From the NCBI RefSeq assembly GCF_039645985.1, contig NZ_CP147919.1, positions 2,108,001 through 2,172,000 on the forward strand: a DNA stretch of 64,000 nucleotides, given 5' to 3'. Positions 1 through 64,000 of the stretch are shown piece by piece. The notes under the pieces were generated by a model. It was not told where the DNA came from, did not search any database, and saw only the letters and a list, made by a program, of their open reading frames with translations. This stretch comes from Sulfurimonas sp. HSL3-7. GTDB lineage: Bacteria; Campylobacterota; Campylobacteria; Campylobacterales; Sulfurimonadaceae. Made by a program: the position numbers and the translations under genes. Numbering within the stretch: the first letter of the stretch is position 1; each line of letters begins with the position of its first letter.

Positions 1-2
1 TT

Positions 3-1694
3 GGTCGTGCAGGTGCCAAGGGTGTTAAAAGTCTGATTCTTGGTGAAAGCGAACATCATGCACTTATTGCAGGTGCTACCGGTAGTGGTAAAACTGTATT
101 ATTACATACACTGATCAATACGCTTGCGCATAACTATTCACCCGAAGAACTACAACTTTATTTATTAGATTACAAAGAAGGTACAGAATTTTCTGTTTAT
201 AAAAATCTTCCGCATATGTCTGTTCTATCACTTTCAAGTGAACGACTATTTGGGTTAAATATTTTAAAAGGTGTTCAAGCGGAGATAAACAGACGTGGTG
301 AACTTTTCAAATCAGAGACAGGTTCAAATAATATTAAAGAGTATCGTGAACGAAGCGGAAAAACACTGCATAGACTAGTGATCATATTTGATGAATTTCA
401 GGTACTTGTATCAGGTATGGATAAAATTGCTTCAGAAGCGTTAGATATTTTCGAAGACATTGTTAAACGTGGACGTTCATTTGGGGTACATTTGATTTTA
501 TCTACACAATCATTATTCGGCTTGGATTTAGGAAAAATAATGGGGCAAATTCAGGTTCGAATCGGTATGCGTATGGATGAAAGTGAATCGCAAAGACTCT
601 TCTCAAGTGACAATAATGCGGCAAAATATTTAGAACGTGGTGAGGCAATATACAACCGTGACAATGGAAAAGAGGAGGCCAATGTCAAGTTTGGCGTAGC
701 TTATATCGATAATGATTCAATTAATAAACATGTGCTAATGCTTAAAGATATCGCTCTAGAGCGTGGAATACCGCTTGATACGCAAAGAGTATTTGACACA
801 AACCTGGATGCAGATATAACCAACAACACTTATTTCCAAAAAGAACATAAAGTTGGACGCTTCTCTGATGCCTATATTGGCGAACCAAACTTCATCAGTG
901 ATCAACATGTCTTTTTTAGAATCAAACGTGATATTCCGGCCAATGTTTTAATTGTCGGTGATCCAAAAGAAACAGTATTCAGTCTAATTTCTTCTATATT
1001 ATATTCACTATCCCTTACTATGGATAAAGCAAGTGAATTCTATACCATCAATCTTCTTGGCGAAGATGATGAGTATAAAGAAGAACTGGACTTTGTTACT
1101 GGTCTGCCTGTAAAATCATATATTGGACATGACCTGGATGAAGCAGAAAACGTGATTGACAATCTCAATGATGAACTTGATAAACGCGAACTGAACAAAC
1201 AGACGAAATATCCTACAATCATACTTACGATAGTTGCTGTGCACAATGCACGTTCGTTCAGGTCGGATGGCTATAACAGTTCGACATATATTCAAAAGTT
1301 ACATAGATTAGTCAAAGATGGTGCAGCCAGAAATATCCATGTTATTCTTCATTCAGACCGATATAATCGTCTCAAAGAGATGGTTGAAAGTTCATTCTTT
1401 CGAGAGTTTGAATCTGCACAGATTATTCTACGTGGCGAAGACAGTCAAAAACTTTTTGAAGACCAGGGTCTTTTCCTGGATAAAGTCCGATCGCCGCATA
1501 TTGGGATTATCAAAGGTAATCAGAATAAATTTGATGTCGATGAATTTAAAGTCTATCCATTTGCAAAAGTCAAAGCGCTTTATGACAATTGTGCCCACAA
1601 TAATGATAAAGAAGATTATCCGAAATTTTTCAATGCCGTTGAAATTGACACGAAAGAGAAGACTGATGACACGTATGACAGTCTTTTTGACTAG
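3..1694 (+). CDS. FtsK/SpoIIIE-type ATPase, 5' end outside the window
   Basis: The reading frame is open from base 3, so the gene starts left of the window; the first internal ATG is at 216. A Walker A motif, GATGSGKT, is encoded at 72-95, and a Walker B motif (LVIIFDEFQVL) follows near 378-410, then a sensor-like ILSTQS. This is a complete FtsK/SpoIIIE RecA-like module. A second, degenerate module follows: NVLIVGDPKET replaces Walker A (about 940-975) and IILTIVAVHNA replaces Walker B. Two tandem modules with the later one degenerate recalls EssC/EccC ATPases of type VII secretion more than chromosomal FtsK, and no FtsK gamma domain is seen at the C-terminus. The gene is AT-rich unlike the genes after 4.1 kb. 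It is followed 11 bp later by a coiled-coil membrane protein. The substrate (DNA or protein) cannot be decided from sequence. Confidence 0.85.
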   Translation, partial: GRAGAKGVKSLILGESEHHALIAGATGSGKTVLLHTLINTLAHNYSPEELQLYLLDYKEGTEFSVYKNLPHMSVLSLSSERLFGLNILKGVQAEINRRGELFKSETGSNNIKEYRERSGKTLHRLVIIFDEFQVLVSGMDKIASEALDIFEDIVKRGRSFGVHLILSTQSLFGLDLGKIMGQIQVRIGMRMDESESQRLFSSDNNAAKYLERGEAIYNRDNGKEEANVKFGVAYIDNDSINKHVLMLKDIALERGIPLDTQRVFDTNLDADITNNTYFQKEHKVGRFSDAYIGEPNFISDQHVFFRIKRDIPANVLIVGDPKETVFSLISSILYSLSLTMDKASEFYTINLLGEDDEYKEELDFVTGLPVKSYIGHDLDEAENVIDNLNDELDKRELNKQTKYPTIILTIVAVHNARSFRSDGYNSSTYIQKLHRLVKDGAARNIHVILHSDRYNRLKEMVESSFFREFESAQIILRGEDSQKLFEDQGLFLDKVRSPHIGIIKGNQNKFDVDEFKVYPFAKVKALYDNCAHNNDKEDYPKFFNAVEIDTKEKTDDTYDSLFD

Positions 1695-1705
1695 GAGCCA
1701 CTTAC

Positions 1706-3421
1706 ATGTATACTGAATATAAAACATTAATTACTACTATCAAAGAAAACTCAAATCAGCTTCACGAACAAAATAGAAGTTTTCAAGAAAAACAAAAACA
1801 CTTGGAAGAAGAACTCCTGCAGGGAAGAGAAAACATCCTAAATCATCTTGAAGAAAAAAAACAAGAGATAGAGAACAACATACAAAACAGTCGAAATGAG
1901 CATAAAGCTTTAGTCTCAAAAGAGGAAGAAGAGTTTTCTGCAAAACTTCAAGCACTTCAAGACAAGTTACAACTTGGTAGAAAAAAAATTGACGATGATC
2001 TTAACACTGAAATTTACAAGATCGAACGTGTTTTGCAAAACAAAAAAAATGCAATTAGAAAAATTGTAATTTCAATTACAGTATTGGCAGTGGTTGCTGG
2101 TGGATATTTCGCTTACCAAATTTCCGCGCAACAGAAGGCCGAAGAAGCTGCTCATCAGGAGAAGTTACGTAAAGAAGAAGCAGCTCGTCAGGAGAAGTTA
2201 CGTAAAGAAGAAGAAGCACGTATTGAAAAAATGGCAATAGATATCAATAGTAATCCAAAAAAGTATGATAGAGATTTTTACGAACAAAATACTGTAGGTT
2301 ATATAAACGGGAATAGTACTCGTGACTGGATGACTGGAGATAAATTAGCATCAACCCAACGGCAGGATGGCCTTTATACAGTACTGAGATATCAATCCAA
2401 CCCTATATTTCTTGGTGTTGCCAATGTTAAAAATGGAAAAGCAGAAGGTTATTGTGCAGAGTATGATCGATTTGATTATAAATATACTATGGTCAAAGAC
2501 GGTAAACGGGAAGGTGTTCAAAAAGTTTATGATGAAGACTTTAACCTTATTGGAAAATATACATACAAGGCTGATAAAAAAGATGGACCGTTTGAGATAT
2601 ATGGCAAAAATGGTGCTACAGAAACGCATGGAGAATATAAAGATGGACGTCGAATAACTATTGATGGAACCGCAATAGAACATGTCGCTAATAAAGAAGA
2701 AAACACAAAAGACAAAGCGGGAAATACTATAAAAACACAGTATAGAATAGTTGCCGATATTCATTATAAAAATGGTAAAGAAGTTTCACGATTAAAGAGG
2801 AAAAGAAAAACGGGTCAATATATTTATAATAAAAACCGTGAAAAGATTCAAGAGATACACTACTGGTCTAATGGAAAGGTTTGGTATAAAAAATGGTTTA
2901 AGCCACCAGAAACACTTGAATCTGCAGAGAAGAGATACTATGAGAACGGCAGACTTGAAAGTGAGACAAAGTATGACCGTAAAAAATATGCATATCATGC
3001 AGTGTATAGCAAATCCTACTATGAAACGGGGGAATTAGAATATCAATGGGACGAATCTACATACACTGGTACATATTATTTTAAAAATGGTCAAATACGT
3101 AAAATTTATAAAAATTTCGAAAGAACCAGTTTCCCTTTTGAGAGAAAAACTTATCATGAAAATGGAACGCTTAAAACAGAGTATTATTTAACGAGTGATG
3201 GGCAAAGAACGACCGATAAAACAAATGTTGACGGCACTGTAGAAAAATATTATGATCAACAAGGAAAACTGACGAAAACAATCAGTGGTGTATACACTAA
3301 AAATGAAGCTGGCTATTATAAATATACATCGAAAACTGTAACGAATCATAGAACACGAGATATTTATTTGTATAAATATGATAGACATGAGGAGATTATT
3401 GAAAAGATTAAACAATCATAG
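1706..3421 (+). CDS. Coiled-coil membrane protein with YwqK/MORN-like repeats
   Basis: The 571-residue product has four parts. Residues 1-110 are rich in E, K and Q and look like a coiled coil. Residues about 120-140 form one membrane segment (IVISITVLAVVAGGYFAY). A second charged coiled coil follows, with the unit QEKLRKEEAAR duplicated; the DNA there is a 30-bp near-exact tandem repeat at about 2140-2215. The C-terminal 350 residues carry at least seven YwqK/MORN-like hairpin repeats of the type YYENGRLESETKYD, YYETGELEYQ, YFKNGQIRKIYKNF and YHENGTLKTEY. YwqK-family proteins include proposed antitoxins beside type VII-type toxins, so the pairing with a multi-module FtsK-like ATPase is notable. 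The function is not known. The gene lies 11 bp after the ATPase gene and is probably cotranscribed; it is AT-rich like it. Confidence 0.85.
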   Translation: MYTEYKTLITTIKENSNQLHEQNRSFQEKQKHLEEELLQGRENILNHLEEKKQEIENNIQNSRNEHKALVSKEEEEFSAKLQALQDKLQLGRKKIDDDLNTEIYKIERVLQNKKNAIRKIVISITVLAVVAGGYFAYQISAQQKAEEAAHQEKLRKEEAARQEKLRKEEEARIEKMAIDINSNPKKYDRDFYEQNTVGYINGNSTRDWMTGDKLASTQRQDGLYTVLRYQSNPIFLGVANVKNGKAEGYCAEYDRFDYKYTMVKDGKREGVQKVYDEDFNLIGKYTYKADKKDGPFEIYGKNGATETHGEYKDGRRITIDGTAIEHVANKEENTKDKAGNTIKTQYRIVADIHYKNGKEVSRLKRKRKTGQYIYNKNREKIQEIHYWSNGKVWYKKWFKPPETLESAEKRYYENGRLESETKYDRKKYAYHAVYSKSYYETGELEYQWDESTYTGTYYFKNGQIRKIYKNFERTSFPFERKTYHENGTLKTEYYLTSDGQRTTDKTNVDGTVEKYYDQQGKLTKTISGVYTKNEAGYYKYTSKTVTNHRTRDIYLYKYDRHEEIIEKIKQS

Positions 3422-3484
3422 TCTTCCAAGACAACTTAACCTAAAGGTAATCAGTCCTAGGGCACAAAAATCTCAAGGATTTTT

Positions 3485-3748
3485 ATGGATTTTATGAGTG
3501 ATTATATTCATTCATTTTTATTATGGATAGTCGATATATTGTTTGATCTAAATACAGATTTAGAGAAAAAACAAAAAGCAAATTGGGTTTTATTCTCTCT
3601 TATTGTTTTATCTATAACATATGCAATCTACAATTTTAAAAAAAATGGTGTTTCTGCAATTGGAAATAAATTTTTCATATCATTTGGAGTCTTTATCTTT
3701 GCGTTGCTAAATGCAGCTTTTAATACTGTAGATTTTACATTCAAATAA
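3485..3748 (+). CDS. Small membrane protein of unknown function
   Basis: An 87-residue product with three likely hydrophobic stretches: SFLLWIVDILF, VLFSLIVLSITYAIY and FFISFGVFIFALLNAAF. An AAGGA ribosome-binding site sits about 6-10 bases before the ATG at 3485; a second ATG three codons later (3494) is also possible. It is the last intact gene of the AT-rich island and follows the coiled-coil gene by about 60 bp. I do not recognise a family. Small membrane proteins of this sort often accompany larger island systems, but no function is claimed. Confidence 0.6.
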   Translation: MDFMSDYIHSFLLWIVDILFDLNTDLEKKQKANWVLFSLIVLSITYAIYNFKKNGVSAIGNKFFISFGVFIFALLNAAFNTVDFTFK

Positions 3749-3861
3749 ATACTAAAATATTAGGCACGTTTCTAAATACTGGCTCAGTTGGTTTATGTGC
3801 CATTACCTCTAGTTTTCAAAATACAAGTCATCGCAACTATTCTTCGTGTCCCACAAAGTGT

Positions 3862-4026
3862 TCAAAAAGTCAAAATTACAAAGTCCCATAAAGCTTTAGG
3901 AGTTTTGGAACCCATAGCAATGCTTGTCATAATGTAGGTTTCATCATCTTTAAGTGTTCTAAAGAAACATTCAATGGTTGTGTTGCCTATTAGCTGCCTA
4001 GACCCATAACCAAACAATACAACAAC
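3862..4026 (-). pseudogene. Decayed ORF remnant at the island edge
   Basis: On the minus strand there is a stop-to-stop open frame of about 54 codons ending with TGA at 3862-3864. It reads ...LFGYGSRQLIGNTTIEC followed by FFRTLKDDETYIMTSIAMGS and ends DFVILTF. The upstream in-frame TAA at 4027-4029 leaves no start codon with a ribosome-binding site, so this looks like the 3' remainder of a broken gene. FFRTLK is slightly reminiscent of transposase C-termini, but I cannot assign a family. The rest of the 3749-4087 gap shows nothing else convincing. Confidence 0.3.
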
Positions 4027-4084
4027 TTAGACAAACCTTTATAAACCATTGTGTTGTCATCTACTTTATATATGAATGGCATAA

Positions 4085-4351
<267 letters not shown>

Positions 4352-4368
<17 letters not shown>

Positions 4369-4414
4369 CGGCACGATCACGATTCCGGCTGCGCTTCAAC
4401 CCTACCTCAAATAG
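4352..4414 (+). pseudogene. serS: Second, displaced serS 3' terminus (copy B)
   Basis: This frame reads RFSENEDGTITIPAALQPYL then K and TAG at 4412-4414. It aligns with the last 17 residues of copy A ([17 protein letters not shown]) but differs at many codons and is GC-rich like the host genes. It has no start and is only about 20 codons long. The simplest reading is that it is the original host serS end, displaced when an incoming element supplied the AT-rich end of copy A. Confidence 0.65.
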
Positions 4415-4437
4415 GGGCAGCGCAAAAAGCACTGCCC
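4415..4437 (+). terminator. Hairpin after the serS relic
   Basis: GGGCAG (4415-4420) and CTGCCC (4432-4437) pair around an 11-base loop directly after the serS copy B stop. There is no T-tract, so termination is uncertain. It may be the old terminator of serS. Confidence 0.3.
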
Positions 4438-4510
4438 GCCCTCCTGTCCGGACTGCCTCCGGCATCTTTACTGAAGCATTTCATCTCTGATCAGCACAGC
4501 AGCCGTGTTT

Positions 4511-4645
4511 TTAAAAACGAAAACGGTAGTAGATGCCAAGCAGAGCGATCCCTTCACTGAAATCGATCATGTTCACACCGTCCTCTCTTTCTTTTGCATA
4601 GAGATATTTCGCAGTGCCGTAGAATCCGAACCCTTTAGGGCACCT
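4511..4645 (-). pseudogene. 3' fragment of an outer-membrane beta-barrel protein gene
   Basis: On the minus strand a frame ends at TAA (4511-4513) and reads GFGFYGTAKYLYAKEREDGV, then NMIDFSEGIALLGIYYRFRF. The alternation of aromatic residues and the terminal Phe are typical of the last strands of an outer-membrane barrel. An in-frame stop at 4646-4648 cuts it upstream and there is no usable start. I read it as the C-terminal relic of a barrel gene broken by the same rearrangement that left the serS relics. The remaining 4649-4708 shows nothing more. The family is not identifiable. Confidence 0.4.
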
Positions 4646-4708
4646 CTAAAAACCCTGGTTATAACGGTGAAGAGACGGCCGGAGAGCGCAGACCGCTGCC
4701 CTGAAGCG

Positions 4709-5431
4709 TTATTTTAGAAGTCTTGAACGTTTGGAGAGGGTCACGACAGAGCGCAGCGGTCCGTAGAGGATATAGAGGGTGAAGAAGGTCGCGAACCCTT
4801 CTACCGGGTAGATAAAGAAAATCATGGCTACGGCAACGATGACGACGAAGACCCGCCGTATATGTTTTTTACCCATATCCACTTTTTTGAAACTCGGGTA
4901 ACGTATGTTGCTTACCATCAGCACGGCGACCAGCAGCGCGATCAGCAGGATAACGACTTTGTACTCTGCCAAGAAGCTGTACTTCTCGAACAAAAGCACC
5001 AGTATCGAGATAAAGACGGCTGCCGTAGGGATAGGCACACCGATAAAGACCGAGGGTTCGTTCTCACCCGTCATCACATTAAAACGGGCCAGGCGGATCC
5101 CCCCGAAGATAACGAAGAGCGCACTGGCCATGATACCGAAACGGCCGAAGTCATGCCCGACATAGAGGTAGAGCAGTATTGCCGGCGCGGCGCCGAAGGC
5201 GACGATGTCGGCCAGAGAGTCGAATTCTACGCCGAACCGGCTGCAGGTGTTGGTCAGGCGCGCCACACGCCCGTCTAGCCCGTCAAAGATTAGCGAAAGC
5301 AGTACCATCCACGCCGCCAGGGCGAAATTCCCTTCGATGGCCGAGATCATGCTGTAGATACCGGCAAAGATACTCGAAGCGGTAAAGAAATTTGGCAGCA
5401 GATAGGCGAGTTGCGTCGGTTGTTTTTTCAT
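4709..5431 (-). CDS. pssA: CDP-diacylglycerol--serine O-phosphatidyltransferase
   Basis: Makes phosphatidylserine from CDP-diacylglycerol and serine in the inner membrane, the first step toward phosphatidylethanolamine. The 240-residue product has the CDP-alcohol phosphatidyltransferase signature DGLDGRVARLT...GVEFDSLADIVAFG (about residues 50-82), with all the aspartates of the D-G-x2-A-R-x8-G-x3-D-x3-D motif in place. Several membrane helices follow. It is the last gene of the minus-strand operon that starts at 11129, 3 bp after the Psd-like gene. The same pssA/Psd-like/ftsH order occurs in Campylobacter. Confidence 0.95.
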   Translation of the reverse strand: MKKQPTQLAYLLPNFFTASSIFAGIYSMISAIEGNFALAAWMVLLSLIFDGLDGRVARLTNTCSRFGVEFDSLADIVAFGAAPAILLYLYVGHDFGRFGIMASALFVIFGGIRLARFNVMTGENEPSVFIGVPIPTAAVFISILVLLFEKYSFLAEYKVVILLIALLVAVLMVSNIRYPSFKKVDMGKKHIRRVFVVIVAVAMIFFIYPVEGFATFFTLYILYGPLRSVVTLSKRSRLLK

Positions 5432-5434
5432 GGC

Positions 5435-6073
5435 TTACGAGAAGAACCCTATCAGCGTCTCGCCCGCGCGCACTTTTGCACCGACTTTGACAGCCACACG
5501 CGAATTCACCGGCAGGATCAGCGTCGTCTTGCCGTTGACCATCAGGCCGTAACGCGCGCCCTGGACAGCCCGGCTTTTTTCGCTCAGGTGGTTTTTGATG
5601 CCGACCGAGCTGATCTGCAGCTTATGCATGACACGTACCTGTTTCTTCCCCCTGCCGAAAACAATACGGCACTGTTCGTTCAGGCTGTCCGAAAGCGGCG
5701 TCAGCGAATTAAGGCGCGCACCATAGAGAAGCTCGGCTTCGGAGACCTCGCACGAAAACGGCACACGCAGGACCGATGCATCCAAAAAGCCGCTCTTGAT
5801 GACGATCTTGTACGAACTCTCCCCCTTCGCATCTTCTATCGTCTCGATACTTCTGATCACGCCGTCAGCAACACTGACAATGCTGTCTTGCTGAAAATGG
5901 GGAATCGTACGCTCGGGATTGCGAAAGGTCCAGATCGTAACCAGAAGCAGAACACCGCTCAAAAAGCTGAAAAGATCGGCGTCTATCGCCATGAAAAAAA
6001 GCATCAACGCAGCAGAGGCCGCAATACACTTGAAACCGTCCTTCGCGATGATAAACGTATCATTATAGTTCAT
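5435..6073 (-). CDS. Phosphatidylserine decarboxylase-related protein lacking the autocleavage site
   Basis: The 212-residue product has the short (archaeal-type) Psd architecture: two N-terminal membrane helices, FRNPER near residue 51, SVADG near 67, and a C-terminal GETLIGFF. Genuine Psd proenzymes self-cleave at a Gly-Ser pair (for example FGSRVD or LGST) to make the pyruvoyl cofactor. Here the corresponding stretch reads ARYGLMVNGKTTLILPVNSR, with no GS. The protein is therefore unlikely to decarboxylate phosphatidylserine by the known mechanism. Campylobacter has a similar Psd-related gene in this place. It overlaps the ftsH stop by 4 bp and precedes pssA by 3 bp, which argues for a role in phospholipid or membrane quality control. 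A true psd would then be elsewhere in the genome. Confidence 0.85.
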   Translation of the reverse strand: MNYNDTFIIAKDGFKCIAASAALMLFFMAIDADLFSFLSGVLLLVTIWTFRNPERTIPHFQQDSIVSVADGVIRSIETIEDAKGESSYKIVIKSGFLDASVLRVPFSCEVSEAELLYGARLNSLTPLSDSLNEQCRIVFGRGKKQVRVMHKLQISSVGIKNHLSEKSRAVQGARYGLMVNGKTTLILPVNSRVAVKVGAKVRAGETLIGFFS

Positions 6074-8049
6074 GATCTTGGTTCTTCTTTTTCATCCATG
6101 TTTTTTTGGTCCTGGGACATATCTTCTGAGAATTCACGTTCGTCTTCGGCACTCACATGCTCCTCGACCTTCGATTCGATCCCGTTCTCTTTTTCAAAGT
6201 TGATGATAATGTCACGCACCACAGCACCTGTTATATTCTCTGTCTTGTACAGCTCTTCGACCATCTTCTCGATGGCACCGCGGTACTCTTCCAGGCGTGA
6301 AACGACAGCGTTATAACGCTCTTCGAGCGTCACTTTGATGTACTGGTCCATCTCTTCGGCCATCTTGTCGGAGTATTCACGGGCCTGCCCCATGCCGCCG
6401 CCGAGGAAGGACTGACGCTGTTTCTCCAGCACCATAAGGCCGGCAATATCGCTCATGCCGTAGACCTGGACCATCGATTTAATGATATCGGTCGCACGTT
6501 CGAGGTCATTGCTCGCACCCGTCGAGATCTCACCGATGAAAACCTGTTCTGCCCCACGGCCCCCGAGAAGGACATCCACTTCGGCAAGCAGTTCATATTT
6601 CTGTGCCAGGTATTTGTTCTCTTCCGGCGTGTTCAGGGTGTAGCCGAGTGCGGCCAGACCGCGCGGAACGATGGAGACTTTGGAGACTTTCTTCGCCCCT
6701 TTGGTCGTCTCGGCAAGCAGTGCATGCCCGCACTCATGGTAGGCGACAATGCGCTGCTCTTTTTTATTGATGCGACGGTTCTTTTTGCTCAGTCCCGCGA
6801 TAGCGCGTTCGACCGCTTCGCGCAAATCATCCTGTCGGACCGTCTTCTGGTTCTTGCGTCCCGCCAGAAGGGCCGCTTCATTGACGATGTTGGCGAGGTC
6901 CGCACCGGCCAGTCCGGCCGTAAGACGGGCGATCTCTTCGATATCGACGTCGTCATCCATTCTTACATTTTTGACATGCACCTTCAGGATCGCGATGCGC
7001 CCTTCGAAGTCCGGCTTGTCGACCAGGACCTGTCGGTCAAAACGGCCCGGACGCAGCAGGGCCGGGTCTAGCACTTCGGGACGGTTGGTCGCCGCCAGGA
7101 TGATGATCGGCGTATCGGTACCGAAGCCGTCCATCTCGGCCAGCAGCTGGTTAAGCGTCTGTTCACGCTCATCGTTGCCGCCCATCATACCGCCTGCCGC
7201 ACGGCTTTTACCGATCGCATCGATCTCGTCGATAAAGATAATCGAAGGGGCGTCTTTTTTCGCCTGCTCAAAAAGGTCACGGACACGCGCAGCACCCACA
7301 CCGACGAACATCTCGATAAAGCTTGAACCCGAGACCGAGAAAAAAGGGACGTCGGCTTCGCCGGCGACCGCTTTGGCCAGAAGTGTCTTACCCGTACCCG
7401 GGCTGCCTACCAGCAGGACACCTTTCGGAATCTTCGCCCCGAGCTCGACATAACGGCCCGGATATTTCAGAAAGTCGACGATCTCGTGGACCTCCTCTTT
7501 GGCCTCTTCGGCACCGGCAACATCAGCAAACTTCGTCTTCGGCTTCTCCGAGTTGACCAGTTTTTTGGAGCTGCCCATCCCCAGGACACCGCCGCCCATC
7601 CCCTTTTGCATACGCCCGGCAAAAAACATCCAGATGGCGATGATGATCAGGAAAGGGAAGAGCCAGCCGAACATGTCGGTAAACCAGTTGCTCTCCGAGA
7701 AACCACTGTAGTCGATCTTCTCCTGGTCAAGCAGCGGCACAAGGGTGTCGTCATTGGCGACCATACGGGTCGTATAGATCGTATTCTCCCCCTTCGCCCT
7801 GATATGCGTTTGACCGATATCGACCTTGGTGACCTGCTTGTTCTTGATGAGCTCTTTAAGCTCGGCATAACTCACCTCTTTGTGCGTGACCGCCCCCTGG
7901 CCGAACTGCTGGCCGATACTGCCGCCGCCCTCGCCGATAAGTGCCTTGAAGATCAGGATTACCACTACCGAGAAGATAGCGAAGGTAATCAGCGGGTTTT
8001 TATTGAAAAAATTATCATTTTTTGGATTTTGGTTATCGTCTTTGTTCAT
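6070..8049 (-). CDS. ftsH: ATP-dependent zinc metalloprotease FtsH
   Basis: Membrane-anchored AAA+ protease that degrades misfolded membrane proteins and selected soluble proteins. The 659 residues comprise a first membrane helix (about 20-38), a periplasmic domain, a second helix (about 128-145), then the AAA module. The AAA module has Walker A GSPGTGKT (215-222; most FtsH proteins have GPPGTGKT), Walker B IIFIDEID, the second region of homology [20 protein letters not shown], and the zinc site HECGH near 441. The C-terminal tail is acidic. The start codon lies 6 bp after prmA and the stop overlaps the Psd-like gene. Confidence 0.98.
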
Positions 8050-8055
8050 ACTTTT

Positions 8056-8889
8056 TTACTTTCCTTTGTTAGATACAACGAGTGTCACCCACTCTTCACG
8101 CTGAATACGCTTTACAATTGTGCAGTCAGCATATGCTTGTAATACTTTATCTTCATATTTGTCTAAGATCCCTGAAAGTACCAAGGTACCCTCATCTTTA
8201 AGCAAACGTTTCAGGTCACCGGCAATGAAGACCAGTACGTCGGCGACAATATTGGCGATGACCACGTCATACTTTCTCTGCGTGCCGGCTGCCGAGCCTT
8301 CCCAGATCTCCCGGAAAGCCACCCCGTTGACCTCGGCATTCTCAAGCGTGTTTGCTACCGAAACGGGATCAGTGTCGCATGCATCGACCTCCGCGCCGAG
8401 TTTTGCTGCCGCAATACCCAATATCCCGCTGCCGCAGCCGATGTCCGCAACCTCGTCGTCTTCTTTGACCTCGGAGGCGATCGCTTCGAGACAGGCCGCC
8501 GTCGTCGGGTGGTGACCCGTACCGAAAGCTAGGGCCGGATCGATCATGATGTTGTACATCCCCTCTTTGGGCTGGTCCCAGGTCGGATGGATATAGAAGG
8601 GTCCGATCTCAATCGGCGTAATGCTCTCCTGGTAACTCTTGACCCAGTCACTGTTTTTCTCTTTTTTAAGCTCGAGATCGAGACCGATCGTCTCTCCGAG
8701 CGCCTGTTCAAGGGCCTCTTTAAACTGTTCTACGCCCCATGACATCGTCTCAAGATCATCTTCGCTGCGGACGATGAAACTGCCGTCGCGCTCTTCAAAA
8801 CCGACAGGCAGCGTGTCCGCGAGGAAATCCCCGAAAAGTTCAAAATAGGCCGAAGGGGTAATGGTCAGTTCGTAATAATATTCTTGCAT
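8056..8889 (-). CDS. prmA: Ribosomal protein L11 methyltransferase
   Basis: SAM-dependent enzyme that trimethylates ribosomal protein L11 in the cytoplasm. The 277-residue product shows an N-terminal substrate-recognition region, then the class I methyltransferase fold. The PrmA-specific signature DPALAFGTGHHPTT is present, followed by VADIGCGSGILGIAAAKLGA as motif I and VIANIVADV as motif IV. It lies 6 bp before ftsH and directly abuts hisA, as part of the long minus-strand operon. prmA next to ftsH is the usual order in Campylobacter relatives. Confidence 0.96.
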   Translation of the reverse strand: MQEYYYELTITPSAYFELFGDFLADTLPVGFEERDGSFIVRSEDDLETMSWGVEQFKEALEQALGETIGLDLELKKEKNSDWVKSYQESITPIEIGPFYIHPTWDQPKEGMYNIMIDPALAFGTGHHPTTAACLEAIASEVKEDDEVADIGCGSGILGIAAAKLGAEVDACDTDPVSVANTLENAEVNGVAFREIWEGSAAGTQRKYDVVIANIVADVLVFIAGDLKRLLKDEGTLVLSGILDKYEDKVLQAYADCTIVKRIQREEWVTLVVSNKGK

Positions 8890-9600
8890 CTACTGCACTT
8901 CCTTTAACGCTTTTTCCAGATCCAGGGTTCCCTCGTAGTAGGCTTTGCCGACAATAACGCCCTCGATCTCGCCCGTCGCCTGGAGGGCGTCGATGTCGGC
9001 CCTGTCTTTCAGGCCGCCGCTGGCGATTGTCGGCACGCCCGACGCTCGAGCGATGGAGAGGGTGAAGTCCACATTAACCCCGCTGAGCATCCCGTCGCGC
9101 CCCACATCGGTACAGATGATCGCTTCGACGCCTGCCTCGGCGAAAGCTTTGGCCAGCTCGGTCGCCTTCATTTCACTCACTTCGCCCCACCCTTCGACGG
9201 CCACATAGCCGTCGATCGCGTCGATGCCGACAACCACCGGGTATTTTGCCGCCATCTCCCTGACGAACTGCGGGTCTTTCACGGCGATGGAGCCGAGAAT
9301 CACGCGGTCGATGCCCAGATCGAGGTAGCGTTTGATCGTCTCTTCGTCGCGGATGCCGCCGCCGAGTTCGAGCTTGACGTTGCAGTTTGCGCGGATCTTT
9401 CTGATCTCCTCAAGGTTAACCGGCTCGCCGGCAAAGGCGCCGTTCAGATCGACCAGGTGGACCCACTCGGCCCCCATCTTTTCAAAACTCTTGACCAGTT
9501 CCCACGGTTCGTCGGAATAAATCTTGGCACTCTCCATCACCCCTTTAGAGAGACGGACCGCCTTGCCGTCTTTGAGGTCGATCGCAGGAAATAGCGTCAT
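8890..9600 (-). CDS. hisA: Phosphoribosylformimino-5-aminoimidazole carboxamide ribotide isomerase
   Basis: Catalyses the Amadori rearrangement of ProFAR to PRFAR in histidine biosynthesis. The 236-residue TIM barrel begins [17 protein letters not shown], with the catalytic Asp in AIDLKDG. It carries [19 protein letters not shown] and, late in the barrel, [15 protein letters not shown] with the second catalytic Asp. Phosphate-binding loops IASGGL and [11 protein letters not shown] are present. An AGGAGC ribosome-binding site precedes the ATG. It lies 9 bp after hisH, its pathway neighbour. Confidence 0.97.
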
Positions 9601-9609
9601 ATATTGCTC

Positions 9610-10221
9610 CTATAGATTGATAAAATTTTGTAAGATTTGAAGCCCGTTTTTATGGCTCTTCTCGGGGTGGGGCTGGATACCCATCACATTGCCGTTCGCC
9701 ACGGCGCTCGTAAAGCTGTAGCCATACTCCGTGCGCCCTATGGTGTTGGCAGGATCTTCGCACACCGCATGATAGGAGTGGACGAAGTAGAGGTAGTGCT
9801 CATCGTCCAGCCCTTCAAAAAGAGGGTGCTCTTTGGTGAACATGCGGTTCCATCCCATGTGCGGCACCTTCAGGGGGTGATCGAAACGCGCCGTGTCAAA
9901 GGCCTGCACATGCCCTTTGATAAGTCCGAGCCCTTCGTTGTGGCCGAACTCCTGGCTCGTTTCGAAGAGCAGCTGCATGCCAAGACAGATGCCTAGCATC
10001 GGGGCGCCCGAGGCGGCAAAGCGCTTGATCGCCTCGTCCATGCCACGCTCTTTCAGGTGCTCCATCGCATCGCCATAGGCACCGACGCCCGGCAGGATCA
10101 GCTTGTCATAGGTGTAAAACTTGTCGGGGTCCGACTCGACTTTCGCCTCGTGGCCGAGCTTTCTGAAAGCATTTTTGACCGAGGCCAGGTTTCCCATATT
10201 GTAATCAACGATTCCGATCAT
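9610..10221 (-). CDS. hisH: Imidazole glycerol phosphate synthase, glutaminase subunit
   Basis: Class I glutamine amidotransferase subunit that supplies ammonia to HisF for making IGP and AICAR. The 203 residues show VDYNMGNLASVKNAFRKLG at the N-terminus, LPGVGAYGDAM, the nucleophile elbow GICLGMQLLFE (Cys near residue 81), and the His/Glu dyad in MGIQPHPEKSHKNGLQIL. hisF is not in the window. The start overlaps the stop of the upstream cache-domain gene by 4 bp. Confidence 0.97.
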   Translation of the reverse strand: MIGIVDYNMGNLASVKNAFRKLGHEAKVESDPDKFYTYDKLILPGVGAYGDAMEHLKERGMDEAIKRFAASGAPMLGICLGMQLLFETSQEFGHNEGLGLIKGHVQAFDTARFDHPLKVPHMGWNRMFTKEHPLFEGLDDEHYLYFVHSYHAVCEDPANTIGRTEYGYSFTSAVANGNVMGIQPHPEKSHKNGLQILQNFINL

Positions 10222-11129
10222 GATTCAATTCTCTTTCCAGTAAATTTTATGTAAACAGCAAGCGAGACCATCAGCAGCGAAACGCCGCCGATAATGTACA
10301 TCGCCGTAATCAGCTTGTCGGGTTCCGTCATCGCAAACTTGAAGACCAGCATCAGCGCCTCGATAGAGAGGGCGATGATGATGGAGCCCAAAAACCGTAC
10401 CATCGTCTTGTGGGGGTCTGCGGTATTGTGTTCTTCGAAGCCGCTGCCGAGGACCTCCTCTTCGAAAAGGGTCTTGACCAGGTCAAAGATGGCCAGCGCC
10501 AGAGTCAACAGGATTGTGGCGTTAAAGATGCTCTTGACATCGATGTTCTGAAAATCCGTTCCCTCCAGGAAAAAATACTCCAGCCCTTTGAGAAAGAGCA
10601 GCAGCGCCACCAGGGCGAGGACAAGGGTAAAGGCCGCATACCCGATACGGAAAAAACGCCCTGCGAATGAGCGCATCGGCATGGGGTGGGCGATCTTGAG
10701 TACGGCGTCAAGCGGCATATCCAGACAGGCGACATACAGGATCTCGCCCTTCTCGTCAAAGATCGGCTGCGAAGCGGTGATGGTCAGTTCCTGCGTGATC
10801 AGCGAGGGGTAAGGGTCCGTGATCGTACAGCGCTTCTCTTTTACCGCGCGGTAGTAATAGGCGCGGTTCGAGCGGATCAGCCCGATATCATCGTCTTTCT
10901 TACTCTCATCGCCCAGGTAGGTCGGCGAAAGCTGCACCCCGCGGGCATCGAGCAGATAGATCCCCTCGCAATCCTTGAGGTCCCCCTTGATCTTACGCAT
11001 GCGCCCCATGACGGCGTCGACTGTGATGGAGGGGAGACGGTTCGGCAGGTTCTTGGAGAAGAGGTAACAAAAATAGGCTCTCGCCTTCGTACGGCTTTCG
11101 GCGTAGTGTTGTATGTCGCGTGTATGCAA
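10218..11129 (-). CDS. Cache/PDC sensor-domain membrane protein
   Basis: The 303-residue product starts with about 130 residues resembling a PDC/cache sensor fold: IYLLDARGVQLSPTYL, NRAYYYRAVKEKRCTITDPY and ELTITASQPIFDEKGEILYVACLDM. Four likely membrane helices follow (about residues 160-185, 208-228, 245-265 and 278-295). There is no histidine kinase, methyl-accepting or GGDEF domain, so the signal output is unclear. The start appears to be TTG at 11127-11129 with GAGG just before it. It is the first gene of the minus-strand operon down to pssA, overlapping hisH. Whether it senses a metabolite linked to that operon is unknown. Confidence 0.85.
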   Translation of the reverse strand: MHTRDIQHYAESRTKARAYFCYLFSKNLPNRLPSITVDAVMGRMRKIKGDLKDCEGIYLLDARGVQLSPTYLGDESKKDDDIGLIRSNRAYYYRAVKEKRCTITDPYPSLITQELTITASQPIFDEKGEILYVACLDMPLDAVLKIAHPMPMRSFAGRFFRIGYAAFTLVLALVALLLFLKGLEYFFLEGTDFQNIDVKSIFNATILLTLALAIFDLVKTLFEEEVLGSGFEEHNTADPHKTMVRFLGSIIIALSIEALMLVFKFAMTEPDKLITAMYIIGGVSLLMVSLAVYIKFTGKRIES

Positions 11130-11242
11130 AACCTCTTCTCCATCATCGTTTAAATAGACGCGATTATAGCCTAGTGTTGATTAACGCTTGATTTGTCTCC
11201 TGATTAAGTCCTGTTTTGTACGCCGTCTGTTATAGTATCGGT

Positions 11243-12250
11243 ATGAATAGAGAACCCATACGTATCGCCCTTGTCCGCCTCACCGCGCTTGGTGACATCA
11301 TCAACGGTACCATTGTCCTGCAGCTGATCAAAAAGCACTACCCGAATGCACAGATAGAGTGGTTCTGCGAGGCGGCGTTCGCCCCTGTTCTTGAGGGGCA
11401 TCCCGACCTCCTCAAAGTCCACGCCGTTCCCATCAAGCGGATCAAAAAAGAGAAGAGTCTCGCCCTGCTCAAAGCGACCGTTTCCGCCCTGAAAGCGTCG
11501 GGCCCCTTTGACAAGATCATCGACATGCAGGGGCTCATCAAGTCCGCCGTCGTCGCCCGCCTTATCGGCAAGAACATCCACGGTTTCGACAAAGCATCGG
11601 CCAGAGAGTCTCTCGCCTCGCGGTTCTATGCGACCCATTCGCATATCCCCTACGAAGAGAACGTCATCCGCCGCAACATCGATGTTGTCGCGCAGGCGCT
11701 CGGCTTCAAAGTGAGCGACGGGGAGATACTGGCCAAACAGCCCTGCTTCGCTTCGCGGGAAAAGCCCGCTTTCCTCGCCTCCGGTACAAAGAATATCGCC
11801 TTCGTCATCGGGGCTTCGTGGCCGTCCAAAGAGTACCCGAAAGAGAGATTTTCCGAGCTCGCTCTTGATCTGAAGGAGGCCCGATGCATCCTGATCTGGG
11901 GAAGCGAGAGGGAGAGAGAATATGCCAATTTTATCGCCAAAAACGCCCCCAATGCGGTCGTCGCACCCAAGCTCTCTCTGGCCGAGCTCAGAGCGGTCAT
12001 CGAGCACTGCGACCTCACCATCGGCAACGACACCGGCCCGACCCACCTCGCCTGGGCGATGAACCGCCCTTCCATTACCCTCTTCGGCCCGACCAACACC
12101 CGGATGATCTACGAGACCCCGATCAACCTCGCCTGCGAGTCGGACTCAAAAGTCGACATCAATAAGATCGACAAAAACGACTTCTCCATCCGGACGATCC
12201 CCGTCGAGGTTATCGCAGACAAGGCAAAAGGACTTCTGGCAGCGGAGTAG
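11243..12250 (+). CDS. waaC: Lipopolysaccharide heptosyltransferase I
   Basis: Adds the first heptose to Kdo of the lipid A inner core, using ADP-heptose. The 335-residue product (ATG at 11243) has the GT9 N-terminus RIALVRLTALGDIINGTIVL. Its C-terminal GT-B half carries ASWPSKEYPKERFSELA and the ADP-heptose-binding motif GNDTGPTHLAWAMNRPSITLFGPTN. An in-frame GTG/ATG further upstream at 11216 would add nine residues, but the alignment with the family begins at MNREPIRIALVR. It is transcribed divergently from the cache-domain gene and followed by the galE/manC envelope-sugar region. Confidence 0.93.
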   Translation: MNREPIRIALVRLTALGDIINGTIVLQLIKKHYPNAQIEWFCEAAFAPVLEGHPDLLKVHAVPIKRIKKEKSLALLKATVSALKASGPFDKIIDMQGLIKSAVVARLIGKNIHGFDKASARESLASRFYATHSHIPYEENVIRRNIDVVAQALGFKVSDGEILAKQPCFASREKPAFLASGTKNIAFVIGASWPSKEYPKERFSELALDLKEARCILIWGSEREREYANFIAKNAPNAVVAPKLSLAELRAVIEHCDLTIGNDTGPTHLAWAMNRPSITLFGPTNTRMIYETPINLACESDSKVDINKIDKNDFSIRTIPVEVIADKAKGLLAAE

Positions 12251-12299
12251 GCGTGTGACGTGTGATGCGCAACGCGTTACGTACTAAGCGTTCAATATG

Positions 12300-12338
12300 T
12301 AGCGCTAAGACTTAACGCTAAACAATGTAGTTTTTTTT
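12300..12338 (+). terminator. Probable terminator of waaC, with repeat-like gap
   Basis: TAGCGCTAAGACTTAACGCTA (a near-palindrome, 12300-12320) is followed after ten bases by eight T residues (12331-12338), in the right orientation to end waaC. The rest of the 12251-12466 gap holds only low-complexity words such as GCGTTACGTACTAAGCG and two similar strings, GAAGGTAAACCCTTC and AAAGGCAAACCCCTC. I see no gene there. Confidence 0.4.
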
Positions 12339-12466
12339 GATCCATTGAGCTTTTTGTTTTTATCAACGAAGGAGCGAACTCTCTGCTCTTTCCGCTTCCC
12401 GGCCGAAGGTAAACCCTTCACCATTTCGCTTCACACTGCACCTTGCCAAAGGCAAACCCCTCGCGC

Positions 12467-13480
12467 TCAGCTGTCGGCATAGCCCTGCGGATTTTGCGAC
12501 TGCCAGCGCCAGCTGTCTTCGCACATCTCGTCGATGCCACGTTTGGCTTCCCATCCCAGTATTTTTTTGGCGTAAGTCGGGTCGGCGTAGCATTCGGCGA
12601 TGTCGCCGGCGCGGCGTTCGACGATCTTGTAGGGCACCTTTCTGCCCGAGGCCTTCTCAAAGGCTTTGACCATCTCCAGCACCGAGTAACCATTACCCGT
12701 ACCGAGGTTGACGGTCAGGACGCCCCGGTTGGCGTCAATGTAGTCAAGCGCCTTGAGGTGGCCGTCCGCGAGGTCAACGACGTGAATATAGTCACGCACC
12801 CCCGTGCCGTCGCGCGTCGGGTAGTCCCCGCCGAAAACGCTGAGACAATCGCGTTTACCCACCGCAGTCTGCGATATGAAGGGCATGAGGTTGTTGGGAA
12901 TGCCGTTGGGGTCTTCGCCGATGGTGCCGGACTTATGGGCGCCGACCGGGTTGAAGTAGCGCAGCAGCGCGACACTCCACTCACCGTCCGCAACGGAGAG
13001 GTCGCGCAATATCTCTTCGATGAAGAGTTTTGTGCGCCCATAGGGGTTGGTCGCGCTCAGCGGGAAATCTTCGGTGATCGGCGTCATATGCGGGTCGCCG
13101 TAGACCGTCGCGGACGAACTGAAGACGATCTTTTTGCAGCCGTGCTCTCGCATGACTTCGCAGAGCACGATGGTGCCGTGGATGTTGTTGTCGTAGTACG
13201 TCAGCGGTTCCGCCACCGACTCCCCCACCGCCTTCAGCCCGGCAAAATGGATGACCGATGTAATGTCGTAACGCGCAAACACCGCCTCCAGGTCATCCGC
13301 CGAACGGATGTCCCCCTCGACGAACGGCACGGCTCTGCCGACGATCTTCTCGACCCGTCTCAAACTCTCTTTCGAGGCGTTTGAGAGGTTGTCGAAGACC
13401 ACGATCTCATGCCCCGCCTCCATCAGCAGAACACAGGTATGTGAGCCGATATAACCGGCCCCTCCAGTCACAAGGACCAT
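12467..13480 (-). CDS. galE: UDP-glucose 4-epimerase
   Basis: Interconverts UDP-glucose and UDP-galactose (or the N-acetyl forms) for surface polysaccharides. The 337-residue short-chain dehydrogenase/reductase has the NAD-binding [34 protein letters not shown] and the catalytic [10 protein letters not shown] (Tyr-x3-Lys). It ends with [19 protein letters not shown], typical of GalE. I chose ATG at 13480, preceded by AGAGAGGAAAGCC, rather than an ATG 11 codons upstream, because the family starts at [12 protein letters not shown]. It lies between waaC and manC. Confidence 0.94.
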
Positions 13481-13862
13481 AGGCTTTCCTCTCTTTCCAA
13501 CGTACAGCGCCAAGGCCCTTAAAGGGGATTAGCGCTGCGCTCTTTTGTAAAAATATTTTATCACTATTGCTATTACATAGCGATTACTTCGCTGATCTGC
13601 TTGTCCTAGACATGGCGTGCTACGTGCTATGTATTACGTGTTACTATCGTTTCTTTTTATCTACAGAGAAGGTCAAGGGCAAACAGCACAGTATAGCAAA
13701 GCACTAAATTCTGAGTCGTGCGAGAGGCCACCCTGGAGTGTTTAACAGATGAGAGGGTTGATTTTTAAATTATCCTTGTTCTAGCTCTTTCATTGTATCA
13801 CGTATTACTTGCTACTGTTTTATCTGCTCATTATCACAGCACTTAGCACGCAACACAAAACA
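13481..13862. other. Gap with dispersed low-complexity words, no gene
   Basis: This 380-bp gap between galE and manC contains CGTGCTACGTGCTATG and TATTACGTGTTAC (near 13616-13650), TATCACGTATTACTTGC (near 13797) and ACTAAATTCTGAGTCGTG (near 13705). Related words recur in other gaps (12251-12330, 20845-21000). No open frame with a ribosome-binding site is visible. The promoters of galE and manC should lie here or further upstream, but I could not place them. Confidence 0.4.
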
Positions 13863-15290
13863 CTAAACGCGTTTGAAATCGTCCAAGATGCGGACGATGT
13901 CGTCTTCGCCGACGTACTCGCCGACCTGCGCTTCGATCATGACCAGCGGTATTCTCCCGACGTTCTCGAGGCGGTGGATCTCGCCCATCGGGATGTAGGT
14001 CGATTCGTTGGCGCGGACTAGGTATTCCTCCTTGCCCCGCGTCACGGTTGCGGTGCCCGAGACGACGATCCAGTGCTCCGAGCGGTGGTAGTGTTTCTGC
14101 AGGCTCAGACGTTTGCCCGGTTTGACGACGATACGTTTGACCTTGTAGCCGTCCGACTCGTCGAGGATGGTGTAGGTCCCCCACGGACGGTGCGCCGTGA
14201 CATGGATGTTCGGCAGTTCAGAGTTACGCGCCTTGAGCTCTTTGACCACCTCTTTGACCTTCTGGCTGCTCCCCTTTTTGGAGACCAGCAGTGCATCGGC
14301 CGTATCGATGATGAGCAGGTCGTCGACATCGATCGCGGCGACCAACTTCTCCGAAATGATCAGATTGTTTTTTGATTCCTGAATGATCGGCTCGCAACGC
14401 TGGGTCGAAGCGGCATTACCCGCCTCGTCCTGCGGCAGCTCTTCGTAGAGGGCATCAAAACTTCCCAGGTCGCTCCAGGCGATGTCGGACGGGACCACTT
14501 TGACCCGACTGCTCTTCTCCATCACCGCATAGTCAATGCTGTCTTCGGGGATCGCCGCCATGTCCTCGTGCGAGATACGGACCATCTCATCTCTTTTCGC
14601 ATTTTCAAAGGCGTTCAGCGAAGCCTCATAGATCTCCGGAGAGTAGGTCTGCAGCTCTTCGAGGAAGAGACCCGCTCTGAAACAGAACATTCCGGAGTTC
14701 CAGTAATAGTTTCCGGCATCGAGATAGGCCTGCGCCGTGAGTGCATCCGGCTTCTCTTTGAAAGAGAGGACATCCTCCCCTTCGGCCTCGATGTAGCCAA
14801 AACCGGTCTCGGGGTACTGAGGGGTGATGCCGAAAGTGACGAGGTTGTCATCCTGTGCCAACGTCTTTGCTTTTTCCACCGCTTCAAGGTAGGCTTTTTC
14901 GTCCTTGATCAGGTGGTCGGAGGGGGTGACGAGAACGATCTCGTCTGCATCGAGTGCAAGACATGCAAGTGCGATTGCCGGGGCGGTGTTGCGGCCGACC
15001 GGCTCGAGAAGGTAGCGTGATTCGTAGTTGACGGCGTGCGTTTCATGCGGGTCCCCCGCCCTGCGCGCCCGGATGCCGGCCTTCATCTCCTCGATCTGGT
15101 CGACCGCGAGGAAATACTGCTCGGCATTGGAGACAATGAACTGCGCGTCGCAGGCCTTCTGGTTACGTGCAACGGTCTTTTGAAAAAGAGATTCGCTGTT
15201 GAAAAGCTGAACGAACTGCTTCGGCATCAGGGTCCGGCTCAGCGGCCAGAGTCTTGTCCCGCTACCGCCGCAAAGTATAATGTTGGTCAT
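13863..15290 (-). CDS. manC: Mannose-1-phosphate guanylyltransferase / mannose-6-phosphate isomerase
   Basis: Bifunctional enzyme supplying GDP-mannose for surface glycans. The 475-residue product begins MTNIILCGGSGTRLWPLSRT (nucleotidyltransferase signature with GGSGTRLWP) and has VTPSDHLI and FKEKPD in the N-terminal two thirds. The C-terminal cupin carries RPWGTY...KRIVVKPGKRLSLQKHYHRSEHWIVVSGTA, the type II phosphomannose isomerase motif, and FIPMGE-like YIPMGEIHRLEN. A GGAGAAGGGC ribosome-binding site precedes the ATG. It is the third envelope-sugar gene in the 11.2-15.3 kb group, with galE and waaC. Confidence 0.95.
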   Translation of the reverse strand: MTNIILCGGSGTRLWPLSRTLMPKQFVQLFNSESLFQKTVARNQKACDAQFIVSNAEQYFLAVDQIEEMKAGIRARRAGDPHETHAVNYESRYLLEPVGRNTAPAIALACLALDADEIVLVTPSDHLIKDEKAYLEAVEKAKTLAQDDNLVTFGITPQYPETGFGYIEAEGEDVLSFKEKPDALTAQAYLDAGNYYWNSGMFCFRAGLFLEELQTYSPEIYEASLNAFENAKRDEMVRISHEDMAAIPEDSIDYAVMEKSSRVKVVPSDIAWSDLGSFDALYEELPQDEAGNAASTQRCEPIIQESKNNLIISEKLVAAIDVDDLLIIDTADALLVSKKGSSQKVKEVVKELKARNSELPNIHVTAHRPWGTYTILDESDGYKVKRIVVKPGKRLSLQKHYHRSEHWIVVSGTATVTRGKEEYLVRANESTYIPMGEIHRLENVGRIPLVMIEAQVGEYVGEDDIVRILDDFKRV

Positions 15291-15495
15291 GCCCTTCTCC
15301 GATAATAATAGATAATTGATTCAGCCGGAGATTTTACCTTTATAGCCATTAATGCCACATTAGATACAACAGTGTTTAACAAAGCTGCAACGAGGATACA
15401 GACTTTTCAAGAGTACGGAAAAGGGGGACAAGGTGCATCGGAAAAAACAAAAATAGGGAAAAGAAGTAAAAAGAGTTTGAAAAGGATTGTTTGAT

Positions 15496-15873
15496 TGGTG
15501 GAGACGTCGGGTGTCGAACCCGAGTCCAAAAATAGTTAGAAAATGGCGTCTACATGCTTAGAGACATTGTTTCGTTTAATTCGGCTTCATACAATGCGCA
15601 AGACTAGACCGAACGAGCCTCAAAAGTTCATCTTGCGCTGAGACAGACGCAGAGTATATCTATCGTGAGGGTTATACTTCAAGATCTCTTCTCGGATAGA
15701 ACCGAAGAGTGAAGCAGCCCGCCTCTTTCGAGGGGTTAAAACTTAAGCTACTGCTAAAGCTGGGCGGTAATTTGTGTTGTTTGCGTTTAAGCAAGTTGAG
15801 CCGCGTAACGGGAGTGCTCAGCCCGGCATGCAACCAGATTCCGACCTACTCCTGTCGAAGCCAAGTCGTCCCC
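15496..15873 (-). ncRNA. ssrA: Transfer-messenger RNA (tmRNA)
   Basis: Rescues stalled ribosomes by trans-translation. On the minus strand the RNA starts GGGGACGACTTGGCTTCGAC (5' end at 15873) and ends with the T-arm GGGTTCGACACCCG, CGTCTCCACCA and an encoded CCA at 15496-15498; length 378 nt. The tag reading frame lies at 15743-15784 on the minus strand and encodes ANNTNYRPALAVA followed by TAA. It resembles the ANNV/VNNT tags of other Campylobacterota. The flanking gap 15291-15495 shows no gene and no clear terminator. Confidence 0.97.
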
Positions 15874-15898
15874 AGTCAGATACAAATTACACAGTGAA

Positions 15899-15928
15899 AT
15901 TATACCATATAAAAAGCAACCCTGTCGA
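15899..15928 (-). promoter_or_regulatory. Sigma-70 promoter of ssrA
   Basis: On the minus strand TCGACA (15923-15928) and TATAAT (15899-15904) are separated by 18 bp. Transcription would start near 15892, about 19 nt before the mature tmRNA 5' end, leaving a short leader for RNase P to remove. Confidence 0.6.
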
Positions 15929-15972
15929 CAGAAAAGTAAACAGGCATCGTAAAAACCCTTGGATAAAAACGT

Positions 15973-16938
15973 TTACTGCAGGGTGATGAGGAAACCGTAG
16001 TCACGCTCTCTGAAACGCAGCGGGCACTCCACCGGGTCACCGCAGCGAAACTGCGCGATGTCGTCGGCGCGGGGGTAGGTCTGAACGGTCATCGTGACCC
16101 GCATCTCACTGTTGTAATCCTGCAAAATACCGCTCACGCCGTTGGCGATACTGCCCATCGGGTTAAGGAAAAAGTAGCTGATATTGCCCAGTATCCTGGA
16201 ACCGAAGACCATGCCGCCGTTGCTGTCGAGTCTCTTTTCGAGCAGATACATCCCTTCGCCCATAAACGAACCGAAAAGCGGCGTAATGATAAGATCCTGA
16301 ATGGACGGGATCTCGGCAAACGACTCATAGCCGTACTCCCAGAAAAACGTCGACATCAGCGTCGAGTAGGCCGCCGATTCGACGATGGACATGCCGTCAT
16401 TTCTGGCCAGGGTATAGTAGATCGCGCCCGATATCGGGTGGCCGATATAGTTGATCGCCCAGTCATCCTTGTCCCAGACCGGCTTTGTATTGAGGTGCTC
16501 GCGCCACCGCTCCTGAAGGGACTTCTCCTCCAGCTCGTCCATGTCCCATTTCGAAACGCTCTCGGGAAGCACCGCCAGAATACCGATCGTCGATATTAAA
16601 AAAACCTGCAGGTAGACCGAATCTTCGATCAGTTTCCGGTAACGGTAGGGAAGTGCTTCGTTGACATTGTAATATTCGGGAAGATAGTCTACGCCGTCTT
16701 CCCCGTTGAACACCGCAAACTGCTGCTGCAGCGACGCACTCATCCTGTAGTCTTGAAGACCCTGAGACAACGTTTCGCCAGGCGGTATCAAAAGGGGTTC
16801 GGCAAGGGGGCCGACGTGAAACGCGGAAGCGGGCAGCTGCGTCCGAGCGGGCGTTGCGCTGAGATCCTCGTAGAGCCGGCTGCCGGCATGAAGGCTCAGG
16901 GCAGAGAGAAGCATAAACAATAGAGTCCTCAATCGCAT
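15973..16938 (-). CDS. DUF3943 family exported protein
   Basis: The product of about 321 residues (ATG at 16938, preceded by GAAGG 8 bases upstream) begins with a signal peptide, MRLRTLLFMLLSALSLHAGS. The core carries the DUF3943 pattern: WAINYIGHPISGAIYYTLAR, FFWEYGYESFAEIPSIQDLI, ITPLFGSFMGEGMY. This is a predicted envelope protein whose function is not established in any organism I can name. A start seven codons upstream is possible but would put charged residues before the signal peptide. It stands alone between ssrA and trpA, with a gap of about 60 bp to trpA. Confidence 0.85.
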   Translation of the reverse strand: MRLRTLLFMLLSALSLHAGSRLYEDLSATPARTQLPASAFHVGPLAEPLLIPPGETLSQGLQDYRMSASLQQQFAVFNGEDGVDYLPEYYNVNEALPYRYRKLIEDSVYLQVFLISTIGILAVLPESVSKWDMDELEEKSLQERWREHLNTKPVWDKDDWAINYIGHPISGAIYYTLARNDGMSIVESAAYSTLMSTFFWEYGYESFAEIPSIQDLIITPLFGSFMGEGMYLLEKRLDSNGGMVFGSRILGNISYFFLNPMGSIANGVSGILQDYNSEMRVTMTVQTYPRADDIAQFRCGDPVECPLRFRERDYGFLITLQ

Positions 16939-16999
16939 GATATGACCTTCACTCGGCAAAAAGCGCTTTGCACAAGCCTTTTTTTAACCCTGCGCAAAA

Positions 17000-17740
17000 T
17001 TATTCGTTTATTTTCTGCTTGATCTCGGAAGCGATCGCGCAACACTGCTCTATCTTTTGAGAGAGGGTCAGCTCTTCCTGCAAAAGGACATTGACAAAAG
17101 CGGAACCGACGATGACGCCGTCCGCACCGGCGACCTTCTCTTTGGCCGTCTTCTGGTTGACGCCGAAACCGACATAGGCGGGGGTATCGGTGTACGACTT
17201 TATCGATCTCAGGACCGGCTGCAGGTCCTCGCTCTGGCCGCTGCCCGTAATACCGGCATAGGCGACCAGGTAGATGAACTTCTTGGCGTCGCGGACGATC
17301 TCTTCAATACGCGCATCACTGTCGGTCGGTGCAACAAAGGCGATGTTGGCAATGTTGTTCGCGTCAAACTGCGGTTTGTAAAGTAGCGCCTCTTCGTGCG
17401 GCAGGTCCGGAATGATCATACCGCTGACACCGATCGCATTCGCTTTTTTCAAAAGTGCGTCCATGCCGTATTGGTAGAAAGAGTTAAAGTACCCCATCCA
17501 CAGCGTGTCGACTTTCGGGGCGATCTGCTCGGAAATCTCCAGTACATCCCTGAAGCGAAGCCCTTTCTCCAAGGCTAAAAAGTTGGCTTTCTCGATCACC
17601 GGGCCGTCAGCGACCGGATCGGAAAAAGGGACGCCGAGCTCCAGCGAGTCGACGCCGCTTTCGCCGAGGGCCAGGGCCAGGTCTACGGTAAATGATTTTT
17701 CAGGAAAACCTGTTGTGATGTACGCTACAAGATGTTTCAA
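17000..17740 (-). CDS. trpA: Tryptophan synthase alpha chain
   Basis: Cleaves indole-3-glycerol phosphate to indole and glyceraldehyde 3-phosphate and passes indole to TrpB. The 246 residues show AYITTGFPEKSFTVDLALAL, ESGVDSLELGVPFSDPVADGP (catalytic Glu and Asp), MGYFNSFYQYG, GMIIPDLPHEE, FVAPTDSDARI, YAGITGSG and GFGVNQKTA. I place the start at TTG (17738-17740), preceded by GGAGA. Family members begin within a residue or two of KHLVAYITTGFPE. An upstream ATG at 17854 would add 38 residues unlike the family and run into the divergent panB promoter. trpB is not adjacent. Confidence 0.93.
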   Translation of the reverse strand: MKHLVAYITTGFPEKSFTVDLALALGESGVDSLELGVPFSDPVADGPVIEKANFLALEKGLRFRDVLEISEQIAPKVDTLWMGYFNSFYQYGMDALLKKANAIGVSGMIIPDLPHEEALLYKPQFDANNIANIAFVAPTDSDARIEEIVRDAKKFIYLVAYAGITGSGQSEDLQPVLRSIKSYTDTPAYVGFGVNQKTAKEKVAGADGVIVGSAFVNVLLQEELTLSQKIEQCCAIASEIKQKINE

Positions 17741-17847
17741 TCTGTCTCCAAAAGAGGGATATATATAATTATTGTAATATTTAAACGAAATTGTACCACT
17801 TTTGGATAAAATCACGATACTTATACACGCAAAAGATGAGAAGAAAT

Positions 17848-18639
17848 ATGACAAAGAAGCTTTCCATCACCAGTATTCAAAAGGCCAAGGGCGATCGTCC
17901 CCTGACCATGATCACTGCCTATGATGCCCTGTTCGCCAAACTTTTTGACCCCATTGCCGACATTATTCTTGTCGGCGACAGCCTCAATATGAGTTTCGGC
18001 GGCAAAAAAGATACGCTCAGCGCCACCCTCGATCAGATGATCTACCACACCCAGGCCGTCTGCAACGGCGCACAAAACAGCTTTGTCATCGCCGATATGC
18101 CTTTCGGCACCTACCCTACGGCTGAAAAAGCCCTGGAAAATGCGACCAGACTCTTCCAGGAGTGCCCTGCCGATGCGGTCAAGATCGAAGGGGGCCAGAA
18201 CAAAGCAGAGACCATCAGACACCTTGTCGACAACGGCATCGCCGTCTGCGGCCACATCGGACTTCTGCCGCAATCGGTCCGCGGCGAAGGGGGCTATAAG
18301 GTCAAGGGCAAAAATGAGGAGGAGGCCAAGGCGCTGATCACCGATGCACTGGCGGTCGAACAGGCCGGTGCTTTCTGTATGGTAATCGAAGGGGTCAAGG
18401 CCGAGGTCGCGATGCACGTTGCCAGAGCCGTCAAGGTGCCGGTGATCGGCATCGGCGCCGGCAACAGCGTTGACGGACAGGTGCTTGTCTTTTCCGACAT
18501 GCTGGGACTTTTCGAGGCGTTCACCCCCAAATTCGTCAAGAAGTACCTCAACGGTGCCGAGCTGGTCAAAGAGGCCGTCCAGAACTACAAAGATGAAGTT
18601 GAATCGCGCCGTTTTCCTGATGAGATCCACACCTATTAA
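17848..18639 (+). CDS. panB: 3-methyl-2-oxobutanoate hydroxymethyltransferase
   Basis: Makes ketopantoate from ketoisovalerate and methylene-tetrahydrofolate, the first committed step to pantothenate and CoA. The 263 residues have TMITAYDALFAKLFD, VGDSLNMSFGGKKDTLSATL, IADMPFGTYPT, VKIEGG, VCGHIGLLPQSV, FCMVIEGV and VIGIGAGNSVDGQVLVFSDMLGL, covering the metal and substrate sites. ATG at 17848 follows GAGAAGAAAT; an in-frame ATG at 17836 is also possible. It is divergent from trpA and lies 27 bp upstream of ruvB. Confidence 0.95.
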   Translation: MTKKLSITSIQKAKGDRPLTMITAYDALFAKLFDPIADIILVGDSLNMSFGGKKDTLSATLDQMIYHTQAVCNGAQNSFVIADMPFGTYPTAEKALENATRLFQECPADAVKIEGGQNKAETIRHLVDNGIAVCGHIGLLPQSVRGEGGYKVKGKNEEEAKALITDALAVEQAGAFCMVIEGVKAEVAMHVARAVKVPVIGIGAGNSVDGQVLVFSDMLGLFEAFTPKFVKKYLNGAELVKEAVQNYKDEVESRRFPDEIHTY

Positions 18640-18666
18640 ACACTATTTCAAAGAGAAGAGAGGCTG

Positions 18667-19683
18667 ATGGAACGCATAGTCGAAATCGAAAAATTTGAGA
18701 CCGAAGAGCTCAGCGAAACCAACCTACGCCCCGATGCCTGGAACGAATATGTCGGTCAGGAACAGATCAAAAAGAACCTCGGCGTCTTTATCGAGGCGAG
18801 CAAAAAACGCGGCGAGGCGCTCGACCATGTCCTCTTCTACGGCCCCCCGGGGCTGGGCAAGACCACCCTCGCACTGATCATCGCCAATGAGATGGGCTCA
18901 AGCATCAAAGTCACCGCCGCGCCGATGATCGAAAAGAGCGGCGACCTGGCCGCGATCATGACCAATCTCGACGAAGGGGATATCCTCTTCATCGACGAGA
19001 TCCACCGACTCTCGCCTGCGGTCGAAGAGATCCTCTACTCGGCGATGGAGGATTTTCGCCTGGACATCATCATCGGCAGCGGACCGGCGGCGCAGACGGT
19101 CAAGATCGACCTTCCCCGCTTTACCCTGATCGGCGCGACCACCCGTGCGGGGATGCTTTCCAACCCGCTCCGCGACCGTTTCGGCATGAGTTTCCGCATG
19201 AACTTCTACGGCCCCCAAGAGCTTGCACTTATCGTGCAGCAGGCCTCCGAGAAGCTGAGCAAAGAGATCGTTCATGAAGCTGCTCTCGAGATCGCCAAAC
19301 GCTCCCGGGGAACACCGCGTATCGCGCTCAGACTGCTGCGACGCGTTCGCGACTTCTCGGATGTGGCCAATGAGGAGCAGATCCTGCTTGAAAGGACCCG
19401 ATTCGCCCTGGAGCAGCTCGGCATCAATACCTACGGTTTTGACGAGATGGACATCCGTCTTCTGGAGTACCTGATGCAGGCCAAAGGGCGCCCGATGGGG
19501 CTGAGCACCATTGCCGCGGCGCTGAGCGAAGACGAGGGCACCGTCGAAGACGTACTCGAACCTTATCTGCTGGCCAACGGCTACCTCGAGAGGACAGCCC
19601 GGGGGCGTGTCGCCACACAGAAGAGCTACGAAGTGCTGAAGTTCAAGGCACCCACTCAGAAACACTCTCTCTTTGAAGAATAG
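18667..19683 (+). CDS. ruvB: Holliday junction branch migration helicase RuvB
   Basis: AAA+ motor that drives branch migration of Holliday junctions with RuvA. The 338-residue product shows [19 protein letters not shown], Walker [12 protein letters not shown], Walker [12 protein letters not shown], sensor 1 [20 protein letters not shown] and the arginine-finger region. The C-terminal winged helix contains [16 protein letters not shown] site precedes the ATG. It probably shares a transcript with panB upstream and the AI-2E-type permease 9 bp downstream. Confidence 0.97.
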
Positions 19684-19692
19684 AGAGAGACG

Positions 19693-20730
19693 ATGAAACC
19701 GCAATACATCATCATCACCCTCTTGGGCTTCTCTCTCTACTGGATGTTCCTGCTTTATCAGCCTTTTCTGCTGAGCATCATGATCGCGGCCCTTCTGGCT
19801 GTCTCCACCGCCTCCGTGCAGCGTCGCCTTGAGCAGCAGACCGGCTCGGTGCTTTTAGCCTCGCTGATCTCCACCATCACCCTGGCTATTCTCTTTTTTG
19901 CTCCTCTGGGCTACTTTTTGACCACCTTCACCCTCTATCTGGGCAATACGGACATCACAGCCCTGGAGCAGATCTACTTTGAGATCAGTGACTGGGCCGG
20001 GCATATGCCCTCCTATCTGGCCTTTTTACAGCCCTTTATTGACGACGCCCTCAGCGAGATCGAGATCAACAAGCTCGCAAAACACACTCTGGGCATGGCG
20101 GGCACCATCGGCAGCTACAGTGCGGGTTTTCTTAAAAATGCGCTGCTGATCATCATCTTCTACTTCTTTTCGCATTTTTACGGCAAGACGATCTTCGCCT
20201 ATTTCAGACGCGTCATCCAGCTTCCCCAGCAGGATGCGACACTGCTCAGCTTCGAGCTTTCGTCGGTCATGAGCGTGGTCTTCTACTCCATTTTGACCAC
20301 CGCTGTCTTTGAAGGGGCACTCTTCGGTGTGGCTGTCGGTTTCATGGGGTATAACGGCCTTCTCTTCGGGATCATGTACGGTTTTGCATCGCTGATGCCC
20401 GTTGTCGGCGGCGCGCTGATGTGGGTCCCTTTTATGGTCTATGAACTCAGCCACGGCAATACCGGCAGTGCCCTCTTCATCGTCCTCTACTCCATTATTG
20501 TCATCTCGATCATTGCCGACACCCTCATCAAACCCGTCATCATCAAAGAGATCAACCTGCGCATCGTCAAGACCGACGCCAAGATGAACGAACTGCTGAT
20601 CTTCTTCTCTATCATCGCCGGTCTCGGCGCTTTCGGTTTCTGGGGGATGATCCTCGGCCCAGCCATTACCGCCTTTTTCCTCTCGCTGCTCAAGCTGATT
20701 GAGCTTCGACAGAAAGTGGAGAGCGCGTAA
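19693..20730 (+). CDS. AI-2E family transporter (PerM/YdiK-like)
   Basis: The 345-residue membrane protein has about seven to eight helices: a pair at the N-terminus (LLGFSLYWMFLLYQPFLLSIMIAALLAV), a long soluble segment, and a C-terminal cluster. The C-terminal cluster includes the family signature GVAVGFMGYNGLLFGIMYGF, then ASLMPVVGGALMWVP, and ends LGAFGFWGMILGPAITAFF. Family members have been linked to AI-2 export or to Na+/H+ exchange; the substrate here is unknown. It follows ruvB by 9 bp with AGAGAG before the ATG. Confidence 0.9.
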   Translation: MKPQYIIITLLGFSLYWMFLLYQPFLLSIMIAALLAVSTASVQRRLEQQTGSVLLASLISTITLAILFFAPLGYFLTTFTLYLGNTDITALEQIYFEISDWAGHMPSYLAFLQPFIDDALSEIEINKLAKHTLGMAGTIGSYSAGFLKNALLIIIFYFFSHFYGKTIFAYFRRVIQLPQQDATLLSFELSSVMSVVFYSILTTAVFEGALFGVAVGFMGYNGLLFGIMYGFASLMPVVGGALMWVPFMVYELSHGNTGSALFIVLYSIIVISIIADTLIKPVIIKEINLRIVKTDAKMNELLIFFSIIAGLGAFGFWGMILGPAITAFFLSLLKLIELRQKVESA

Positions 20731-21070
20731 GTGGAAAGGGTTTGCCTTCAGTCTGAGCATATTTTAAAAATAATCCTCATAATCTGTTGATAAGAGCCAA
20801 CAGCAAAATGCATGGAAAGCACTTAAAGAATTAAAATTCTATGCAGGACAGAACTAAATTCTGTATCGTGAAATGCTTTATCGTACAAATATAAAGAGAG
20901 AAAAAGATAAAGAGAGAATCATCAAATTACACGAATGAGTGTCATGTGTTAGTCTGTTGATGAAAAAGAAAAAAGATCGTAACACGTAGCACGATGAAAG
21001 CGTACTGCTTTTACAGCAAGTGAATAGGATCGTATTTGACCTGTCTGCCCGAAGCCGGGCTGTGGGAGCG
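20731..21070. other. AT-rich gap without a gene
   Basis: This 340-bp stretch between the AI-2E permease and a converging small gene contains ACTAAATTCTGTATCGTG near 20850 (closely matching a word at about 13705) and GTAACACGTAGCACG near 20980. It also has an A/G-rich run at about 20890-20920. I see no open frame with a ribosome-binding site and no clear terminator. Confidence 0.4.
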
Positions 21071-21358
21071 TTACTGCCCGCCCCCTATGTCGGCACCGAG
21101 ATCCATCGTGTGCGGCAGTTCGTGCGGAAGGCCCTCGTTCACTCTGCGCGCAAGGTTCAGCGCATTGATCAGATCGTCGAGGTTTTCGTAGGGGATATGC
21201 ACTTTCCACTCCTGATCCTCTCCACTGACCGAAATACCTACACTCACGACCGGACTGCTATGCTCCCCATAAGGCCTTTCAATATGGACGACACTGATCT
21301 TGCCATCCGTTGTATGCGCCAAATCCAAGGTTGTTATATCGACAATTTTTTTAGACAT
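21071..21358 (-). CDS. Small conserved-looking cytoplasmic protein, function unknown
   Basis: The 95-residue product begins MSKKIVDITTLDLAHTTDGK and contains IERPYGEHSSPVVSVGISVSG, then WKVHIPYENLDDLINALNLA, and ends in LGADIGGGQ. A strong GAAGGAG site precedes the ATG by 7 bases. No signal peptide or membrane helix is seen; the pattern suggests a small alpha/beta protein. It stands alone between repeat-rich gaps and is transcribed toward the AI-2E permease. I do not recognise the family. Confidence 0.75.
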   Translation of the reverse strand: MSKKIVDITTLDLAHTTDGKISVVHIERPYGEHSSPVVSVGISVSGEDQEWKVHIPYENLDDLINALNLARRVNEGLPHELPHTMDLGADIGGGQ

Positions 21359-21483
21359 GAGAGACTCCTTCTCTGAATATGTTCTGCTTATTTCTATTGT
21401 AGCATACTTTTTTGCTAATGCAACCCGTACAGAACATCAGATTTTTTACACAATTCAAAATGTCAAAGAAGTTGATGTTGTGA

Positions 21484-21656
21484 TGCGTCCGTAGATTAAT
21501 TCCGGCAGAAGTGACGGAATGCCATGTGTTGACAGTTAAAAGTCCGGGTAGTGACTTTTGGCCGGAGGGTATAGCGTTTCTTTCTTTTCGTTAGGTTTCT
21601 TTCTTGAGCTAGCAAGAAAGAAATGTAACATCACTACTATCAAAACTCATTCAAAA
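21484..21656. repeat. Structured intergenic repeat, copy 1
   Basis: This copy starts TGCGTCCGTAGATTAATTCC, holds the hairpin TTCCGGCAGAAGTGACGGAA, the block GTGACTTTTGGCCGGAGGGT, then a second hairpin, CTTTCTTG-AGCT-AGCAAGAAAG. It ends ACTACTATCAAAACTCATTC. It matches 22023-22193 in the same order with small differences. It lies in the 870-bp gap between the 95-aa gene and lgt. The spacer 21657-22022 carries a partial inverted version (about 21710-21760, containing TCTCGCCAAAAACGAAACCA) and no gene. Confidence 0.6.
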
Positions 21657-22022
21657 AAAGAGAGTCACTTGAGAAGTGTTCGAACGTATGACTTTTGTAT
21701 CATACACTCTTTCCTTTTTGTCTCGCCAAAAACGAAACCAAAAAGCGCTCGTGACGGCTTCGAGCCCAGTAGCTACTGGGTACCAAACTTCCAATCAATT
21801 TGACACTAAAAACGGCAAACTCGCTTACGCTCAAACAAGCCGTTTTCTTAACGCATCAAATTGATTTCCAGTTTGCTCTGCAGATGCCACGAAAAGAGCC
21901 AAGCGGTGACGCATCTATTGGAATCTAAAAGCTGATGCTTTTCACAATACAGCTTCGTTTTCTTGTGCGGAGTGATGGGCTGTCATTCAATTTCACATTA
22001 TCAACGAAGTTTGTGTTTCTTT

Positions 22023-22193
22023 TGCGTCAGAAGATTAATTCCGGCAGCAGTGCCGGAATGCCACTGGGAGAAAGATGAAAGTCTTAAAAGTGACTTTTGG
22101 CCGGAGGGTATTATCCTTTTCTTTTTTGGTTACTTTTTCTTTTGGATAAGCAAAAGAAAAAAGTGACACCTCTACTATCAAAAATCATTCAAA
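22023..22193. repeat. Structured intergenic repeat, copy 2
   Basis: Second copy of the element at 21484-21656. The first hairpin is here a perfect palindrome, TTCCGGCA-GCAG-TGCCGGAA. The central block GTGACTTTTGGCCGGAGGGT is identical. The second hairpin has changed on both arms (TTTCTTTTGGATAAGCAAAAGAAA), so pairing is kept. It ends CTACTATCAAAAATCATTCA. Conserved folding with changed arms suggests the structure matters. Confidence 0.6.
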
Positions 22194-22231
22194 CAAAAAA
22201 TATATAAACAGCAAAGAAAAAACGCTCCAGG

Positions 22232-23059
22232 CTACCTCTTTTTCGCGAGTCTCCCGTTGAAATAGAACCACAGAACCATCGCCGTCACCATCATTCCGAA
22301 ACTCAGCAGCTGCCCCATCGTCAGCCATTCACCGAAGAGAAAGCCCAGCTGTACGTCGGGCTGACGCCAGAACTCTGCAGTGAAACGCATCAGCCCGTAC
22401 GCAAACCCGTAAAGCAGAATAAGCTCACCGTTGAAACGTTTATGGCTGCGGTATAGGTAGATGACCAGAAAGACCACCAATCCCTCGAGGATCGCCTCGT
22501 AGATCTGTGACGGGTGGCGCAGTACGCCGTCGACGTAGATGCCCCACGGCAGATCGGTCGTACGGCCGATGAGCTCTTTGTTGAGGAAGTTGCCGATGCG
22601 CCCGAACATATAGCCGACAGGAACGGCCAGCGCCACGACATCCATGATGATGCCGAAAGAGACCTCCGGATGGCGCCTGTGATAGTAGAGCGAGCCCAGG
22701 AACCAGCCGATGATCGCACCGTGGTAGCTCATGCCCCGGATCCCGACAAACTCCCCCTCTTTCGAGAAGGGGTTGAACATCTGCCACGGATGGCTCAGGT
22801 AATAGCTGGTATTCGGGTCATAAAAGAGGATGTAGCCCAGACGCGCCCCCAGAATGATTCCGATCTCGATATAGATGAAGTAGTCATCAAGCTGGCTCTG
22901 TTCGATGGCAAGCCTATCGCGCCTGACCATGCGTTTGGCGATATAGAGTGCGCTGACCAGGGCCAGGACATACATCATCCCGTACCAATGGACCGGGAAG
23001 GAGAAGAGTGTAAAGGCAACAGGGTTGAATTGTTCGTAGATATTGTTCCAGTATTCCAT
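22232..23059 (-). CDS. lgt: Prolipoprotein diacylglyceryl transferase
   Basis: Transfers diacylglycerol from phosphatidylglycerol to the lipobox cysteine of prolipoproteins in the inner membrane. The 275-residue product has seven likely membrane helices, the HWYG motif near the N-terminus, GARLGYILFYDP, GMSYHGAIIG, and the Lgt signature GRIGNFLNKELIGR with the essential Arg. GGAACGACA precedes the ATG. Its products would act on the lipoproteins in this window, including those at 41509-43749, 48820-50085 and 54531-55019. Confidence 0.95.
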   Translation of the reverse strand: MEYWNNIYEQFNPVAFTLFSFPVHWYGMMYVLALVSALYIAKRMVRRDRLAIEQSQLDDYFIYIEIGIILGARLGYILFYDPNTSYYLSHPWQMFNPFSKEGEFVGIRGMSYHGAIIGWFLGSLYYHRRHPEVSFGIIMDVVALAVPVGYMFGRIGNFLNKELIGRTTDLPWGIYVDGVLRHPSQIYEAILEGLVVFLVIYLYRSHKRFNGELILLYGFAYGLMRFTAEFWRQPDVQLGFLFGEWLTMGQLLSFGMMVTAMVLWFYFNGRLAKKR

Positions 23060-23150
23060 TGTCGTTCCGTTTATGGTGTGGCAAAGTATATCGAAAAACC
23101 CTATGAGCGAAGTTACAGAGCTGTTCTTTCCTGCACCCTGCCCTTCGCTG

Positions 23151-24401
23151 CTATCTCAGCAGCGCCAGCGAGACCAGCAACACGCCGACCGTCAACAGGT
23201 AGAAAGGAAGTATCACAAACCCCAACCTTCTACCACCCAGCACAAAAACGATGCCCATCTTGACCGTCGCATTGACCGATGTCGCTATGACGATACCGTT
23301 CATCGCCGCTTGCTGCGTGATCTTCACTGTCGCCAGCTGCGACAGTGAAAGGGTGATGGCGTCGACGTCGGTCAGGCCGGAAAGAAAGGAGATGATATAG
23401 ACCCCGGAATCGCCGAACCACTCCTGCAGGATACCGATTGATCCGAAGATGATACCGAAGAGAAGCCCCAGTTTCAGTGCTTCGGAAAGCTCCAGCGGGT
23501 TGGCCTTCAGCGCACTGTCGCCGACCTTGTGCACCGGCTCCTGCCGGTTGTAAAGATACCCCACAAAAGCGAACCCTATGATCGCAGCGAGGAGATAGGG
23601 CAGTGCGAGCATTCGGGCAAGTGAAGGGTTGAAGATGGCCGCTTCGGCAAGCACTCGCACATACATGATGGTCGAAGCGACAGCAATACCGCCTGCAAAG
23701 TTCTTCAACCTGGACTGCCGCAGGATGTAGAGTTTGGAGAGCGTTATCGAGACCGCCGTCGAAGAGATGAGACCGCCGAATATGCCGGTGAGGTAGATCC
23801 CCTTTTTATTGCCGAGTATCTTGATGGCAATGTAGCCGACAAACGAAATCCCCGCGATCAGCACCACCATCAGCCACGTCTTATAGGGGTTGAAGACCCC
23901 GAACGGTCCGATCATCTCATCGGGCAGCAGCGGCAAGACAACGAAGGTCATCACGAGAAAAAGGGTAGCTGACGTAATGTCGGGCTGCGTTATCTGCTTC
24001 TCTACTTTGGCCAGGGCCCCTTTCAGTTCAAGCAGAAACAGCATGACAACCGCAATGAGAACGGCATAGCTCTCTAATGAAAAGTAGATCATCATCCCCA
24101 GCACATAGGTCACAAAAGAGGCGATCTCAGTCGTCGCGCCGTGATAGTCGGTCTTCATGGTCTTGTAGACATAGGCTATTATCACCAGCAGACCGAACAA
24201 AAAGAGCGAAACATGAAGAAAGAAAGGGACCGATGCCTGCATCCAGGCACTGATGTAGCCAAAAAGCGCGATCAGGGTGAATGTCCTTGCCCCCGCAAAA
24301 CCGCTGCGTCCCTCGCGATGATAGTACATCTCCCGCTGCAGCCCTATCATCAACCCGACGAAAAGGGCGATCCCCAGCTGTTTTATAATTGTTATTTCCA
24401 T
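23151..24401 (-). CDS. MgtC/SapB-DUF4010 family membrane protein
   Basis: The product of about 416 residues contains an N-terminal MgtC-like segment (LGIALFVGLMIGLQREMYYH with the family Arg-Glu) and a C-terminal DUF4010 region (GLTDVDAITLSLSQLA). About a dozen hydrophobic helices are visible. The function is not established; MgtC-like proteins are linked to survival at low magnesium. I place the start at ATG 24401; a GTG at 24410 lies inside the stop region of the upstream P-type ATPase gene. The overlap and context suggest an ion-homeostasis operon with the next two genes. Confidence 0.85.
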   Translation of the reverse strand: MEITIIKQLGIALFVGLMIGLQREMYYHREGRSGFAGARTFTLIALFGYISAWMQASVPFFLHVSLFLFGLLVIIAYVYKTMKTDYHGATTEIASFVTYVLGMMIYFSLESYAVLIAVVMLFLLELKGALAKVEKQITQPDITSATLFLVMTFVVLPLLPDEMIGPFGVFNPYKTWLMVVLIAGISFVGYIAIKILGNKKGIYLTGIFGGLISSTAVSITLSKLYILRQSRLKNFAGGIAVASTIMYVRVLAEAAIFNPSLARMLALPYLLAAIIGFAFVGYLYNRQEPVHKVGDSALKANPLELSEALKLGLLFGIIFGSIGILQEWFGDSGVYIISFLSGLTDVDAITLSLSQLATVKITQQAAMNGIVIATSVNATVKMGIVFVLGGRRLGFVILPFYLLTVGVLLVSLALLR

Positions 24402-27061
24402 CGTACCCACTTGTAGATCTCAGTTATGATAAATATCGGCAGTGCCACTAACACTATAATACCCCAATCTTCCCATCCCATCGCAGTCGTATGGAGCGCC
24501 TCCTGCAAAAACGGCAGATAAACGGCGCCGGCCTGCAGCGCCACCGTCAGGGCGATCGCCCCCAACAGCCACTTGTTGGAGAAGAAACCTATCGCATTGA
24601 TCGGTTCGCGCAGGGAGCGGAAGTTCAGCACGATCATCTTTTCAAGAATGATGATCCCGGTAAACGCAACGGTCTGTGCAAGCAGAAGGCCATTTTCGGG
24701 CGCCTGCGACAGGTAGTGGTGAAAAAGCCAGAGCGTCGCCAGGCCGACATAGCCTCCTAGTAGTGCGATCATTATAATACCATAGCGGTCAAGGATCGGC
24801 TCACGCACCTCTCTCGGCGGCCGCTTCATGATCCCCTTCTCGGCCGGTTCAACGCCGAGGGCGACCGCGGTCATACCATCGGTGACCAGGTTCATCCAGA
24901 GGATCTGCACCGGGATCAGGATCAGCGGTCCGCCCAGCAGGATGTTGACGAAAATGGCGATTACCTCCCCGCTGTTGGACGCCAGAAGGTACTGGACGAA
25001 CTTCTGTATATTGTCATATTCGCGCCGCCCCTCTTTGACGGCGTTGACGATGGAGGCGAAGTTGTCATCGGTCAGAACGATGTCGGAAGCGCTCTTGGCG
25101 ACATCGGTCCCCTTTTTGCCCATCGCGATGCCGACATCGGCCTCTTTGAGTGCCGGTGCGTCATTGACCCCGTCGCCGGTCATGGCGACCACTTCTCCTC
25201 TGCTTTTGAGTATCTTCACGATCCGCAGCTTCTCTTCCGGACGCGTCCGCGCGAAAAGAACCCTCTCTTTGAGGAGCTCGGCAAGGGCGTCGTCTTCTAT
25301 CTCGGCAAGTTCACCGGAGGTGACAGCCCGCTCTGCTTTCAGGCCGATGGCATCCGCAATGGAGAGTGCCGTGTCGGGGCTGTCACCGGTGATCATGATC
25401 ACCTTGAGGCCCGCCTCGTCCGCCGTCCTGATCGCTTCGGGGACCGCCTCATGCGGCGGATCGATGATGCCAACAATGCCGAGAAGGATAAGATCGTTCT
25501 CCACACTCTCTTCAGAGAGACTGCTCTCATCGCTGAGTTCCCTGAAAGCGACAGCAAGCGTTCGCAGCCCTTTGGACGCCATCATTGTATATGCCGTTTC
25601 GACCTCTTCTTTCTGCGTCTCATCGAGCGCAACCGCACGCCCCTCTTTAAAGAGGCGGCTGCTTCTCTCGAGAATCACCTCCGGTGCCCCTTTGACATAG
25701 GCCGTCAATACCCCTTTCTCATGCACGATGACACTCATCCGTTTGCGCGCAGAGCTGAAAGACAATTCACTGACCGTCTTCTCTTCCTCTTCGTTATAAA
25801 GCCTCGCCTTGTAAGCCGCAACGACTAGGGCGGCTTCGGTCGGCTCCCCTATCGCCTCCCAGCCGCCATTGCTTTTCTGGACCTTGGCATGGTTGCAGAC
25901 CAGGGCACTTTTCAGCAGCAGCATCAGTCCGGCACGGCTTCGGTAGTCGATCTTCTCGCCCTCTGCCTCGAAATGGCCGGCGGGGTCGTAACCGCTGCCG
26001 GTGACCCCCACCTCTCCCTCAGCAAGCCAGATCTTCTTCACCGTCATCTGGTTTTGCGTCAGTGTCCCGGTCTTGTCCGTACAGATCGTGGTGGCGGCAC
26101 CCAGCGTTTCGGCCGCCTGAAGGCGTCTGAGCAGCGCCTTCTGCCCGGCCATCGCCTTGATCCCCAGAGCCAGAGTGATGGTCACGACAGCAGGAAGTCC
26201 CTCCGGTACCACAGCGACCGCCAGGGCGACGCCGGTGAGGAACATCTCGAGAAGATCTTTGCCCAGCAGCCACCCGAACAGGGCGACAAGTACGGAGATT
26301 GCAACAGAGTAGATGCCCAGTTTTCTGCCCAGAACGGCCAGCTTCTTCTGCAGCGGCGTCGGCGCTTCTTTGACACGCTGCGTCATACCTGCAATCTTAC
26401 CGAACTGGGTCGCCATCCCTGTCTCGACAACCAGACCGCTCCCCCGTCCGTTGACGACAGCCGTTCCCATCCATGCCATGTTCGACTGTTCCGAGAGCGG
26501 CTTCTCTTCGCTGAGAAGGTCACTGTTTTTGGCGACCGATGACGACTCCCCCGTCAAAGCGGACTCGTCGGCTTTCAGGTTAACACTCTGCAGCAGCCTC
26601 AGATCGGCAGGGACCTTGTCACCGATCTCCAGCAGAACAATATCGCCGCGTACAAGCAATTTCGCATCGATGATCTGTTCTTTGCCGTCACGAAGCACCT
26701 TCGCTGTCGGGTGGAGCATCTGGCGCAAAGCTTCGATAGCATTTTCCGCTTTGAACTCCTGCACAAACCCGAGTACCCCGTTCAAGACGATGATGACCAG
26801 GATGGTGACCGCATCGCCGACCTCACCGATGGCCAGGGAGATGGCCGCCGCCGCAAAGAGGATAAGGATGAGCACATCGGTGAACTGGCGGAGGAAGACC
26901 CTGTACCAGGGGGCTCTGTCAATACGGACAAGTTCGTTCGCCCCCTCCTCTCTCGCCCTTTTTCGGGCCTCCTCCTCGCTCAGCCCGCTCTTCGCATCAC
27001 TGTTGAAAGCCTTGATAACCTCGTCCGGCGCTTTGCTCTGCCATAGCGAGTTACTCTGCAC
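24392..27061 (-). CDS. Cation-translocating P-type ATPase (P2A, calcium-pump-like)
   Basis: The 889-residue pump has an N-terminal cation ATPase domain, an A domain with TGES, and M4 VPEGLPAVVTITLALG, which has the PEGLP of calcium and PMR1-type pumps. It also has the phosphorylation site DKTGTLTQNQ, the KGAPE nucleotide-binding motif, TGDGVNDAPALK, and the M6 sequence NLVTDGMTAVALG. Together these favour Ca2+ (possibly Mn2+) export from the cytoplasm over Na+ or heavy metals. It overlaps the downstream DUF4010 gene and the upstream antiporter gene by about 10 bp each, so the three are probably cotranscribed. Confidence 0.93.
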   Translation of the reverse strand: MQSNSLWQSKAPDEVIKAFNSDAKSGLSEEEARKRAREEGANELVRIDRAPWYRVFLRQFTDVLILILFAAAAISLAIGEVGDAVTILVIIVLNGVLGFVQEFKAENAIEALRQMLHPTAKVLRDGKEQIIDAKLLVRGDIVLLEIGDKVPADLRLLQSVNLKADESALTGESSSVAKNSDLLSEEKPLSEQSNMAWMGTAVVNGRGSGLVVETGMATQFGKIAGMTQRVKEAPTPLQKKLAVLGRKLGIYSVAISVLVALFGWLLGKDLLEMFLTGVALAVAVVPEGLPAVVTITLALGIKAMAGQKALLRRLQAAETLGAATTICTDKTGTLTQNQMTVKKIWLAEGEVGVTGSGYDPAGHFEAEGEKIDYRSRAGLMLLLKSALVCNHAKVQKSNGGWEAIGEPTEAALVVAAYKARLYNEEEEKTVSELSFSSARKRMSVIVHEKGVLTAYVKGAPEVILERSSRLFKEGRAVALDETQKEEVETAYTMMASKGLRTLAVAFRELSDESSLSEESVENDLILLGIVGIIDPPHEAVPEAIRTADEAGLKVIMITGDSPDTALSIADAIGLKAERAVTSGELAEIEDDALAELLKERVLFARTRPEEKLRIVKILKSRGEVVAMTGDGVNDAPALKEADVGIAMGKKGTDVAKSASDIVLTDDNFASIVNAVKEGRREYDNIQKFVQYLLASNSGEVIAIFVNILLGGPLILIPVQILWMNLVTDGMTAVALGVEPAEKGIMKRPPREVREPILDRYGIIMIALLGGYVGLATLWLFHHYLSQAPENGLLLAQTVAFTGIIILEKMIVLNFRSLREPINAIGFFSNKWLLGAIALTVALQAGAVYLPFLQEALHTTAMGWEDWGIIVLVALPIFIITEIYKWVRWK

Positions 27062-28262
27062 GGCAGACCTCCCTGCCCCAAAAACGTATCAGTAGAGAAA
27101 AGAGCAGCGGCACGGTAATCGCGGTAAAAGAGGAGGCGGCGACCAGCGCCGTAAAAAGTTTCTGATCGATGATCGCGGCACTGTAAAGCAGCTGGGCGAC
27201 GATGATCTCCGTCGTCAGCCTCGCATCCAGTCCGACCCCGACGACCACCGCTTCTTTCAGCGCCATCTTCTTCATCGGTACCATCAGCAGTACCCCAAGC
27301 AGTTTGCCCACTGTACCGGCGAGGTAGAGCACTATGGCCAGAAGCGGCTCCTGCAGAAAGCCCTCCATATCGGCATTGAAACCGACCCAGAAAAAGAAGA
27401 GAACGCCGAAAAAGCCGTAGCTCAGGGTCTGCGTCGTTTTGGTAAGCAGCTCCCCTTTCTGCTCCTCATGTTCAAACAGGGGGCGCATGATGACCCCTGC
27501 CGTAATGGCCCCGACGACCATCCCCAGTTCGACATACTCGCCGAAACCGCCGAAACCGAAAAGGATCACCAGCGACAGGAGCATCAGCCCACTCAGGTTC
27601 TCCGGCTCCCACTTCTCCATCATCTGCGGTATCCAGCGGTAAAATGCCCAGGAGATCAACATGAAGACAAAGATGCCGGCCAGAAGGCCGATCACGCCGC
27701 CATGGCTCTGACCGCTCTTTACCCCTATCCAGACGGAGACGATGCCGACCAGCACGACTTCGATAATGTCATCGAGCACCCCCGCGCCGATAATATAGGT
27801 ACCGACGCGTGTCTTGATCATTTTGAACTCATCGAGAATCGGCACGATCACCGCTTCGGCCGTCGGCATACGTGTCATCCCGATGACAAGGGCGATCGCC
27901 CAGCCGTAGCCGTAGAGCAGCATAGCTGCGGCACCGAAGAGGAAGGGGAAAATGGTGTTTAAAACAGTGAGCCATATGATGTCGGAACTTGACTTTTTCA
28001 TCTCCCCCAGCTCGATCTGCAGCCCGATATAGAAGAGCAGGAAAAGGACACCGAGATCGGCAAGGAAGCTAAAGGTGCTTTCAAACGCTGCAATAGAGTG
28101 GACAAAGGCGGAAAACGGTGTATAACTCAGCGCCATACCGACAAACAATGCCGCCAGAATACTGGGAATCCGAAATCTGGCGAGAAGATAGCCGAAGGTG
28201 TAGGTCAGAACAAAGATAAAGGATAAGGAGAGAAGCAGTTCACCCAGTTCGACTTCATTCAT
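27051..28262 (-). CDS. Cation:proton antiporter (CPA2/Kef type)
   Basis: The 403-residue product (ATG at 28262, preceded by GGAGA) has about twelve membrane helices with the CPA2 pattern FRIPSILAALFVGMALS, LADLGVLFLLFYIGLQIELGEM, TRMPTAEAVIVPIL, GAGVLDDIIEVVLVGI (paired acidic residues of the exchanger core) and GLDARLTTEIIVAQ. There is no TrkA/RCK domain. It would exchange K+ or Na+ for H+; the ion cannot be read from sequence. It overlaps the P-type ATPase gene downstream. An ATG 13 codons upstream is less likely. Confidence 0.9.
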   Translation of the reverse strand: MNEVELGELLLSLSFIFVLTYTFGYLLARFRIPSILAALFVGMALSYTPFSAFVHSIAAFESTFSFLADLGVLFLLFYIGLQIELGEMKKSSSDIIWLTVLNTIFPFLFGAAAMLLYGYGWAIALVIGMTRMPTAEAVIVPILDEFKMIKTRVGTYIIGAGVLDDIIEVVLVGIVSVWIGVKSGQSHGGVIGLLAGIFVFMLISWAFYRWIPQMMEKWEPENLSGLMLLSLVILFGFGGFGEYVELGMVVGAITAGVIMRPLFEHEEQKGELLTKTTQTLSYGFFGVLFFFWVGFNADMEGFLQEPLLAIVLYLAGTVGKLLGVLLMVPMKKMALKEAVVVGVGLDARLTTEIIVAQLLYSAAIIDQKLFTALVAASSFTAITVPLLFSLLIRFWGREVCRAE

Positions 28263-28329
28263 CACCGCATCTCCGTGGGGAAAAAGCCGCGAAAGAGCCA
28301 AACCGCTGTATCAAAAGCATCTTCTCTCC

Positions 28330-29235
28330 TTAAAAAAGCGGTGTCCCGTTGGCCCGGTGCCACGCAAGCAGATCTTCCCATATCTCTCCGGCATTTTCGC
28401 CGTAGCTGAAAAGGGAGCGGTCCGCAGGGTCGATCGACCCCTCTTTTTCCATAAACTCCATGTTTACCAGCTCTTTCCAGTAAGTCTCACCGACCAGCAC
28501 GATCGGGACCGGCTCTATTTTCCGTGTCTGTATCAGCGTCAGTATGCCGAAGAGTTCGTCGAGCGTACCGAAACCGCCCGGAAAGAAGACCAGGGCTTTC
28601 GCCCGCTGCAGGAAGTGGAGCTTTCGGATCGCAAAATAGTGAAACTGAAAACAGAGATCGGGGGTGACGTAGGGGTTGGGAAACTGCTCTTCGGGCAGAG
28701 AGATGTTCAGACCGATCGATTTTGCGGCGACGTCGAAAGCCCCCCGGTTGGCCGCCTCCATAATGCCGGGGCCGCCTCCTGTCATCAGGGTTATCCTGCT
28801 GTCAGCCGGCCCGGCTCCCGCACTGCCGACCAATCGTCCGAACCGCCTTGCGATTTCGTAGTACCTGCTTTTTTCCAGTATGCGCTCGGCGATCTCCACC
28901 GCCTCTGCTCTCTCACAAGCGTCGGGAGAACTTTTCAGGGCTTCAAGCTGACGCCTGGCTGTCGTCTCTTCGATAATGCGGGTGCTTCCGAAAACGACAA
29001 TGGTGTGCTCGATGCCGTGTTTCTGCAGCAGCAGTTCGGCCTTGAGATAATCGAGCTCCAGACGGATACCCAGTGTCTCATGCTGCTCCAGGAAGGCGCT
29101 GTCCTTCTCGGCAATCTCATAACCGGGACCACTTGTGATCGCTTCGATTCTTTCGTGCGCCCGGGGGTCTTCATCAAGGGATTTGCGGCGCTGCCACGGT
29201 AGCGGCGCCTTGCAGTCGTTTTTTGCGTCTCTCAT
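28330..29235 (-). CDS. LOG family Rossmann-fold protein (TIGR00730-like)
   Basis: The 301-residue product carries the LOG signatures FGSTRIIEE, TGGGPGIMEAANRGA and FFPGGFGTLDELFGILTLIQ (PGGxGTxxE). Proteins of this family are nucleotide-monophosphate phosphoribohydrolases or lysine-decarboxylase-like proteins. The N-terminal 80 residues extend beyond the minimal LOG core, as in larger bacterial members. It is upstream of and in the same direction as the antiporter/ATPase group, with a gap of 67 bp. The precise substrate is unknown. Confidence 0.9.
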   Translation of the reverse strand: MRDAKNDCKAPLPWQRRKSLDEDPRAHERIEAITSGPGYEIAEKDSAFLEQHETLGIRLELDYLKAELLLQKHGIEHTIVVFGSTRIIEETTARRQLEALKSSPDACERAEAVEIAERILEKSRYYEIARRFGRLVGSAGAGPADSRITLMTGGGPGIMEAANRGAFDVAAKSIGLNISLPEEQFPNPYVTPDLCFQFHYFAIRKLHFLQRAKALVFFPGGFGTLDELFGILTLIQTRKIEPVPIVLVGETYWKELVNMEFMEKEGSIDPADRSLFSYGENAGEIWEDLLAWHRANGTPLF

Positions 29236-29361
29236 CTGCTACTCTCTCTTCGCCGTACCTCACCTGCTCCGCCAGAGGGAGATGTGTTCCGGCTTTTACC
29301 GCCTGTAGAGGCCTTGCAACAATTGTATTCCCATCTAACTTAAAACCCCTTTGGCCCTCTC

Positions 29362-29377
29362 TGGCACAGCACTTGCA
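29362..29377 (+). promoter_or_regulatory. Sigma-54-like promoter with no gene downstream
   Basis: TGGCAC-AGCAC-TTGCA matches the -24/-12 consensus TGGCAC-N5-TTGCW exactly on the plus strand. Transcription would start near 29388 and run into the 3' end of the minus-strand dsrE gene. A small hairpin (CCTGCC/GGCAGG) lies at about 29445-29463. No convincing plus-strand gene follows. The match may be chance or may drive an antisense RNA. The rest of the 29236-29474 gap shows no gene. Confidence 0.35.
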
Positions 29378-29474
29378 TGCCGCTTTTGCATCGGCCGACA
29401 ACGAAGCAGCAAAAAAGAGAGGGAAAAGGGTACGGGGAGAGACGCCTGCCAAAGAGGAGGCAGGAACGCTTGTG

Positions 29475-29810
29475 TCAGAGAGTGATGACCTTCCACTCCT
29501 TCTGGAGCGCCTCCGTCAGGAATTCGCCTGTGTGAATGGCCTTGACACCGAGTGATTCAAGCTTTTCAGTGACGCCGTAGTCATCGCTGCAGACGACGCA
29601 GACCGAGGTCTCCACCCCGCTCTCCTGAACGGTTTTCAGCATCGCCTGGAGTTCACTGTTATGGGCCAACACCCTGGCGGATGGGCCCCAGATCATCAGG
29701 TGGGCCTCGTCCCAGTAGCCTCTCGGCAAAATGACGCTGCCGTAGAGCAGCACCATTTTTTTCGCCACTTCGACCTCTTCGGTCGTCCAGAGTATCAGCA
29801 GCTTGTTCAC
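29475..29810 (-). CDS. DsrE family protein
   Basis: The 111-residue product has the DsrE/DsrF alpha/beta pattern: KLLILWTTEEVEVAKKMVLLYG, HLMIWGPSARVLAHN, VETSVCVVCSDDYGVTEKLESLGV and a C-terminal hydrophobic strand. DsrE-family proteins carry or handle sulfur through cysteines; here CVVC is present in the position where family members often have a conserved Cys. The ATG overlaps the stop of the Fe-S protein gene upstream (4 bp), so it is cotranscribed with hemN and that gene. A second DsrE-like gene lies at the right edge. Confidence 0.8.
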   Translation of the reverse strand: MNKLLILWTTEEVEVAKKMVLLYGSVILPRGYWDEAHLMIWGPSARVLAHNSELQAMLKTVQESGVETSVCVVCSDDYGVTEKLESLGVKAIHTGEFLTEALQKEWKVITL

Positions 29811-31105
29811 TGTTTTTTAAGCGCTTCGGCGATCAGCTCGATCGGGTTCTTGAAGATCGTATCGACCTCTGCCTGATAGAGCGAGTCGTTGATCTGCATA
29901 CGGCAGGCGGAGCACTCCGCCGAGACCACCTGCGCCCCGGTCTCCTTGATCATCGCCGCTTTCGGTACCCCCGCCGCCTTGGCGAAATGGTATTTCTCGG
30001 TCTGCATCGTCACCCCGCCGAAGCCACAGCAGACGTTCGGGTCGCTCATCTCTTTAAGGACGTAGCTCTGCTTTATGAGGTTGCGCGGCTCGTTGTGGAC
30101 ACCCTGCATCTTTCTGGCATGGCAGGGGTCGTGGTAGGTGACGATCAGATCGTTTTTGGCTTTTGCCGAAAGCAGATGTTCCAGATGGGTGTGGTGCTGG
30201 AGCCACTCGGTCGCCATGAAGACCTTGTCTTTGAGCTTTCTCGCCCGTTCCTGCCACTCCGGCTGGTCATGGAAGAAGTGCTCGTAGTCGATCTTGATCA
30301 TCGCCGAACAGGTCGCCTCGGGGATAATGATCGCTTCAACCTCATCGATGAAGCTCTCAAAATATTCGATGTTCTTTTTCGCGTTGTTGTCGACCGTATC
30401 GAAATCGCCTGTAAAGTAGGCCGGTGCCCCGCAGCATAGCTGTTTTTTCGGGATGAAAGCGTCAATCTCAAGGGCTTCGAGAATATCCAGTAGCCCTTTG
30501 CCGATCTCGGTATAGTTGTAGTTGGCAAGACAGCCGATGAAGATCGCCACCCTTCGTTTTCCGCCGTTGTCGATGTTCTCGGGATTCGCGTTCAAAAACG
30601 AGGTCTTGCCCATACTCGGCAGCAGGCGGTCTTTTTTGATGATCGGCAGACGAAAACGCGGTTCCATCGACTGCTGTTCTGCCTTGATCTTGAAGCCGCA
30701 GGTCTGAAAGACGTAGCCGAGCTTGAAGAGCAGGTCCATCGTGAAACGGTGGCGCAGCAGAAAGAAGAAGGCCTTTTTAAACCACGCCAGTCCGAACTTC
30801 TCGGCGATATCGGCGCGCACCTGTTCGATCACCATGTCGGTCGGCAGGGCCTTCGGACAAATGTCGACGCAGTTGGTACAGAGGAAACAGCTCTCGAAGA
30901 TATCTTTGGCCGTTTTATCCAGTTCGAGGTTGCCTTTCTGATAGGCCCCGAGCAGATCGATGAAACCGCGCGGCGAGGTGACCTCGTCGGCGTTGACGTT
31001 GTGGATGGTACAGACCGGTATACACATCCCGCACTTGATACAGGCATCGCTGGTCTCACTGAAGTTGAAGATATCTTCCGGACGTTTTTGTTTCTTGCTC
31101 ATCAT
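29807..31105 (-). CDS. Fe-S protein with two CCG domains (GlcF/HdrD-like)
   Basis: The 432-residue cytoplasmic or membrane-peripheral protein has two 4Fe-4S ferredoxin motifs, CIKCGMCIPVC and CFLCTNCVDICP. Two cysteine-rich CCG domains follow (KKQLCCGAPAY and DPNVCCGFGG, with GCLANY and SAECSACRMQI). The same layout is found in glycolate oxidase GlcF, LutA and HdrD. It overlaps hemN by 4 bp, a pairing seen in other Campylobacterota. The electron donor and acceptor are not known; a lactate/glycolate or heme-linked role is possible. Confidence 0.88.
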   Translation of the reverse strand: MMSKKQKRPEDIFNFSETSDACIKCGMCIPVCTIHNVNADEVTSPRGFIDLLGAYQKGNLELDKTAKDIFESCFLCTNCVDICPKALPTDMVIEQVRADIAEKFGLAWFKKAFFFLLRHRFTMDLLFKLGYVFQTCGFKIKAEQQSMEPRFRLPIIKKDRLLPSMGKTSFLNANPENIDNGGKRRVAIFIGCLANYNYTEIGKGLLDILEALEIDAFIPKKQLCCGAPAYFTGDFDTVDNNAKKNIEYFESFIDEVEAIIIPEATCSAMIKIDYEHFFHDQPEWQERARKLKDKVFMATEWLQHHTHLEHLLSAKAKNDLIVTYHDPCHARKMQGVHNEPRNLIKQSYVLKEMSDPNVCCGFGGVTMQTEKYHFAKAAGVPKAAMIKETGAQVVSAECSACRMQINDSLYQAEVDTIFKNPIELIAEALKKQ

Positions 31106-32469
31106 ACTGTCTTTGAAAAGGTCTTTTTGGAACCGGCGTGCTTGTTCATATAGGCATCAAACACCATGGCGATGTTTCTGATCAGCAGGGTCCCCGTCTC
31201 CGAGCACTCGATATGATCGCCGTTGACACGCACCAGTTCCTCATCAATAAACGGTTGGAGCCCCGGTAGGTCATCTGCAAAATAGGTGTTGAAATCAACG
31301 TCAAAATCGGCATTGAAACGTTTGATATCCATTTTGAAGTTGCTCATCAGCTCCATGATCACATGCTGGCGTATCATGTCATCCTCGTTAAGCACAACAC
31401 CGCGTTCGAACGGCAGTCTGTCCGCATCGATCGCCGCCTCGTACGCCTTCATCTCTTTGAAGTTCTGGGCGTAGTAGTCTACCCCCTCGCCGATCGAAGT
31501 GAGGCCGACACCGATCAGGTCGGCGCCGCCCTTGGTGGTGTAGCCCTGGAAGTTGCGGTGGAGTTCACCCTTCTCTATCGCTTTGAAGAGTTCGTCCTCG
31601 GGTTTGGCAAAGTGGTCCATCCCGATCATTTTGTAGCCGTTCTCCGTGAGATAGTCGATGGTGTACTGCATGATCTGCAGTTTCTCGTCCGGCAGCGGCA
31701 GCGTCGTTTCGTCGATCTTGCGCATCGTCTTTTTAAGCCACGGCACATGGGCGTAGTTGAATACGGCGAAGCGGTCGGGGTTGAGCGAAAGGGAGAGTCT
31801 TAGGGTCTCCTTGAAGGTTTCCAGGCTCTGGTACGGCAAGCCGTAGATCAAATCGACGTTGACCGACTCCATATTGTATTTGCGGGCCAGGTCCATCGCA
31901 TTTTTCGTGATGTCGTAGGGCTGGACGCGGTGCACCGCCACCTGCACCTTCTCGTTGAAATCCTGGATGCCGAAGCTGACGCGGTTGAACCCCTCTTCGC
32001 TCATCATCTTCATCTGCGCCTCATTTATATGGCGCGGGTCGATCTCGCAGGAGATCTCGGCGTCGGTGCTGAAGTTCTTGAAATGGCTTTTGATCGCCAC
32101 GATGATCTCTTTAAGCTGCTCGGCACTGAAAAAGGTCGGCGTCCCCCCGCCGAAGTGCATCTGGATCACCTCGCGCGAGGTGTCGACATGGCGGCTCAGG
32201 ATCGCGAGTTCGCGTTTGAGGTAGTCGATGTAACGGACCATCTTCTCCTCTTTGGAGGTGAAGACGACGTTACAGCCGCAGAAATAGCAGGCGTTGCGGC
32301 AGAACGGCAGGTGGAAATAGAGGGATAGAGGACGCGAACTCTCCTGACTCTCCAGTTTGTTGATATAGGTCTCATAAGTAAAGGCATCATTGAACTCCAA
32401 AGCCGTCGGATACGAGGTGTATCGCGGTCCCGGTTTAGAGTATTTGATAAATTTTGCGAAGTCAAGCAT
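31102..32469 (-). CDS. hemN: Oxygen-independent coproporphyrinogen III dehydrogenase
   Basis: Radical SAM enzyme that decarboxylates two propionates of coproporphyrinogen III without oxygen. The 455 residues contain GPRYTSYPTA at the N-terminus, FCRNACYFCGCNV (CxxxCxxC plus the extra Cys of HemN), HFGGGTPTF, SCEIDPRHI, RVSFGIQDFN and DLIYGLPYQS. The C-terminal HemN domain includes GYTTKGGADLIGVGLTSIG. It is the first gene of a three-gene group with the Fe-S protein and DsrE. Confidence 0.96.
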   Translation of the reverse strand: MLDFAKFIKYSKPGPRYTSYPTALEFNDAFTYETYINKLESQESSRPLSLYFHLPFCRNACYFCGCNVVFTSKEEKMVRYIDYLKRELAILSRHVDTSREVIQMHFGGGTPTFFSAEQLKEIIVAIKSHFKNFSTDAEISCEIDPRHINEAQMKMMSEEGFNRVSFGIQDFNEKVQVAVHRVQPYDITKNAMDLARKYNMESVNVDLIYGLPYQSLETFKETLRLSLSLNPDRFAVFNYAHVPWLKKTMRKIDETTLPLPDEKLQIMQYTIDYLTENGYKMIGMDHFAKPEDELFKAIEKGELHRNFQGYTTKGGADLIGVGLTSIGEGVDYYAQNFKEMKAYEAAIDADRLPFERGVVLNEDDMIRQHVIMELMSNFKMDIKRFNADFDVDFNTYFADDLPGLQPFIDEELVRVNGDHIECSETGTLLIRNIAMVFDAYMNKHAGSKKTFSKTV

Positions 32470-32655
32470 AAGCGTCCAATATTTTAATATTAATACGCGA
32501 TTATGCCGTTGAAGTGTTGAAAACGGGGTTAAAGAGAGAAATTAATACCGCAGCAAGAAGGTTGTTTACGCATCGGTTGCCCTTCATCCGGGTTAACGAA
32601 GCGCCTATGTACGATCTCTATCCACACACTGTCCGATAAGCGTTTCACGACCTTT

Positions 32656-33099
32656 CTACCTGTCATAAAAAAGTTCGATGCACTTCTTGAAATCGCTGCA
32701 GCGCACGCAGCGCACAAAACGGCGTTCCTCTTTGGGAAGGGTGTAGGAAGCCCCGCTGCCGAAGTCGACGACCCAGGCGTGCGGCGCGTTCCAGGCGTAG
32801 GTGCTGGCGGTCCAGTAGACGGCATTTTTCTTGTAGTAGACAAAGCCTTTTTTGATCCTGCGGCCCGCAGGACGGCTGATATCGACGATGGTCGCCATCT
32901 CGCTCTCGCTCGGCAGCCACCAGTCGTCGAAGCCTTCAAGGTCAAGCTCTTCGCAGTTCTCCTTTGCCTCCTGCCAGGTCAGGATAACGCTCTTGTTCTC
33001 AACAACGTCCTGCCACATAAACGCCGTCTTTTCATCGACGAGCGTCTGGCTCATCAGCCAGGAGTGAGAGGCGAGTAGCAGAAAAAGAAGCCGCTGCAT
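32656..33099 (-). CDS. DUF1566 (Lcl C-terminal) exported protein
   Basis: The 147-residue product has a short signal peptide (MQRLLFLLLASHSWLMSQ) and then one DUF1566 module: FMWQDVVENKSV, ENCEELDLEGFDDWWLPS and a C-terminal RFVRCVRC. DUF1566 modules resemble adhesive FGE/Lcl folds and often sit at cell surfaces. It starts immediately after the TonB-dependent receptor gene (1 bp) and is the last gene of the TonB operon, so it may be an accessory envelope factor of that receptor. The gap between this gene and hemN (32470-32655) shows nothing. Confidence 0.8.
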   Translation of the reverse strand: MQRLLFLLLASHSWLMSQTLVDEKTAFMWQDVVENKSVILTWQEAKENCEELDLEGFDDWWLPSESEMATIVDISRPAGRRIKKGFVYYKKNAVYWTASTYAWNAPHAWVVDFGSGASYTLPKEERRFVRCVRCSDFKKCIELFYDR

Positions 33100-36000
33100 C
33101 TAGAACTTGGCGCTCAGTGAGAGCGAGACCGAGCGGCCTGTTTTATATTTCAGCGTCACATTGTCGCCCTGCTTCCAGATGGTCTCATCATCCAGGATGT
33201 TCTTAAGCTTGAAGGTCATCGCCATGTCCGCAAAGACATCCGTTTTAAACTGCTCCGTCCAGGTGAAATCAAGCAGATGCGGCGGCACTTCATAATCGTC
33301 AAGCGCATAGATGACCGTACCGTTTTTCAGCGCCACCCGCATCAGACGTTCGGACATCTTGTTGTACGAGAGGTTCAGGGTCCGGTTGTCGCTCTGCTCA
33401 TACGTGAATGAGAGGTTCAGTACCTGCGGTGACAAGCCCTGCAAGCCCCGGTTCTGGGTCACAAACTTACGCTGCTGATCCGGTGTCAACTCCACTTTCG
33501 AATCAATATAGGTATAGTTTCCGGAGAAGACAAAGTCATCCAATGCACCCGTGATAAAGCCCAGGTTTTTATACCAGCTCAACTCAATCCCCGCCAGATC
33601 CGCTGCCGCCGAATTCTCAAAAGAGTAACGCGGCAGTGTCCCCGTCGTAAAGGTCTGCGTATCTTCGATAGGGTTGTCCATGTGCTTATAGAAGAGCGAC
33701 GCACTGATCGAATCGATAGTGTTAAAGAAGTAGTCATACCGCAGATCGACACTCTGGATATCTGTCTCGACCAGATCCGGATTACCGGCAATCTTTGCCA
33801 GGAATACCGGGTGAATGAACTCGGCATCGACAAACTCGCGGAAGTCGGGATAGACAAAGGTCTCGGAGTACGCCAGACGGATCTGATTCGCATCGTTGAT
33901 GCTGTATTTCGCCCCAAGACTCGGCAGGTTTTTAGTAAATTTAAGTTCATTGCTCGTCGTTCCGACGATATTATTCGTCACCTCATATTGGCGGACCGTC
34001 TGCGTCAGGTCGACATGGCGGACCCCGAAGGTCAGATCCAGATCTTCCATCGGCTTGAGCATCCCTTTGAGGTAGAACGCCTTGCGGTCAAGGCTGGCAT
34101 TGTACTGATCCTTCGGCTGGGAGGTGATACTGTAGTCCAGCTCATCCCCCGTCCCGTAGTCGATGATCCCGCCGATCGGTCCCGAGATGACATCGGCATC
34201 GGTGATACTGCTCTGTATGGTCAACTCCCGGCGGTTACCGACACGCTCTTTCTTCTCCTGTACATACCCCAGTTCGAGGTAATCTTCATCGCTTAACAAC
34301 GGGATATCCGTCTTGTTTTTCAAGAAGAAGTTCGTCACCTCATCCTCTGTCGTTCTGTTGTTATAGGTCAGTTTGCTCTGGTTCGGCTGAAAGACATACG
34401 GCTGGCTCGCAAAGACTTTTTTATAGTTGTAGACGACATCGTTCGGAACATCTTCACTCGCCGTCGCAAACTCGTACCCGAAATCAAACCGGTTGTCGGT
34501 CAACAGGTCGTAGCTCAGGCCGCCGTTGATCTGATTGATGTCCAGCTCGCGTTCCTGCCACTCCAGGTAGCTCTGCAGCTCTCTTGAGTTGTTCTCACCG
34601 AAGGTCCCTTCGACCGAACGGGTCTGATCAAGCGTGTTCAGGACGTAGAGTTTGGTGTAGGCAATGTCAAAATTTCTGAATTGGTACCCGACATTGAAAA
34701 GCCCCCCGTGCTGCACGGTCTCACGGTAGGAGTCGTTCACCGCCGTGTTGTCCGGTGTGCTCTCCTGCACACCGTCCCGCGATGTCAGATAGTCGTAAGA
34801 GGTGTAGGTCTGCAGTTTCGCTTCGCTTTTATACCCGTACGATGCCAAAAAGCTCAGTTCGTGTTCGTCGGCGATCGTAAAACTCTTGGCCACTTCCATC
34901 TCGACTTCGCCGCCGAGCGGCACCGTTGTCGTCTGGTTGTTAATGTTTCGGTCTTTCAGGAAATTCTGCATCTCACTGCTGCTGTAATCAAGGCTCGGCG
35001 GGTTCTCTCCGACAACAGGGGTCATCGCATTCACAAGACCGGAGTTGAATGCACGGTACCCGTCATCAAAACCTGTCCAGTCACTTGAAGAGCCCTGGTA
35101 ACTCGGCGCCTCTTTGCCGTAGGAGTCATGGATGTTCAGCCCCACTTTGACCTTGGCATAATCGTCATCCGAAACCTTTTTGGTCCGTACATTGACATAC
35201 CCGCCGCCGAAGGCGCCCGTGATGTCCGGGGTAAAGGTCTTCTGCACCTGCAGACTGCCGATGACGCCGCTCGGGAACATGTCAAGCGGAACCGTACGTT
35301 TGACCGGGTTCGGCGAAGGGAGCGCCATACCGTTGAGCTCGGTGCTTGAATAACGGTCTCCGAGTCCACGGACATAGATATATTTACCGCCCAAAATCGT
35401 GACACCGGCCACACGTTTCAAAGCGCTCGCTGCATTGGAGTCACCCTGTTTTGACATCTGTTCGGAACCGATGATGTTGGCGATCGATTCGCTGTTACGC
35501 TCTTCGGCCATGACGGCTGCAACCGAACCCTGTACCTGCGGGGCCAGAACAACGAACTCTTCGAGCTCCATCGATGCCGGTGACATCTCGACAAACTTTG
35601 TCACGCTTTCATTGCCCAGGACCGTCACCTTGACCGTCTGCGAACTGTACTCGCTGTGGATGATGGAGATGGTCTGATTCCCCTCAGGAATCGTCAGCGA
35701 CACTAGACCTTTGTCGTCACTTTTGACATCGATCTTCATACCTTTTACAAAGATTCGTGCGTTTTTGATAGGTTCGGTACTCTCGGATGACGTCAATTGA
35801 AGATTGACATAGCCGTTGACAACGCTCTTATTGCTGTCAGCCTGAGCTGCCGACGCGGCGCTCTGGGGCACCTCTTCATCGACAAAATCGAGCGTATTGT
35901 CGGCTTTCAATGAGACAAACAGCTGCGACTCTTTGCCCTTTTCGATCATGAAATTTTTCTTGACGAAGGCCTGCGGCACCCCGTTCTCTTTGGCAACCAC

Positions 36001-36243
36001 CTGAAGCTGATAGCTGCCTGCCGGCAGAACGGTAAAAAGGTAGCCGTCGCTGTCGGTGACGAATTCCGCTCTTTTGTCATAGCTGCCCGGTGCGTTGATC
36101 AGCGCCGAATCCGACTTTTTAAAGATCGCAACGGTCTGGTCGGCAAGCGGCTTGCCGTCTTTCATGGCATAAAACGAGAGTTCCCCGGTATCGATAGCGT
36201 AGACGGAGCTTAAAAAAGCCATCAAGATTAAAAATAGTTTCAT
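33100..36243 (-). CDS. Oar-like TonB-dependent outer-membrane receptor
   Basis: The 1047-residue product has a signal peptide (MKLFLILMAFLSSVYA). Two beta-sandwich N-terminal domains follow, at about 20-95 and 140-215, of the carboxypeptidase-regulatory/Ig type. Next come a possible TonB box region (ELEEFVVLAP, near 226-236), a plug (IANIIGSEQMSKQGDSNAAS, YIYVRGLGDRYSSTELNGM, GGGYVNVRTK) and a barrel ending in SLSLSAKF with the terminal Phe. Extra N-terminal domains before the plug resemble Myxococcus Oar and Bacteroidota receptors; Oar has been implicated in protein export rather than import. The ATG overlaps the TPR gene stop (4 bp). The substrate is unknown. The promoter is the phased GTAAC array upstream of the operon at 41147-41200. 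Confidence 0.93.
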   Translation of the reverse strand: MKLFLILMAFLSSVYAIDTGELSFYAMKDGKPLADQTVAIFKKSDSALINAPGSYDKRAEFVTDSDGYLFTVLPAGSYQLQVVAKENGVPQAFVKKNFMIEKGKESQLFVSLKADNTLDFVDEEVPQSAASAAQADSNKSVVNGYVNLQLTSSESTEPIKNARIFVKGMKIDVKSDDKGLVSLTIPEGNQTISIIHSEYSSQTVKVTVLGNESVTKFVEMSPASMELEEFVVLAPQVQGSVAAVMAEERNSESIANIIGSEQMSKQGDSNAASALKRVAGVTILGGKYIYVRGLGDRYSSTELNGMALPSPNPVKRTVPLDMFPSGVIGSLQVQKTFTPDITGAFGGGYVNVRTKKVSDDDYAKVKVGLNIHDSYGKEAPSYQGSSSDWTGFDDGYRAFNSGLVNAMTPVVGENPPSLDYSSSEMQNFLKDRNINNQTTTVPLGGEVEMEVAKSFTIADEHELSFLASYGYKSEAKLQTYTSYDYLTSRDGVQESTPDNTAVNDSYRETVQHGGLFNVGYQFRNFDIAYTKLYVLNTLDQTRSVEGTFGENNSRELQSYLEWQERELDINQINGGLSYDLLTDNRFDFGYEFATASEDVPNDVVYNYKKVFASQPYVFQPNQSKLTYNNRTTEDEVTNFFLKNKTDIPLLSDEDYLELGYVQEKKERVGNRRELTIQSSITDADVISGPIGGIIDYGTGDELDYSITSQPKDQYNASLDRKAFYLKGMLKPMEDLDLTFGVRHVDLTQTVRQYEVTNNIVGTTSNELKFTKNLPSLGAKYSINDANQIRLAYSETFVYPDFREFVDAEFIHPVFLAKIAGNPDLVETDIQSVDLRYDYFFNTIDSISASLFYKHMDNPIEDTQTFTTGTLPRYSFENSAAADLAGIELSWYKNLGFITGALDDFVFSGNYTYIDSKVELTPDQQRKFVTQNRGLQGLSPQVLNLSFTYEQSDNRTLNLSYNKMSERLMRVALKNGTVIYALDDYEVPPHLLDFTWTEQFKTDVFADMAMTFKLKNILDDETIWKQGDNVTLKYKTGRSVSLSLSAKF

Positions 36244-37385
36244 AATTCACATTCCCAAGCGTTGTTTTGACATTTTTCGATGTTCTTGCGAAGCTCCGTC
36301 GCTTTTGCGAAGAGATCCGGGCGCGTCAGCTCTTTGAGCTGTGCTTCGCAGGCCGCAAAATTAGCGGTCATATAATAGGCATAGGCCAGGGCATAGCGGA
36401 TATTCTCATCCTCCAGCAGGCCGCTGCGTTCGATCGCACTGTGCGCCGAGACCACCCGTTCGTACTCGCCGAATTCAAGATAGATCGCGATACGCTGTTT
36501 ATACTTCTCTTTGGTGTCGAGCAGCTGCGTGTTTTTATAGAGCGCCAGCGTAAACTCGCGGGCACGGCGCAGCATCTCGGCCGCCTCTTTGGTGTATTTG
36601 GCATCTTCGATCGAGGCCTGGTCAAAGAGGTCGGCCGCCGCATGGATCATCTCCTGGTCAAGATAGAGATGGGCCAACATCACGGTCATCTCGGCACTCT
36701 CAGGAAACTTCAGGTTGCCGCGTTCTGCCAATTCGGTCGCTTTTTGCGTCGCGCCGCTTTTGCGAAGGGCACCGATGAACGACAGATAGGTCTTGGCGTT
36801 GGGCTTTTCATTGGCCAGGTAGATCTCGGCATCTTCCAGTGCGCTTTGATAGAGCCCGAGTTCGACATAGTAGTTGAAACGCTGCTTGTAGACGGCAAAA
36901 TAGTCCGGGAATCTGGCGATCGTTTCGGCAATCGTCTCCAGGGCCTCCGGACGCTGTTCAAGTTTCCAGTGACACTCCGCCCGCAAGGCCAGTAGCTGCG
37001 GTTTAGCCGCAGCAATATCGCCCGCCTTGTCCAGCGCCTCTATCGTTCCCTGATAGTCGAGCAGCTTAAAATTGTTCTGCGCGATATAAAGGTAGATCGT
37101 CGGTTCCGTCTGACCGCTCTCGATCGCTTTATAGAACTGTTCATTGGCCACTTTATAGAGCTGCTGTTTCGTAAAGACCAACCCTTTGATCGTGTAGTAC
37201 AGCACGAAGTCAAAATCTTTCTGTGTCGTGTCAGCTTCGTTCAGGGTCTCGGCAGCACGGGCATAGTGACCGTCTTTCATCAACAGTGCCGCCAGTGCGA
37301 CATGGTCGACTTCGTCATTCTTGCTCTTCTCAGCAGCAAAGACCGTCAGTTGTAACGCCGTTAATAACATAAAAAATAGTTTCAT
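36240..37385 (-). CDS. TPR protein of the TonB2-type complex
   Basis: The 381-residue product has a signal peptide (MKLFFMLLTALQLTVFA) and about eight tetratricopeptide-like helical repeats, for example HYARAAETLNEADT, FYKAIESGQTEPTIYLYIAQ, SALEDAEIYLANEKPNAKTY and LAHLYLDQEMIHAAADLFDQ. A periplasmic TPR protein downstream of tonB is a standard member of Vibrio TonB2-type clusters, where it supports the transducer complex. It lies 10 bp after tonB and overlaps the receptor gene. Confidence 0.88.
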   Translation of the reverse strand: MKLFFMLLTALQLTVFAAEKSKNDEVDHVALAALLMKDGHYARAAETLNEADTTQKDFDFVLYYTIKGLVFTKQQLYKVANEQFYKAIESGQTEPTIYLYIAQNNFKLLDYQGTIEALDKAGDIAAAKPQLLALRAECHWKLEQRPEALETIAETIARFPDYFAVYKQRFNYYVELGLYQSALEDAEIYLANEKPNAKTYLSFIGALRKSGATQKATELAERGNLKFPESAEMTVMLAHLYLDQEMIHAAADLFDQASIEDAKYTKEAAEMLRRAREFTLALYKNTQLLDTKEKYKQRIAIYLEFGEYERVVSAHSAIERSGLLEDENIRYALAYAYYMTANFAACEAQLKELTRPDLFAKATELRKNIEKCQNNAWECEL

Positions 37386-37395
37386 AGCTCTTCTC

Positions 37396-38031
37396 TTATT
37401 GCAGATCGAATCGGATCTTCTGTTTGGCCCACACTTTGACGTTTTGGCCCTGGTACTGTGCCGGGGTAAAGCTCCAGCCCATTACGCCCGCTTCGGCCGT
37501 TTCGTCAAAGACGCCTGCCGGTTCGGATTCCAGTACCTTGACCTTCTCCACCTGTCCCTCTTTACTGATGAGCAGGTTCATAAGCACGTAGCCGGTGACA
37601 CCGTTTTTACGTGCCGCCTTCGGGTACTCCATTGCCGAACGCTGTGCCGGTTTAGGCGCCACATCGACGGACTCCCCTGTCATGACGACATCTTTATTGA
37701 CATCGCCGAGCAGCGCATCGTCCATGCCGGCATCATCACTCATAAAAGCGTCCAGTCCGGTGTCAATACCCCCGAGGCTTGAACTCAGGCTCGGTGTCGG
37801 CGCAGCGCGTTTCACCTCCGCTTTTTTCGGTTTCGGCTTCGGTTTCGGTTTCGGCTTCGGTTTCGGTTTGACCATCTTCTGGATCTCGAAGTTGGCGGCT
37901 GCCTCTTTTTTCTTTGTCTCATGGATGCCGCCTGCTTCGTTCATCATGATGACCGTCGTGAAGACAAAAGCCACACCGAATACCATCCACACAGCGGCTT
38001 TGAGATAGGTTGACCAGTTTGGACGAAGCAC
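37396..38031 (-). CDS. tonB: Energy transducer TonB
   Basis: Couples the proton-driven ExbB-ExbD motor to outer-membrane receptors. I place the start at GTG 38029-38031, directly after the exbD stop, with GAGG upstream. The product of about 211 residues starts (M)LRPNWSTYLKAAV, has one membrane helix (WMVFGVAFVFTTVIMM), and a (KP)7 spacer encoded by a hexamer repeat at about 37825-37870. The C-terminal TonB domain reads YPKAARKNGVTGYVLMNLLI...GWSFTPAQYQGQNVKVWAKQ. The product is short, as in TonB2-type proteins. The (KP)n tract is prone to slippage. Confidence 0.93.
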   Translation of the reverse strand: MLRPNWSTYLKAAVWMVFGVAFVFTTVIMMNEAGGIHETKKKEAAANFEIQKMVKPKPKPKPKPKPKPKKAEVKRAAPTPSLSSSLGGIDTGLDAFMSDDAGMDDALLGDVNKDVVMTGESVDVAPKPAQRSAMEYPKAARKNGVTGYVLMNLLISKEGQVEKVKVLESEPAGVFDETAEAGVMGWSFTPAQYQGQNVKVWAKQKIRFDLQ

Positions 38032-38032
38032 C

Positions 38033-38437
38033 TTAGCCGACCTCTTTTTTCGTTGCGACAGCGACGTCTTTCGCACCCGAAAGTCGGCACTGGTCAACCA
38101 CATCGATCAGCTTTTCAACAGCGATGGTGTCATCCGTCACAACAAGGACGGACTTCTCGGTCGAAGCACGCAGCATATCCCGCAGTTTGCCCTGTATCGC
38201 CCAGGTCTTGACAGGCTGGCCGTCTACATAGGTCTCGCCGGTGTTGTCGATGTAGACACGGATCACCTTCGATGAGGCACGCGAGGCTGACGAAGCGCCC
38301 GGGCGTTCTAGGTCGAGTTTCATATCTTTGACAAAAGTCGAACTCACCATAAAAAAGATCAACAGGATAAAGACCATGTCGATCAGCGGCGACATATCAA
38401 CGTCGCTGACCTGCTCTTTTTTTCTTCTAAACTTCAT
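38033..38437 (-). CDS. exbD: Biopolymer transport protein ExbD
   Basis: The 134 residues begin MKFRRKKEQVSDVDMSPLID, followed by the single helix MVFILLIFFMVSSTFV with the conserved proton-carrying Asp in SPLIDMVFIL, and a periplasmic domain. It overlaps exbB by 11 bp and is followed within a few bases by tonB. It is the proton-channel partner of the ExbB-like proteins at 38427-39047 and 39047-40360. Confidence 0.95.
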   Translation of the reverse strand: MKFRRKKEQVSDVDMSPLIDMVFILLIFFMVSSTFVKDMKLDLERPGASSASRASSKVIRVYIDNTGETYVDGQPVKTWAIQGKLRDMLRASTEKSVLVVTDDTIAVEKLIDVVDQCRLSGAKDVAVATKKEVG

Positions 38438-39047
38438 GACTTACCTTTTCATTTACTTCTGTACATAAGATGTCGATGATCTGTTCGAGCTCCAGTTCCA
38501 TCGTGTTCGCACGGCGGTCCAGCAGACGGCCGATGATCACACCGGGAACAGCCACGACAAGACCCAGCTGCGTTGTAAAAAGCGCCTGCGAGATACCGCC
38601 GGCGATACCGCCGCTCTGGCTGAAGAGCGATGCAGAGGCCAGGGAGTCGAAGGTCTCGATCATCCCTACGACCGTTCCCAAAAGTCCGATCAGCGGCGCG
38701 ATCACGACCAGGGTCATCACCAGACGCGAGTACTGTTTAAGCTGTTTTTGATAGCCGTAGAAGCGGTCATCGAGCAGCTTGCGCGGGGAGACGGCATAGC
38801 CGTTCTCATCGATGATCTTCATCGCATCGACAATCGCACTGTCGATCAGTCCCTTTGTCGCAATGCGCTTGTTCTCTCTATATTTCCTGATCAGGGTACG
38901 CACACTCTTTTTTGACCCGCGCTTGAGGGTATGAAAACGAAACCCCAGACCGAACCACAGGAACATGGCAGTGAAAAAGAGCGGCCACATGACAAGGCCG
39001 CCGCTCTGCATGTAGTCAAAAAAGCCCTCCAGATACAGACTCAACAT
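38427..39047 (-). CDS. exbB: MotA/TolQ/ExbB proton channel protein (ExbB2-like)
   Basis: The 206 residues contain an N-terminal helix (GGLVMWPLFFTAMFLWFGLGF). The core has RLVMTLVVIAPLIGLLGTVVGMIETFDSLAS and GGISQALFTTQLGLVVAVPGVIIGRLLDRRA, the ExbB/TolQ signature helices with LGTV and TTxxGL. It overlaps exbD. The long ExbB-like gene upstream overlaps it by 1 bp. Two ExbB-family proteins in one operon is typical of TonB2-type systems. Confidence 0.94.
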   Translation of the reverse strand: MLSLYLEGFFDYMQSGGLVMWPLFFTAMFLWFGLGFRFHTLKRGSKKSVRTLIRKYRENKRIATKGLIDSAIVDAMKIIDENGYAVSPRKLLDDRFYGYQKQLKQYSRLVMTLVVIAPLIGLLGTVVGMIETFDSLASASLFSQSGGIAGGISQALFTTQLGLVVAVPGVIIGRLLDRRANTMELELEQIIDILCTEVNEKVSHEV

Positions 39048-40360
39048 TATTTCTGCTTGTTATACTCGTTGATCAAATGCAGTGCAGAGTGTTCCATGCC
39101 GTCTTTGATCTTTTCTGCCCATGCACTCAACATGTTGCCAAGCAACAGCATCGGGATAGCCACGATAAGGCCGAGCTCCGTTGTGACAAGCGCGATCGAG
39201 ATACCGCCTGAAAGCAGTTTCGGGTCACCCGTACCGAACTCGGTAATGATGTCGAAGGTTGCGATCATACCCGTTACCGTTCCAAGCAGACCCAGCAGCG
39301 GTGATACCGCGGCGATCACCATGATCGCTGAGCTGAAACGGTCAAGCCGGGTGCTCTCATGCATGATCGACTCCATCACGACATCCTCGACGTGTTCACG
39401 CTCGGCGTCGATATTGCGCACTGTTGCTTTAAAGAGTCGCGGCGCGGCACCTTTTTTGTCTCTCAGGAAATCCAGTGTCTTCTCCTGCCCATCCTTGAGA
39501 AGGTGCGTCAACGTCTCTTTTGCAAGCGGCAGAGTAGCCGAGTTCGATCCGGTCAGAAAGACAAAACGCACCAACGCCAGCAGCAGACCGAGCGCACCCA
39601 GACCCATGATCACCCAACCGATGATCCCGCCTGAGTTGATCACCGAGATGATCGTCTTCTCGGTCTTGTCTTCGATCTCTTTGGCGCTGTTCTCATAGAT
39701 AAAGATGTCAAGCGTAGCAGGCATCTCCGATCTGGCCATGACCTTGGCCGTTTCAGCCGCTTCGGGTGCATTATAGATCTTGAACTTCCCTTCGCCGGCA
39801 GGAACAAGGGCGCCTGCACTTTCGGCATCGACCCCGTAGCGTGCGATGTTACCGATCTTGACGACCGTGCCGAGTCTTTCCGTACCGTCACTCAGGTAGA
39901 AAGGGCCCTTCGTCACTTCGACTGCAGAGAGTTGTCCGATCAGGGCATCCGCTTTTTCAAAGATTGTCTTAAGTGCCGCCTGATAGTTCTCCTTGTCAAC
40001 CTCGACTTCGATACCGTAAGGTTTCAAGGCGGACTGCGCCTGCAGTACGACCGCTTCGACCATCGAGACGTCATCCGTCACGTTTTGGGCATGCTGCTGC
40101 GCCGCATAGAGCTGATCACTCAAGCTTTCGCTTCTGTTCTGTTTGGCAAGCACGCTGTTCTGCAGTGTGCCAAGCTCTGCTTTTGCTGCCTCAAGTTTCT
40201 GGGCATTTTCCGTTGTAATACGCTCCAGACGTTGTGTCAGCATATTCTTTTGTGCTTTCAAAAAAGCAAACTCTTTGGCATAAGCGCGTTCAAGCTGAGT
40301 ATCGGTCGCACCGAAAAGTGCTGTTGTCACCAACAGCAGGGCCAATAGTAAATTACGCAT
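39047..40360 (-). CDS. Long MotA/TolQ/ExbB protein with periplasmic domain (TtpC-like)
   Basis: The 437-residue product begins with a signal peptide/first helix (MRNLLLALLLVTTALFGA). A periplasmic region of about 200 residues with coiled-coil character follows, and then the ExbB core: GWVIMGLGALGLLLALVRFVFL, AVSPLLGLLGTVTGMIATFDII and GISIALVTTELGLIVAIPMLLLG. This matches TtpC, the extra ExbB-like component of Vibrio TonB2 systems that is needed for function. It overlaps DUF3450 by 1 bp at its start and exbB by 1 bp at its end. Confidence 0.9.
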   Translation of the reverse strand: MRNLLLALLLVTTALFGATDTQLERAYAKEFAFLKAQKNMLTQRLERITTENAQKLEAAKAELGTLQNSVLAKQNRSESLSDQLYAAQQHAQNVTDDVSMVEAVVLQAQSALKPYGIEVEVDKENYQAALKTIFEKADALIGQLSAVEVTKGPFYLSDGTERLGTVVKIGNIARYGVDAESAGALVPAGEGKFKIYNAPEAAETAKVMARSEMPATLDIFIYENSAKEIEDKTEKTIISVINSGGIIGWVIMGLGALGLLLALVRFVFLTGSNSATLPLAKETLTHLLKDGQEKTLDFLRDKKGAAPRLFKATVRNIDAEREHVEDVVMESIMHESTRLDRFSSAIMVIAAVSPLLGLLGTVTGMIATFDIITEFGTGDPKLLSGGISIALVTTELGLIVAIPMLLLGNMLSAWAEKIKDGMEHSALHLINEYNKQK

Positions 40361-41118
40361 TATTTCACCTCCGTTACAACAAGCGCATTAGGCAGGGTGA
40401 AATAGCCTGTGCGGATCTGTTTTTTAAAAGCATCGAAGAGAGCGGCGATCTGATCGGCCTGCGCTTTATCGAGTACCTGTTTATAGTCCCAGCCCCGCTC
40501 GCTCTTGACCACGTACCCCATCTCGTCATTCGGCGTCTTGAAGTACATCATCATCGTTCCGATGCGGGCCACTTCCGCCAGACGGTCCTGACCGTTAAGC
40601 TCGATCGTCTGTTTGAAAGTACCGTTCTCTTTGCTCATACGGATTGCATCGCCGTACGAGTTCCATGTCAAAGCCAGGGCTTTTTGTGCCGTGATCTCAT
40701 CGTTTTCAAGCTGGCTCTGTATACGCTGCACATCAGCGATACGATCGGCCGTCTTGAAAGGGATCTGTGCCTGGATATCTTTTTCCAGAACAGACAACGC
40801 TTCCAGTACCAGAGGTTTCAGGCCCACCGAGTTTTTGCCCGCCTCCTTAACCTCTTTTTTGACCTTGCCCATCTCTGCGTCAAGCTGTTTTATACGAAGC
40901 TCTTCTCTCGCGATCAACGCATCAAGGTCATTTTTTTGCAGACGCAAAGATTTCATCGACCCTTTGAACGCATCTTTTTCATCTGCGATCGAACTGTCCA
41001 GCTGCTCCACTTCTGCACGAAGTTTCATCAACGATTCCGCCATATTGTCACTGTTTGCCATCAACGATGTACCAGCAACCAAAAAAGCCAAAGCAATATT
41101 TTGCATTTTTGTAGACAT
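40360..41118 (-). CDS. DUF3450 periplasmic coiled-coil protein
   Basis: The 252-residue product has a signal peptide (MSTKMQNIALAFLVAGTSLMA). A long coiled coil (about 25-110: LMKLRAEVEQLDSSIADEKD, LIAREELRIKQLDAEMGKV) is followed by a small C-terminal domain. DUF3450 proteins are encoded directly upstream of ttpC-exbB-exbD-tonB clusters in many Gram-negatives and probably form part of the periplasmic complex. It is the first gene of the operon 41118-32656. A GGGGAA ribosome-binding site and the phased GTAAC promoter lie just upstream. Confidence 0.88.
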   Translation of the reverse strand: MSTKMQNIALAFLVAGTSLMANSDNMAESLMKLRAEVEQLDSSIADEKDAFKGSMKSLRLQKNDLDALIAREELRIKQLDAEMGKVKKEVKEAGKNSVGLKPLVLEALSVLEKDIQAQIPFKTADRIADVQRIQSQLENDEITAQKALALTWNSYGDAIRMSKENGTFKQTIELNGQDRLAEVARIGTMMMYFKTPNDEMGYVVKSERGWDYKQVLDKAQADQIAALFDAFKKQIRTGYFTLPNALVVTEVK

Positions 41119-41146
41119 GGATTCCCCAAGTAATTTAAGATGGCGA

Positions 41147-41200
41147 ATAATAGATCAGGGTGGTTACTTTAACGTTACTCTTGTGTAACATTTAGGTTAC
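41147..41200 (-). promoter_or_regulatory. Phased GTAAC promoter/operator of the TonB operon
   Basis: Read on the minus strand, half-sites GTAAC (41196-41200), GTTAC (41185-41189), GTAAC (41174-41178) and GTAAC (41163-41167) recur every 11 bp exactly. The last ends 10 bp before the -10 hexamer TATTAT (41147-41152). Transcription would start near 41140, giving a leader of about 22 nt. There is no -35 box, as expected for PhoB/OmpR-type activation. The remaining gap 41201-41467 shows no gene. Confidence 0.7.
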
Positions 41201-41467
41201 ACAGCAACTGGAGGCAGATGGCCGGCTGGCACCGTCAAGCAGAAAAAATCGCCATAATACCCGTGTTCAAGGGCTCATCAGATGCATCTGGCGTCTAAAT
41301 GGTTGTTTCATTATAAGAACATGGTCATCTCATCTTGGTTACATACCTGTGGCAAAGAAGCTTTATTTGTCTGCAATCGACATGCATGACACAGTAGAAG
41401 AGGTTCGGTTTGAAAGATTGTGTAGAGAGAAAGAGGCGTGAAGCTCTGTGTGATCACTAAGTATAAA

Positions 41468-41492
41468 ACAGAGCAGCAAAGCGCTGCTCTGT
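41468..41492 (-). terminator. Terminator of the two-repeat lipoprotein gene
   Basis: A perfect 10-bp stem, ACAGAGCAGC/GCTGCTCTGT, with a 5-base loop is followed on the minus strand by TTTTATAC. It lies 17 bp after the stop of the lipoprotein gene at 41509. Confidence 0.75.
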
Positions 41493-41508
41493 CTGTAGGA
41501 CTGCCTTA

Positions 41509-43749
41509 TTATTTAAGGTAGACATCTTTGAACGCGATTGCCGCTTTCTGATCAGCGACAAAGGCTTTTTTCGTATGGATCGCAGCATCACCGATACCCG
41601 GTGCTGTTACGAAACCGTTACCGAAGATCGGAGCCGTGGAGTCGTCTTTGATGTAGATACCGCCTTCATCACTTCCATCGACTTTTACGATACGGAAGTT
41701 TTTGATCTCGGCACCTGTCATCGGCGTGTCGCCGCCGCTTGAGATCTCGAACCCTGCGTGCGCCGCATTAACCTGCTCGACAACGATGTTGTCCGCTGTT
41801 CCGACATAACCGTAGTCAAGGTCGAGGCTGTCATCGTTACAGTTTTTCAATGTCGCGTTTGTCACATTGACCGTACCACCCCAGATCTCGATACAGTCAT
41901 CTGAAGAGTTCTCGACATAGATGTTCTCTACCACTGTGCCTGAACCGACACCGGCAAGGGAAAGACCGTTGATCTCAAGGTCTGTCGCTACCTCTTTTCC
42001 TGAGTTCAGGATATAGACGTTTCTAAGGATACCGCTGTTGTCAGCTGCATCACCTGCACCTGCTGTAGCAGCACCGAACGCGAAGTCCGCATCTGTCTCA
42101 TCCACTTCATAGAACGGTGCATCGTGGTTGGTCGGTGCGCCGCCAAGAACTGTCAGACCGCCCCATTGTGCAGGAGCAGCATCTGCCGGGTTCAACAATG
42201 CTGTTGCTGATGTAAAGATGATCGGAGATGCTTCCGTACCGTCCGCGATGATCTTTGAACCTTTTGTCACAACAATATAGTTCGCACCGGCTTCACCGAA
42301 GATCACTGTTCCCGGTTCGATTGTCAATGTCGCGCCATCTTTCACTTTTACAAGACCGTTGATCTTCCAAAGTGTCGCTGCATCCAGTGTTGTATCTACT
42401 ATGATATCACCTGTCAATACCGTCGCAGCCGCTTGTGCTGCAGCGTCTCTTGTCGGTGCTACCGGCGCCGGTAATGAGATCGTACCGCCCTGAGCTTCGA
42501 ACTTCTCTTGAACATCCGCTGCACCTGAGCCGTCAAAATCAACCGAAGCCGTCAACGTCACGTTTCTGAATGCGATCTGACCTTTTTGGTCAGCGACAAA
42601 GGCTTTTTTCGTGTGGATACCGGCATCAAGCGCGCCAACTGTTGTCACTGTTCCGTTACCGAAGATCGGTGCAGTGGAGTCGTCTTTGATGTAGATACCG
42701 CCTTCATCACTTCCATCGACTTTTACGATACGGAAGTTTTTGATCTCGGCACCTGTCATCGGCGTGTCGCCGCCGCTTGAGATCTCGAACCCTGCGTGCG
42801 CCGCATTAACCTGCTCGACAACGATGTTGTCCGCTGTTCCGACATAACCGTAGTCAAGGTCGAGGCTGTCATCGTTACAGTTTTTCAATGTCGCGTTTGT
42901 CACATTGACCGTACCACCCCAGATCTCGATACAGTCATCTGAAGAGTTCTCGACATAGATGTTCTCTACCACTGTGCCTGAACCGACACCGGCAAGGGAA
43001 AGACCGTTGATCTCAAGGTCTGTCGCTACCTCTTTTCCTGAGTTCAGGATATAGACGTTTCTAAGGATACCGCTGTTGTCAGCTGCATCACCTGCACCTG
43101 CTGTAGCAGCACCGAACGCGAAGTCCGCATCTGTCTCATCCACTTCATAGAACGGTGCATCGTGGTTGGTCGGTGCGCCGCCAAGAACTGTCAGACCGCC
43201 CCATTGTGCAGGAGCAGCATCTGCCGGGTTCAACAATGCTGTTGCTGATGTAAAGATGATCGGAGATGCTTCCGTACCGTCCGCGATGATCTTTGAACCT
43301 TTTGTCACAACAATATAGTTCGCACCGGCTTCACCGAAGATCACTGTTCCCGGTTCGATTGTCAATGTCGCGCCATCTTTCACTTTTACAAGACCGTTGA
43401 TCTTCCAAAGTGTCGCTGCATCCAGTGTTGTATCTACTATGATATCACCTGTCAATACCGTCGCAGCCGCTTGTGCTGCAGCGTCTCTTGTCGGTGCTAC
43501 CGGCGCCGGTAATGCAGTTGTTACCGGAGAAGCAAACGTTGTTGCAGAGATCACGCCGTCGTTGGCAACGTGACGTTCCATTGCATCCAAAGCACCAGAA
43601 CCGTCATACAGCTCTGCCTCTACCGTAGGCGTTGGCGTTGGTGTAGAGCTGCTTGAAGAAGATGAACTCCCACATCCTGAAAGAGTTAATAGTGCCGCTG
43701 TCAGGCTACTAAGTACGATTGTTGAAACGAATTTTTCATTCTTTGCCAT
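41509..43749 (-). CDS. Beta-helix surface/periplasmic lipoprotein with duplicated domain
   Basis: The product of about 746 residues (ATG at 43749 with AAGGAG) has a lipoprotein signal ending LLTLSGC (Cys26), then a Ser-rich and (TP)n linker. Two nearly identical domains of about 280 residues are separated by a period of 346 residues. Each domain is repetitive and rich in N, G and D, with rungs such as LVKVKDGATLTIEPGTVIFG, PIIFTSATALLNPADAAPAQ, IEIWGGTVNVTNATLKN and DSLDLDYGYVG, as in right-handed parallel beta-helices. The second copy ends the protein. The 421-residue lipoprotein at 48820-50085 is a one-domain paralogue. Some databases label such proteins multidrug transporters; nothing here supports that. 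The promoter is the six-fold GTAAC array upstream, shared with the TonB operon. It may be cargo or partner of the Oar-like receptor (inference). Confidence 0.9.
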   Translation of the reverse strand: MAKNEKFVSTIVLSSLTAALLTLSGCGSSSSSSSSTPTPTPTVEAELYDGSGALDAMERHVANDGVISATTFASPVTTALPAPVAPTRDAAAQAAATVLTGDIIVDTTLDAATLWKINGLVKVKDGATLTIEPGTVIFGEAGANYIVVTKGSKIIADGTEASPIIFTSATALLNPADAAPAQWGGLTVLGGAPTNHDAPFYEVDETDADFAFGAATAGAGDAADNSGILRNVYILNSGKEVATDLEINGLSLAGVGSGTVVENIYVENSSDDCIEIWGGTVNVTNATLKNCNDDSLDLDYGYVGTADNIVVEQVNAAHAGFEISSGGDTPMTGAEIKNFRIVKVDGSDEGGIYIKDDSTAPIFGNGTVTTVGALDAGIHTKKAFVADQKGQIAFRNVTLTASVDFDGSGAADVQEKFEAQGGTISLPAPVAPTRDAAAQAAATVLTGDIIVDTTLDAATLWKINGLVKVKDGATLTIEPGTVIFGEAGANYIVVTKGSKIIADGTEASPIIFTSATALLNPADAAPAQWGGLTVLGGAPTNHDAPFYEVDETDADFAFGAATAGAGDAADNSGILRNVYILNSGKEVATDLEINGLSLAGVGSGTVVENIYVENSSDDCIEIWGGTVNVTNATLKNCNDDSLDLDYGYVGTADNIVVEQVNAAHAGFEISSGGDTPMTGAEIKNFRIVKVDGSDEGGIYIKDDSTAPIFGNGFVTAPGIGDAAIHTKKAFVADQKAAIAFKDVYLK
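41639..42476. repeat. Near-perfect internal direct repeat, distal copy
   Basis: About 838 bp that read identically, including synonymous positions, to 42677-43514; the offset is 1038 bp, a multiple of three. The repeat ends at GCTACCGGCGCCGGTAATG. Beyond its edges the two domains remain similar but diverged, so the identity is a patch inside an older duplication. This suggests recent recombination or gene conversion between the two domains. Confidence 0.85.
42677..43514. repeat. Near-perfect internal direct repeat, proximal copy
   Basis: Partner of 41639-42476 within the same lipoprotein gene. Recombination between the copies would delete or add 1038 bp in frame, giving one- or three-domain versions of the protein. 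Short-read assemblies may collapse this region. Confidence 0.85.
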
Positions 43750-43777
43750 TTGGAAGGCTCCTTGATTAATTTCCAAA

Positions 43778-43853
43778 ATTATAAAAGCCTTCTGTTACAT
43801 CACCACTACCGTTATGACACATAAATGCAACAGCAGTGTAACATTTTGGTTAC
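43778..43853 (-). promoter_or_regulatory. Six-fold phased GTAAC promoter of the two-domain lipoprotein gene
   Basis: On the minus strand half-sites GTAAC, GTTAC, GTTGC, GTGTC, GTAGT and GTAAC begin at 43853, 43842, 43831, 43820, 43809 and 43798. All are exactly 11 bp apart; the outer ones fit best and the middle ones are degenerate. The last ends 10 bp before TATAAT (43778-43783). The predicted start of transcription is near 43771, 22 nt before the ATG. Confidence 0.7.
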
Positions 43854-43966
43854 ATCTACAATTCTCTTTACTCTCACCTTTTATATATATTATGTAAGCC
43901 GTATTATCCTTGTTCAAAAACAGACAGCCGCATAGAAAAAACAGACGTCCCCAGTATGGCGCATAA

Positions 43967-44030
43967 GTAACAATTCGGTTACAACAAGGCTACGGCATGT
44001 AACCTTTGTGTTATAAAAAGCGGATAAAGT
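43967..44030 (+). promoter_or_regulatory. Phased GTAAC promoter of the first response regulator gene
   Basis: On the plus strand GTAAC (43967), GTTAC (43978), GCTAC (43989), GTAAC (43999) and GTTAT (44010) are spaced 11, 11, 10 and 11 bp. The last ends 10 bp before TAAAGT (44025-44030). This would place the regulator gene in the same regulon, probably under its own control. Confidence 0.6.
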
Positions 44031-44059
44031 GCCACTATATAAACTATACGGACAGGGTA

Positions 44060-44734
44060 ATGGCGGCACAGATATTAATCGTAGAAGATGAAAAAGATCT
44101 GCTTGAGGTTCTAGAACACCGACTGAACAAAGAGGGTTACGAGACACTCGGCTTTCTCAGTACAAAGAATGTTCGCCAGGCGATCGCGGAAGAGAAGATA
44201 GACCTTATCATCATGGACAGGAACCTCCCCGATATCGAGGGGAGCGAGTTCATCGCCCTGCTGCGCGACCAGGGGATGGAGATACCCGTCATCTACCTCT
44301 CGGCAAAGGGGAGCAAATACCATATCGAAGAGGGGTTTCTGCGCGGTGCGGACGATTATGTCTGCAAACCTTTTGAGATGCAGGAGCTCTTCTACCGTAT
44401 ACAGGCTGTATTGCGCCGGACCCAGGCCCATCAACAGGCGAACACCGTCTCTTTTCGTGATATTGAACTTGATCTGCGCTCACGTGAGATCTTTATCGAC
44501 GGCAAAGAAGTCGAACTGACCAAACTGGAGTTTGACCTGCTGCACACTTTCATCGAAAGCAGAAATACGGTCCTCAAACGCGACTACCTGTTGAAACATG
44601 TCTGGGGCAAAAACGAACACTACCAGGGCCGTACCGTCAATGTCGCCATCAACCGTCTCAAAGAGAAGATTGATCCCGACAAAAGCAAAGACTACATCAA
44701 GACGGTTCGGGGGATAGGCTATACCATTCATTAG
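44060..44734 (+). CDS. OmpR/PhoB-family response regulator
   Basis: The 224-residue product (ATG at 44060 with AGGG upstream) has a receiver domain: ILIVEDEKDLLEVLE with the acidic pair, LIIMDRNLPD with the phospho-acceptor Asp, YLSAKG, and the Lys in YVCKPFE. A winged-helix DNA-binding domain follows, with DLRSREIFIDGKEVELTKLE, FDLLHTF, RTVNVAINRLKEKID and TVRGIGYTIH. PhoB-type proteins bind direct repeats at 11-bp spacing, just as found upstream of this gene and four other local promoters. It is therefore the leading candidate for the GTAAC-site regulator. The cognate kinase may be the hybrid kinase at 45998-48679. Confidence 0.93.
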   Translation: MAAQILIVEDEKDLLEVLEHRLNKEGYETLGFLSTKNVRQAIAEEKIDLIIMDRNLPDIEGSEFIALLRDQGMEIPVIYLSAKGSKYHIEEGFLRGADDYVCKPFEMQELFYRIQAVLRRTQAHQQANTVSFRDIELDLRSREIFIDGKEVELTKLEFDLLHTFIESRNTVLKRDYLLKHVWGKNEHYQGRTVNVAINRLKEKIDPDKSKDYIKTVRGIGYTIH

Positions 44735-45110
44735 TTTTATACGCTGCGGCGAGCTAAGCTCCCCTACGCTACGTTAACACTGGGTTTGACTAGGCGTCAG
44801 GTCCCCCGTGCAGGTAAACCGCACTCTTTTCTCACTGCACACTAAATGAACACGTTCCCCTTCATTGCGTTAACACTGGGTTTCCCCTAAAGGGATTTCC
44901 TTTGGTCAGCTTCGGCGTCAGACCCTCGCGCAGGTAAACCGCGCTCTTTTCTTACTGCTTTCTGCGGCGAGCCGATAGTCTTTGTCGTTGTGAAACCAAC
45001 GCCGGGTTTCCCTTCAATGGCTCTCTTTCGATCATACCAGAATCCGGGAAAACTTTCTTCGGGGATCAGTTCTTGATCCCGGATCAAGACGAGAACAACA
45101 AGATGCCACC
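44735..45110. repeat. Gap with a diverged direct repeat
   Basis: Two copies of a segment of about 70-105 bp lie here. The first begins CGTTAACACTGGGTTTGACT (near 44772) and the second CGTTAACACTGGGTTTCCCC (near 44867). Both continue through GGCGTCAG and GCAGGTAAACCGC to CTCTTTTCT(C/T)ACTGC. The second copy has about 33 extra bases after GGGTTTCCCC. CTGCGGCGAGC also occurs twice (near 44752 and 44965). No gene is credible in the 480-bp gap before 45216. A 66-codon minus-strand frame here lacks a good ribosome-binding site. Confidence 0.5.
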
Positions 45111-45215
45111 TCCCGTAACGGACCTTAAAATATTTTTATCTCAAACCTATCACTGTTGTGCTAAAAATTTAAGCACTTTGTTCTATAATGAAAACAAATT
45201 TTAAATAGGTAAATC

Positions 45216-45962
45216 ATGAGTCAAAAGATATTGATCGTCGAAGACGATGAAGTCACCGCTTTAAACCTCAAGATGTCGCTTGAAAAACAGGGGTATGCCG
45301 TCGTTTCCATTGCCGACACAGCAATCCAGGCACGTAACAAAATCAAGATCTACGAACCGGATCTCATCTTGCTCGACATCTCACTTCAAGAGGTCGATGA
45401 CGGCATCGAGCTTGCCCACTACATCCATGATAAATATGCTCTCCCCTTTATCTTCCTGACCTCGCATTTTGAAAATGAGATCATCTCCAAGGCCAAGACA
45501 ACGGAGCCCTACGGCTATATCGTCAAACCCTTCGATCCGCAATCGCTGCACGGGACTATTCAGATGGCACTCTACAAGTATGAGGAGGAGAAGAAACGAG
45601 ACGAGAACCTGAATGCGCTAAAATCCGACAAAGATCACCTTGAGAAGCTTCTCTTTGCCAAAAAGATCTCCGACAAACCGATCATCCCTTTTGGTGACGG
45701 CTACCATCTCGACATCGATCTGGACAAGGTCTTCTACAAGGGTAAAATGCTCAAGCTCACCAAAAAAGAGAACACCTTCATACGCCTTCTTGTCGCGCAG
45801 CTCGGTGTCATCGTCAGTTTCGAACAGGCAGTGAATTATGTCTGGGAAGACGAAGGGGCTACTGAAAACAACGTCCGTACTCTTGTCTGGCGTCTTCGTA
45901 AACTGCTGCCGACGCCGATCATCAAGAATGCTTCAGGTATCGGCTACTACATCGAGATATAA
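45216..45962 (+). CDS. Response regulator with winged-helix output
   Basis: The 248-residue product has a receiver domain (KILIVEDDEVTALNLKMSLE, LILLDISLQEVDDGIELA with the phospho-acceptor Asp, FLTSH, YIVKPFDP). A short coiled linker (about 125-155) leads to a Trans_reg_C-type winged helix (KMLKLTKKENTFIRLLVAQL, NNVRTLVWRLRKLL, IKNASGIGYYIEI). The promoter appears to be an ordinary -10 TATAAT near 45183, without GTAAC half-sites. The gene converges with the hybrid kinase gene 36 bp away, which suggests they work together. Confidence 0.92.
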   Translation: MSQKILIVEDDEVTALNLKMSLEKQGYAVVSIADTAIQARNKIKIYEPDLILLDISLQEVDDGIELAHYIHDKYALPFIFLTSHFENEIISKAKTTEPYGYIVKPFDPQSLHGTIQMALYKYEEEKKRDENLNALKSDKDHLEKLLFAKKISDKPIIPFGDGYHLDIDLDKVFYKGKMLKLTKKENTFIRLLVAQLGVIVSFEQAVNYVWEDEGATENNVRTLVWRLRKLLPTPIIKNASGIGYYIEI

Positions 45963-45997
45963 CGCTTTTCCTTTTTCGGCGGCAGTGGCCCTCTTTT

Positions 45998-48679
45998 CTA
46001 CGCGCTGACAGTAATAGAGGTAAACGCCTCTACGATTGCATCATAAACATTTTCAAACTCAAATTCGCTTGATTTGGCAGAAGAGGCTTTTTCAAGCCTA
46101 TAGGCCAGATCAACGATCGGCTCGATCCTGAAATTACTGCTTGAGCCTTTGATCGAGTGCGCCAGATGAGCGATCACCTTATAGTCTCTCTGTCCTATAG
46201 CCTCTTTAAGCTCTTCGAGACTCTCTTCCATCTTTTTACTGTAGATCTGCATGAGACGTATGACCTGTTCTTCCTCAAGCATCAGCTCTTCAGCCAATGA
46301 CGTAATGCACAACCCTTGAAGCGTAGTGCCGTTATCCCTTTTACAGCTCTTTAGCGCAGCACTCTCGTCGACAACCTCCTCCAGAAAACGGCTCAGAACA
46401 GCTTCGATCTCTTTGAGGACGATCGGTTTGCCCAAGAAGGCATCAAACCCTTTCTTGGCGCTCTTCTCTTTCTCACCTTTAAGGACATTCGCAGTCAAGG
46501 CGATGATCGGCGTAGGCTCTTTGCCGCCGCTCTTCTCAAATGCCCGGATTTCCTCGGCTGCCTTACTCCCGCTCTTTTTAGGCATCTGTTCATCCATCAG
46601 AAGCAGGTCAAAATCGCCTGACTTATAGCGATTCACCGCTTCCAGCCCATCGGAAGCGATGACGTAGTGCAGACCATAACTCTCCAAAATAATCTTGATC
46701 AGCTCCTGATTGGCACTGTTGTCTTCTGCCACCAGAACATTGCCTTTGAAACAGCGTTTTTTAGACGGACTTGCCAACAGTGCCCCATCGTTCTCCTCAG
46801 ATAGGCGGAGCGCGTCCAAAAAGGTGTGATAGAGCTTTGAACAGTAGAGCGGGAAGTAAAGCGGCGTGATATTCTCCACCTCCTCATAGCGGTTGTCAAA
46901 ATACTCCATGATCGCTATGGCCGGAAGCTTCTTCTTGACTATTTGTGAACGCATAATCTCATTTATCTGGGCATCGGAAAAGAAAAGAATGTCATAGAGA
47001 TCATCGCTCAACGTATCCACCAGGATCACATCGAGTTCAAAGATCTTGAGATAGCGCTGCAGCGATTCCAGGGTGTTGGAGAGTGTGCCGTTTTGACGGA
47101 GAAGCGCCAGAGTCAGCTTCTTGAACGGCTGCACATTGAACATCTCCAACGTCGTTTTTTCATTTGAACGGACCGGGATCTCCAGGGTAAAGACACTCCC
47201 CTTGCCTACTACCGATTCGACATGGACATCCCCGCCCATATGCTGTGCCAGTTTCTTGCAGATAGCTAGACCCAGGCCGGTACCGCCGTGAACATTACCG
47301 CCTCTGTTCTTCGCCTGGGTAAACGCCTCAAAGATCCTTGACTGGTCCTCTGCATCGATACCTATCCCCGTGTCTTTGATACTGATACGCAACATGTCCT
47401 CTTCACAGAAAGCCTCAAGTTCCACAACTCCTTCAGGCGGCGTAAACTTGATCGCATTGCTGATAAAGTTGGCAATGATCTGCTTGATGCGCAGCGGATC
47501 GGCCTCCAGTATGTAGGGAATGTGCGGATCGAGATAAGAGAGCATCGTGACCCCTTTCTCATTGGCGCTCGCAACAAACAGCTCCAGGGTGTGGCTCAAC
47601 TCTTCATGCAGGTTGAAATGACTCTTTTCGATCATAAACTCGCCGCTTTGAAGTTTTGAAAAGTCCAGGATGTCATTAATGATATTAAGCAGGTTCTCCC
47701 CGCTGTTGAGGACAATATCGAGATACTTCTTGTGTTTGGAACTTCCCACCTCATCCTGAAGAATACTGACGAAGCCCAAAATGGCGTTCAGCGGTGTGCG
47801 GATCTCATGCGACATGTTGGAAAGAAAGTACTCTTTTGAGAGCCCCGCCTGAACCGCTTCCTGCCTGGCCTGTATCAGCGTCGTGACGTCATAGGCGATC
47901 ACAATATACTCCGTGACCCTCCCTTCTGTATTGCTGATGGGAACGACCGTGCTGTCGACATAAAAAAAACTGCCGTCTCGCTTCTGCTTTTTCAGACTCT
48001 TGTTGTAGACGCTTTCTGCCGGGATCGTCTTCAAAAAGCTTTTATCAAAAGCGTGTTCCTCCTCAGCGGCCAGGATCATATTATGTTCTTTGTCCAGCAG
48101 CTCTTCACGGCTGTAACCGCTTAAGGCACAGAACTTGTCATTGACAAAGATGATCCTGCCGTTGGGATCCATTTTCGAAACAATGGCACTGGCATCGATC
48201 GCTTTTTTATACTCATTCAGAAGCTTGACATTGCGTTCGATTTCACGCTCTTTCTGGTAGATCGTACCGGTATAGCGCTTGAGCACGCCCGAGAAGTTGA
48301 GATCAAAAAGATAGGAGACCTCGTCGAAGATCGTTTTGGAGTTGAGTGAAGAGTCATACGAAAAATCGATCATCGCTTTTCGGAAGTGGCTGCAGATAAT
48401 AAAAAGTTCATCCGCCGAGATGTCACGGTCTTTAAGATACTCGATCAAATCCGCCATAACAGGGCAATCCCCGATCTCTTTTTTACCGCGGATAACATCC
48501 ATAAAATAGTCAAATACCCCGCCGCCGAAATGGTTGATAAAGTCGCCGGTCTCGATATTGTGTCTCTCGAGGATAATGCGAGGTTCTTCAAAGACCAGCC
48601 ACTCTTGCAGAATATGCTGTTTGGCCGCAACAAATATCGGCAGGGCACGCAGCAGGTGGGGAACCTTTTCGTCTAACAT
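45998..48679 (-). CDS. Hybrid histidine kinase (helical N-domain, PAS, HisKA, HATPase, REC, Hpt)
   Basis: The 893-residue protein has no obvious membrane segment. Residues 1-150 are helical and may form a sensor bundle. A PAS domain spans about 160-270 (SKMDPNGRIIFVNDKFCALS). The phospho-accepting His is near 291 in LSNMSHEIRTPLN. The ATPase has FISNAIKFTP, DTGIGIDAEDQSRIFEAF and GGTGLGLAICK. A receiver follows (VLVAEDNSANQELIKI, LLLMDEQMP), then a C-terminal Hpt domain with AHSIKGSSSNF. The His-Asp-His relay could pass phosphate to either nearby response regulator. GGAG precedes the ATG. It is cytoplasmic and so probably senses an internal signal. Confidence 0.93.
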   Translation of the reverse strand: MLDEKVPHLLRALPIFVAAKQHILQEWLVFEEPRIILERHNIETGDFINHFGGGVFDYFMDVIRGKKEIGDCPVMADLIEYLKDRDISADELFIICSHFRKAMIDFSYDSSLNSKTIFDEVSYLFDLNFSGVLKRYTGTIYQKEREIERNVKLLNEYKKAIDASAIVSKMDPNGRIIFVNDKFCALSGYSREELLDKEHNMILAAEEEHAFDKSFLKTIPAESVYNKSLKKQKRDGSFFYVDSTVVPISNTEGRVTEYIVIAYDVTTLIQARQEAVQAGLSKEYFLSNMSHEIRTPLNAILGFVSILQDEVGSSKHKKYLDIVLNSGENLLNIINDILDFSKLQSGEFMIEKSHFNLHEELSHTLELFVASANEKGVTMLSYLDPHIPYILEADPLRIKQIIANFISNAIKFTPPEGVVELEAFCEEDMLRISIKDTGIGIDAEDQSRIFEAFTQAKNRGGNVHGGTGLGLAICKKLAQHMGGDVHVESVVGKGSVFTLEIPVRSNEKTTLEMFNVQPFKKLTLALLRQNGTLSNTLESLQRYLKIFELDVILVDTLSDDLYDILFFSDAQINEIMRSQIVKKKLPAIAIMEYFDNRYEEVENITPLYFPLYCSKLYHTFLDALRLSEENDGALLASPSKKRCFKGNVLVAEDNSANQELIKIILESYGLHYVIASDGLEAVNRYKSGDFDLLLMDEQMPKKSGSKAAEEIRAFEKSGGKEPTPIIALTANVLKGEKEKSAKKGFDAFLGKPIVLKEIEAVLSRFLEEVVDESAALKSCKRDNGTTLQGLCITSLAEELMLEEEQVIRLMQIYSKKMEESLEELKEAIGQRDYKVIAHLAHSIKGSSSNFRIEPIVDLAYRLEKASSAKSSEFEFENVYDAIVEAFTSITVSA

Positions 48680-48819
48680 AAGGGGGACTCCAAAAGGTGA
48701 AATAGGCGGAGTATAGCATATTACTTTTGGATATTTTATAGAAAAAGCGTATTAACTGTTTTACCTAAGCCTAGTGACGATCAAGCGCCTATTAATAAGG
48801 CCTGTTTTTTGACGAAGCC

Positions 48820-50085
48820 TCAGTTCAACACACTCCATCCCTGACGCCAGTCACTGTTCTTACGGTATGCACCGATGAAATTGCTTTGCTCAAAGAAATC
48901 GTTTTCGACCTGCGCGATGTAGTTACCTTCCGTGACAACCGTTGAGTTGAATGTTTTGTTGAAGGTAAGAAGATCGTTGATCCCGGCGGCCTCGTCTTCG
49001 ACATCGCCACGGGCACAATTAAACAGGTAAACGCCGTCAAAACGGTTTGTTTTAAACCGTTCCTGTCCCTCGCTTTTGACCACGATACCGACGCCGCCGA
49101 CATTCCGGATCACGCCATTGTAAAGTGTCAACCCTGAACCAACTCTCGAGAAGACCGCTTCCGAGGTTTTCTTCGTACCGTCGATCTCAAAGTTTGCCAC
49201 CTTTGCAAGCGTGCGGGGCTCAGCATTTTGGGATTTTTTGTTGTTGTCGGTCTCGATCCCTCTGGCATGGATCGATTCAACAGTAGTCTGTTTGATATAG
49301 ACATACTGGATATTGCCCCGGTAGCCATGGTCAAAATCGAGGTTGTCATCACCGTTTCCGATCAGAATAATGTGTTTCATATTGACATTGCCGCCCCAGG
49401 CTTCGATGCCGTCGTCTTTGCCGTTATAGACCTCGACATAATCGATCGTCGTTTTTCGTCCGACACCGCCGAGGCTCAGACCATTGAGTTCTTCGCCCGG
49501 ACGTACTTCGTTTCCGGCATAGCGGATCTGCACATACTTCAATATACCCGAGTTGTCCTCCTCATTGTCGCCGCCGAAACGCACATCGGTGTTGGAAAAT
49601 TCGAAACGCTCCTCTTTACCGGCATTGGTCGGTCCATATCCTGCGATCGCGATACCGCCCCAGTCACCCGGCGTAGAGAGCAGACCGGCTGCATCTTTCA
49701 TCGAGGTAAAGATGATAGGCTGTGAAGAGGTCCCTTCCGCAATGATCTGTGAACCGCGCGTCACGATCAAAAAATCGGCACCGGTCTTGCCAAAAACAGT
49801 TGTTCCCGGATCGATCACAAGTCTCGCCTCTTCTTTAGAGTCAATACCGATATGCACTTCGCCTTTAAGCGCCCAGAACTTGTCATTGGTCAGATGGATA
49901 TTGTCTACATAGGTTCCGCGCAGCTGGCAGACAGGCTTGCCCTCAAAATCATCGCTGATCAACTGGGTGTTCTCCGGGCAAGAAATGGTTGATTCATGGA
50001 GTTCGTTCTGTTTTTCAAGACAACCGCTCATCGTCAACATCGCTGCCGCACTCAAACCTATCAGCCAAAATCCGTTTTTTTTCAT
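48820..50085 (-). CDS. One-domain beta-helix lipoprotein
   Basis: The 421-residue product has a lipoprotein signal (MKKNGFWLIGLSAAAMLTMS then GC). A beta-helix domain homologous to the repeats of the protein at 41509-43749 follows, with EARLVIDPGTTVFGKTGADF, LIVTRGSQIIAEGTSSQPII, GDWGGIAIAGYGPTN, ELNGLSLGGVG, DGIEAWGGNVNMKHI and NLDFDHGYRGNIQYVYI. The C-terminal 100 residues are distinct. An AAGGA site precedes the ATG. Its promoter carries the phased GTAAC sites, back to back with the promoter of the EAL gene. Confidence 0.88.
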   Translation of the reverse strand: MKKNGFWLIGLSAAAMLTMSGCLEKQNELHESTISCPENTQLISDDFEGKPVCQLRGTYVDNIHLTNDKFWALKGEVHIGIDSKEEARLVIDPGTTVFGKTGADFLIVTRGSQIIAEGTSSQPIIFTSMKDAAGLLSTPGDWGGIAIAGYGPTNAGKEERFEFSNTDVRFGGDNEEDNSGILKYVQIRYAGNEVRPGEELNGLSLGGVGRKTTIDYVEVYNGKDDGIEAWGGNVNMKHIILIGNGDDNLDFDHGYRGNIQYVYIKQTTVESIHARGIETDNNKKSQNAEPRTLAKVANFEIDGTKKTSEAVFSRVGSGLTLYNGVIRNVGGVGIVVKSEGQERFKTNRFDGVYLFNCARGDVEDEAAGINDLLTFNKTFNSTVVTEGNYIAQVENDFFEQSNFIGAYRKNSDWRQGWSVLN

Positions 50086-50117
50086 AATACATCCTTTTTC
50101 GGCAAAATTCTAGGCGG

Positions 50118-50160
50118 CTATTATTTCAGAAACATTACTAAAGTATAAGATTTTGGTTAC
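50118..50160 (-). promoter_or_regulatory. Phased GTAAC promoter of the one-domain lipoprotein gene
   Basis: On the minus strand GTAAC (50156-50160), CTTAT (50145-50149) and GTAAT (50134-50138) are 11 bp apart. The last ends 10 bp before TAATAG (50118-50123). The geometry is the same as at 41147-41200 and 43778-43853. Confidence 0.6.
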
Positions 50161-50191
50161 GGGGGAAATTCCAGATCGGCGGCATCGCGAT

Positions 50192-50223
50192 GTAATACAA
50201 AAGTAATGCTTTTGCGCTACTAT
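50192..50223 (+). promoter_or_regulatory. Phased GTAAT promoter of the EAL gene, probably giving a leaderless mRNA
   Basis: On the plus strand GTAAT (50192-50196) and GTAAT (50203-50207) are 11 bp apart. The second ends 10 bp before TACTAT (50218-50223). Transcription would start at or within a base of 50230, the A of the EAL gene ATG. Confidence 0.6.
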
Positions 50224-50229
50224 CCGCCC

Positions 50230-50997
50230 ATGACAGACACTAGACATTTTTTAGAAAAGATCAAAGCACTTGATTTCGCCTTTCAGCCGATCGTCGATAT
50301 ACACACCAGAGAGATCTATGCAGTCGAGGCCCTGCTGCGAAACGTTGAAATAATAGGCTATGACTCCATCCACCACTTTTTTGACACGGCCTACCATCTG
50401 GGGCTTCTATACGCCGTCGATCTTCTGCTTCGTGAAAAAGCGATCAAAAAGTTTACGCAACTCGAAAACTATGCCGCCATCAAGCTCTTTTACAACCTTG
50501 ATAACCGTCTGCTGGATATGGAGGATTACACCACCGGCAATACCGAAGCCCTGCTGCAGGCATATAATGTAGCTAAAAGTACCCTCTGTTTCGAGATATC
50601 GGAACGTCATGAAGTGACCAAAGAGGGTAACGGCATCATCCATATACTTGAACACTATAAAAAAGAGGGATTCCAACTTGCTATCGATGATTTCGGCGTC
50701 GGATTTTCCGGCTTTAAACTGTTCTATGAATTTACGCCTGATGTCATCAAAATAGACCGCTTTTTTATCAACGGCATCTGCGAAGACCCAAAAAAAAGGG
50801 TGATCGTCGAAAATATCATTCAGCTGGCAAAGCAGCTAGGCGTCAGGATCATTGCCGAAGGGATCGAACGCGAAAGCGAGCTGGAGGTCTGCAAGGCTTT
50901 GGGGTGTCAGCTTGTCCAGGGTTACCTCATTCAAAGGCCCACTACCGACATCCATGATATAAAGACGAACCGCTCTGTTCTAAGCAACGTTGCCTGA
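50230..50997 (+). CDS. EAL-domain cyclic-di-GMP phosphodiesterase
   Basis: The 255-residue product is a stand-alone EAL domain: FAFQPIVDIHTREIYAVEAL with LLR, FYNLDN (metal-binding Asn), CFEISERHE (Glu), LAIDDFGVGFSG (paired Asp), DVIKIDRFFI (Lys), IIAEGIERESEL (Glu) and VQGYLIQRP. All catalytic residues are present, so it should hydrolyse cyclic di-GMP. The start at ATG 50230 gives the domain at once; the frame extends to 50206 but crosses the -10 element. No ribosome-binding site is present. It shares its control region with the divergent lipoprotein gene. Confidence 0.92.
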   Translation: MTDTRHFLEKIKALDFAFQPIVDIHTREIYAVEALLRNVEIIGYDSIHHFFDTAYHLGLLYAVDLLLREKAIKKFTQLENYAAIKLFYNLDNRLLDMEDYTTGNTEALLQAYNVAKSTLCFEISERHEVTKEGNGIIHILEHYKKEGFQLAIDDFGVGFSGFKLFYEFTPDVIKIDRFFINGICEDPKKRVIVENIIQLAKQLGVRIIAEGIERESELEVCKALGCQLVQGYLIQRPTTDIHDIKTNRSVLSNVA

Positions 50998-51021
50998 ACA
51001 GTCGGAAGTTTTCAGAAGAGA

Positions 51022-51050
51022 GGTTCTGCCGCTTAAAATGCTGCAGAACC
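51022..51050. terminator. Shared hairpin between converging EAL and histone-like genes
   Basis: GGTTCTGC (51022-51029) pairs with GCAGAACC (51043-51050) around a 13-base loop, 25 bp after the EAL stop and 14 bp from the stop of the histone-like gene. There is no strong T-tract on either side, so termination is only likely. Confidence 0.4.
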
Positions 51051-51063
51051 GCAGGAAGAAAGT

Positions 51064-51321
51064 CTATTTTTTCTTTGTAACCGTCTTTTTCGCAGTTTTT
51101 TTTGCCGGAGCCTTTGCTGCTTTTGCCGCCGCTTTTTTAACCGCTTTTTTTGCTGATTTTTTGGCAACTTTTACCGCCGCTTTTTCCGTCGTCACTTTTT
51201 TCTTCAAGATGGTTTTGATCACTTTTTTAGCAACTTTCTTTGCTGTTCCTTTCGGTGCAGCTTTTTTCGCCGCTTTCCTTGCCACTTTTTTGACCGCTTT
51301 TTTCTTTAGAACTTTTGCCAT
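51064..51321 (-). CDS. Lysine/alanine-rich histone H1-like protein
   Basis: The 85 residues are almost entirely K, A, V, T and P: MAKVLKKKAVKKVARKAAKK through to a TKKK end, with KKAAPK and KAPAKKTAKK motifs. Such proteins resemble the C-terminal tail of eukaryotic H1 and bacterial AlgP or HctB-like proteins, and would bind DNA or RNA non-specifically. An AAAGGAG site precedes the ATG by 8 bases. Low-complexity coding DNA could expand or shrink easily. It is transcribed alone. Confidence 0.85.
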   Translation of the reverse strand: MAKVLKKKAVKKVARKAAKKAAPKGTAKKVAKKVIKTILKKKVTTEKAAVKVAKKSAKKAVKKAAAKAAKAPAKKTAKKTVTKKK

Positions 51322-51432
51322 ATCAGGACTCCTTTGGTGTATTCTAATCTATTATAGGGCAGCCGAAAGAAAAAACGGCTTTAACAACGATTAACATTTG
51401 CCATTATCACAGAATAGGGCCTTAAACTAGGC

Positions 51433-51438
51433 TATAAT
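51433..51438 (+). promoter_or_regulatory. -10 element seven bases before the PAP2 start codon
   Basis: TATAAT at 51433-51438 is an exact -10 hexamer. Transcription would start at about 51445, the A of the start codon, and no ribosome-binding site lies between. No good -35 box is seen. The rest of the gap contains an inverted repeat, AGCCG/CGGCT (51361-51380). Confidence 0.45.
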
Positions 51439-51444
51439 CACCCT

Positions 51445-51972
51445 ATGTTTACCAAATCTCTTCTACTCATTTTTCTGTTCCTGGCACAGAGCGGTTTTGC
51501 CAATGACAAAAGCATCGGTTATATCGGCGACGGCCTCGCCGTTATTATCCCGGCCAGTGCCTACGGCAGCACCTTTTGCCTGCATGACCATGACGGCCGG
51601 AGCGCTTTTTACAAATCCATTGCCGTCTCCACCGCGACCACCTTTGGGCTGAAGTTCACCGTTAAAAGAGAACGCCCCGACGGCAGCAACGACCGCTCTT
51701 TTCCTTCCGCGCATACCATGTACGCTTTTCAGGGGGCGACCTTTATCCATCAGCGCTACGGTCTCCAATATGCCCTCGCCGCGTATCTAGGCGCAGCCTT
51801 TGTCGGCTACAGCCGCATCGAGACCGACAAACACTACCTTGGCGATGTGCTGGCCGGCGCTGCAATAGGGAGTCTGAGCGCCTGGTTTTTCACCGACCGC
51901 TATAACGATGTCGCCCTGCAGCCCCTTGCAGTGCAAGGGGCTTATGGAATCATGATCGCATACAGATGGTAG
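51445..51972 (+). CDS. PAP2-family phosphatase, exported
   Basis: The 175-residue product has a signal peptide (MFTKSLLLIFLFLAQSGFAN) and the three PAP2 motifs: KFTVKRERPDGSN (KxxxxxxRP), SFPSAHTM (PSGH variant with Ala) and GYSRIETDKHYLGDVLAGA (SRx5Hx3D). It would dephosphorylate lipid phosphates such as phosphatidate, undecaprenyl diphosphate or a lipid A phosphate at the periplasmic face. The signal peptide fixes the start at 51445, which appears leaderless. The next 185 bp show no gene. Confidence 0.88.
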   Translation: MFTKSLLLIFLFLAQSGFANDKSIGYIGDGLAVIIPASAYGSTFCLHDHDGRSAFYKSIAVSTATTFGLKFTVKRERPDGSNDRSFPSAHTMYAFQGATFIHQRYGLQYALAAYLGAAFVGYSRIETDKHYLGDVLAGAAIGSLSAWFFTDRYNDVALQPLAVQGAYGIMIAYRW

Positions 51973-52158
51973 TAGACCAAGCCGATAAACCGCTCCGCAT
52001 CAGAGGAGAAAAAACAGAGGTTTAAAACCTGCATCATACTAAATTTACGGTTTTGTATTACGCTTCTGTTTATCTCCTGTAAATGTCTGTCATATTTCAT
52101 GCCGAAATTCATATATTTGGCTGTATAATTTCACTGAAAATTTTATGCAGGAGATCGC

Positions 52159-52371
52159 ATGTACATTACGATCACACAAGCTCCAACCGATGAGCAGATC
52201 AAGCAGTTCAATATAAAAATGAGCCAAGAGGATGCCTTCATAGACTATAAAGTCGATTTATCACAGTTTGATGAAGCACTTCGCAAAGCATTTACAGAAG
52301 CATTCAACATCAATGAAGAACGCCTCAATGAGAAAAGTTCCGTCACGCTGACACTGTTTGCTGAGATCTGA
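52159..52371 (+). CDS. Small acidic protein of unknown function
   Basis: The 70-residue product (MYITITQAPTDEQIKQFNIK ... ERLNEKSSVTLTLFAEI) has no membrane segment and looks like a small alpha/beta protein. A GGAG site precedes the ATG by 6 bases. It stands alone between the PAP2 gene and the methyltransferase gene. I do not recognise a family. Confidence 0.65.
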   Translation: MYITITQAPTDEQIKQFNIKMSQEDAFIDYKVDLSQFDEALRKAFTEAFNINEERLNEKSSVTLTLFAEI

Positions 52372-52496
52372 TCCGATACCTAAAGTATCTGCAGAACGTT
52401 TTTTTAAACCCTTCTCTAAACTGAAGTATTTTTTGGCGGATTGTATACAATGTGCATCCGACAAAAAATACCACTGCCCAAGAAAGTTTCCACCCT

Positions 52497-53276
52497 ATGA
52501 ATCTCACAGAAATAGACAACCTTGACACCCCCTCTTTAGAGATATACCGCCAGTTGCGGGATAACGCCTTCAGCGAAGACAACAGCTTCATAGCCGACAG
52601 CCCCAAAGTGGTCAATATGCTTTTAGAGACGGCCGTCGAGGTCAAAAGTATTTTGGCGACCAAAACGTATTACGAAGAGTTTGGAACACTTGTTCGCCAA
52701 AAAGAGATTCCCCTTCTCTATGTCGCCGAAAAAAAAGTAATAGAGAAGATCGTCGGTCACAAGGTGCATCACAACGTTATGATGCATGGTATCCGTCCGG
52801 CAGAGACGCCGCTGGATGCACTTGACGACACCATCATCATGCTCGACGAGATCACCTCAACCGAGAACATCGGCTCCATCGCCAGAAGTGCCGCCGCCCT
52901 GGGTGTAGGGTCCTACCTTCTGCCCAAACACGGCCCTCACCCCTACGGCAGACGCGCACTCAGGGTATCGATGGGACACGTCAGCAAACTGAAGGTGCAT
53001 TGCTACGATGATATTTTCGCCACGCTGAAAACACTCAAGGCCAACGGGTACAGGATCTTTGCCGCAGAGGTGACAGATGATGCTACTCCGTTGGCAGAGA
53101 TACAAGTTCCAAAGAAGTGGGTACTGCTGATGGGACATGAGGGCAGAGGGATCTCTCCCGAAGTGCTGGCAGCCTGTGATGAAGCGGTGCGGATAGAGAT
53201 GGAGCCCGGCATCCGAAGCTTTAACGTCGGTGTCGCGGCGGCGATCCTGATGTACCAGTTTAAAAACAGAGGCTAA
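52497..53276 (+). CDS. TrmH/SpoU-family RNA 2'-O-methyltransferase
   Basis: SAM-dependent SPOUT enzyme that methylates a ribose in tRNA or rRNA; the target is not predictable. The product of about 259 residues has an N-terminal substrate-binding part (RDNAFSEDNSFIADSPKVVN). The knot domain carries DEITSTENIGSIARSAAALG (motif 1 with N...R), LLMGHEGRGISPEVLA (motif 2) and RIEMEPGIRSFNVGVAAAIL (motif 3). I prefer ATG 52497; a GTG at 52452 would overlap a likely -10 (TACAAT at 52446-52451). Confidence 0.9.
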   Translation: MNLTEIDNLDTPSLEIYRQLRDNAFSEDNSFIADSPKVVNMLLETAVEVKSILATKTYYEEFGTLVRQKEIPLLYVAEKKVIEKIVGHKVHHNVMMHGIRPAETPLDALDDTIIMLDEITSTENIGSIARSAAALGVGSYLLPKHGPHPYGRRALRVSMGHVSKLKVHCYDDIFATLKTLKANGYRIFAAEVTDDATPLAEIQVPKKWVLLMGHEGRGISPEVLAACDEAVRIEMEPGIRSFNVGVAAAILMYQFKNRG

Positions 53277-53282
53277 CCTGCT

Positions 53283-54380
53283 TTAGAGATTTCCTTTATT
53301 TTCAAGCAGCGGCTTAAGCAAAAAGTAGCCGACAAAACCCCATAAGACGGTTGAACTGGCCATGGCGATCAGACCCGCTTCCTCATCCATATGAACGAGG
53401 GATTTGGGATCAATATCACTGATGTCGAAAATGTAGTCCAGACCGAGGCCGAACAGAATGCTGCCAGCGATGATCGTACCGAGGTAGATAGAGAGCGACT
53501 TGCTTCCGAGCATCTTTTTGACAACGCCGATGGTCACGGTATTCGTCGCGGGGCCGGCACTCAAAAAGACAAAAGCCGCTCCGGCGCTTACCCCGGAGAG
53601 CATCAAGGCGGCGGCAATAGGCAGAGAAGCGGTCGCACAGACGTACATCGGCACCGCAATGGCGATGACGATCAGGTATGAGAGCCAGGCGTATTCGACC
53701 AGGATCGCACTCAGGTTTTCCGGAATAGCCACCGTGATCAGTGCACCGATGAGCAGACCCCAAAAGAGCGGTTTGGCAATGTCGCCGAGCAGTGTAATAA
53801 ATGCATAGTGAAGTGCGGCACGCAGGGAGAAGCCTCTCTTCTGCGTGCTTTCGCAGCAGCTGCCGCCTGAACAACAGCTTCCCGCTTCATCCGTTTTAGC
53901 GTGCAGAGGCGTCATCGAAAAACCGCCCTGAGGTGCTGCACTGAAGAGCGGTTTTGGCTGTTCTACTTCTTTGTCCATATAATTGGTCAGGACCCCTGCC
54001 ACCATCGCGATCACCATCGATGTGATGACACGATAGATCGTAAATGCCCAGCCGAACATCCCGTAGGTCGCCAGGATGGAGTCGACCCCCGTGATCGGTG
54101 TCGAGATAAGAAAAGAGAGCGTCGCCCCCCTGCTCGCCCCGCTCTTTTTGATGCTGGTCGCCAGGGGGATCACCCCGCAGGAGCAGACCGGAAGCGGCAC
54201 ACCGAAGAGTGTTGCTTTGACCACTGAACCGACACTCTCACGGCCGAGATGCTTCGTTACCAGGGTGTCCGGCACCAGCTCATGTAAAATACCGGCGAAG
54301 AGAAGACCGAAAAGGATATAGGGTGCCATCGCGTTGGAGAGCTCGAAAAGTGCCGTGAGAAAGGACATGATATGTTCCAT
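53283..54380 (-). CDS. Permease of the SO_0444 / UPF0718 type (Cu/Zn efflux-like)
   Basis: The 365-residue protein has eight or more membrane helices in two similar halves (PYILFGLLFAGILHELVPDT and LFWGLLIGALITVAIPENLS). The hallmark motifs are GVPLPVCSCGVIPLATSIKK and YVCATASLPIAAALMLSGVS. A cytoplasmic loop carries a metal-binding-like CCSGGSCCES. Related permeases have been linked to copper and zinc tolerance. The metal is not known here. An in-frame ATG at 54368 has a better-spaced GGAA site and may be the true start. Confidence 0.85.
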   Translation of the reverse strand: MEHIMSFLTALFELSNAMAPYILFGLLFAGILHELVPDTLVTKHLGRESVGSVVKATLFGVPLPVCSCGVIPLATSIKKSGASRGATLSFLISTPITGVDSILATYGMFGWAFTIYRVITSMVIAMVAGVLTNYMDKEVEQPKPLFSAAPQGGFSMTPLHAKTDEAGSCCSGGSCCESTQKRGFSLRAALHYAFITLLGDIAKPLFWGLLIGALITVAIPENLSAILVEYAWLSYLIVIAIAVPMYVCATASLPIAAALMLSGVSAGAAFVFLSAGPATNTVTIGVVKKMLGSKSLSIYLGTIIAGSILFGLGLDYIFDISDIDPKSLVHMDEEAGLIAMASSTVLWGFVGYFLLKPLLENKGNL

Positions 54381-54500
54381 GACGTCGTACCGAACCTTTG
54401 TTTTCTGTATAGTGGTATAGATGAACTTTAGTTTCGGTTAGAGAGATGAATTAATCGGATCTCTCGAAGGAACGGTACGGGGAGAGTAAAAGCGGAAAAA

Positions 54501-54520
54501 GCGCCGATAGCGATCGGCGC
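54501..54520 (-). terminator. Terminator of the small lipoprotein gene
   Basis: An 8-bp stem, GCGCCGAT/ATCGGCGC, with a 4-base loop is followed on the minus strand by TTTTTCC. It lies 10 bp after the lipoprotein stop at 54531. Confidence 0.8.
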
Positions 54521-54530
54521 AGGCAAGGGT

Positions 54531-55019
54531 CTAGAATGCTTTTGCCAGTTCATCTTCCGAATCGACAAAAGTGATATTTTTGATGATGAAATTATCAACA
54601 TCCAGGACCATTACTTTTTCGTTCTTACCATCGATACGGTAGCTTGCGGCGACATTTTCATCTTCGATCAACAGTACATTATGTTTGAACTCTTTGAGTC
54701 CCGGCATGATGAACATGCTTCTGATCAGCGACGGTGCGGCGCTGACATCGGCAACAAAGAGAGCATAATGTTCCGGAAGAAAGTTCGGATCCTGTTTATC
54801 AAAATATTCGTTGCTCATGTGGCCCGTCTCTTTGCTGAAAGCGAAGATCACTTTTTTTGTATCGACGCCGAGCGACTGGGGCTTTCCGAACTGATCATTG
54901 AGCTTAAGTGTCTCCAGACTCTTACCGACGGCGACTTTTGATTCGACTGCGACCGGTTCTTCTTTGGCACATCCCAAAAAGAGAAGAGAGACGATCAATC
55001 CCATTATTATCTGTTTCAT
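54531..55019 (-). CDS. Small lipoprotein, thioredoxin-like/redox-like fold possible
   Basis: The 162-residue product (ATG at 55019 with AGGAG) has a lipoprotein signal, IMGLIVSLLFLGCAKEEP. The body has strands and helices in an order recalling thioredoxin-like proteins (LKLNDQFGKPQSLGVDTKKV, IFAFSKETGHMS, HYALFVADVSAAP, VMVLDVDNFII). There is no CxxC motif, so no redox activity is implied. It has its own terminator and stands alone. The function is unknown. Confidence 0.75.
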   Translation of the reverse strand: MKQIIMGLIVSLLFLGCAKEEPVAVESKVAVGKSLETLKLNDQFGKPQSLGVDTKKVIFAFSKETGHMSNEYFDKQDPNFLPEHYALFVADVSAAPSLIRSMFIMPGLKEFKHNVLLIEDENVAASYRIDGKNEKVMVLDVDNFIIKNITFVDSEDELAKAF

Positions 55020-55136
55020 AAGCAACTCCTGTAATATATGCCGGCATCATACTAAAGTGTTCTGTTGGGCCACAAGAGGTTTAAAATCTAAGTGTGGAGA
55101 TTTATAGAGGTTTCAGAAAGACGTATTAACAGAGAG

Positions 55137-55949
55137 TTAAATACCCATCCAAAAAAAGGCAATAACACCCAGTACCATCCATTGTGCTAATGCAAAACCG
55201 GAAGTCCCTATGATATTTCCGGTTTGGCAACTGGTACACTGTTTGTACTTTTCAGACTCGTAGTAGGCGTATACGGCATAACCGACAATCAAAAAAGGCA
55301 CCGTACCCAGCGCAATCTTGTCAAAGAGAAACAGTTTTGCCATAACGGCACTGTCATCGATGAAAAATGGGGGTAAGAAACTGAACCATACGGCCAGCAT
55401 TACATATTTGTAGGCCCTCTTTATATAATCCCTGTAAAAAACGGTCGGGCAGCTGCTGTTGCTGCTTACGACCAGCCCTTTCGGAAGGTACTCATTGATC
55501 CGTTTGCGGGTCTCTTTATCGACCCTGTCGACAAATGTGCTGCCGTAGTTGTAGTCAAGCTGATGCTGGATTACACGCGAAAAAGCGCCTTCAAGGTCTG
55601 CGTACTGTGCTTCGCCCTTCTCATTTTCATAAAAGATCTTGATCTTGTCGTGGCGCGGTACATCCACACTGATATTTTCATAATAGGGAGTCCGCTCGGT
55701 CTCGACCGTCTCGCCGGACGTGGTGATGATGCGCAGGTTGATATAGGGCTTATACGCATCGGCCTCTTTAATGACGACGACGGCGTACTGTATTCCTATC
55801 TGTATCGCGCTCAACGCTTCGAGACCATTCGCTTTCATCGTATCAACCATATCGGTGATTATGTTTTGAAGCGAATCATCAAAAAACCGTACATTTCCTG
55901 AAATCAGACGAATCCGTTCATCCGGGTATTTCAATAACTCTAAAACCAT
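55137..55949 (-). CDS. Peptide-deformylase-like protein with lost metal site and membrane tail
   Basis: Residues 1-165 follow the deformylase fold: LELLKYPDERIRLISGNVRF, then ALSAIQIG in place of motif 1 (GLAAPQIG), ETERTPYYENISVDVP in place of the motif 2 region (EGCLS, with the metal-binding Cys), and RVIQHQLDYNYGSTFVDRV in place of motif 3 (HExDH). The motif 2 Cys and the catalytic Glu and second metal-binding His of HExDH are missing, so it should not be an active deformylase. The C-terminal 100 residues hold three likely membrane helices and a CTSC pair. AAAGG precedes the ATG. A working def must be elsewhere. Confidence 0.82.
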   Translation of the reverse strand: MVLELLKYPDERIRLISGNVRFFDDSLQNIITDMVDTMKANGLEALSAIQIGIQYAVVVIKEADAYKPYINLRIITTSGETVETERTPYYENISVDVPRHDKIKIFYENEKGEAQYADLEGAFSRVIQHQLDYNYGSTFVDRVDKETRKRINEYLPKGLVVSSNSSCPTVFYRDYIKRAYKYVMLAVWFSFLPPFFIDDSAVMAKLFLFDKIALGTVPFLIVGYAVYAYYESEKYKQCTSCQTGNIIGTSGFALAQWMVLGVIAFFWMGI

Positions 55950-55995
55950 CTATAAGACCTTTAGGAGGGCAGTGAAGTGAAGATACTTGTTTAAA

Positions 55996-56009
55996 TCAAA
56001 CGCGTTTGA
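55996..56009. promoter_or_regulatory. 14-bp perfect palindrome
   Basis: TCAAACGCGTTTGA is a perfect palindrome, upstream of the deformylase-like gene on the minus strand and about 40 bp from the end of the 54-aa gene. It could be an operator for a dimeric repressor or a chance palindrome. No -10 or -35 could be fixed around it. Confidence 0.3.
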
Positions 56010-56024
56010 CTTGAACAAATATCC

Positions 56025-56037
56025 GGGGCAAAGCCCC
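56025..56037 (-). terminator. Short GC hairpin after the 54-aa gene
   Basis: GGGGC-AAA-GCCCC (56025-56037) lies 10 bp after the stop of the 54-aa gene. The following bases on the minus strand (GGATATTTG) have only a short T-run, so termination may be partial. Confidence 0.4.
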
Positions 56038-56046
56038 AGAAACGTG

Positions 56047-56211
56047 CTAGTGACTCTTGCTGACAACGACCAGCATCTTAAGGTTTATGACTACAAAACG
56101 TAGAAACTGCCAGATAACATTGGTTCGCATCGCTCTCGCGAATCTGCCCGGGATCATCGTCGTGTTCGATTGTGAACTACGCCCAAAATTGACTTCTTCT
56201 TCTCTTGCCAT
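56047..56211 (-). CDS. 54-residue basic protein with hydrophobic C-terminal half
   Basis: The frame starts with ATG at 56209-56211, preceded by AAGGAAG at ideal spacing, and ends at TAG 56047-56049. It reads MAREEEVNFGRSSQSNTTMI, then PGRFARAMRTNVIWQFLRFV and VINLKMLVVVSKSH. The first half is polar and disordered-looking, the second is amphipathic/hydrophobic and could lie along or span the inner membrane. The codon use is good throughout. It lies between two terminators, 108 bp after the SQR stop and before the deformylase-like gene. I know no function. It is easily missed because of its length. Confidence 0.7.
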   Translation of the reverse strand: MAREEEVNFGRSSQSNTTMIPGRFARAMRTNVIWQFLRFVVINLKMLVVVSKSH

Positions 56212-56286
56212 TTTTCTTCCTTTATCGTTATTTTATTTCTTTAGCGGTCTGCGATGCAGACATTAGGATCAGACCCTAAACCTACT

Positions 56287-56309
56287 AAAAAGCCGAACAC
56301 CGGCTTTTT
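56287..56309 (-). terminator. Terminator of the SQR gene
   Basis: AAAAAGCCG and CGGCTTTTT pair around a 5-base loop (56287-56309), 11 bp after the SQR stop on the minus strand. T-runs lie on both strands, so it could work in both directions. Confidence 0.8.
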
Positions 56310-56319
56310 CATTCCCTCT

Positions 56320-57789
56320 TTATTCCGGGATCAATCCCCAGCCCGGCTTGAGCTTCGCTTTATAGATAAACATATGGTGGAGGATATGTTTGATCCAGTG
56401 GCCCGCCAGACCGATCTCACCGAAGGTATAGTCGGTATCACGTCCTGTTCCAGGGTACTTGTCAAAGTCAGGTACGACCGGATAGACCGTCATCGCCGCA
56501 GCGGTACCCGTCGTAAGACCTTTACCTGCAGACGCGACACAGGCAGCACCCATCTCGGCCATAGAGGCTTCGTGAAGGTGTGCCCCTTCTCCTTTGGTGA
56601 TCAGGTCGCAGACAGAATGGGCAACGGCTTTACCGATAATACCTGAAGGCATACCCGTACGCGGCGGCGTCGGGTTGATCGGTGTACCGTTCGGGGAGCT
56701 CATCGGTTTGGAGATGATATGCGGCGGTGCAAACGCGATACCGCAGGCAAACATGTTGCTGTAGGTCGGGTTCTGGTAGGTGCGCGGCCAGTCGGATGCT
56801 TTCCAGTTCTCGTAAGACCCTGCGTTGTAGTTCGCATCGACTTTCATGAAACCGTTCGGCGCGAAAACCGTATCCGTGATATCGGCACCATCTTTGCCGT
56901 ACGCTTTCAGGCCGACACCCGCAAACGGCGGGATCAGCATTGCAAAGTCGAATTGCTTTTCACCTTTTGAACCGTCCAGCAGTTCATACTCGACCTTGCC
57001 GCTCTCGACTTTAGAGACATGTGCACCAACTGTCCATTCAACACCCCGCTCAGCATAGAGGGACTCGGCAAAGATCTTCGAGCTGACGACGTAACCGCCG
57101 ACCTTCATGTGAAGACCGCCCATTCCGAAGTCACCGAGGAAAGACTCGTTCGAGATCCACTGCATATCAGCCAGATCACGCACGCCTGCTTTTTTCAGCT
57201 CATGTTCGACATTAAAAATGTACTCAAACGCAGCACCCTGACAGGTACACATACCGTGTCCTGTACCGATTAAAAACGTCTGACGCTCCCCTTTTTTCAT
57301 CTTCTCGATAGCTTCTTGCAGCTTCTCGTTAGCATGAACCGCGTGATCCGCCGTACAAACAGAGACCGTGTGCTCGCCAAGTTCTGCTCCTTCTCCAAGG
57401 CCAGGTGTCGCACCGAAATTCAGCTTTGGACCTGTCGCATTGATCACATAATCATACGTCACATCTTCGGTTTCACCCGCTTTGCCCTGACCCGTATATT
57501 CGATCGTTACAAAAGGTTTCGCTTCGCTTGCACTTCCCTCAGGGTTCAGGGAGACCGCTTTTGCCTGTTTATAAGTAATACCTGCTTTTCTATAGACAGG
57601 ATCAAGCTCAAAAGTAACCTCTTCTTTGCTCATCTGACCAACACCGACCCAGATATTTGAAGGGATCCAGTTCCATTTTGAGTTTGGTGTAACGACAACA
57701 ACCTCATGTCCATTACCCAGCCACTTTGCAGCAAATGTTGCCGCCGTGTGTCCTGAAACACCACCGCCTAATACAACGACTCTAGCCAT
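56320..57789 (-). CDS. sqr: Sulfide:quinone oxidoreductase-type flavoprotein
   Basis: Membrane-associated FAD enzyme that oxidises sulfide and passes electrons to quinone. The 489 residues begin MARVVVLGGGVSGHTAATFA (dinucleotide-binding fold). They have NATGPKLNFGATPGLG, a redox-active Cys cluster GHGMCTCQGAAFEY, and the late Cys with flavin-contact residues in YSNMFACGIAFAPPH. The C-terminal hydrophobic stretch (KHILHHMFIYKAKLKPGWG) suits membrane binding. The length and motifs fit the longer SQR types of Campylobacterota rather than type I; flavocytochrome c sulfide dehydrogenase is a less likely alternative. AGGAGAAAAG precedes the ATG. Confidence 0.85.
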   Translation of the reverse strand: MARVVVLGGGVSGHTAATFAAKWLGNGHEVVVVTPNSKWNWIPSNIWVGVGQMSKEEVTFELDPVYRKAGITYKQAKAVSLNPEGSASEAKPFVTIEYTGQGKAGETEDVTYDYVINATGPKLNFGATPGLGEGAELGEHTVSVCTADHAVHANEKLQEAIEKMKKGERQTFLIGTGHGMCTCQGAAFEYIFNVEHELKKAGVRDLADMQWISNESFLGDFGMGGLHMKVGGYVVSSKIFAESLYAERGVEWTVGAHVSKVESGKVEYELLDGSKGEKQFDFAMLIPPFAGVGLKAYGKDGADITDTVFAPNGFMKVDANYNAGSYENWKASDWPRTYQNPTYSNMFACGIAFAPPHIISKPMSSPNGTPINPTPPRTGMPSGIIGKAVAHSVCDLITKGEGAHLHEASMAEMGAACVASAGKGLTTGTAAAMTVYPVVPDFDKYPGTGRDTDYTFGEIGLAGHWIKHILHHMFIYKAKLKPGWGLIPE

Positions 57790-58143
57790 CTTTTCTCCTT
57801 TTGTAAATAACGATTAATTTATTACTAAAACCACTTTATCGCAAATCCATCACAATCTTATCACAAATTCTAATACAACATGAATTTTTGCGATAATTCC
57901 ATGAATTTATAGCAGATTTTACACACTGTTGACGTAAAAACATGTCAAAAATCAAACGGAGGATGCACAAGGTGATGGAATCACCCACTGGAGGGAAATT
58001 GAGAGCGATTTATTCGGATGAAAAACATCCCTTTTGAATGCAGGAAAAGAGAAAATCGCATCAAATCGGTATCTTTGATACGAAGATCTGAAACAGTGTT
58101 TTTTTCAGAAGCTAAAAGCGCTGTTCAACGCATGAAAGCACTG
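57790..58143. other. Gap upstream of the SQR gene, no gene seen
   Basis: A 350-bp gap between the SQR start and the pepN stop. It is AT-rich next to the SQR gene (57800-57950) and should hold its promoter, which I could not place. A 31-codon plus-strand frame from 57941 lacks a proper ribosome-binding site and is not supported. Confidence 0.35.
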
Positions 58144-60750
58144 CTAGTTCGCCAAAATCTTTTCAACGATCTCATAGACGTTATTTGAGATCTCTTTCTC
58201 GCTTAGGATCATCTCCAAGGCTTCTTTCATCAATGTTCTGTTTTCATGATTTAGACGGCCATAGCTCTTGAACGCGCCAGCCAATCCCGAAGCGATCTGC
58301 GGGTTGATCGCATCAAGTTCGATCACCTTCTCTGCCAGAAACGCATAGCCGTGACCGGTCGGAGCATGGAACGCCACCGCGTTGCGGGCAAACACACCCA
58401 GTAGGGCCCTGACCAGGTTCGGCACTTTGACATCGTAAACAGCATCGTTCTGCAGGGCCTGGACACGGTCAATCGTCCCTTCGCGTTCCGATGCCGCCAA
58501 TACCGATAGGTATTTGTTCATCACCAGGGTATCGTCTTTATAACGCTCATAAAAGTGCGCCAGCGGCTCTTCTGCCAGGTGCGGGGCGAAATTCTCCAAA
58601 AGGTCGAGCGCCACAATCCGGTCGGTCATCATCACACTCTCTTCATACTGTTTCAGACAGAGGGCATTGATGGCCTCGTCTTCAAGACATACAAGATAGC
58701 TCAGCACGGCATTTTTCATCGCTCTCTCACCCATGCTTTGTGTATCGAGCCCGCTGTTTTGCGCTTTATGGTAAGTGGCGTAAACTGAGAGCATCGGTTC
58801 TCTGTATGCCTTCGCAATAGCTTTTTTGAGTTCTGAGCGCGCCTTGGAGATCGGCGGGACATCGATGAGCTCCTGTTCCTGCATCATCACGGAGAGAGAA
58901 GGAAGTTCAAGCATAAACGCCTTCGACTCCAATCCCAGCGTCTCATCTTCCAGAATGCTACCAAAACTCGTGATGTAGGCGCTGTCTATCTCACCATCCT
59001 CTATAAATTTCTGCAGCGCTCTCATAGCCGTTTTTTGCGTCGCTTCATAGCGGTTGAACCCGTCGCTGTCATAACGCATCAGAAAATCGAAATCCGCTTC
59101 GGGATGTTCGATCTTGAACGGCGCGCTGAAGTTCGTGTTGACGGAGAGTATCGGTTTTTGTTCCACCTCCCTGAAGATGAAGGTCTCGATGCCCTCTTCG
59201 ACGATCAGGATACCGCGGTCCAGAAGAGGCTGGTTGTCGCGTTCGAGCTCAAAAGAGAGTTTTTCGCCTTTTGCGTCAAGCAGGGCGAATCCGAGCGGAA
59301 AGTAGTAAGGAAGCTGCTCTTCGCCTTTGACCGATTTCGGGATAACCTGTTTCAGGTTGAGACGGAATTCCCGAGTGCTTTCATCATACTCTTCGTGTAC
59401 TTCCAATGTCGGTGTGCGTTCTTGAGAGTACCAGCGAGAGAAACGTTCAAGGTCAAATCCCCCCTGGATGTGCATTGCCCAGAGGAAATCCTCTGTCCGC
59501 ACCGCCTGCGCGTCAAAAGTCTCAAAGTAGAGGTCCATCCCCGCACGGAACTTCTCTTCGCCCAGAAGCGTGTGGATCATACGGATCACCTCGGCCCCTT
59601 TCTCATAGACCGTTGCGGTGTAGAAGTTGTTGATCTCGATATAGCTTTCCGGTTTGATCGGGTGGGCTGTCGGGCCAGCGTCTTCGACAAACTGCCGCTC
59701 CCTTAGTGCCTTGACGTCACTGATGCGCTGCACCGCCGCATCGTTCATGTCAGCGCTGAAACTCTGGTCGCGGAAAACGGTCAACCCCTCTTTCAACGTC
59801 AGCTGGAACCAGTCGCGGCAGGTGATACGGTTGCCTGTCCAGTTGTGAAAATACTCATGCGCGATCACGCTCTCGATCCCCATGAAGTTCTGATCTGTCG
59901 CGGTATCTTCGTCGGCAAGGACGTAGTGCGAGTTGAAGATGTTAAGCCCCTTATTCTCCATTGCCCCCATATTGAAACTGTCAACGGCAACGATATTGTA
60001 GATGTCAAGATCGTACTCGCGGCCGTACTTCTCTTCGTCCCACTTCATCGCATTTTTAAGCGAGCGCATCGCATGGCCGCACTTGTTCTCGTTACCTTTG
60101 TCGACATAGATATTGAGTTCGATCTCGCGTCCACTCGTCGTCGTAAAACTGTCGTTTACAACGCCAAGATCACCGGCGACAAGAGCAAAAAGGTAAGAGG
60201 GTTTCGGAAAAGGATCGGCCCATTTGGCCATATGGCGTCCCTCTTCATACTGCTCTTGCTCGACAAGGTTACCGTTGCTCAATAAAACAGGATAGCGTGC
60301 GCTCTCTGCAATGATCGTCGTTGTAAAGATACTCATATTATCGGGACGGTCAAGGAAGTAGCTGATCGAACGGAACCCCTCAGGCTCATTTTGCGTACAC
60401 AGAATAGTCCCCGAGCGATAAAGCCCTTCCAGTGCTGTATTCTCATCGGGATAGATCTTGGTAACGACCTGTAGGACAAATGCATCTTTGTCACAAAAAA
60501 TGCTTAGCCCCTCTTCATCACGCACAAATGCATCCTCTTGCGCTTTGACATCATCTACCTTGACACAGAGCAGTTTCAGGGCGCTGCCGTTAAGGTAGAG
60601 CGATGTCGCACCGCTCTCCAGACGTTTAACCTGCATTCGGTTGATCACAAGGGTATGTTCATCAAAGATCTCAAACGTAAGATCCGTGTGGGTTATATGA
60701 TGGCTCGGAGGTGTATAATCTTCTAAAAGTATCGGCTTGGCTTGACTCAT
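58144..60750 (-). CDS. pepN: Aminopeptidase N
   Basis: Zinc aminopeptidase of the M1 family that trims N-terminal residues from peptides in the cytoplasm. The 868 residues include the exopeptidase motif GAMENKGLNIF, the zinc site VIAHEYFHNWTGNRIT (HExxH-x18-E), RDWFQLTLKEGLTVFRDQSF with the third zinc ligand, and the Tyr-containing FYTATVYEKGAEVIRM. The C-terminal helical domain is intact. The length matches E. coli PepN (about 870). It is transcribed alone, divergently from the EAL-HDOD gene. Confidence 0.96.
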   Translation of the reverse strand: MSQAKPILLEDYTPPSHHITHTDLTFEIFDEHTLVINRMQVKRLESGATSLYLNGSALKLLCVKVDDVKAQEDAFVRDEEGLSIFCDKDAFVLQVVTKIYPDENTALEGLYRSGTILCTQNEPEGFRSISYFLDRPDNMSIFTTTIIAESARYPVLLSNGNLVEQEQYEEGRHMAKWADPFPKPSYLFALVAGDLGVVNDSFTTTSGREIELNIYVDKGNENKCGHAMRSLKNAMKWDEEKYGREYDLDIYNIVAVDSFNMGAMENKGLNIFNSHYVLADEDTATDQNFMGIESVIAHEYFHNWTGNRITCRDWFQLTLKEGLTVFRDQSFSADMNDAAVQRISDVKALRERQFVEDAGPTAHPIKPESYIEINNFYTATVYEKGAEVIRMIHTLLGEEKFRAGMDLYFETFDAQAVRTEDFLWAMHIQGGFDLERFSRWYSQERTPTLEVHEEYDESTREFRLNLKQVIPKSVKGEEQLPYYFPLGFALLDAKGEKLSFELERDNQPLLDRGILIVEEGIETFIFREVEQKPILSVNTNFSAPFKIEHPEADFDFLMRYDSDGFNRYEATQKTAMRALQKFIEDGEIDSAYITSFGSILEDETLGLESKAFMLELPSLSVMMQEQELIDVPPISKARSELKKAIAKAYREPMLSVYATYHKAQNSGLDTQSMGERAMKNAVLSYLVCLEDEAINALCLKQYEESVMMTDRIVALDLLENFAPHLAEEPLAHFYERYKDDTLVMNKYLSVLAASEREGTIDRVQALQNDAVYDVKVPNLVRALLGVFARNAVAFHAPTGHGYAFLAEKVIELDAINPQIASGLAGAFKSYGRLNHENRTLMKEALEMILSEKEISNNVYEIVEKILAN

Positions 60751-60921
60751 CTGTTATCCGTAATTTTTGAGAAATCATACCATTATAGGGATAAAGAGAA
60801 ATAGAAGCGGCAGCGCTTTATGTTCTTTCTTAGAATATCTTTTGTACTATAAAGCCATATTATAAAAGCGCGCCGCTGAGATCCGTGATTATGGTTTTTA
60901 GAAGAGGCCGAAAGGATAACG

Positions 60922-62142
60922 ATGTCCAGTAAACTTGTTATGGCAAGACAACCCATTGTCGATACGAACAATACGACCATCGCTTATGAGTTTTTTTATC
61001 GCGATGATGAAGGGAATAGAGACTTCACCGACCCAAGATCTGCAACCGCTTCCGTTTTGGTCAATATTCTCAATCAGGTCGGCGTCGACAACAGTATCGG
61101 CGAAGCCAAGGCTTTTATCAACATCAGCGGCGACATATTGCTGACCGATATACTCTATAATCTTCCCAAAGACCGTTTTGTCTTTGAACTCGCTACGGAT
61201 GTTACTTTAGGGAAAAAAGAGATTGCCAATCTCGAACAGTTTTTTGCCAAGGGCTATACATTTGCACTCGACAATGCGCGTTTTGATGATGAGTTTATCA
61301 AGAACTTTGCACCGGTCATGCCGTATATCCGTTATGTAAAAATAGATACTGCTCAAACCGATATCGAAAACCTTCAAAACCACCTTGCGCTCTTTAAAGA
61401 CCAGACCCTCATTGCCCAGAAGATAGAGTTCCAGGAGATCTACGATGCGTACAGGGAGATGGGATTCAAATATTTTCAAGGTTATTTTATTGCAGATATC
61501 TACACCATCGAGCAGAACCGTCTCGATCCGAAACACCTGGGCGTCGTACGTCTCTTTAATATGCTCCAGTCCTGCAGTATGGAAGATATCAGCAATGAGT
61601 TCGAACGCCATAATGAGCTTACGCTTCAACTGTTGCAATATGTCAAATCTATTCCCGGTTTTGATCTTAAAGAGAGCCATTCCATCAAAGATATTGTCAC
61701 GCATGTCGGGGAAGCGAGACTGATGCAGTGGCTGATGATGATCATCTACTCACGCTCAAGCAAAAAGATAGAGACGAGTAAAAGTTCCTACTCTATTTTA
61801 ATCCAGAACCGTATCGACACGATGCTCGGTATCCTGGAGAAGATCAAAACACACCAGAATGAGAAGTTGAAAACGCAGGCCCGTCTCGTCGCCATGCTTT
61901 CGCTGTTGGAAAATGTCTTTGATGCCACCTTGGAGACGACGCTCAAAGTCTTTGATCTGGAGCCGGACGTCGAAGATGCGCTGGTAAACCGTACAGGCAC
62001 TCTGGGTAATCTGTTGGCGATAGCCATTGCCATTGAAGAGGGAAATTTTGCAACGATGCAGACCCTGCTCGCCCAATTTGATCTCAGTGTCGAAGATATT
62101 GAAGATATCTTAAATAAAAGCCTTGATGCATCAAAGCAGTAG
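60922..62142 (+). CDS. EAL-HDOD (YuxH-like) signalling protein
   Basis: The 406-residue product has an N-terminal degenerate EAL domain (LVMARQPIVDTNNTTIAYEF, with EFFYR in place of EALLR; AFINISGDIL; TFALDNARFDD; FKYFQGYFIADI). A C-terminal HDOD domain follows (LTLQLLQYVKSIPGFDLKES, IKDIVTHVGEARLMQWLMMI). Both metal ligands and the catalytic pattern of active EAL enzymes are altered, so it is probably a binding/regulatory protein. An AAGGATAA site precedes the ATG. Campylobacterota members of this family have been tied to motility or cell behaviour; this is not shown here. Confidence 0.85.
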   Translation: MSSKLVMARQPIVDTNNTTIAYEFFYRDDEGNRDFTDPRSATASVLVNILNQVGVDNSIGEAKAFINISGDILLTDILYNLPKDRFVFELATDVTLGKKEIANLEQFFAKGYTFALDNARFDDEFIKNFAPVMPYIRYVKIDTAQTDIENLQNHLALFKDQTLIAQKIEFQEIYDAYREMGFKYFQGYFIADIYTIEQNRLDPKHLGVVRLFNMLQSCSMEDISNEFERHNELTLQLLQYVKSIPGFDLKESHSIKDIVTHVGEARLMQWLMMIIYSRSSKKIETSKSSYSILIQNRIDTMLGILEKIKTHQNEKLKTQARLVAMLSLLENVFDATLETTLKVFDLEPDVEDALVNRTGTLGNLLAIAIAIEEGNFATMQTLLAQFDLSVEDIEDILNKSLDASKQ

Positions 62143-62163
62143 CACGCATCACATCTGCATAAA

Positions 62164-62664
62164 ATGACCTTAAAATATCTTTCGCATTACAGCGAGACGA
62201 CGAGAGAGCAGGTCGTTGCGCTGATAAAAGCTGAAAAACTGCCCCGTTTTCTCACGCAAAAATATCCGGTTTGTCATAACTATAAAACAGACAAAACCCT
62301 TTATGACTACACTCTCGATATAAAGAACAGTTACCTCAAGAAGACACAGCCGATCAGCAAGGTGGTTTATGACGGCAAGATCCATGTCATCAACAACGCG
62401 CTCGGTTTGCACACCTTCGCCTCCCGGGTGCAAGGATCGAAGCTTAAAAGTAAAAACGAGATCCGGATCGCATCGATGTTTAAAAATGTCCCGGAGCAAT
62501 TTTTACGTATGATTATCGTCCATGAACTCGCCCATCTTAAAGAGAAAGAGCATAACAAAGCCTTCTACAAACTCTGTGAGCATATGGAACCCTCTTACCA
62601 TCAGCTGGAATTCGACACCCGCCTCTACCTCACCTGCATCGACCACTTCGGAAAGCTCTATTAG
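62164..62664 (+). CDS. YgjP-like/SprT-like metallopeptidase (DUF45)
   Basis: The 166-residue product carries the zinc-peptidase signature IVHELAHLKEKEHNKAFYKL with HExxH and a third ligand in EKEHNKAF, as in YgjP-type proteins. The N-terminal region is positively charged. The substrate is unknown. It follows the EAL-HDOD gene by 21 bp and is probably cotranscribed. No strong ribosome-binding site is seen, so translation may be coupled to the upstream gene. Confidence 0.85.
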   Translation: MTLKYLSHYSETTREQVVALIKAEKLPRFLTQKYPVCHNYKTDKTLYDYTLDIKNSYLKKTQPISKVVYDGKIHVINNALGLHTFASRVQGSKLKSKNEIRIASMFKNVPEQFLRMIIVHELAHLKEKEHNKAFYKLCEHMEPSYHQLEFDTRLYLTCIDHFGKLY

Positions 62665-62758
62665 ATGCCTGTATGTGCGCTGCTTTTTACCCCAATTTTA
62701 TCAATTTCAGGGCATTATTCCGGCACTAAAATAATATTTTTTAATATGGTGTTATGTT

Positions 62759-63295
62759 TTGTGGATTAAAATTGAAAAAAATGGGTTGAGCGATGACTAC
62801 GAGTCCAAAAGCAGATGGATCGGCACGCTCTTTATCATCATCGGCATCATCGCAGGGGTCTACGCCAGCTTTTCAACATTTGCACCGGCAACTGTCATCA
62901 GTGCAACGATGGTGGTGAGCGGTCTCATCTCTTTCTTTTTGACCAAAAAACTCAATCCGGACGTCCTGGCCAGTCGCATAAAGACACATCTTTTAATACT
63001 GTTTGGACTGCTCTTTCTGCTCTTGCCCTACGGCGAGAGCGGCACGGCACGTGTTATCGCCACAGCCTATTTTCTCGGGGCCATGTCATGCGATCTGTTT
63101 TTCGCCTCTATGACCCGTAAAAACCGTACGGCCTTTGCCTGGCTGGCAAACGCTCTTTTTTCGGCTCTCTTCGCCTATCTTGTAGCTTTCCAGACATTCT
63201 CCGCCAAAGCGATCGGTATCTTCATCGCATTAACGCTCATCTTTGACGGCCTAAGTGTTCTCTACTCCGGGCGCAAGATCTTTATTCGCCCCTAA
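62759..63295 (+). CDS. Multi-span membrane protein, HdeD/DUF308-like
   Basis: The 178-residue product has six likely membrane helices arranged in pairs: RWIGTLFIIIGIIAGVYASF, TVISATMVVSGLISFFLTKK, THLLILFGLLFLLLPYG, RVIATAYFLGAMSCDLFFAS, AWLANALFSALFAYLVAFQT and KAIGIFIALTLIFDGLSVLY. This resembles the HdeD/DUF308 pattern, but the assignment is loose. The only in-frame start is TTG at 62759-62761, with no good ribosome-binding site, so the true start may be an inner codon. Its 3' end overlaps the converging Nudix gene by 14 bp. Confidence 0.65.
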   Translation: MWIKIEKNGLSDDYESKSRWIGTLFIIIGIIAGVYASFSTFAPATVISATMVVSGLISFFLTKKLNPDVLASRIKTHLLILFGLLFLLLPYGESGTARVIATAYFLGAMSCDLFFASMTRKNRTAFAWLANALFSALFAYLVAFQTFSAKAIGIFIALTLIFDGLSVLYSGRKIFIRP

Positions 63296-63695
63296 AGGCC
63301 AAATAGTCTTCGATAATCTTGCCGTGATCGAACACGAACAATTCTTTCTCAAGCTCGTCCAGCACGACCACTTTGGCACTCTTTGCATCATCGCCTGCTT
63401 GCGGCAGTGCATCAGCCCGGCAGATATAAACCGCTGAGATTGTGTGAAAACGCGGATCACGTGAAGGATCGGAATAGAGCCCCAACAGATGCTCGATCTC
63501 AACATCCAGGCCGATCTCCTCTTTCATCTCCCGTTTCAGACAGGCCTCTATCGTCTCGCCGATATCCATAAAACCGCCCGGCAGTGCAGTTCCGTAAGGT
63601 GGGTTCAGCCTATCGATCAGGACAATGCCTTTGAACGTACTGTCAATATAGATCTCGACAATGCCATCAGCTGCGACATAGGGTGTCTCTATCAT
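63282..63695 (-). CDS. Nudix hydrolase
   Basis: The 137-residue product carries a complete Nudix box, GGFMDIGETIEACLKREMKE then EIGL (Gx5Ex7REUxEExGU), after NPPYGTALPGGF. It hydrolyses a nucleoside diphosphate linked to another group; the short length and LPGGFMDIGET resemble ADP-ribose or housecleaning enzymes. The start overlaps the stop of the DsrE-like gene upstream, with GGGGG before the ATG, so the two are cotranscribed. Confidence 0.9.
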   Translation of the reverse strand: MIETPYVAADGIVEIYIDSTFKGIVLIDRLNPPYGTALPGGFMDIGETIEACLKREMKEEIGLDVEIEHLLGLYSDPSRDPRFHTISAVYICRADALPQAGDDAKSAKVVVLDELEKELFVFDHGKIIEDYLAFRGE

Positions 63696-63707
63696 TATGC
63701 CCCCACT

Positions 63708-63998
63708 TTAATGTACCGGCAGATAGGCATAGCCCCTGTTCTGCCACATGATTAAGTAGACGCTTTTGTTCTTGTCGCTTTGAACATAGTCATAAAGCAC
63801 TTTCATGTCAATATTGCGGGCCCGTCTTCCGGCTTGGCACATATCGAACTCGACCTGGTATTCACGATGCAGTTTTGCCAACAAGGGAGCCAGTTTTTTT
63901 TGTGCACGAACAACATCGTTCTCATCTTTGAAAGGGGAGTTCTCCAGGTCACGTACAAAATATTTATAGGCATTTCCCGAAATAACGACGACTGCCTT
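63708..63998 (-). CDS. DsrE-like protein, 5' end outside the window
   Basis: An open frame without a start runs from the right edge to TAA at 63708-63710. It reads ...KAVVVISGNAYKYFVRDLEN, then VEFDMCQAGRRARNIDMKVL and ends YLIMWQNRGYAYLPVH; 96 codons are visible. The alternating strand-helix pattern and a single central Cys in VEFDMCQAG fit DsrE/DsrF-type sulfur-handling proteins. It precedes the Nudix gene and overlaps its start by about 13 bp. The family call is moderate because the N-terminal part is missing. Confidence 0.6.
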   Translation of the reverse strand, partial: KAVVVISGNAYKYFVRDLENSPFKDENDVVRAQKKLAPLLAKLHREYQVEFDMCQAGRRARNIDMKVLYDYVQSDKNKSVYLIMWQNRGYAYLPVH

Positions 63999-64000
63999 GA

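Follow-up and report, generated by a model that had tools for sequence, protein, structure and literature searches.

The phosphate two-component system PhosS/PhosR of Campylobacter jejuni belongs to the same phylum as the bacterium studied here, and its box, GTTTC-N6-GTTTC, also has a period of 11 bp; we liken the two systems through this box, the half-site of which differs from the one described below. In Escherichia coli, PhoB reads two repeats of 11 bp (PMC4415409), and the -10 is placed 10 bp beyond them (PMC1906773). The TonB2 system of Vibrio vulnificus, comprising TtpB2, TtpC2, ExbB2, ExbD2, TonB2 and TtpD2, serves iron and is controlled by it through Fur (PMC6957404). In Caulobacter crescentus, the phosphate-starvation lipoprotein ElpS (CC0170) is encoded beside the TonB receptor CC0171 and type II secretion genes (PMC2996285), and several TonB receptors of Caulobacter are reportedly under PhoB control (PMC11208175). 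RapA of Pseudomonas fluorescens is a Pho-controlled c-di-GMP phosphodiesterase (PMC3032545). We found no Pho-regulated DUF3450/TonB system in the open-access literature searched.

Here we consider a 64,000-nucleotide stretch of the Sulfurimonas sp. HSL3-7 genome (positions 2108001-2172000; hereafter the window), in which five promoters precede a TonB2-type operon, two beta-helix lipoprotein genes (BH1 and BH2), a response regulator gene (RR2) and an EAL gene (Table 1). Sites, geometry, conservation, gene content and paralogy were computed. Overall, we think it very likely, reading from sequence, that the five sites are Pho boxes and that PhoB drives the regulon with RR2 as its partner.

Table 1. 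Features of the window, numbered from its first position
Feature	Coordinates	Strand	Details
TonB2-type operon ttpB (DUF3450)-ttpC-exbB-exbD-tonB-ttpD (TPR)-TonB-dependent receptor	33100..41118	-	Pfam; gene order in relatives
TonB operon Pho-box promoter	41147..41200	-	GTAAC 41200, GTTAC 41189, GTAAC 41178, GTAAC 41167, 10 bp, TATTAT 41152-41147
BH1, two-copy right-handed beta-helix lipoprotein	41509..43749	-	ElpS-like by context
BH1 Pho-box promoter	43778..43853	-	six half-sites and TATAAT; four conserved plus 22-bp in-phase extra
RR2 Pho-box promoter	43967..44030	+	half-sites 43967, 43978; 21-bp offset; 43999, 44010; TAAAGT 44025-44030
RR2, PhoB paralogue	44060..44734	+	66% identical to pst-linked PhoB; identical recognition helix; phospho-acceptor pocket intact
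BH2, beta-helix lipoprotein	48820..50085	-	sequence
BH2 Pho-box promoter	50107..50160	-	GTAAC 50160, CTTAT 50149, GTAAT 50138, GAAAT 50127, 10 bp, TAGAAT 50112-50107
EAL gene Pho-box promoter	50192..50223	+	half-sites 50192, 50203; TACTAT 50218-50223, 6 nt before ATG
Stand-alone EAL c-di-GMP phosphodiesterase	50230..50997	+	catalytic motifs present; predicted leaderless mRNA

Pho boxes in the window and at the phosphate cluster

Read in 11-bp registers upstream of each -10, all five places in the window carry GTAAC-like half-sites at 11-bp steps, the last of which ends 10 bp before a -10-like hexamer, so that the half-sites, spacing and gap of the original prediction are all reproduced from the sequence. 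Judged by eye, none of these promoters has a -35 box, and the 11-bp repeats stand in its place. As in a Pho box, there are at least two direct repeats of 11 bp, with 10 bp between the last of them and a TANNNT -10. Because GTAAC is the reverse complement of GTTAC, the core by itself does not fix the orientation of a half-site, which follows from the -10 together with the GTAACC or GTTACA flanks.

Genome-wide work was done by pattern searches. The scan put forward with the original prediction, run as GTWAY-N6-GTWAY-N10-TANNNT, gave 13 matches in the 2.87-Mb single-contig genome, where the reversed pattern used as control gave 0, and 71 against 8 in summed counts over the eight genomes of the genus. 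In this genome, runs of three GTNAY half-sites are confined to the phosphate cluster (15.6-18.9 kb) and the TonB promoter; the control gave 2 matches. Six of the 13 strict matches fall in the pstCAB/phoU-phoB-phoR/pstS/porin cluster at 11-19 kb of the genome, some 0.73 Mb from the window round the circle, where a protein scan identified pstB, pstA, pstC, a PhoR-like kinase, a PhoB-like regulator, phoU, pstS and two porin-like genes. Of these genes, pstC, phoU, pstS and the two porin-like ones have a box of the same Pho type upstream. That accounts for five of the six matches; in the remaining one the phoU box is matched again on the opposite strand, since GTAAC and GTTAC are reverse complements. 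A regulon of five promoters was thus too small an estimate, as there are at least five more at 11-19 kb.

A matrix trained on the five cluster promoters only, and applied blind to the window, returned five matches at a score of at least 15, compared with a mean of 0.09 in shuffles and 0 in the reversed window. Four of the five sites are recovered in this way (TonB operon, 24.0 bits; BH1, 16.3; EAL, 16.0; RR2, 15.4). Since one matrix joins the window sites to boxes at pst and pho genes, we identify the window sites as Pho boxes. The phosphate link and the single PhoB/OmpR-type regulon that had been proposed are supported, and so is the idea that head-to-tail repeats of 11 bp substitute for the -35. 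The PhoB equivalog model TIGR02154 is the best-scoring model for both regulators, although the pst-linked PhoB (195.8 bits) and the 44060 protein (191.4 bits) stay below its NCBI cut-off of 296.2; the identity of PhoB here rests on gene context, not on that model.

Three of the promoters had to be redrawn. At BH2, the half-site repeats proposed at 50118-50160 stand, but the -10 assigned to them, TAATAG, does not: with it the site scores below 11 on the cluster matrix, and TAGAAT, one repeat downstream, lies in a TAGAATT identical in three species and adds a fourth half-site, GAAAT. At RR2, what had been read as a 10-bp step is better described as two half-sites, a 21-bp offset and two further half-sites; the offset is conserved in six members of the genus, and the middle 'half-site' is not. 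At BH1, the six half-sites reported at 43794-43853 are present in the window, but three relatives have four, the window carrying the 22-bp in-phase extra. The half-sites of the BH2 and EAL boxes are weaker.

The genome also holds a second 11-bp motif of related sequence, TTAACACT-N3-GTAACACT; the genes it precedes are TauE/SafE-like or encode a TonB receptor and an OmpR-type regulator. A relaxed scan, with one mismatch allowed, mixed this different motif in and was for that reason not used for enlarging the regulon. Matches with GTAAT only (613129, 1361457, 2311766 and 2519946), which are without the GTAACC form, were likewise left out.

Half-site number across related loci

The DUF3450 protein (TtpB) is encoded in 42 of 151 family genomes. 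In 39 of 40 loci, a few of them cut by contig ends, the genes run on one strand in the order ttpB-ttpC-exbB-exbD-tonB-ttpD-receptor; the window operon has the TonB2-type gene order from ttpB (DUF3450) to ttpD (TPR), and the names ttpB and ttpD follow the Vibrio TonB2 operon (PMC6957404). Across the 40 loci, the cassette is usually flanked at its ends by a beta-helix lipoprotein and an RR2-type regulator, and many cassettes adjoin pst or pho genes.

We surveyed promoters at up to 40 related loci with a fixed threshold. Boxes were found at pstS in 37 of 38 cases, at pstC in 27 of 32, at phoU in 35 of 38 and at a porin-like gene (Por2) in 23 of 24, and also at ttpB (36/40), BH1 (12/13) and RR2 (26/32). 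Among the operon-internal controls, ttpD (0/44) and exbD (0/43) had none and the TonB receptor had one (1/39), the sole exception being a separately placed receptor gene with its own four-half-site box (L182).

Of the new patterns, the one that stands out most is how many half-sites a promoter has. Promoters of the pst type have exactly two, units 3 and 4 being random in the survey, whereas units 3 and 4 match in 75% and 67% of ttpB promoters and in 67% and 75% of BH1 promoters, and four half-sites are kept in most of 41 TtpB promoters. For unit 4, the comparison of ttpB with pst gives a Mann-Whitney p of about 4e-14, to be read with the caution that the rows are related and the p-values not independent.

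PhoB and its paralogue RR2

Most likely, the driver of the regulon is the pst-linked PhoB, and RR2 is its autoregulated partner. When phosphate is low, PhoR, from the phoU-phoB-phoR operon (12.8-15.6 kb of the genome), would phosphorylate PhoB, dimers of which would then occupy pairs of TGTAAC half-sites head-to-tail; bound PhoB would do the work of the absent -35, bringing RNA polymerase to the -10 that lies 10 bp downstream. Most promoters of the TonB cassette and the lipoproteins, with four half-sites, would take two dimers, as against the two half-sites of pst promoters, and the window would represent the outer-envelope arm of the regulon, with the TonB2-type operon and its receptor, two ElpS-like lipoproteins, the EAL protein and RR2.

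In this genome, RR2 and the pst-linked PhoB share the recognition helix R-T-V-N-V-A-I-N-R-L-K-E-K-I-D-P, and the phosphorylation pocket is kept in both regulator families. Given that RR2 has its own Pho box and can probably bind the same sites, it would be a partner or amplifier of PhoB, not the sole regulator. In two loci of Sulfurimonas (L063 and L067), RR2 lies immediately upstream of the genes for PhoB and PhoR, a gene order which suggests that PhoR is also the kinase of RR2; in the loci examined across genera, no kinase of RR2's own was found beside it. The hybrid kinase at 45998-48679 was rejected as the partner of RR2, which it does not accompany outside the genus in the loci examined.

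TonB-linked copies of the regulator form one clade (SH-aLRT 99, 35 rows); three more TonB-linked copies from Sulfurimonas group with the pst-type PhoBs because they lie beside both, and the copy of locus L197 was too divergent for placing in the tree. With RR2 counted as a second match at E <= 1e-70, 33 of the 151 genomes have both RR2 and TtpB, 3 have RR2 only, 9 TtpB only and 106 neither. The corresponding Fisher p of about 1e-21 overstates the evidence for co-occurrence, since RR2 was scored as a second match and the genomes are related; RR2-like genes are in fact present in three of the nine TtpB-only genomes (G035, G002 and, as a fragment, G070). Four genomes without detectable RR2 (L207-L210) have a ttpB box of two half-sites, and a short contig on which RR2 was not found (L181) has a ttpB box of four. 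Since the ttpB box persists in these four or five genomes, RR2 is not the sole regulator.

The observations on half-site number admit another possibility, a tentative one to our minds, namely that PhoB and RR2 jointly read the four-half-site promoters, as one dimer each or as mixed dimers. Two half-sites at pst and four at the ttpB and BH promoters, the co-occurrence of RR2 with the cassette, the two-half-site ttpB promoters of the four cassettes lacking RR2, and the arrangement in L063 and L067 are all consistent with such an operator. Perhaps, and we say so with comparable reserve, the TonB and lipoprotein set would then be a second tier, turned on only in deeper starvation. Nonetheless, the cases lacking RR2 are few and two of them near-identical, four half-sites stand on one RR2-less contig (L181), fewer than four are seen in several genomes with RR2, the rows are related so that the p-values are not independent, and several PhoB dimers alone could fill four sites. 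Put for the family at large, the phosphate regulon of the Sulfurimonadaceae may be split, with a two-half-site part (pst, porins and EAL) read by PhoB and a four-half-site part (TonB cassette and lipoproteins) read by PhoB together with a co-inherited second PhoB; we consider this conjecture somewhat improbable. If it were true, the split regulon would give costly outer-membrane uptake a second tier of response that amplifies itself.

It is unlikely that the five promoters answer to the orphan RR2 as their single, dedicated regulator, apart from the general phosphate regulon. Such a role had been proposed as probable for the 44060-44734 protein, and it accords with RR2's place in the cluster, with a box of this kind at the promoter of RR2 itself, with the separate clade of TonB-linked paralogues and their co-occurrence with ttpB, and with the four-half-site promoters characteristic of its neighbourhood. 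However, the proposal is not supported: the same box is present at the pst and phoU-phoB-phoR operons, the recognition helix is identical to that of the pst-linked PhoB, and a TonB box is kept where RR2 was not found; the absence of an adjoining kinase of its own in the loci examined also argues against it. It is very improbable that the sites belong to another OmpR-family regulon, such as that of the TTAACACT-N3-GTAACACT motif, or are chance AT-rich repeats, for although a related 11-bp motif exists in the same genome, the window sites have the pst-type GTAACC/GTTACA form and not TTAACACT, shuffles and reversed controls are almost empty, and the boxes are conserved across genera.

The outer-envelope arm and its known counterparts

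With the TonB system and the lipoproteins placed in the phosphate-starvation regulon, the leading candidate for their cargo is phosphate or a phosphorus compound. The lipoproteins have a lipobox-like N-terminus, and in Pseudoalteromonas, Alteromonas and Indioceanicola they match hypothetical proteins whose genes adjoin those of TonB receptors. In Alteromonas, the TonB cassette adjoins phoB-phoR on a plasmid; the genes of Alteromonas macleodii run phoB-phoR-phosphate-binding protein-oxygenase-beta-helix-receptor-DUF3450-ExbB-ExbB-ExbD-TonB-TPR. In Indioceanicola, genes for a BH2 homologue and a TonB receptor are followed by type II secretion genes. Sequence searches with BH2 against PDB and NCBIfam gave no match, and as its structure model (pLDDT 72) had no significant match in the PDB (best E 0.0097, to general beta-helix proteins), we name no enzyme.

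The EAL protein has the catalytic residues E-x-L, N, E, DD, K, E and Q in an alignment to 6ifq, read by eye. Homologues about 50-59% identical adjoin pho genes or BH2 in loci across several genera, and most have a Pho box. Among these, the -10 usually stops 5-7 nt short of the start codon and leaves no room for a ribosome-binding site, hence the predicted leaderless mRNA; in contrast, the -10 of pstS, ttpB and RR2 mostly lies about 30-60 bp before the start. Leaderless mRNAs are poorly conserved in this phylum, according to a published comparison (PMC3847290). Orthologues of the EAL gene were found in only three of eight members of the genus, several of the eight genomes being incomplete.

For sulfur-oxidising Campylobacterota, the analysis places a TonB2-type system and ElpS-like lipoproteins in a phosphate-starvation regulon, provides a Pho-box matrix usable for this lineage, and opens to genetic test the question of what keeps a second PhoB with the TonB cassette. 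A conserved, Pho-boxed and predicted leaderless EAL gene would, in addition, connect c-di-GMP in these bacteria to their phosphate status.

Systems of this kind are already known; what is new is the half-site, the four-site operator class, the paralogue and the conserved, predicted leaderless EAL gene. As with E. coli PhoB, there are 11-bp head-to-tail repeats, a 10-bp gap to TANNNT, a location at pst and pho genes and a winged-helix regulator (PMC4415409, PMC1906773), but E. coli has TGTCAT/C half-sites in CTGTCAT-type repeats where TGTAAC is found here, its recognition-helix residues D196, H198, R200 and R203 are here N, A, N and K, and the four-half-site promoter set and the two PhoB paralogues set the present system apart. 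The half-site does differ from the E. coli pho box, as had been claimed, but by essentially one base (TGTAAC as against TGTCA(C/T)), and an Alteromonas phosphate cluster has the two forms next to one another, TTGTAAC-AAAA-ATGTCAC, ahead of its beta-helix gene. The Vibrio TonB2 operon likewise places a DUF3450 protein first, followed by a second ExbB-like protein, ExbB, ExbD, TonB and a TPR protein, whereas the window operon has a Pho box and its own receptor at the end. Caulobacter ElpS, to which the window lipoproteins are likened by context and lipobox, is also a lipoprotein beside a TonB receptor, and the Indioceanicola arrangement is as at elpS, but no type II secretion genes were noted beside the window cassette. 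RapA, finally, is likened by function, as a c-di-GMP phosphodiesterase with phosphate control, to an EAL protein known from its sequence, which differs in being stand-alone and in having a predicted leaderless mRNA.

The beta-helix lipoprotein BH1 and its operator

In the two-copy beta-helix lipoprotein, BH1, one half nearly repeats the other, each being about 330 aa long, the product of a recent internal duplication. Its operator has grown by one whole repeat pair: compared with three relatives, the BH1 promoter carries an in-phase extra of 22 bp, or two units.

Start of the EAL gene

Across several genera, the ATG of the Pho-boxed gene for the stand-alone EAL phosphodiesterase lies just 5-7 nt after the -10, a spacing from which we predict a leaderless mRNA as a conserved feature.

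Coordinates of the features discussed (bare positions are those of the window; G000 is this genome)
Feature	Position	Loci
BH1 gene	41509-43749 (-)	
BH1 operator	43794-43853	
EAL -10 close to ATG	50192-50240	L019, L041, L045, L047, L048, L054, L055, L057, L063, L065, L074, L086, L089, L097
Repeats 3' of RR2 gene	44735-45060	
CACCATT heptamers	12114-12233 of L014	L014
GTAAT-type pair	G000 1361457; G043:C7:4656; G035:C185:1310; G025:C185:1609; G007:C37:2933	
Second OmpR-type motif	G000 249273, 256965, 458058, 2034677, 2814625	L100, L101, L103, L106, L110
32-bp match	G043:C10:24349; G035:C106:33146; G049:C129:1130	

Other repeats and motifs

The long intergenic stretch beyond the gene for the PhoB paralogue RR2 holds imperfect repeats (e.g. 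cgttaacactgggttt), and about 17 tandem CACCATT heptamers separate pstS from the first porin gene at another locus. A 32-bp match, GTTACCACATTGTAACGCTGGTTTATTATACT, is identical across three genomes and perhaps lies within a conserved gene.

A GTAAT-type pair with TTTTAAAAT recurs in similar form in five genus members, in G000 upstream of a gene resembling DAHP synthase; it may be either a weak Pho box, the proposed phosphate-starvation operator, or an ordinary promoter. G000 also carries a second, 11-bp OmpR-type motif of the form TTAACACT-N3-GTAACACT, with a -10 about 10 bp further on. The genes downstream (two TauE/SafE-like genes, a TonB receptor, an OmpR-family regulator and a small lipoprotein-like gene) look like a regulon of their own, possibly one for metals.
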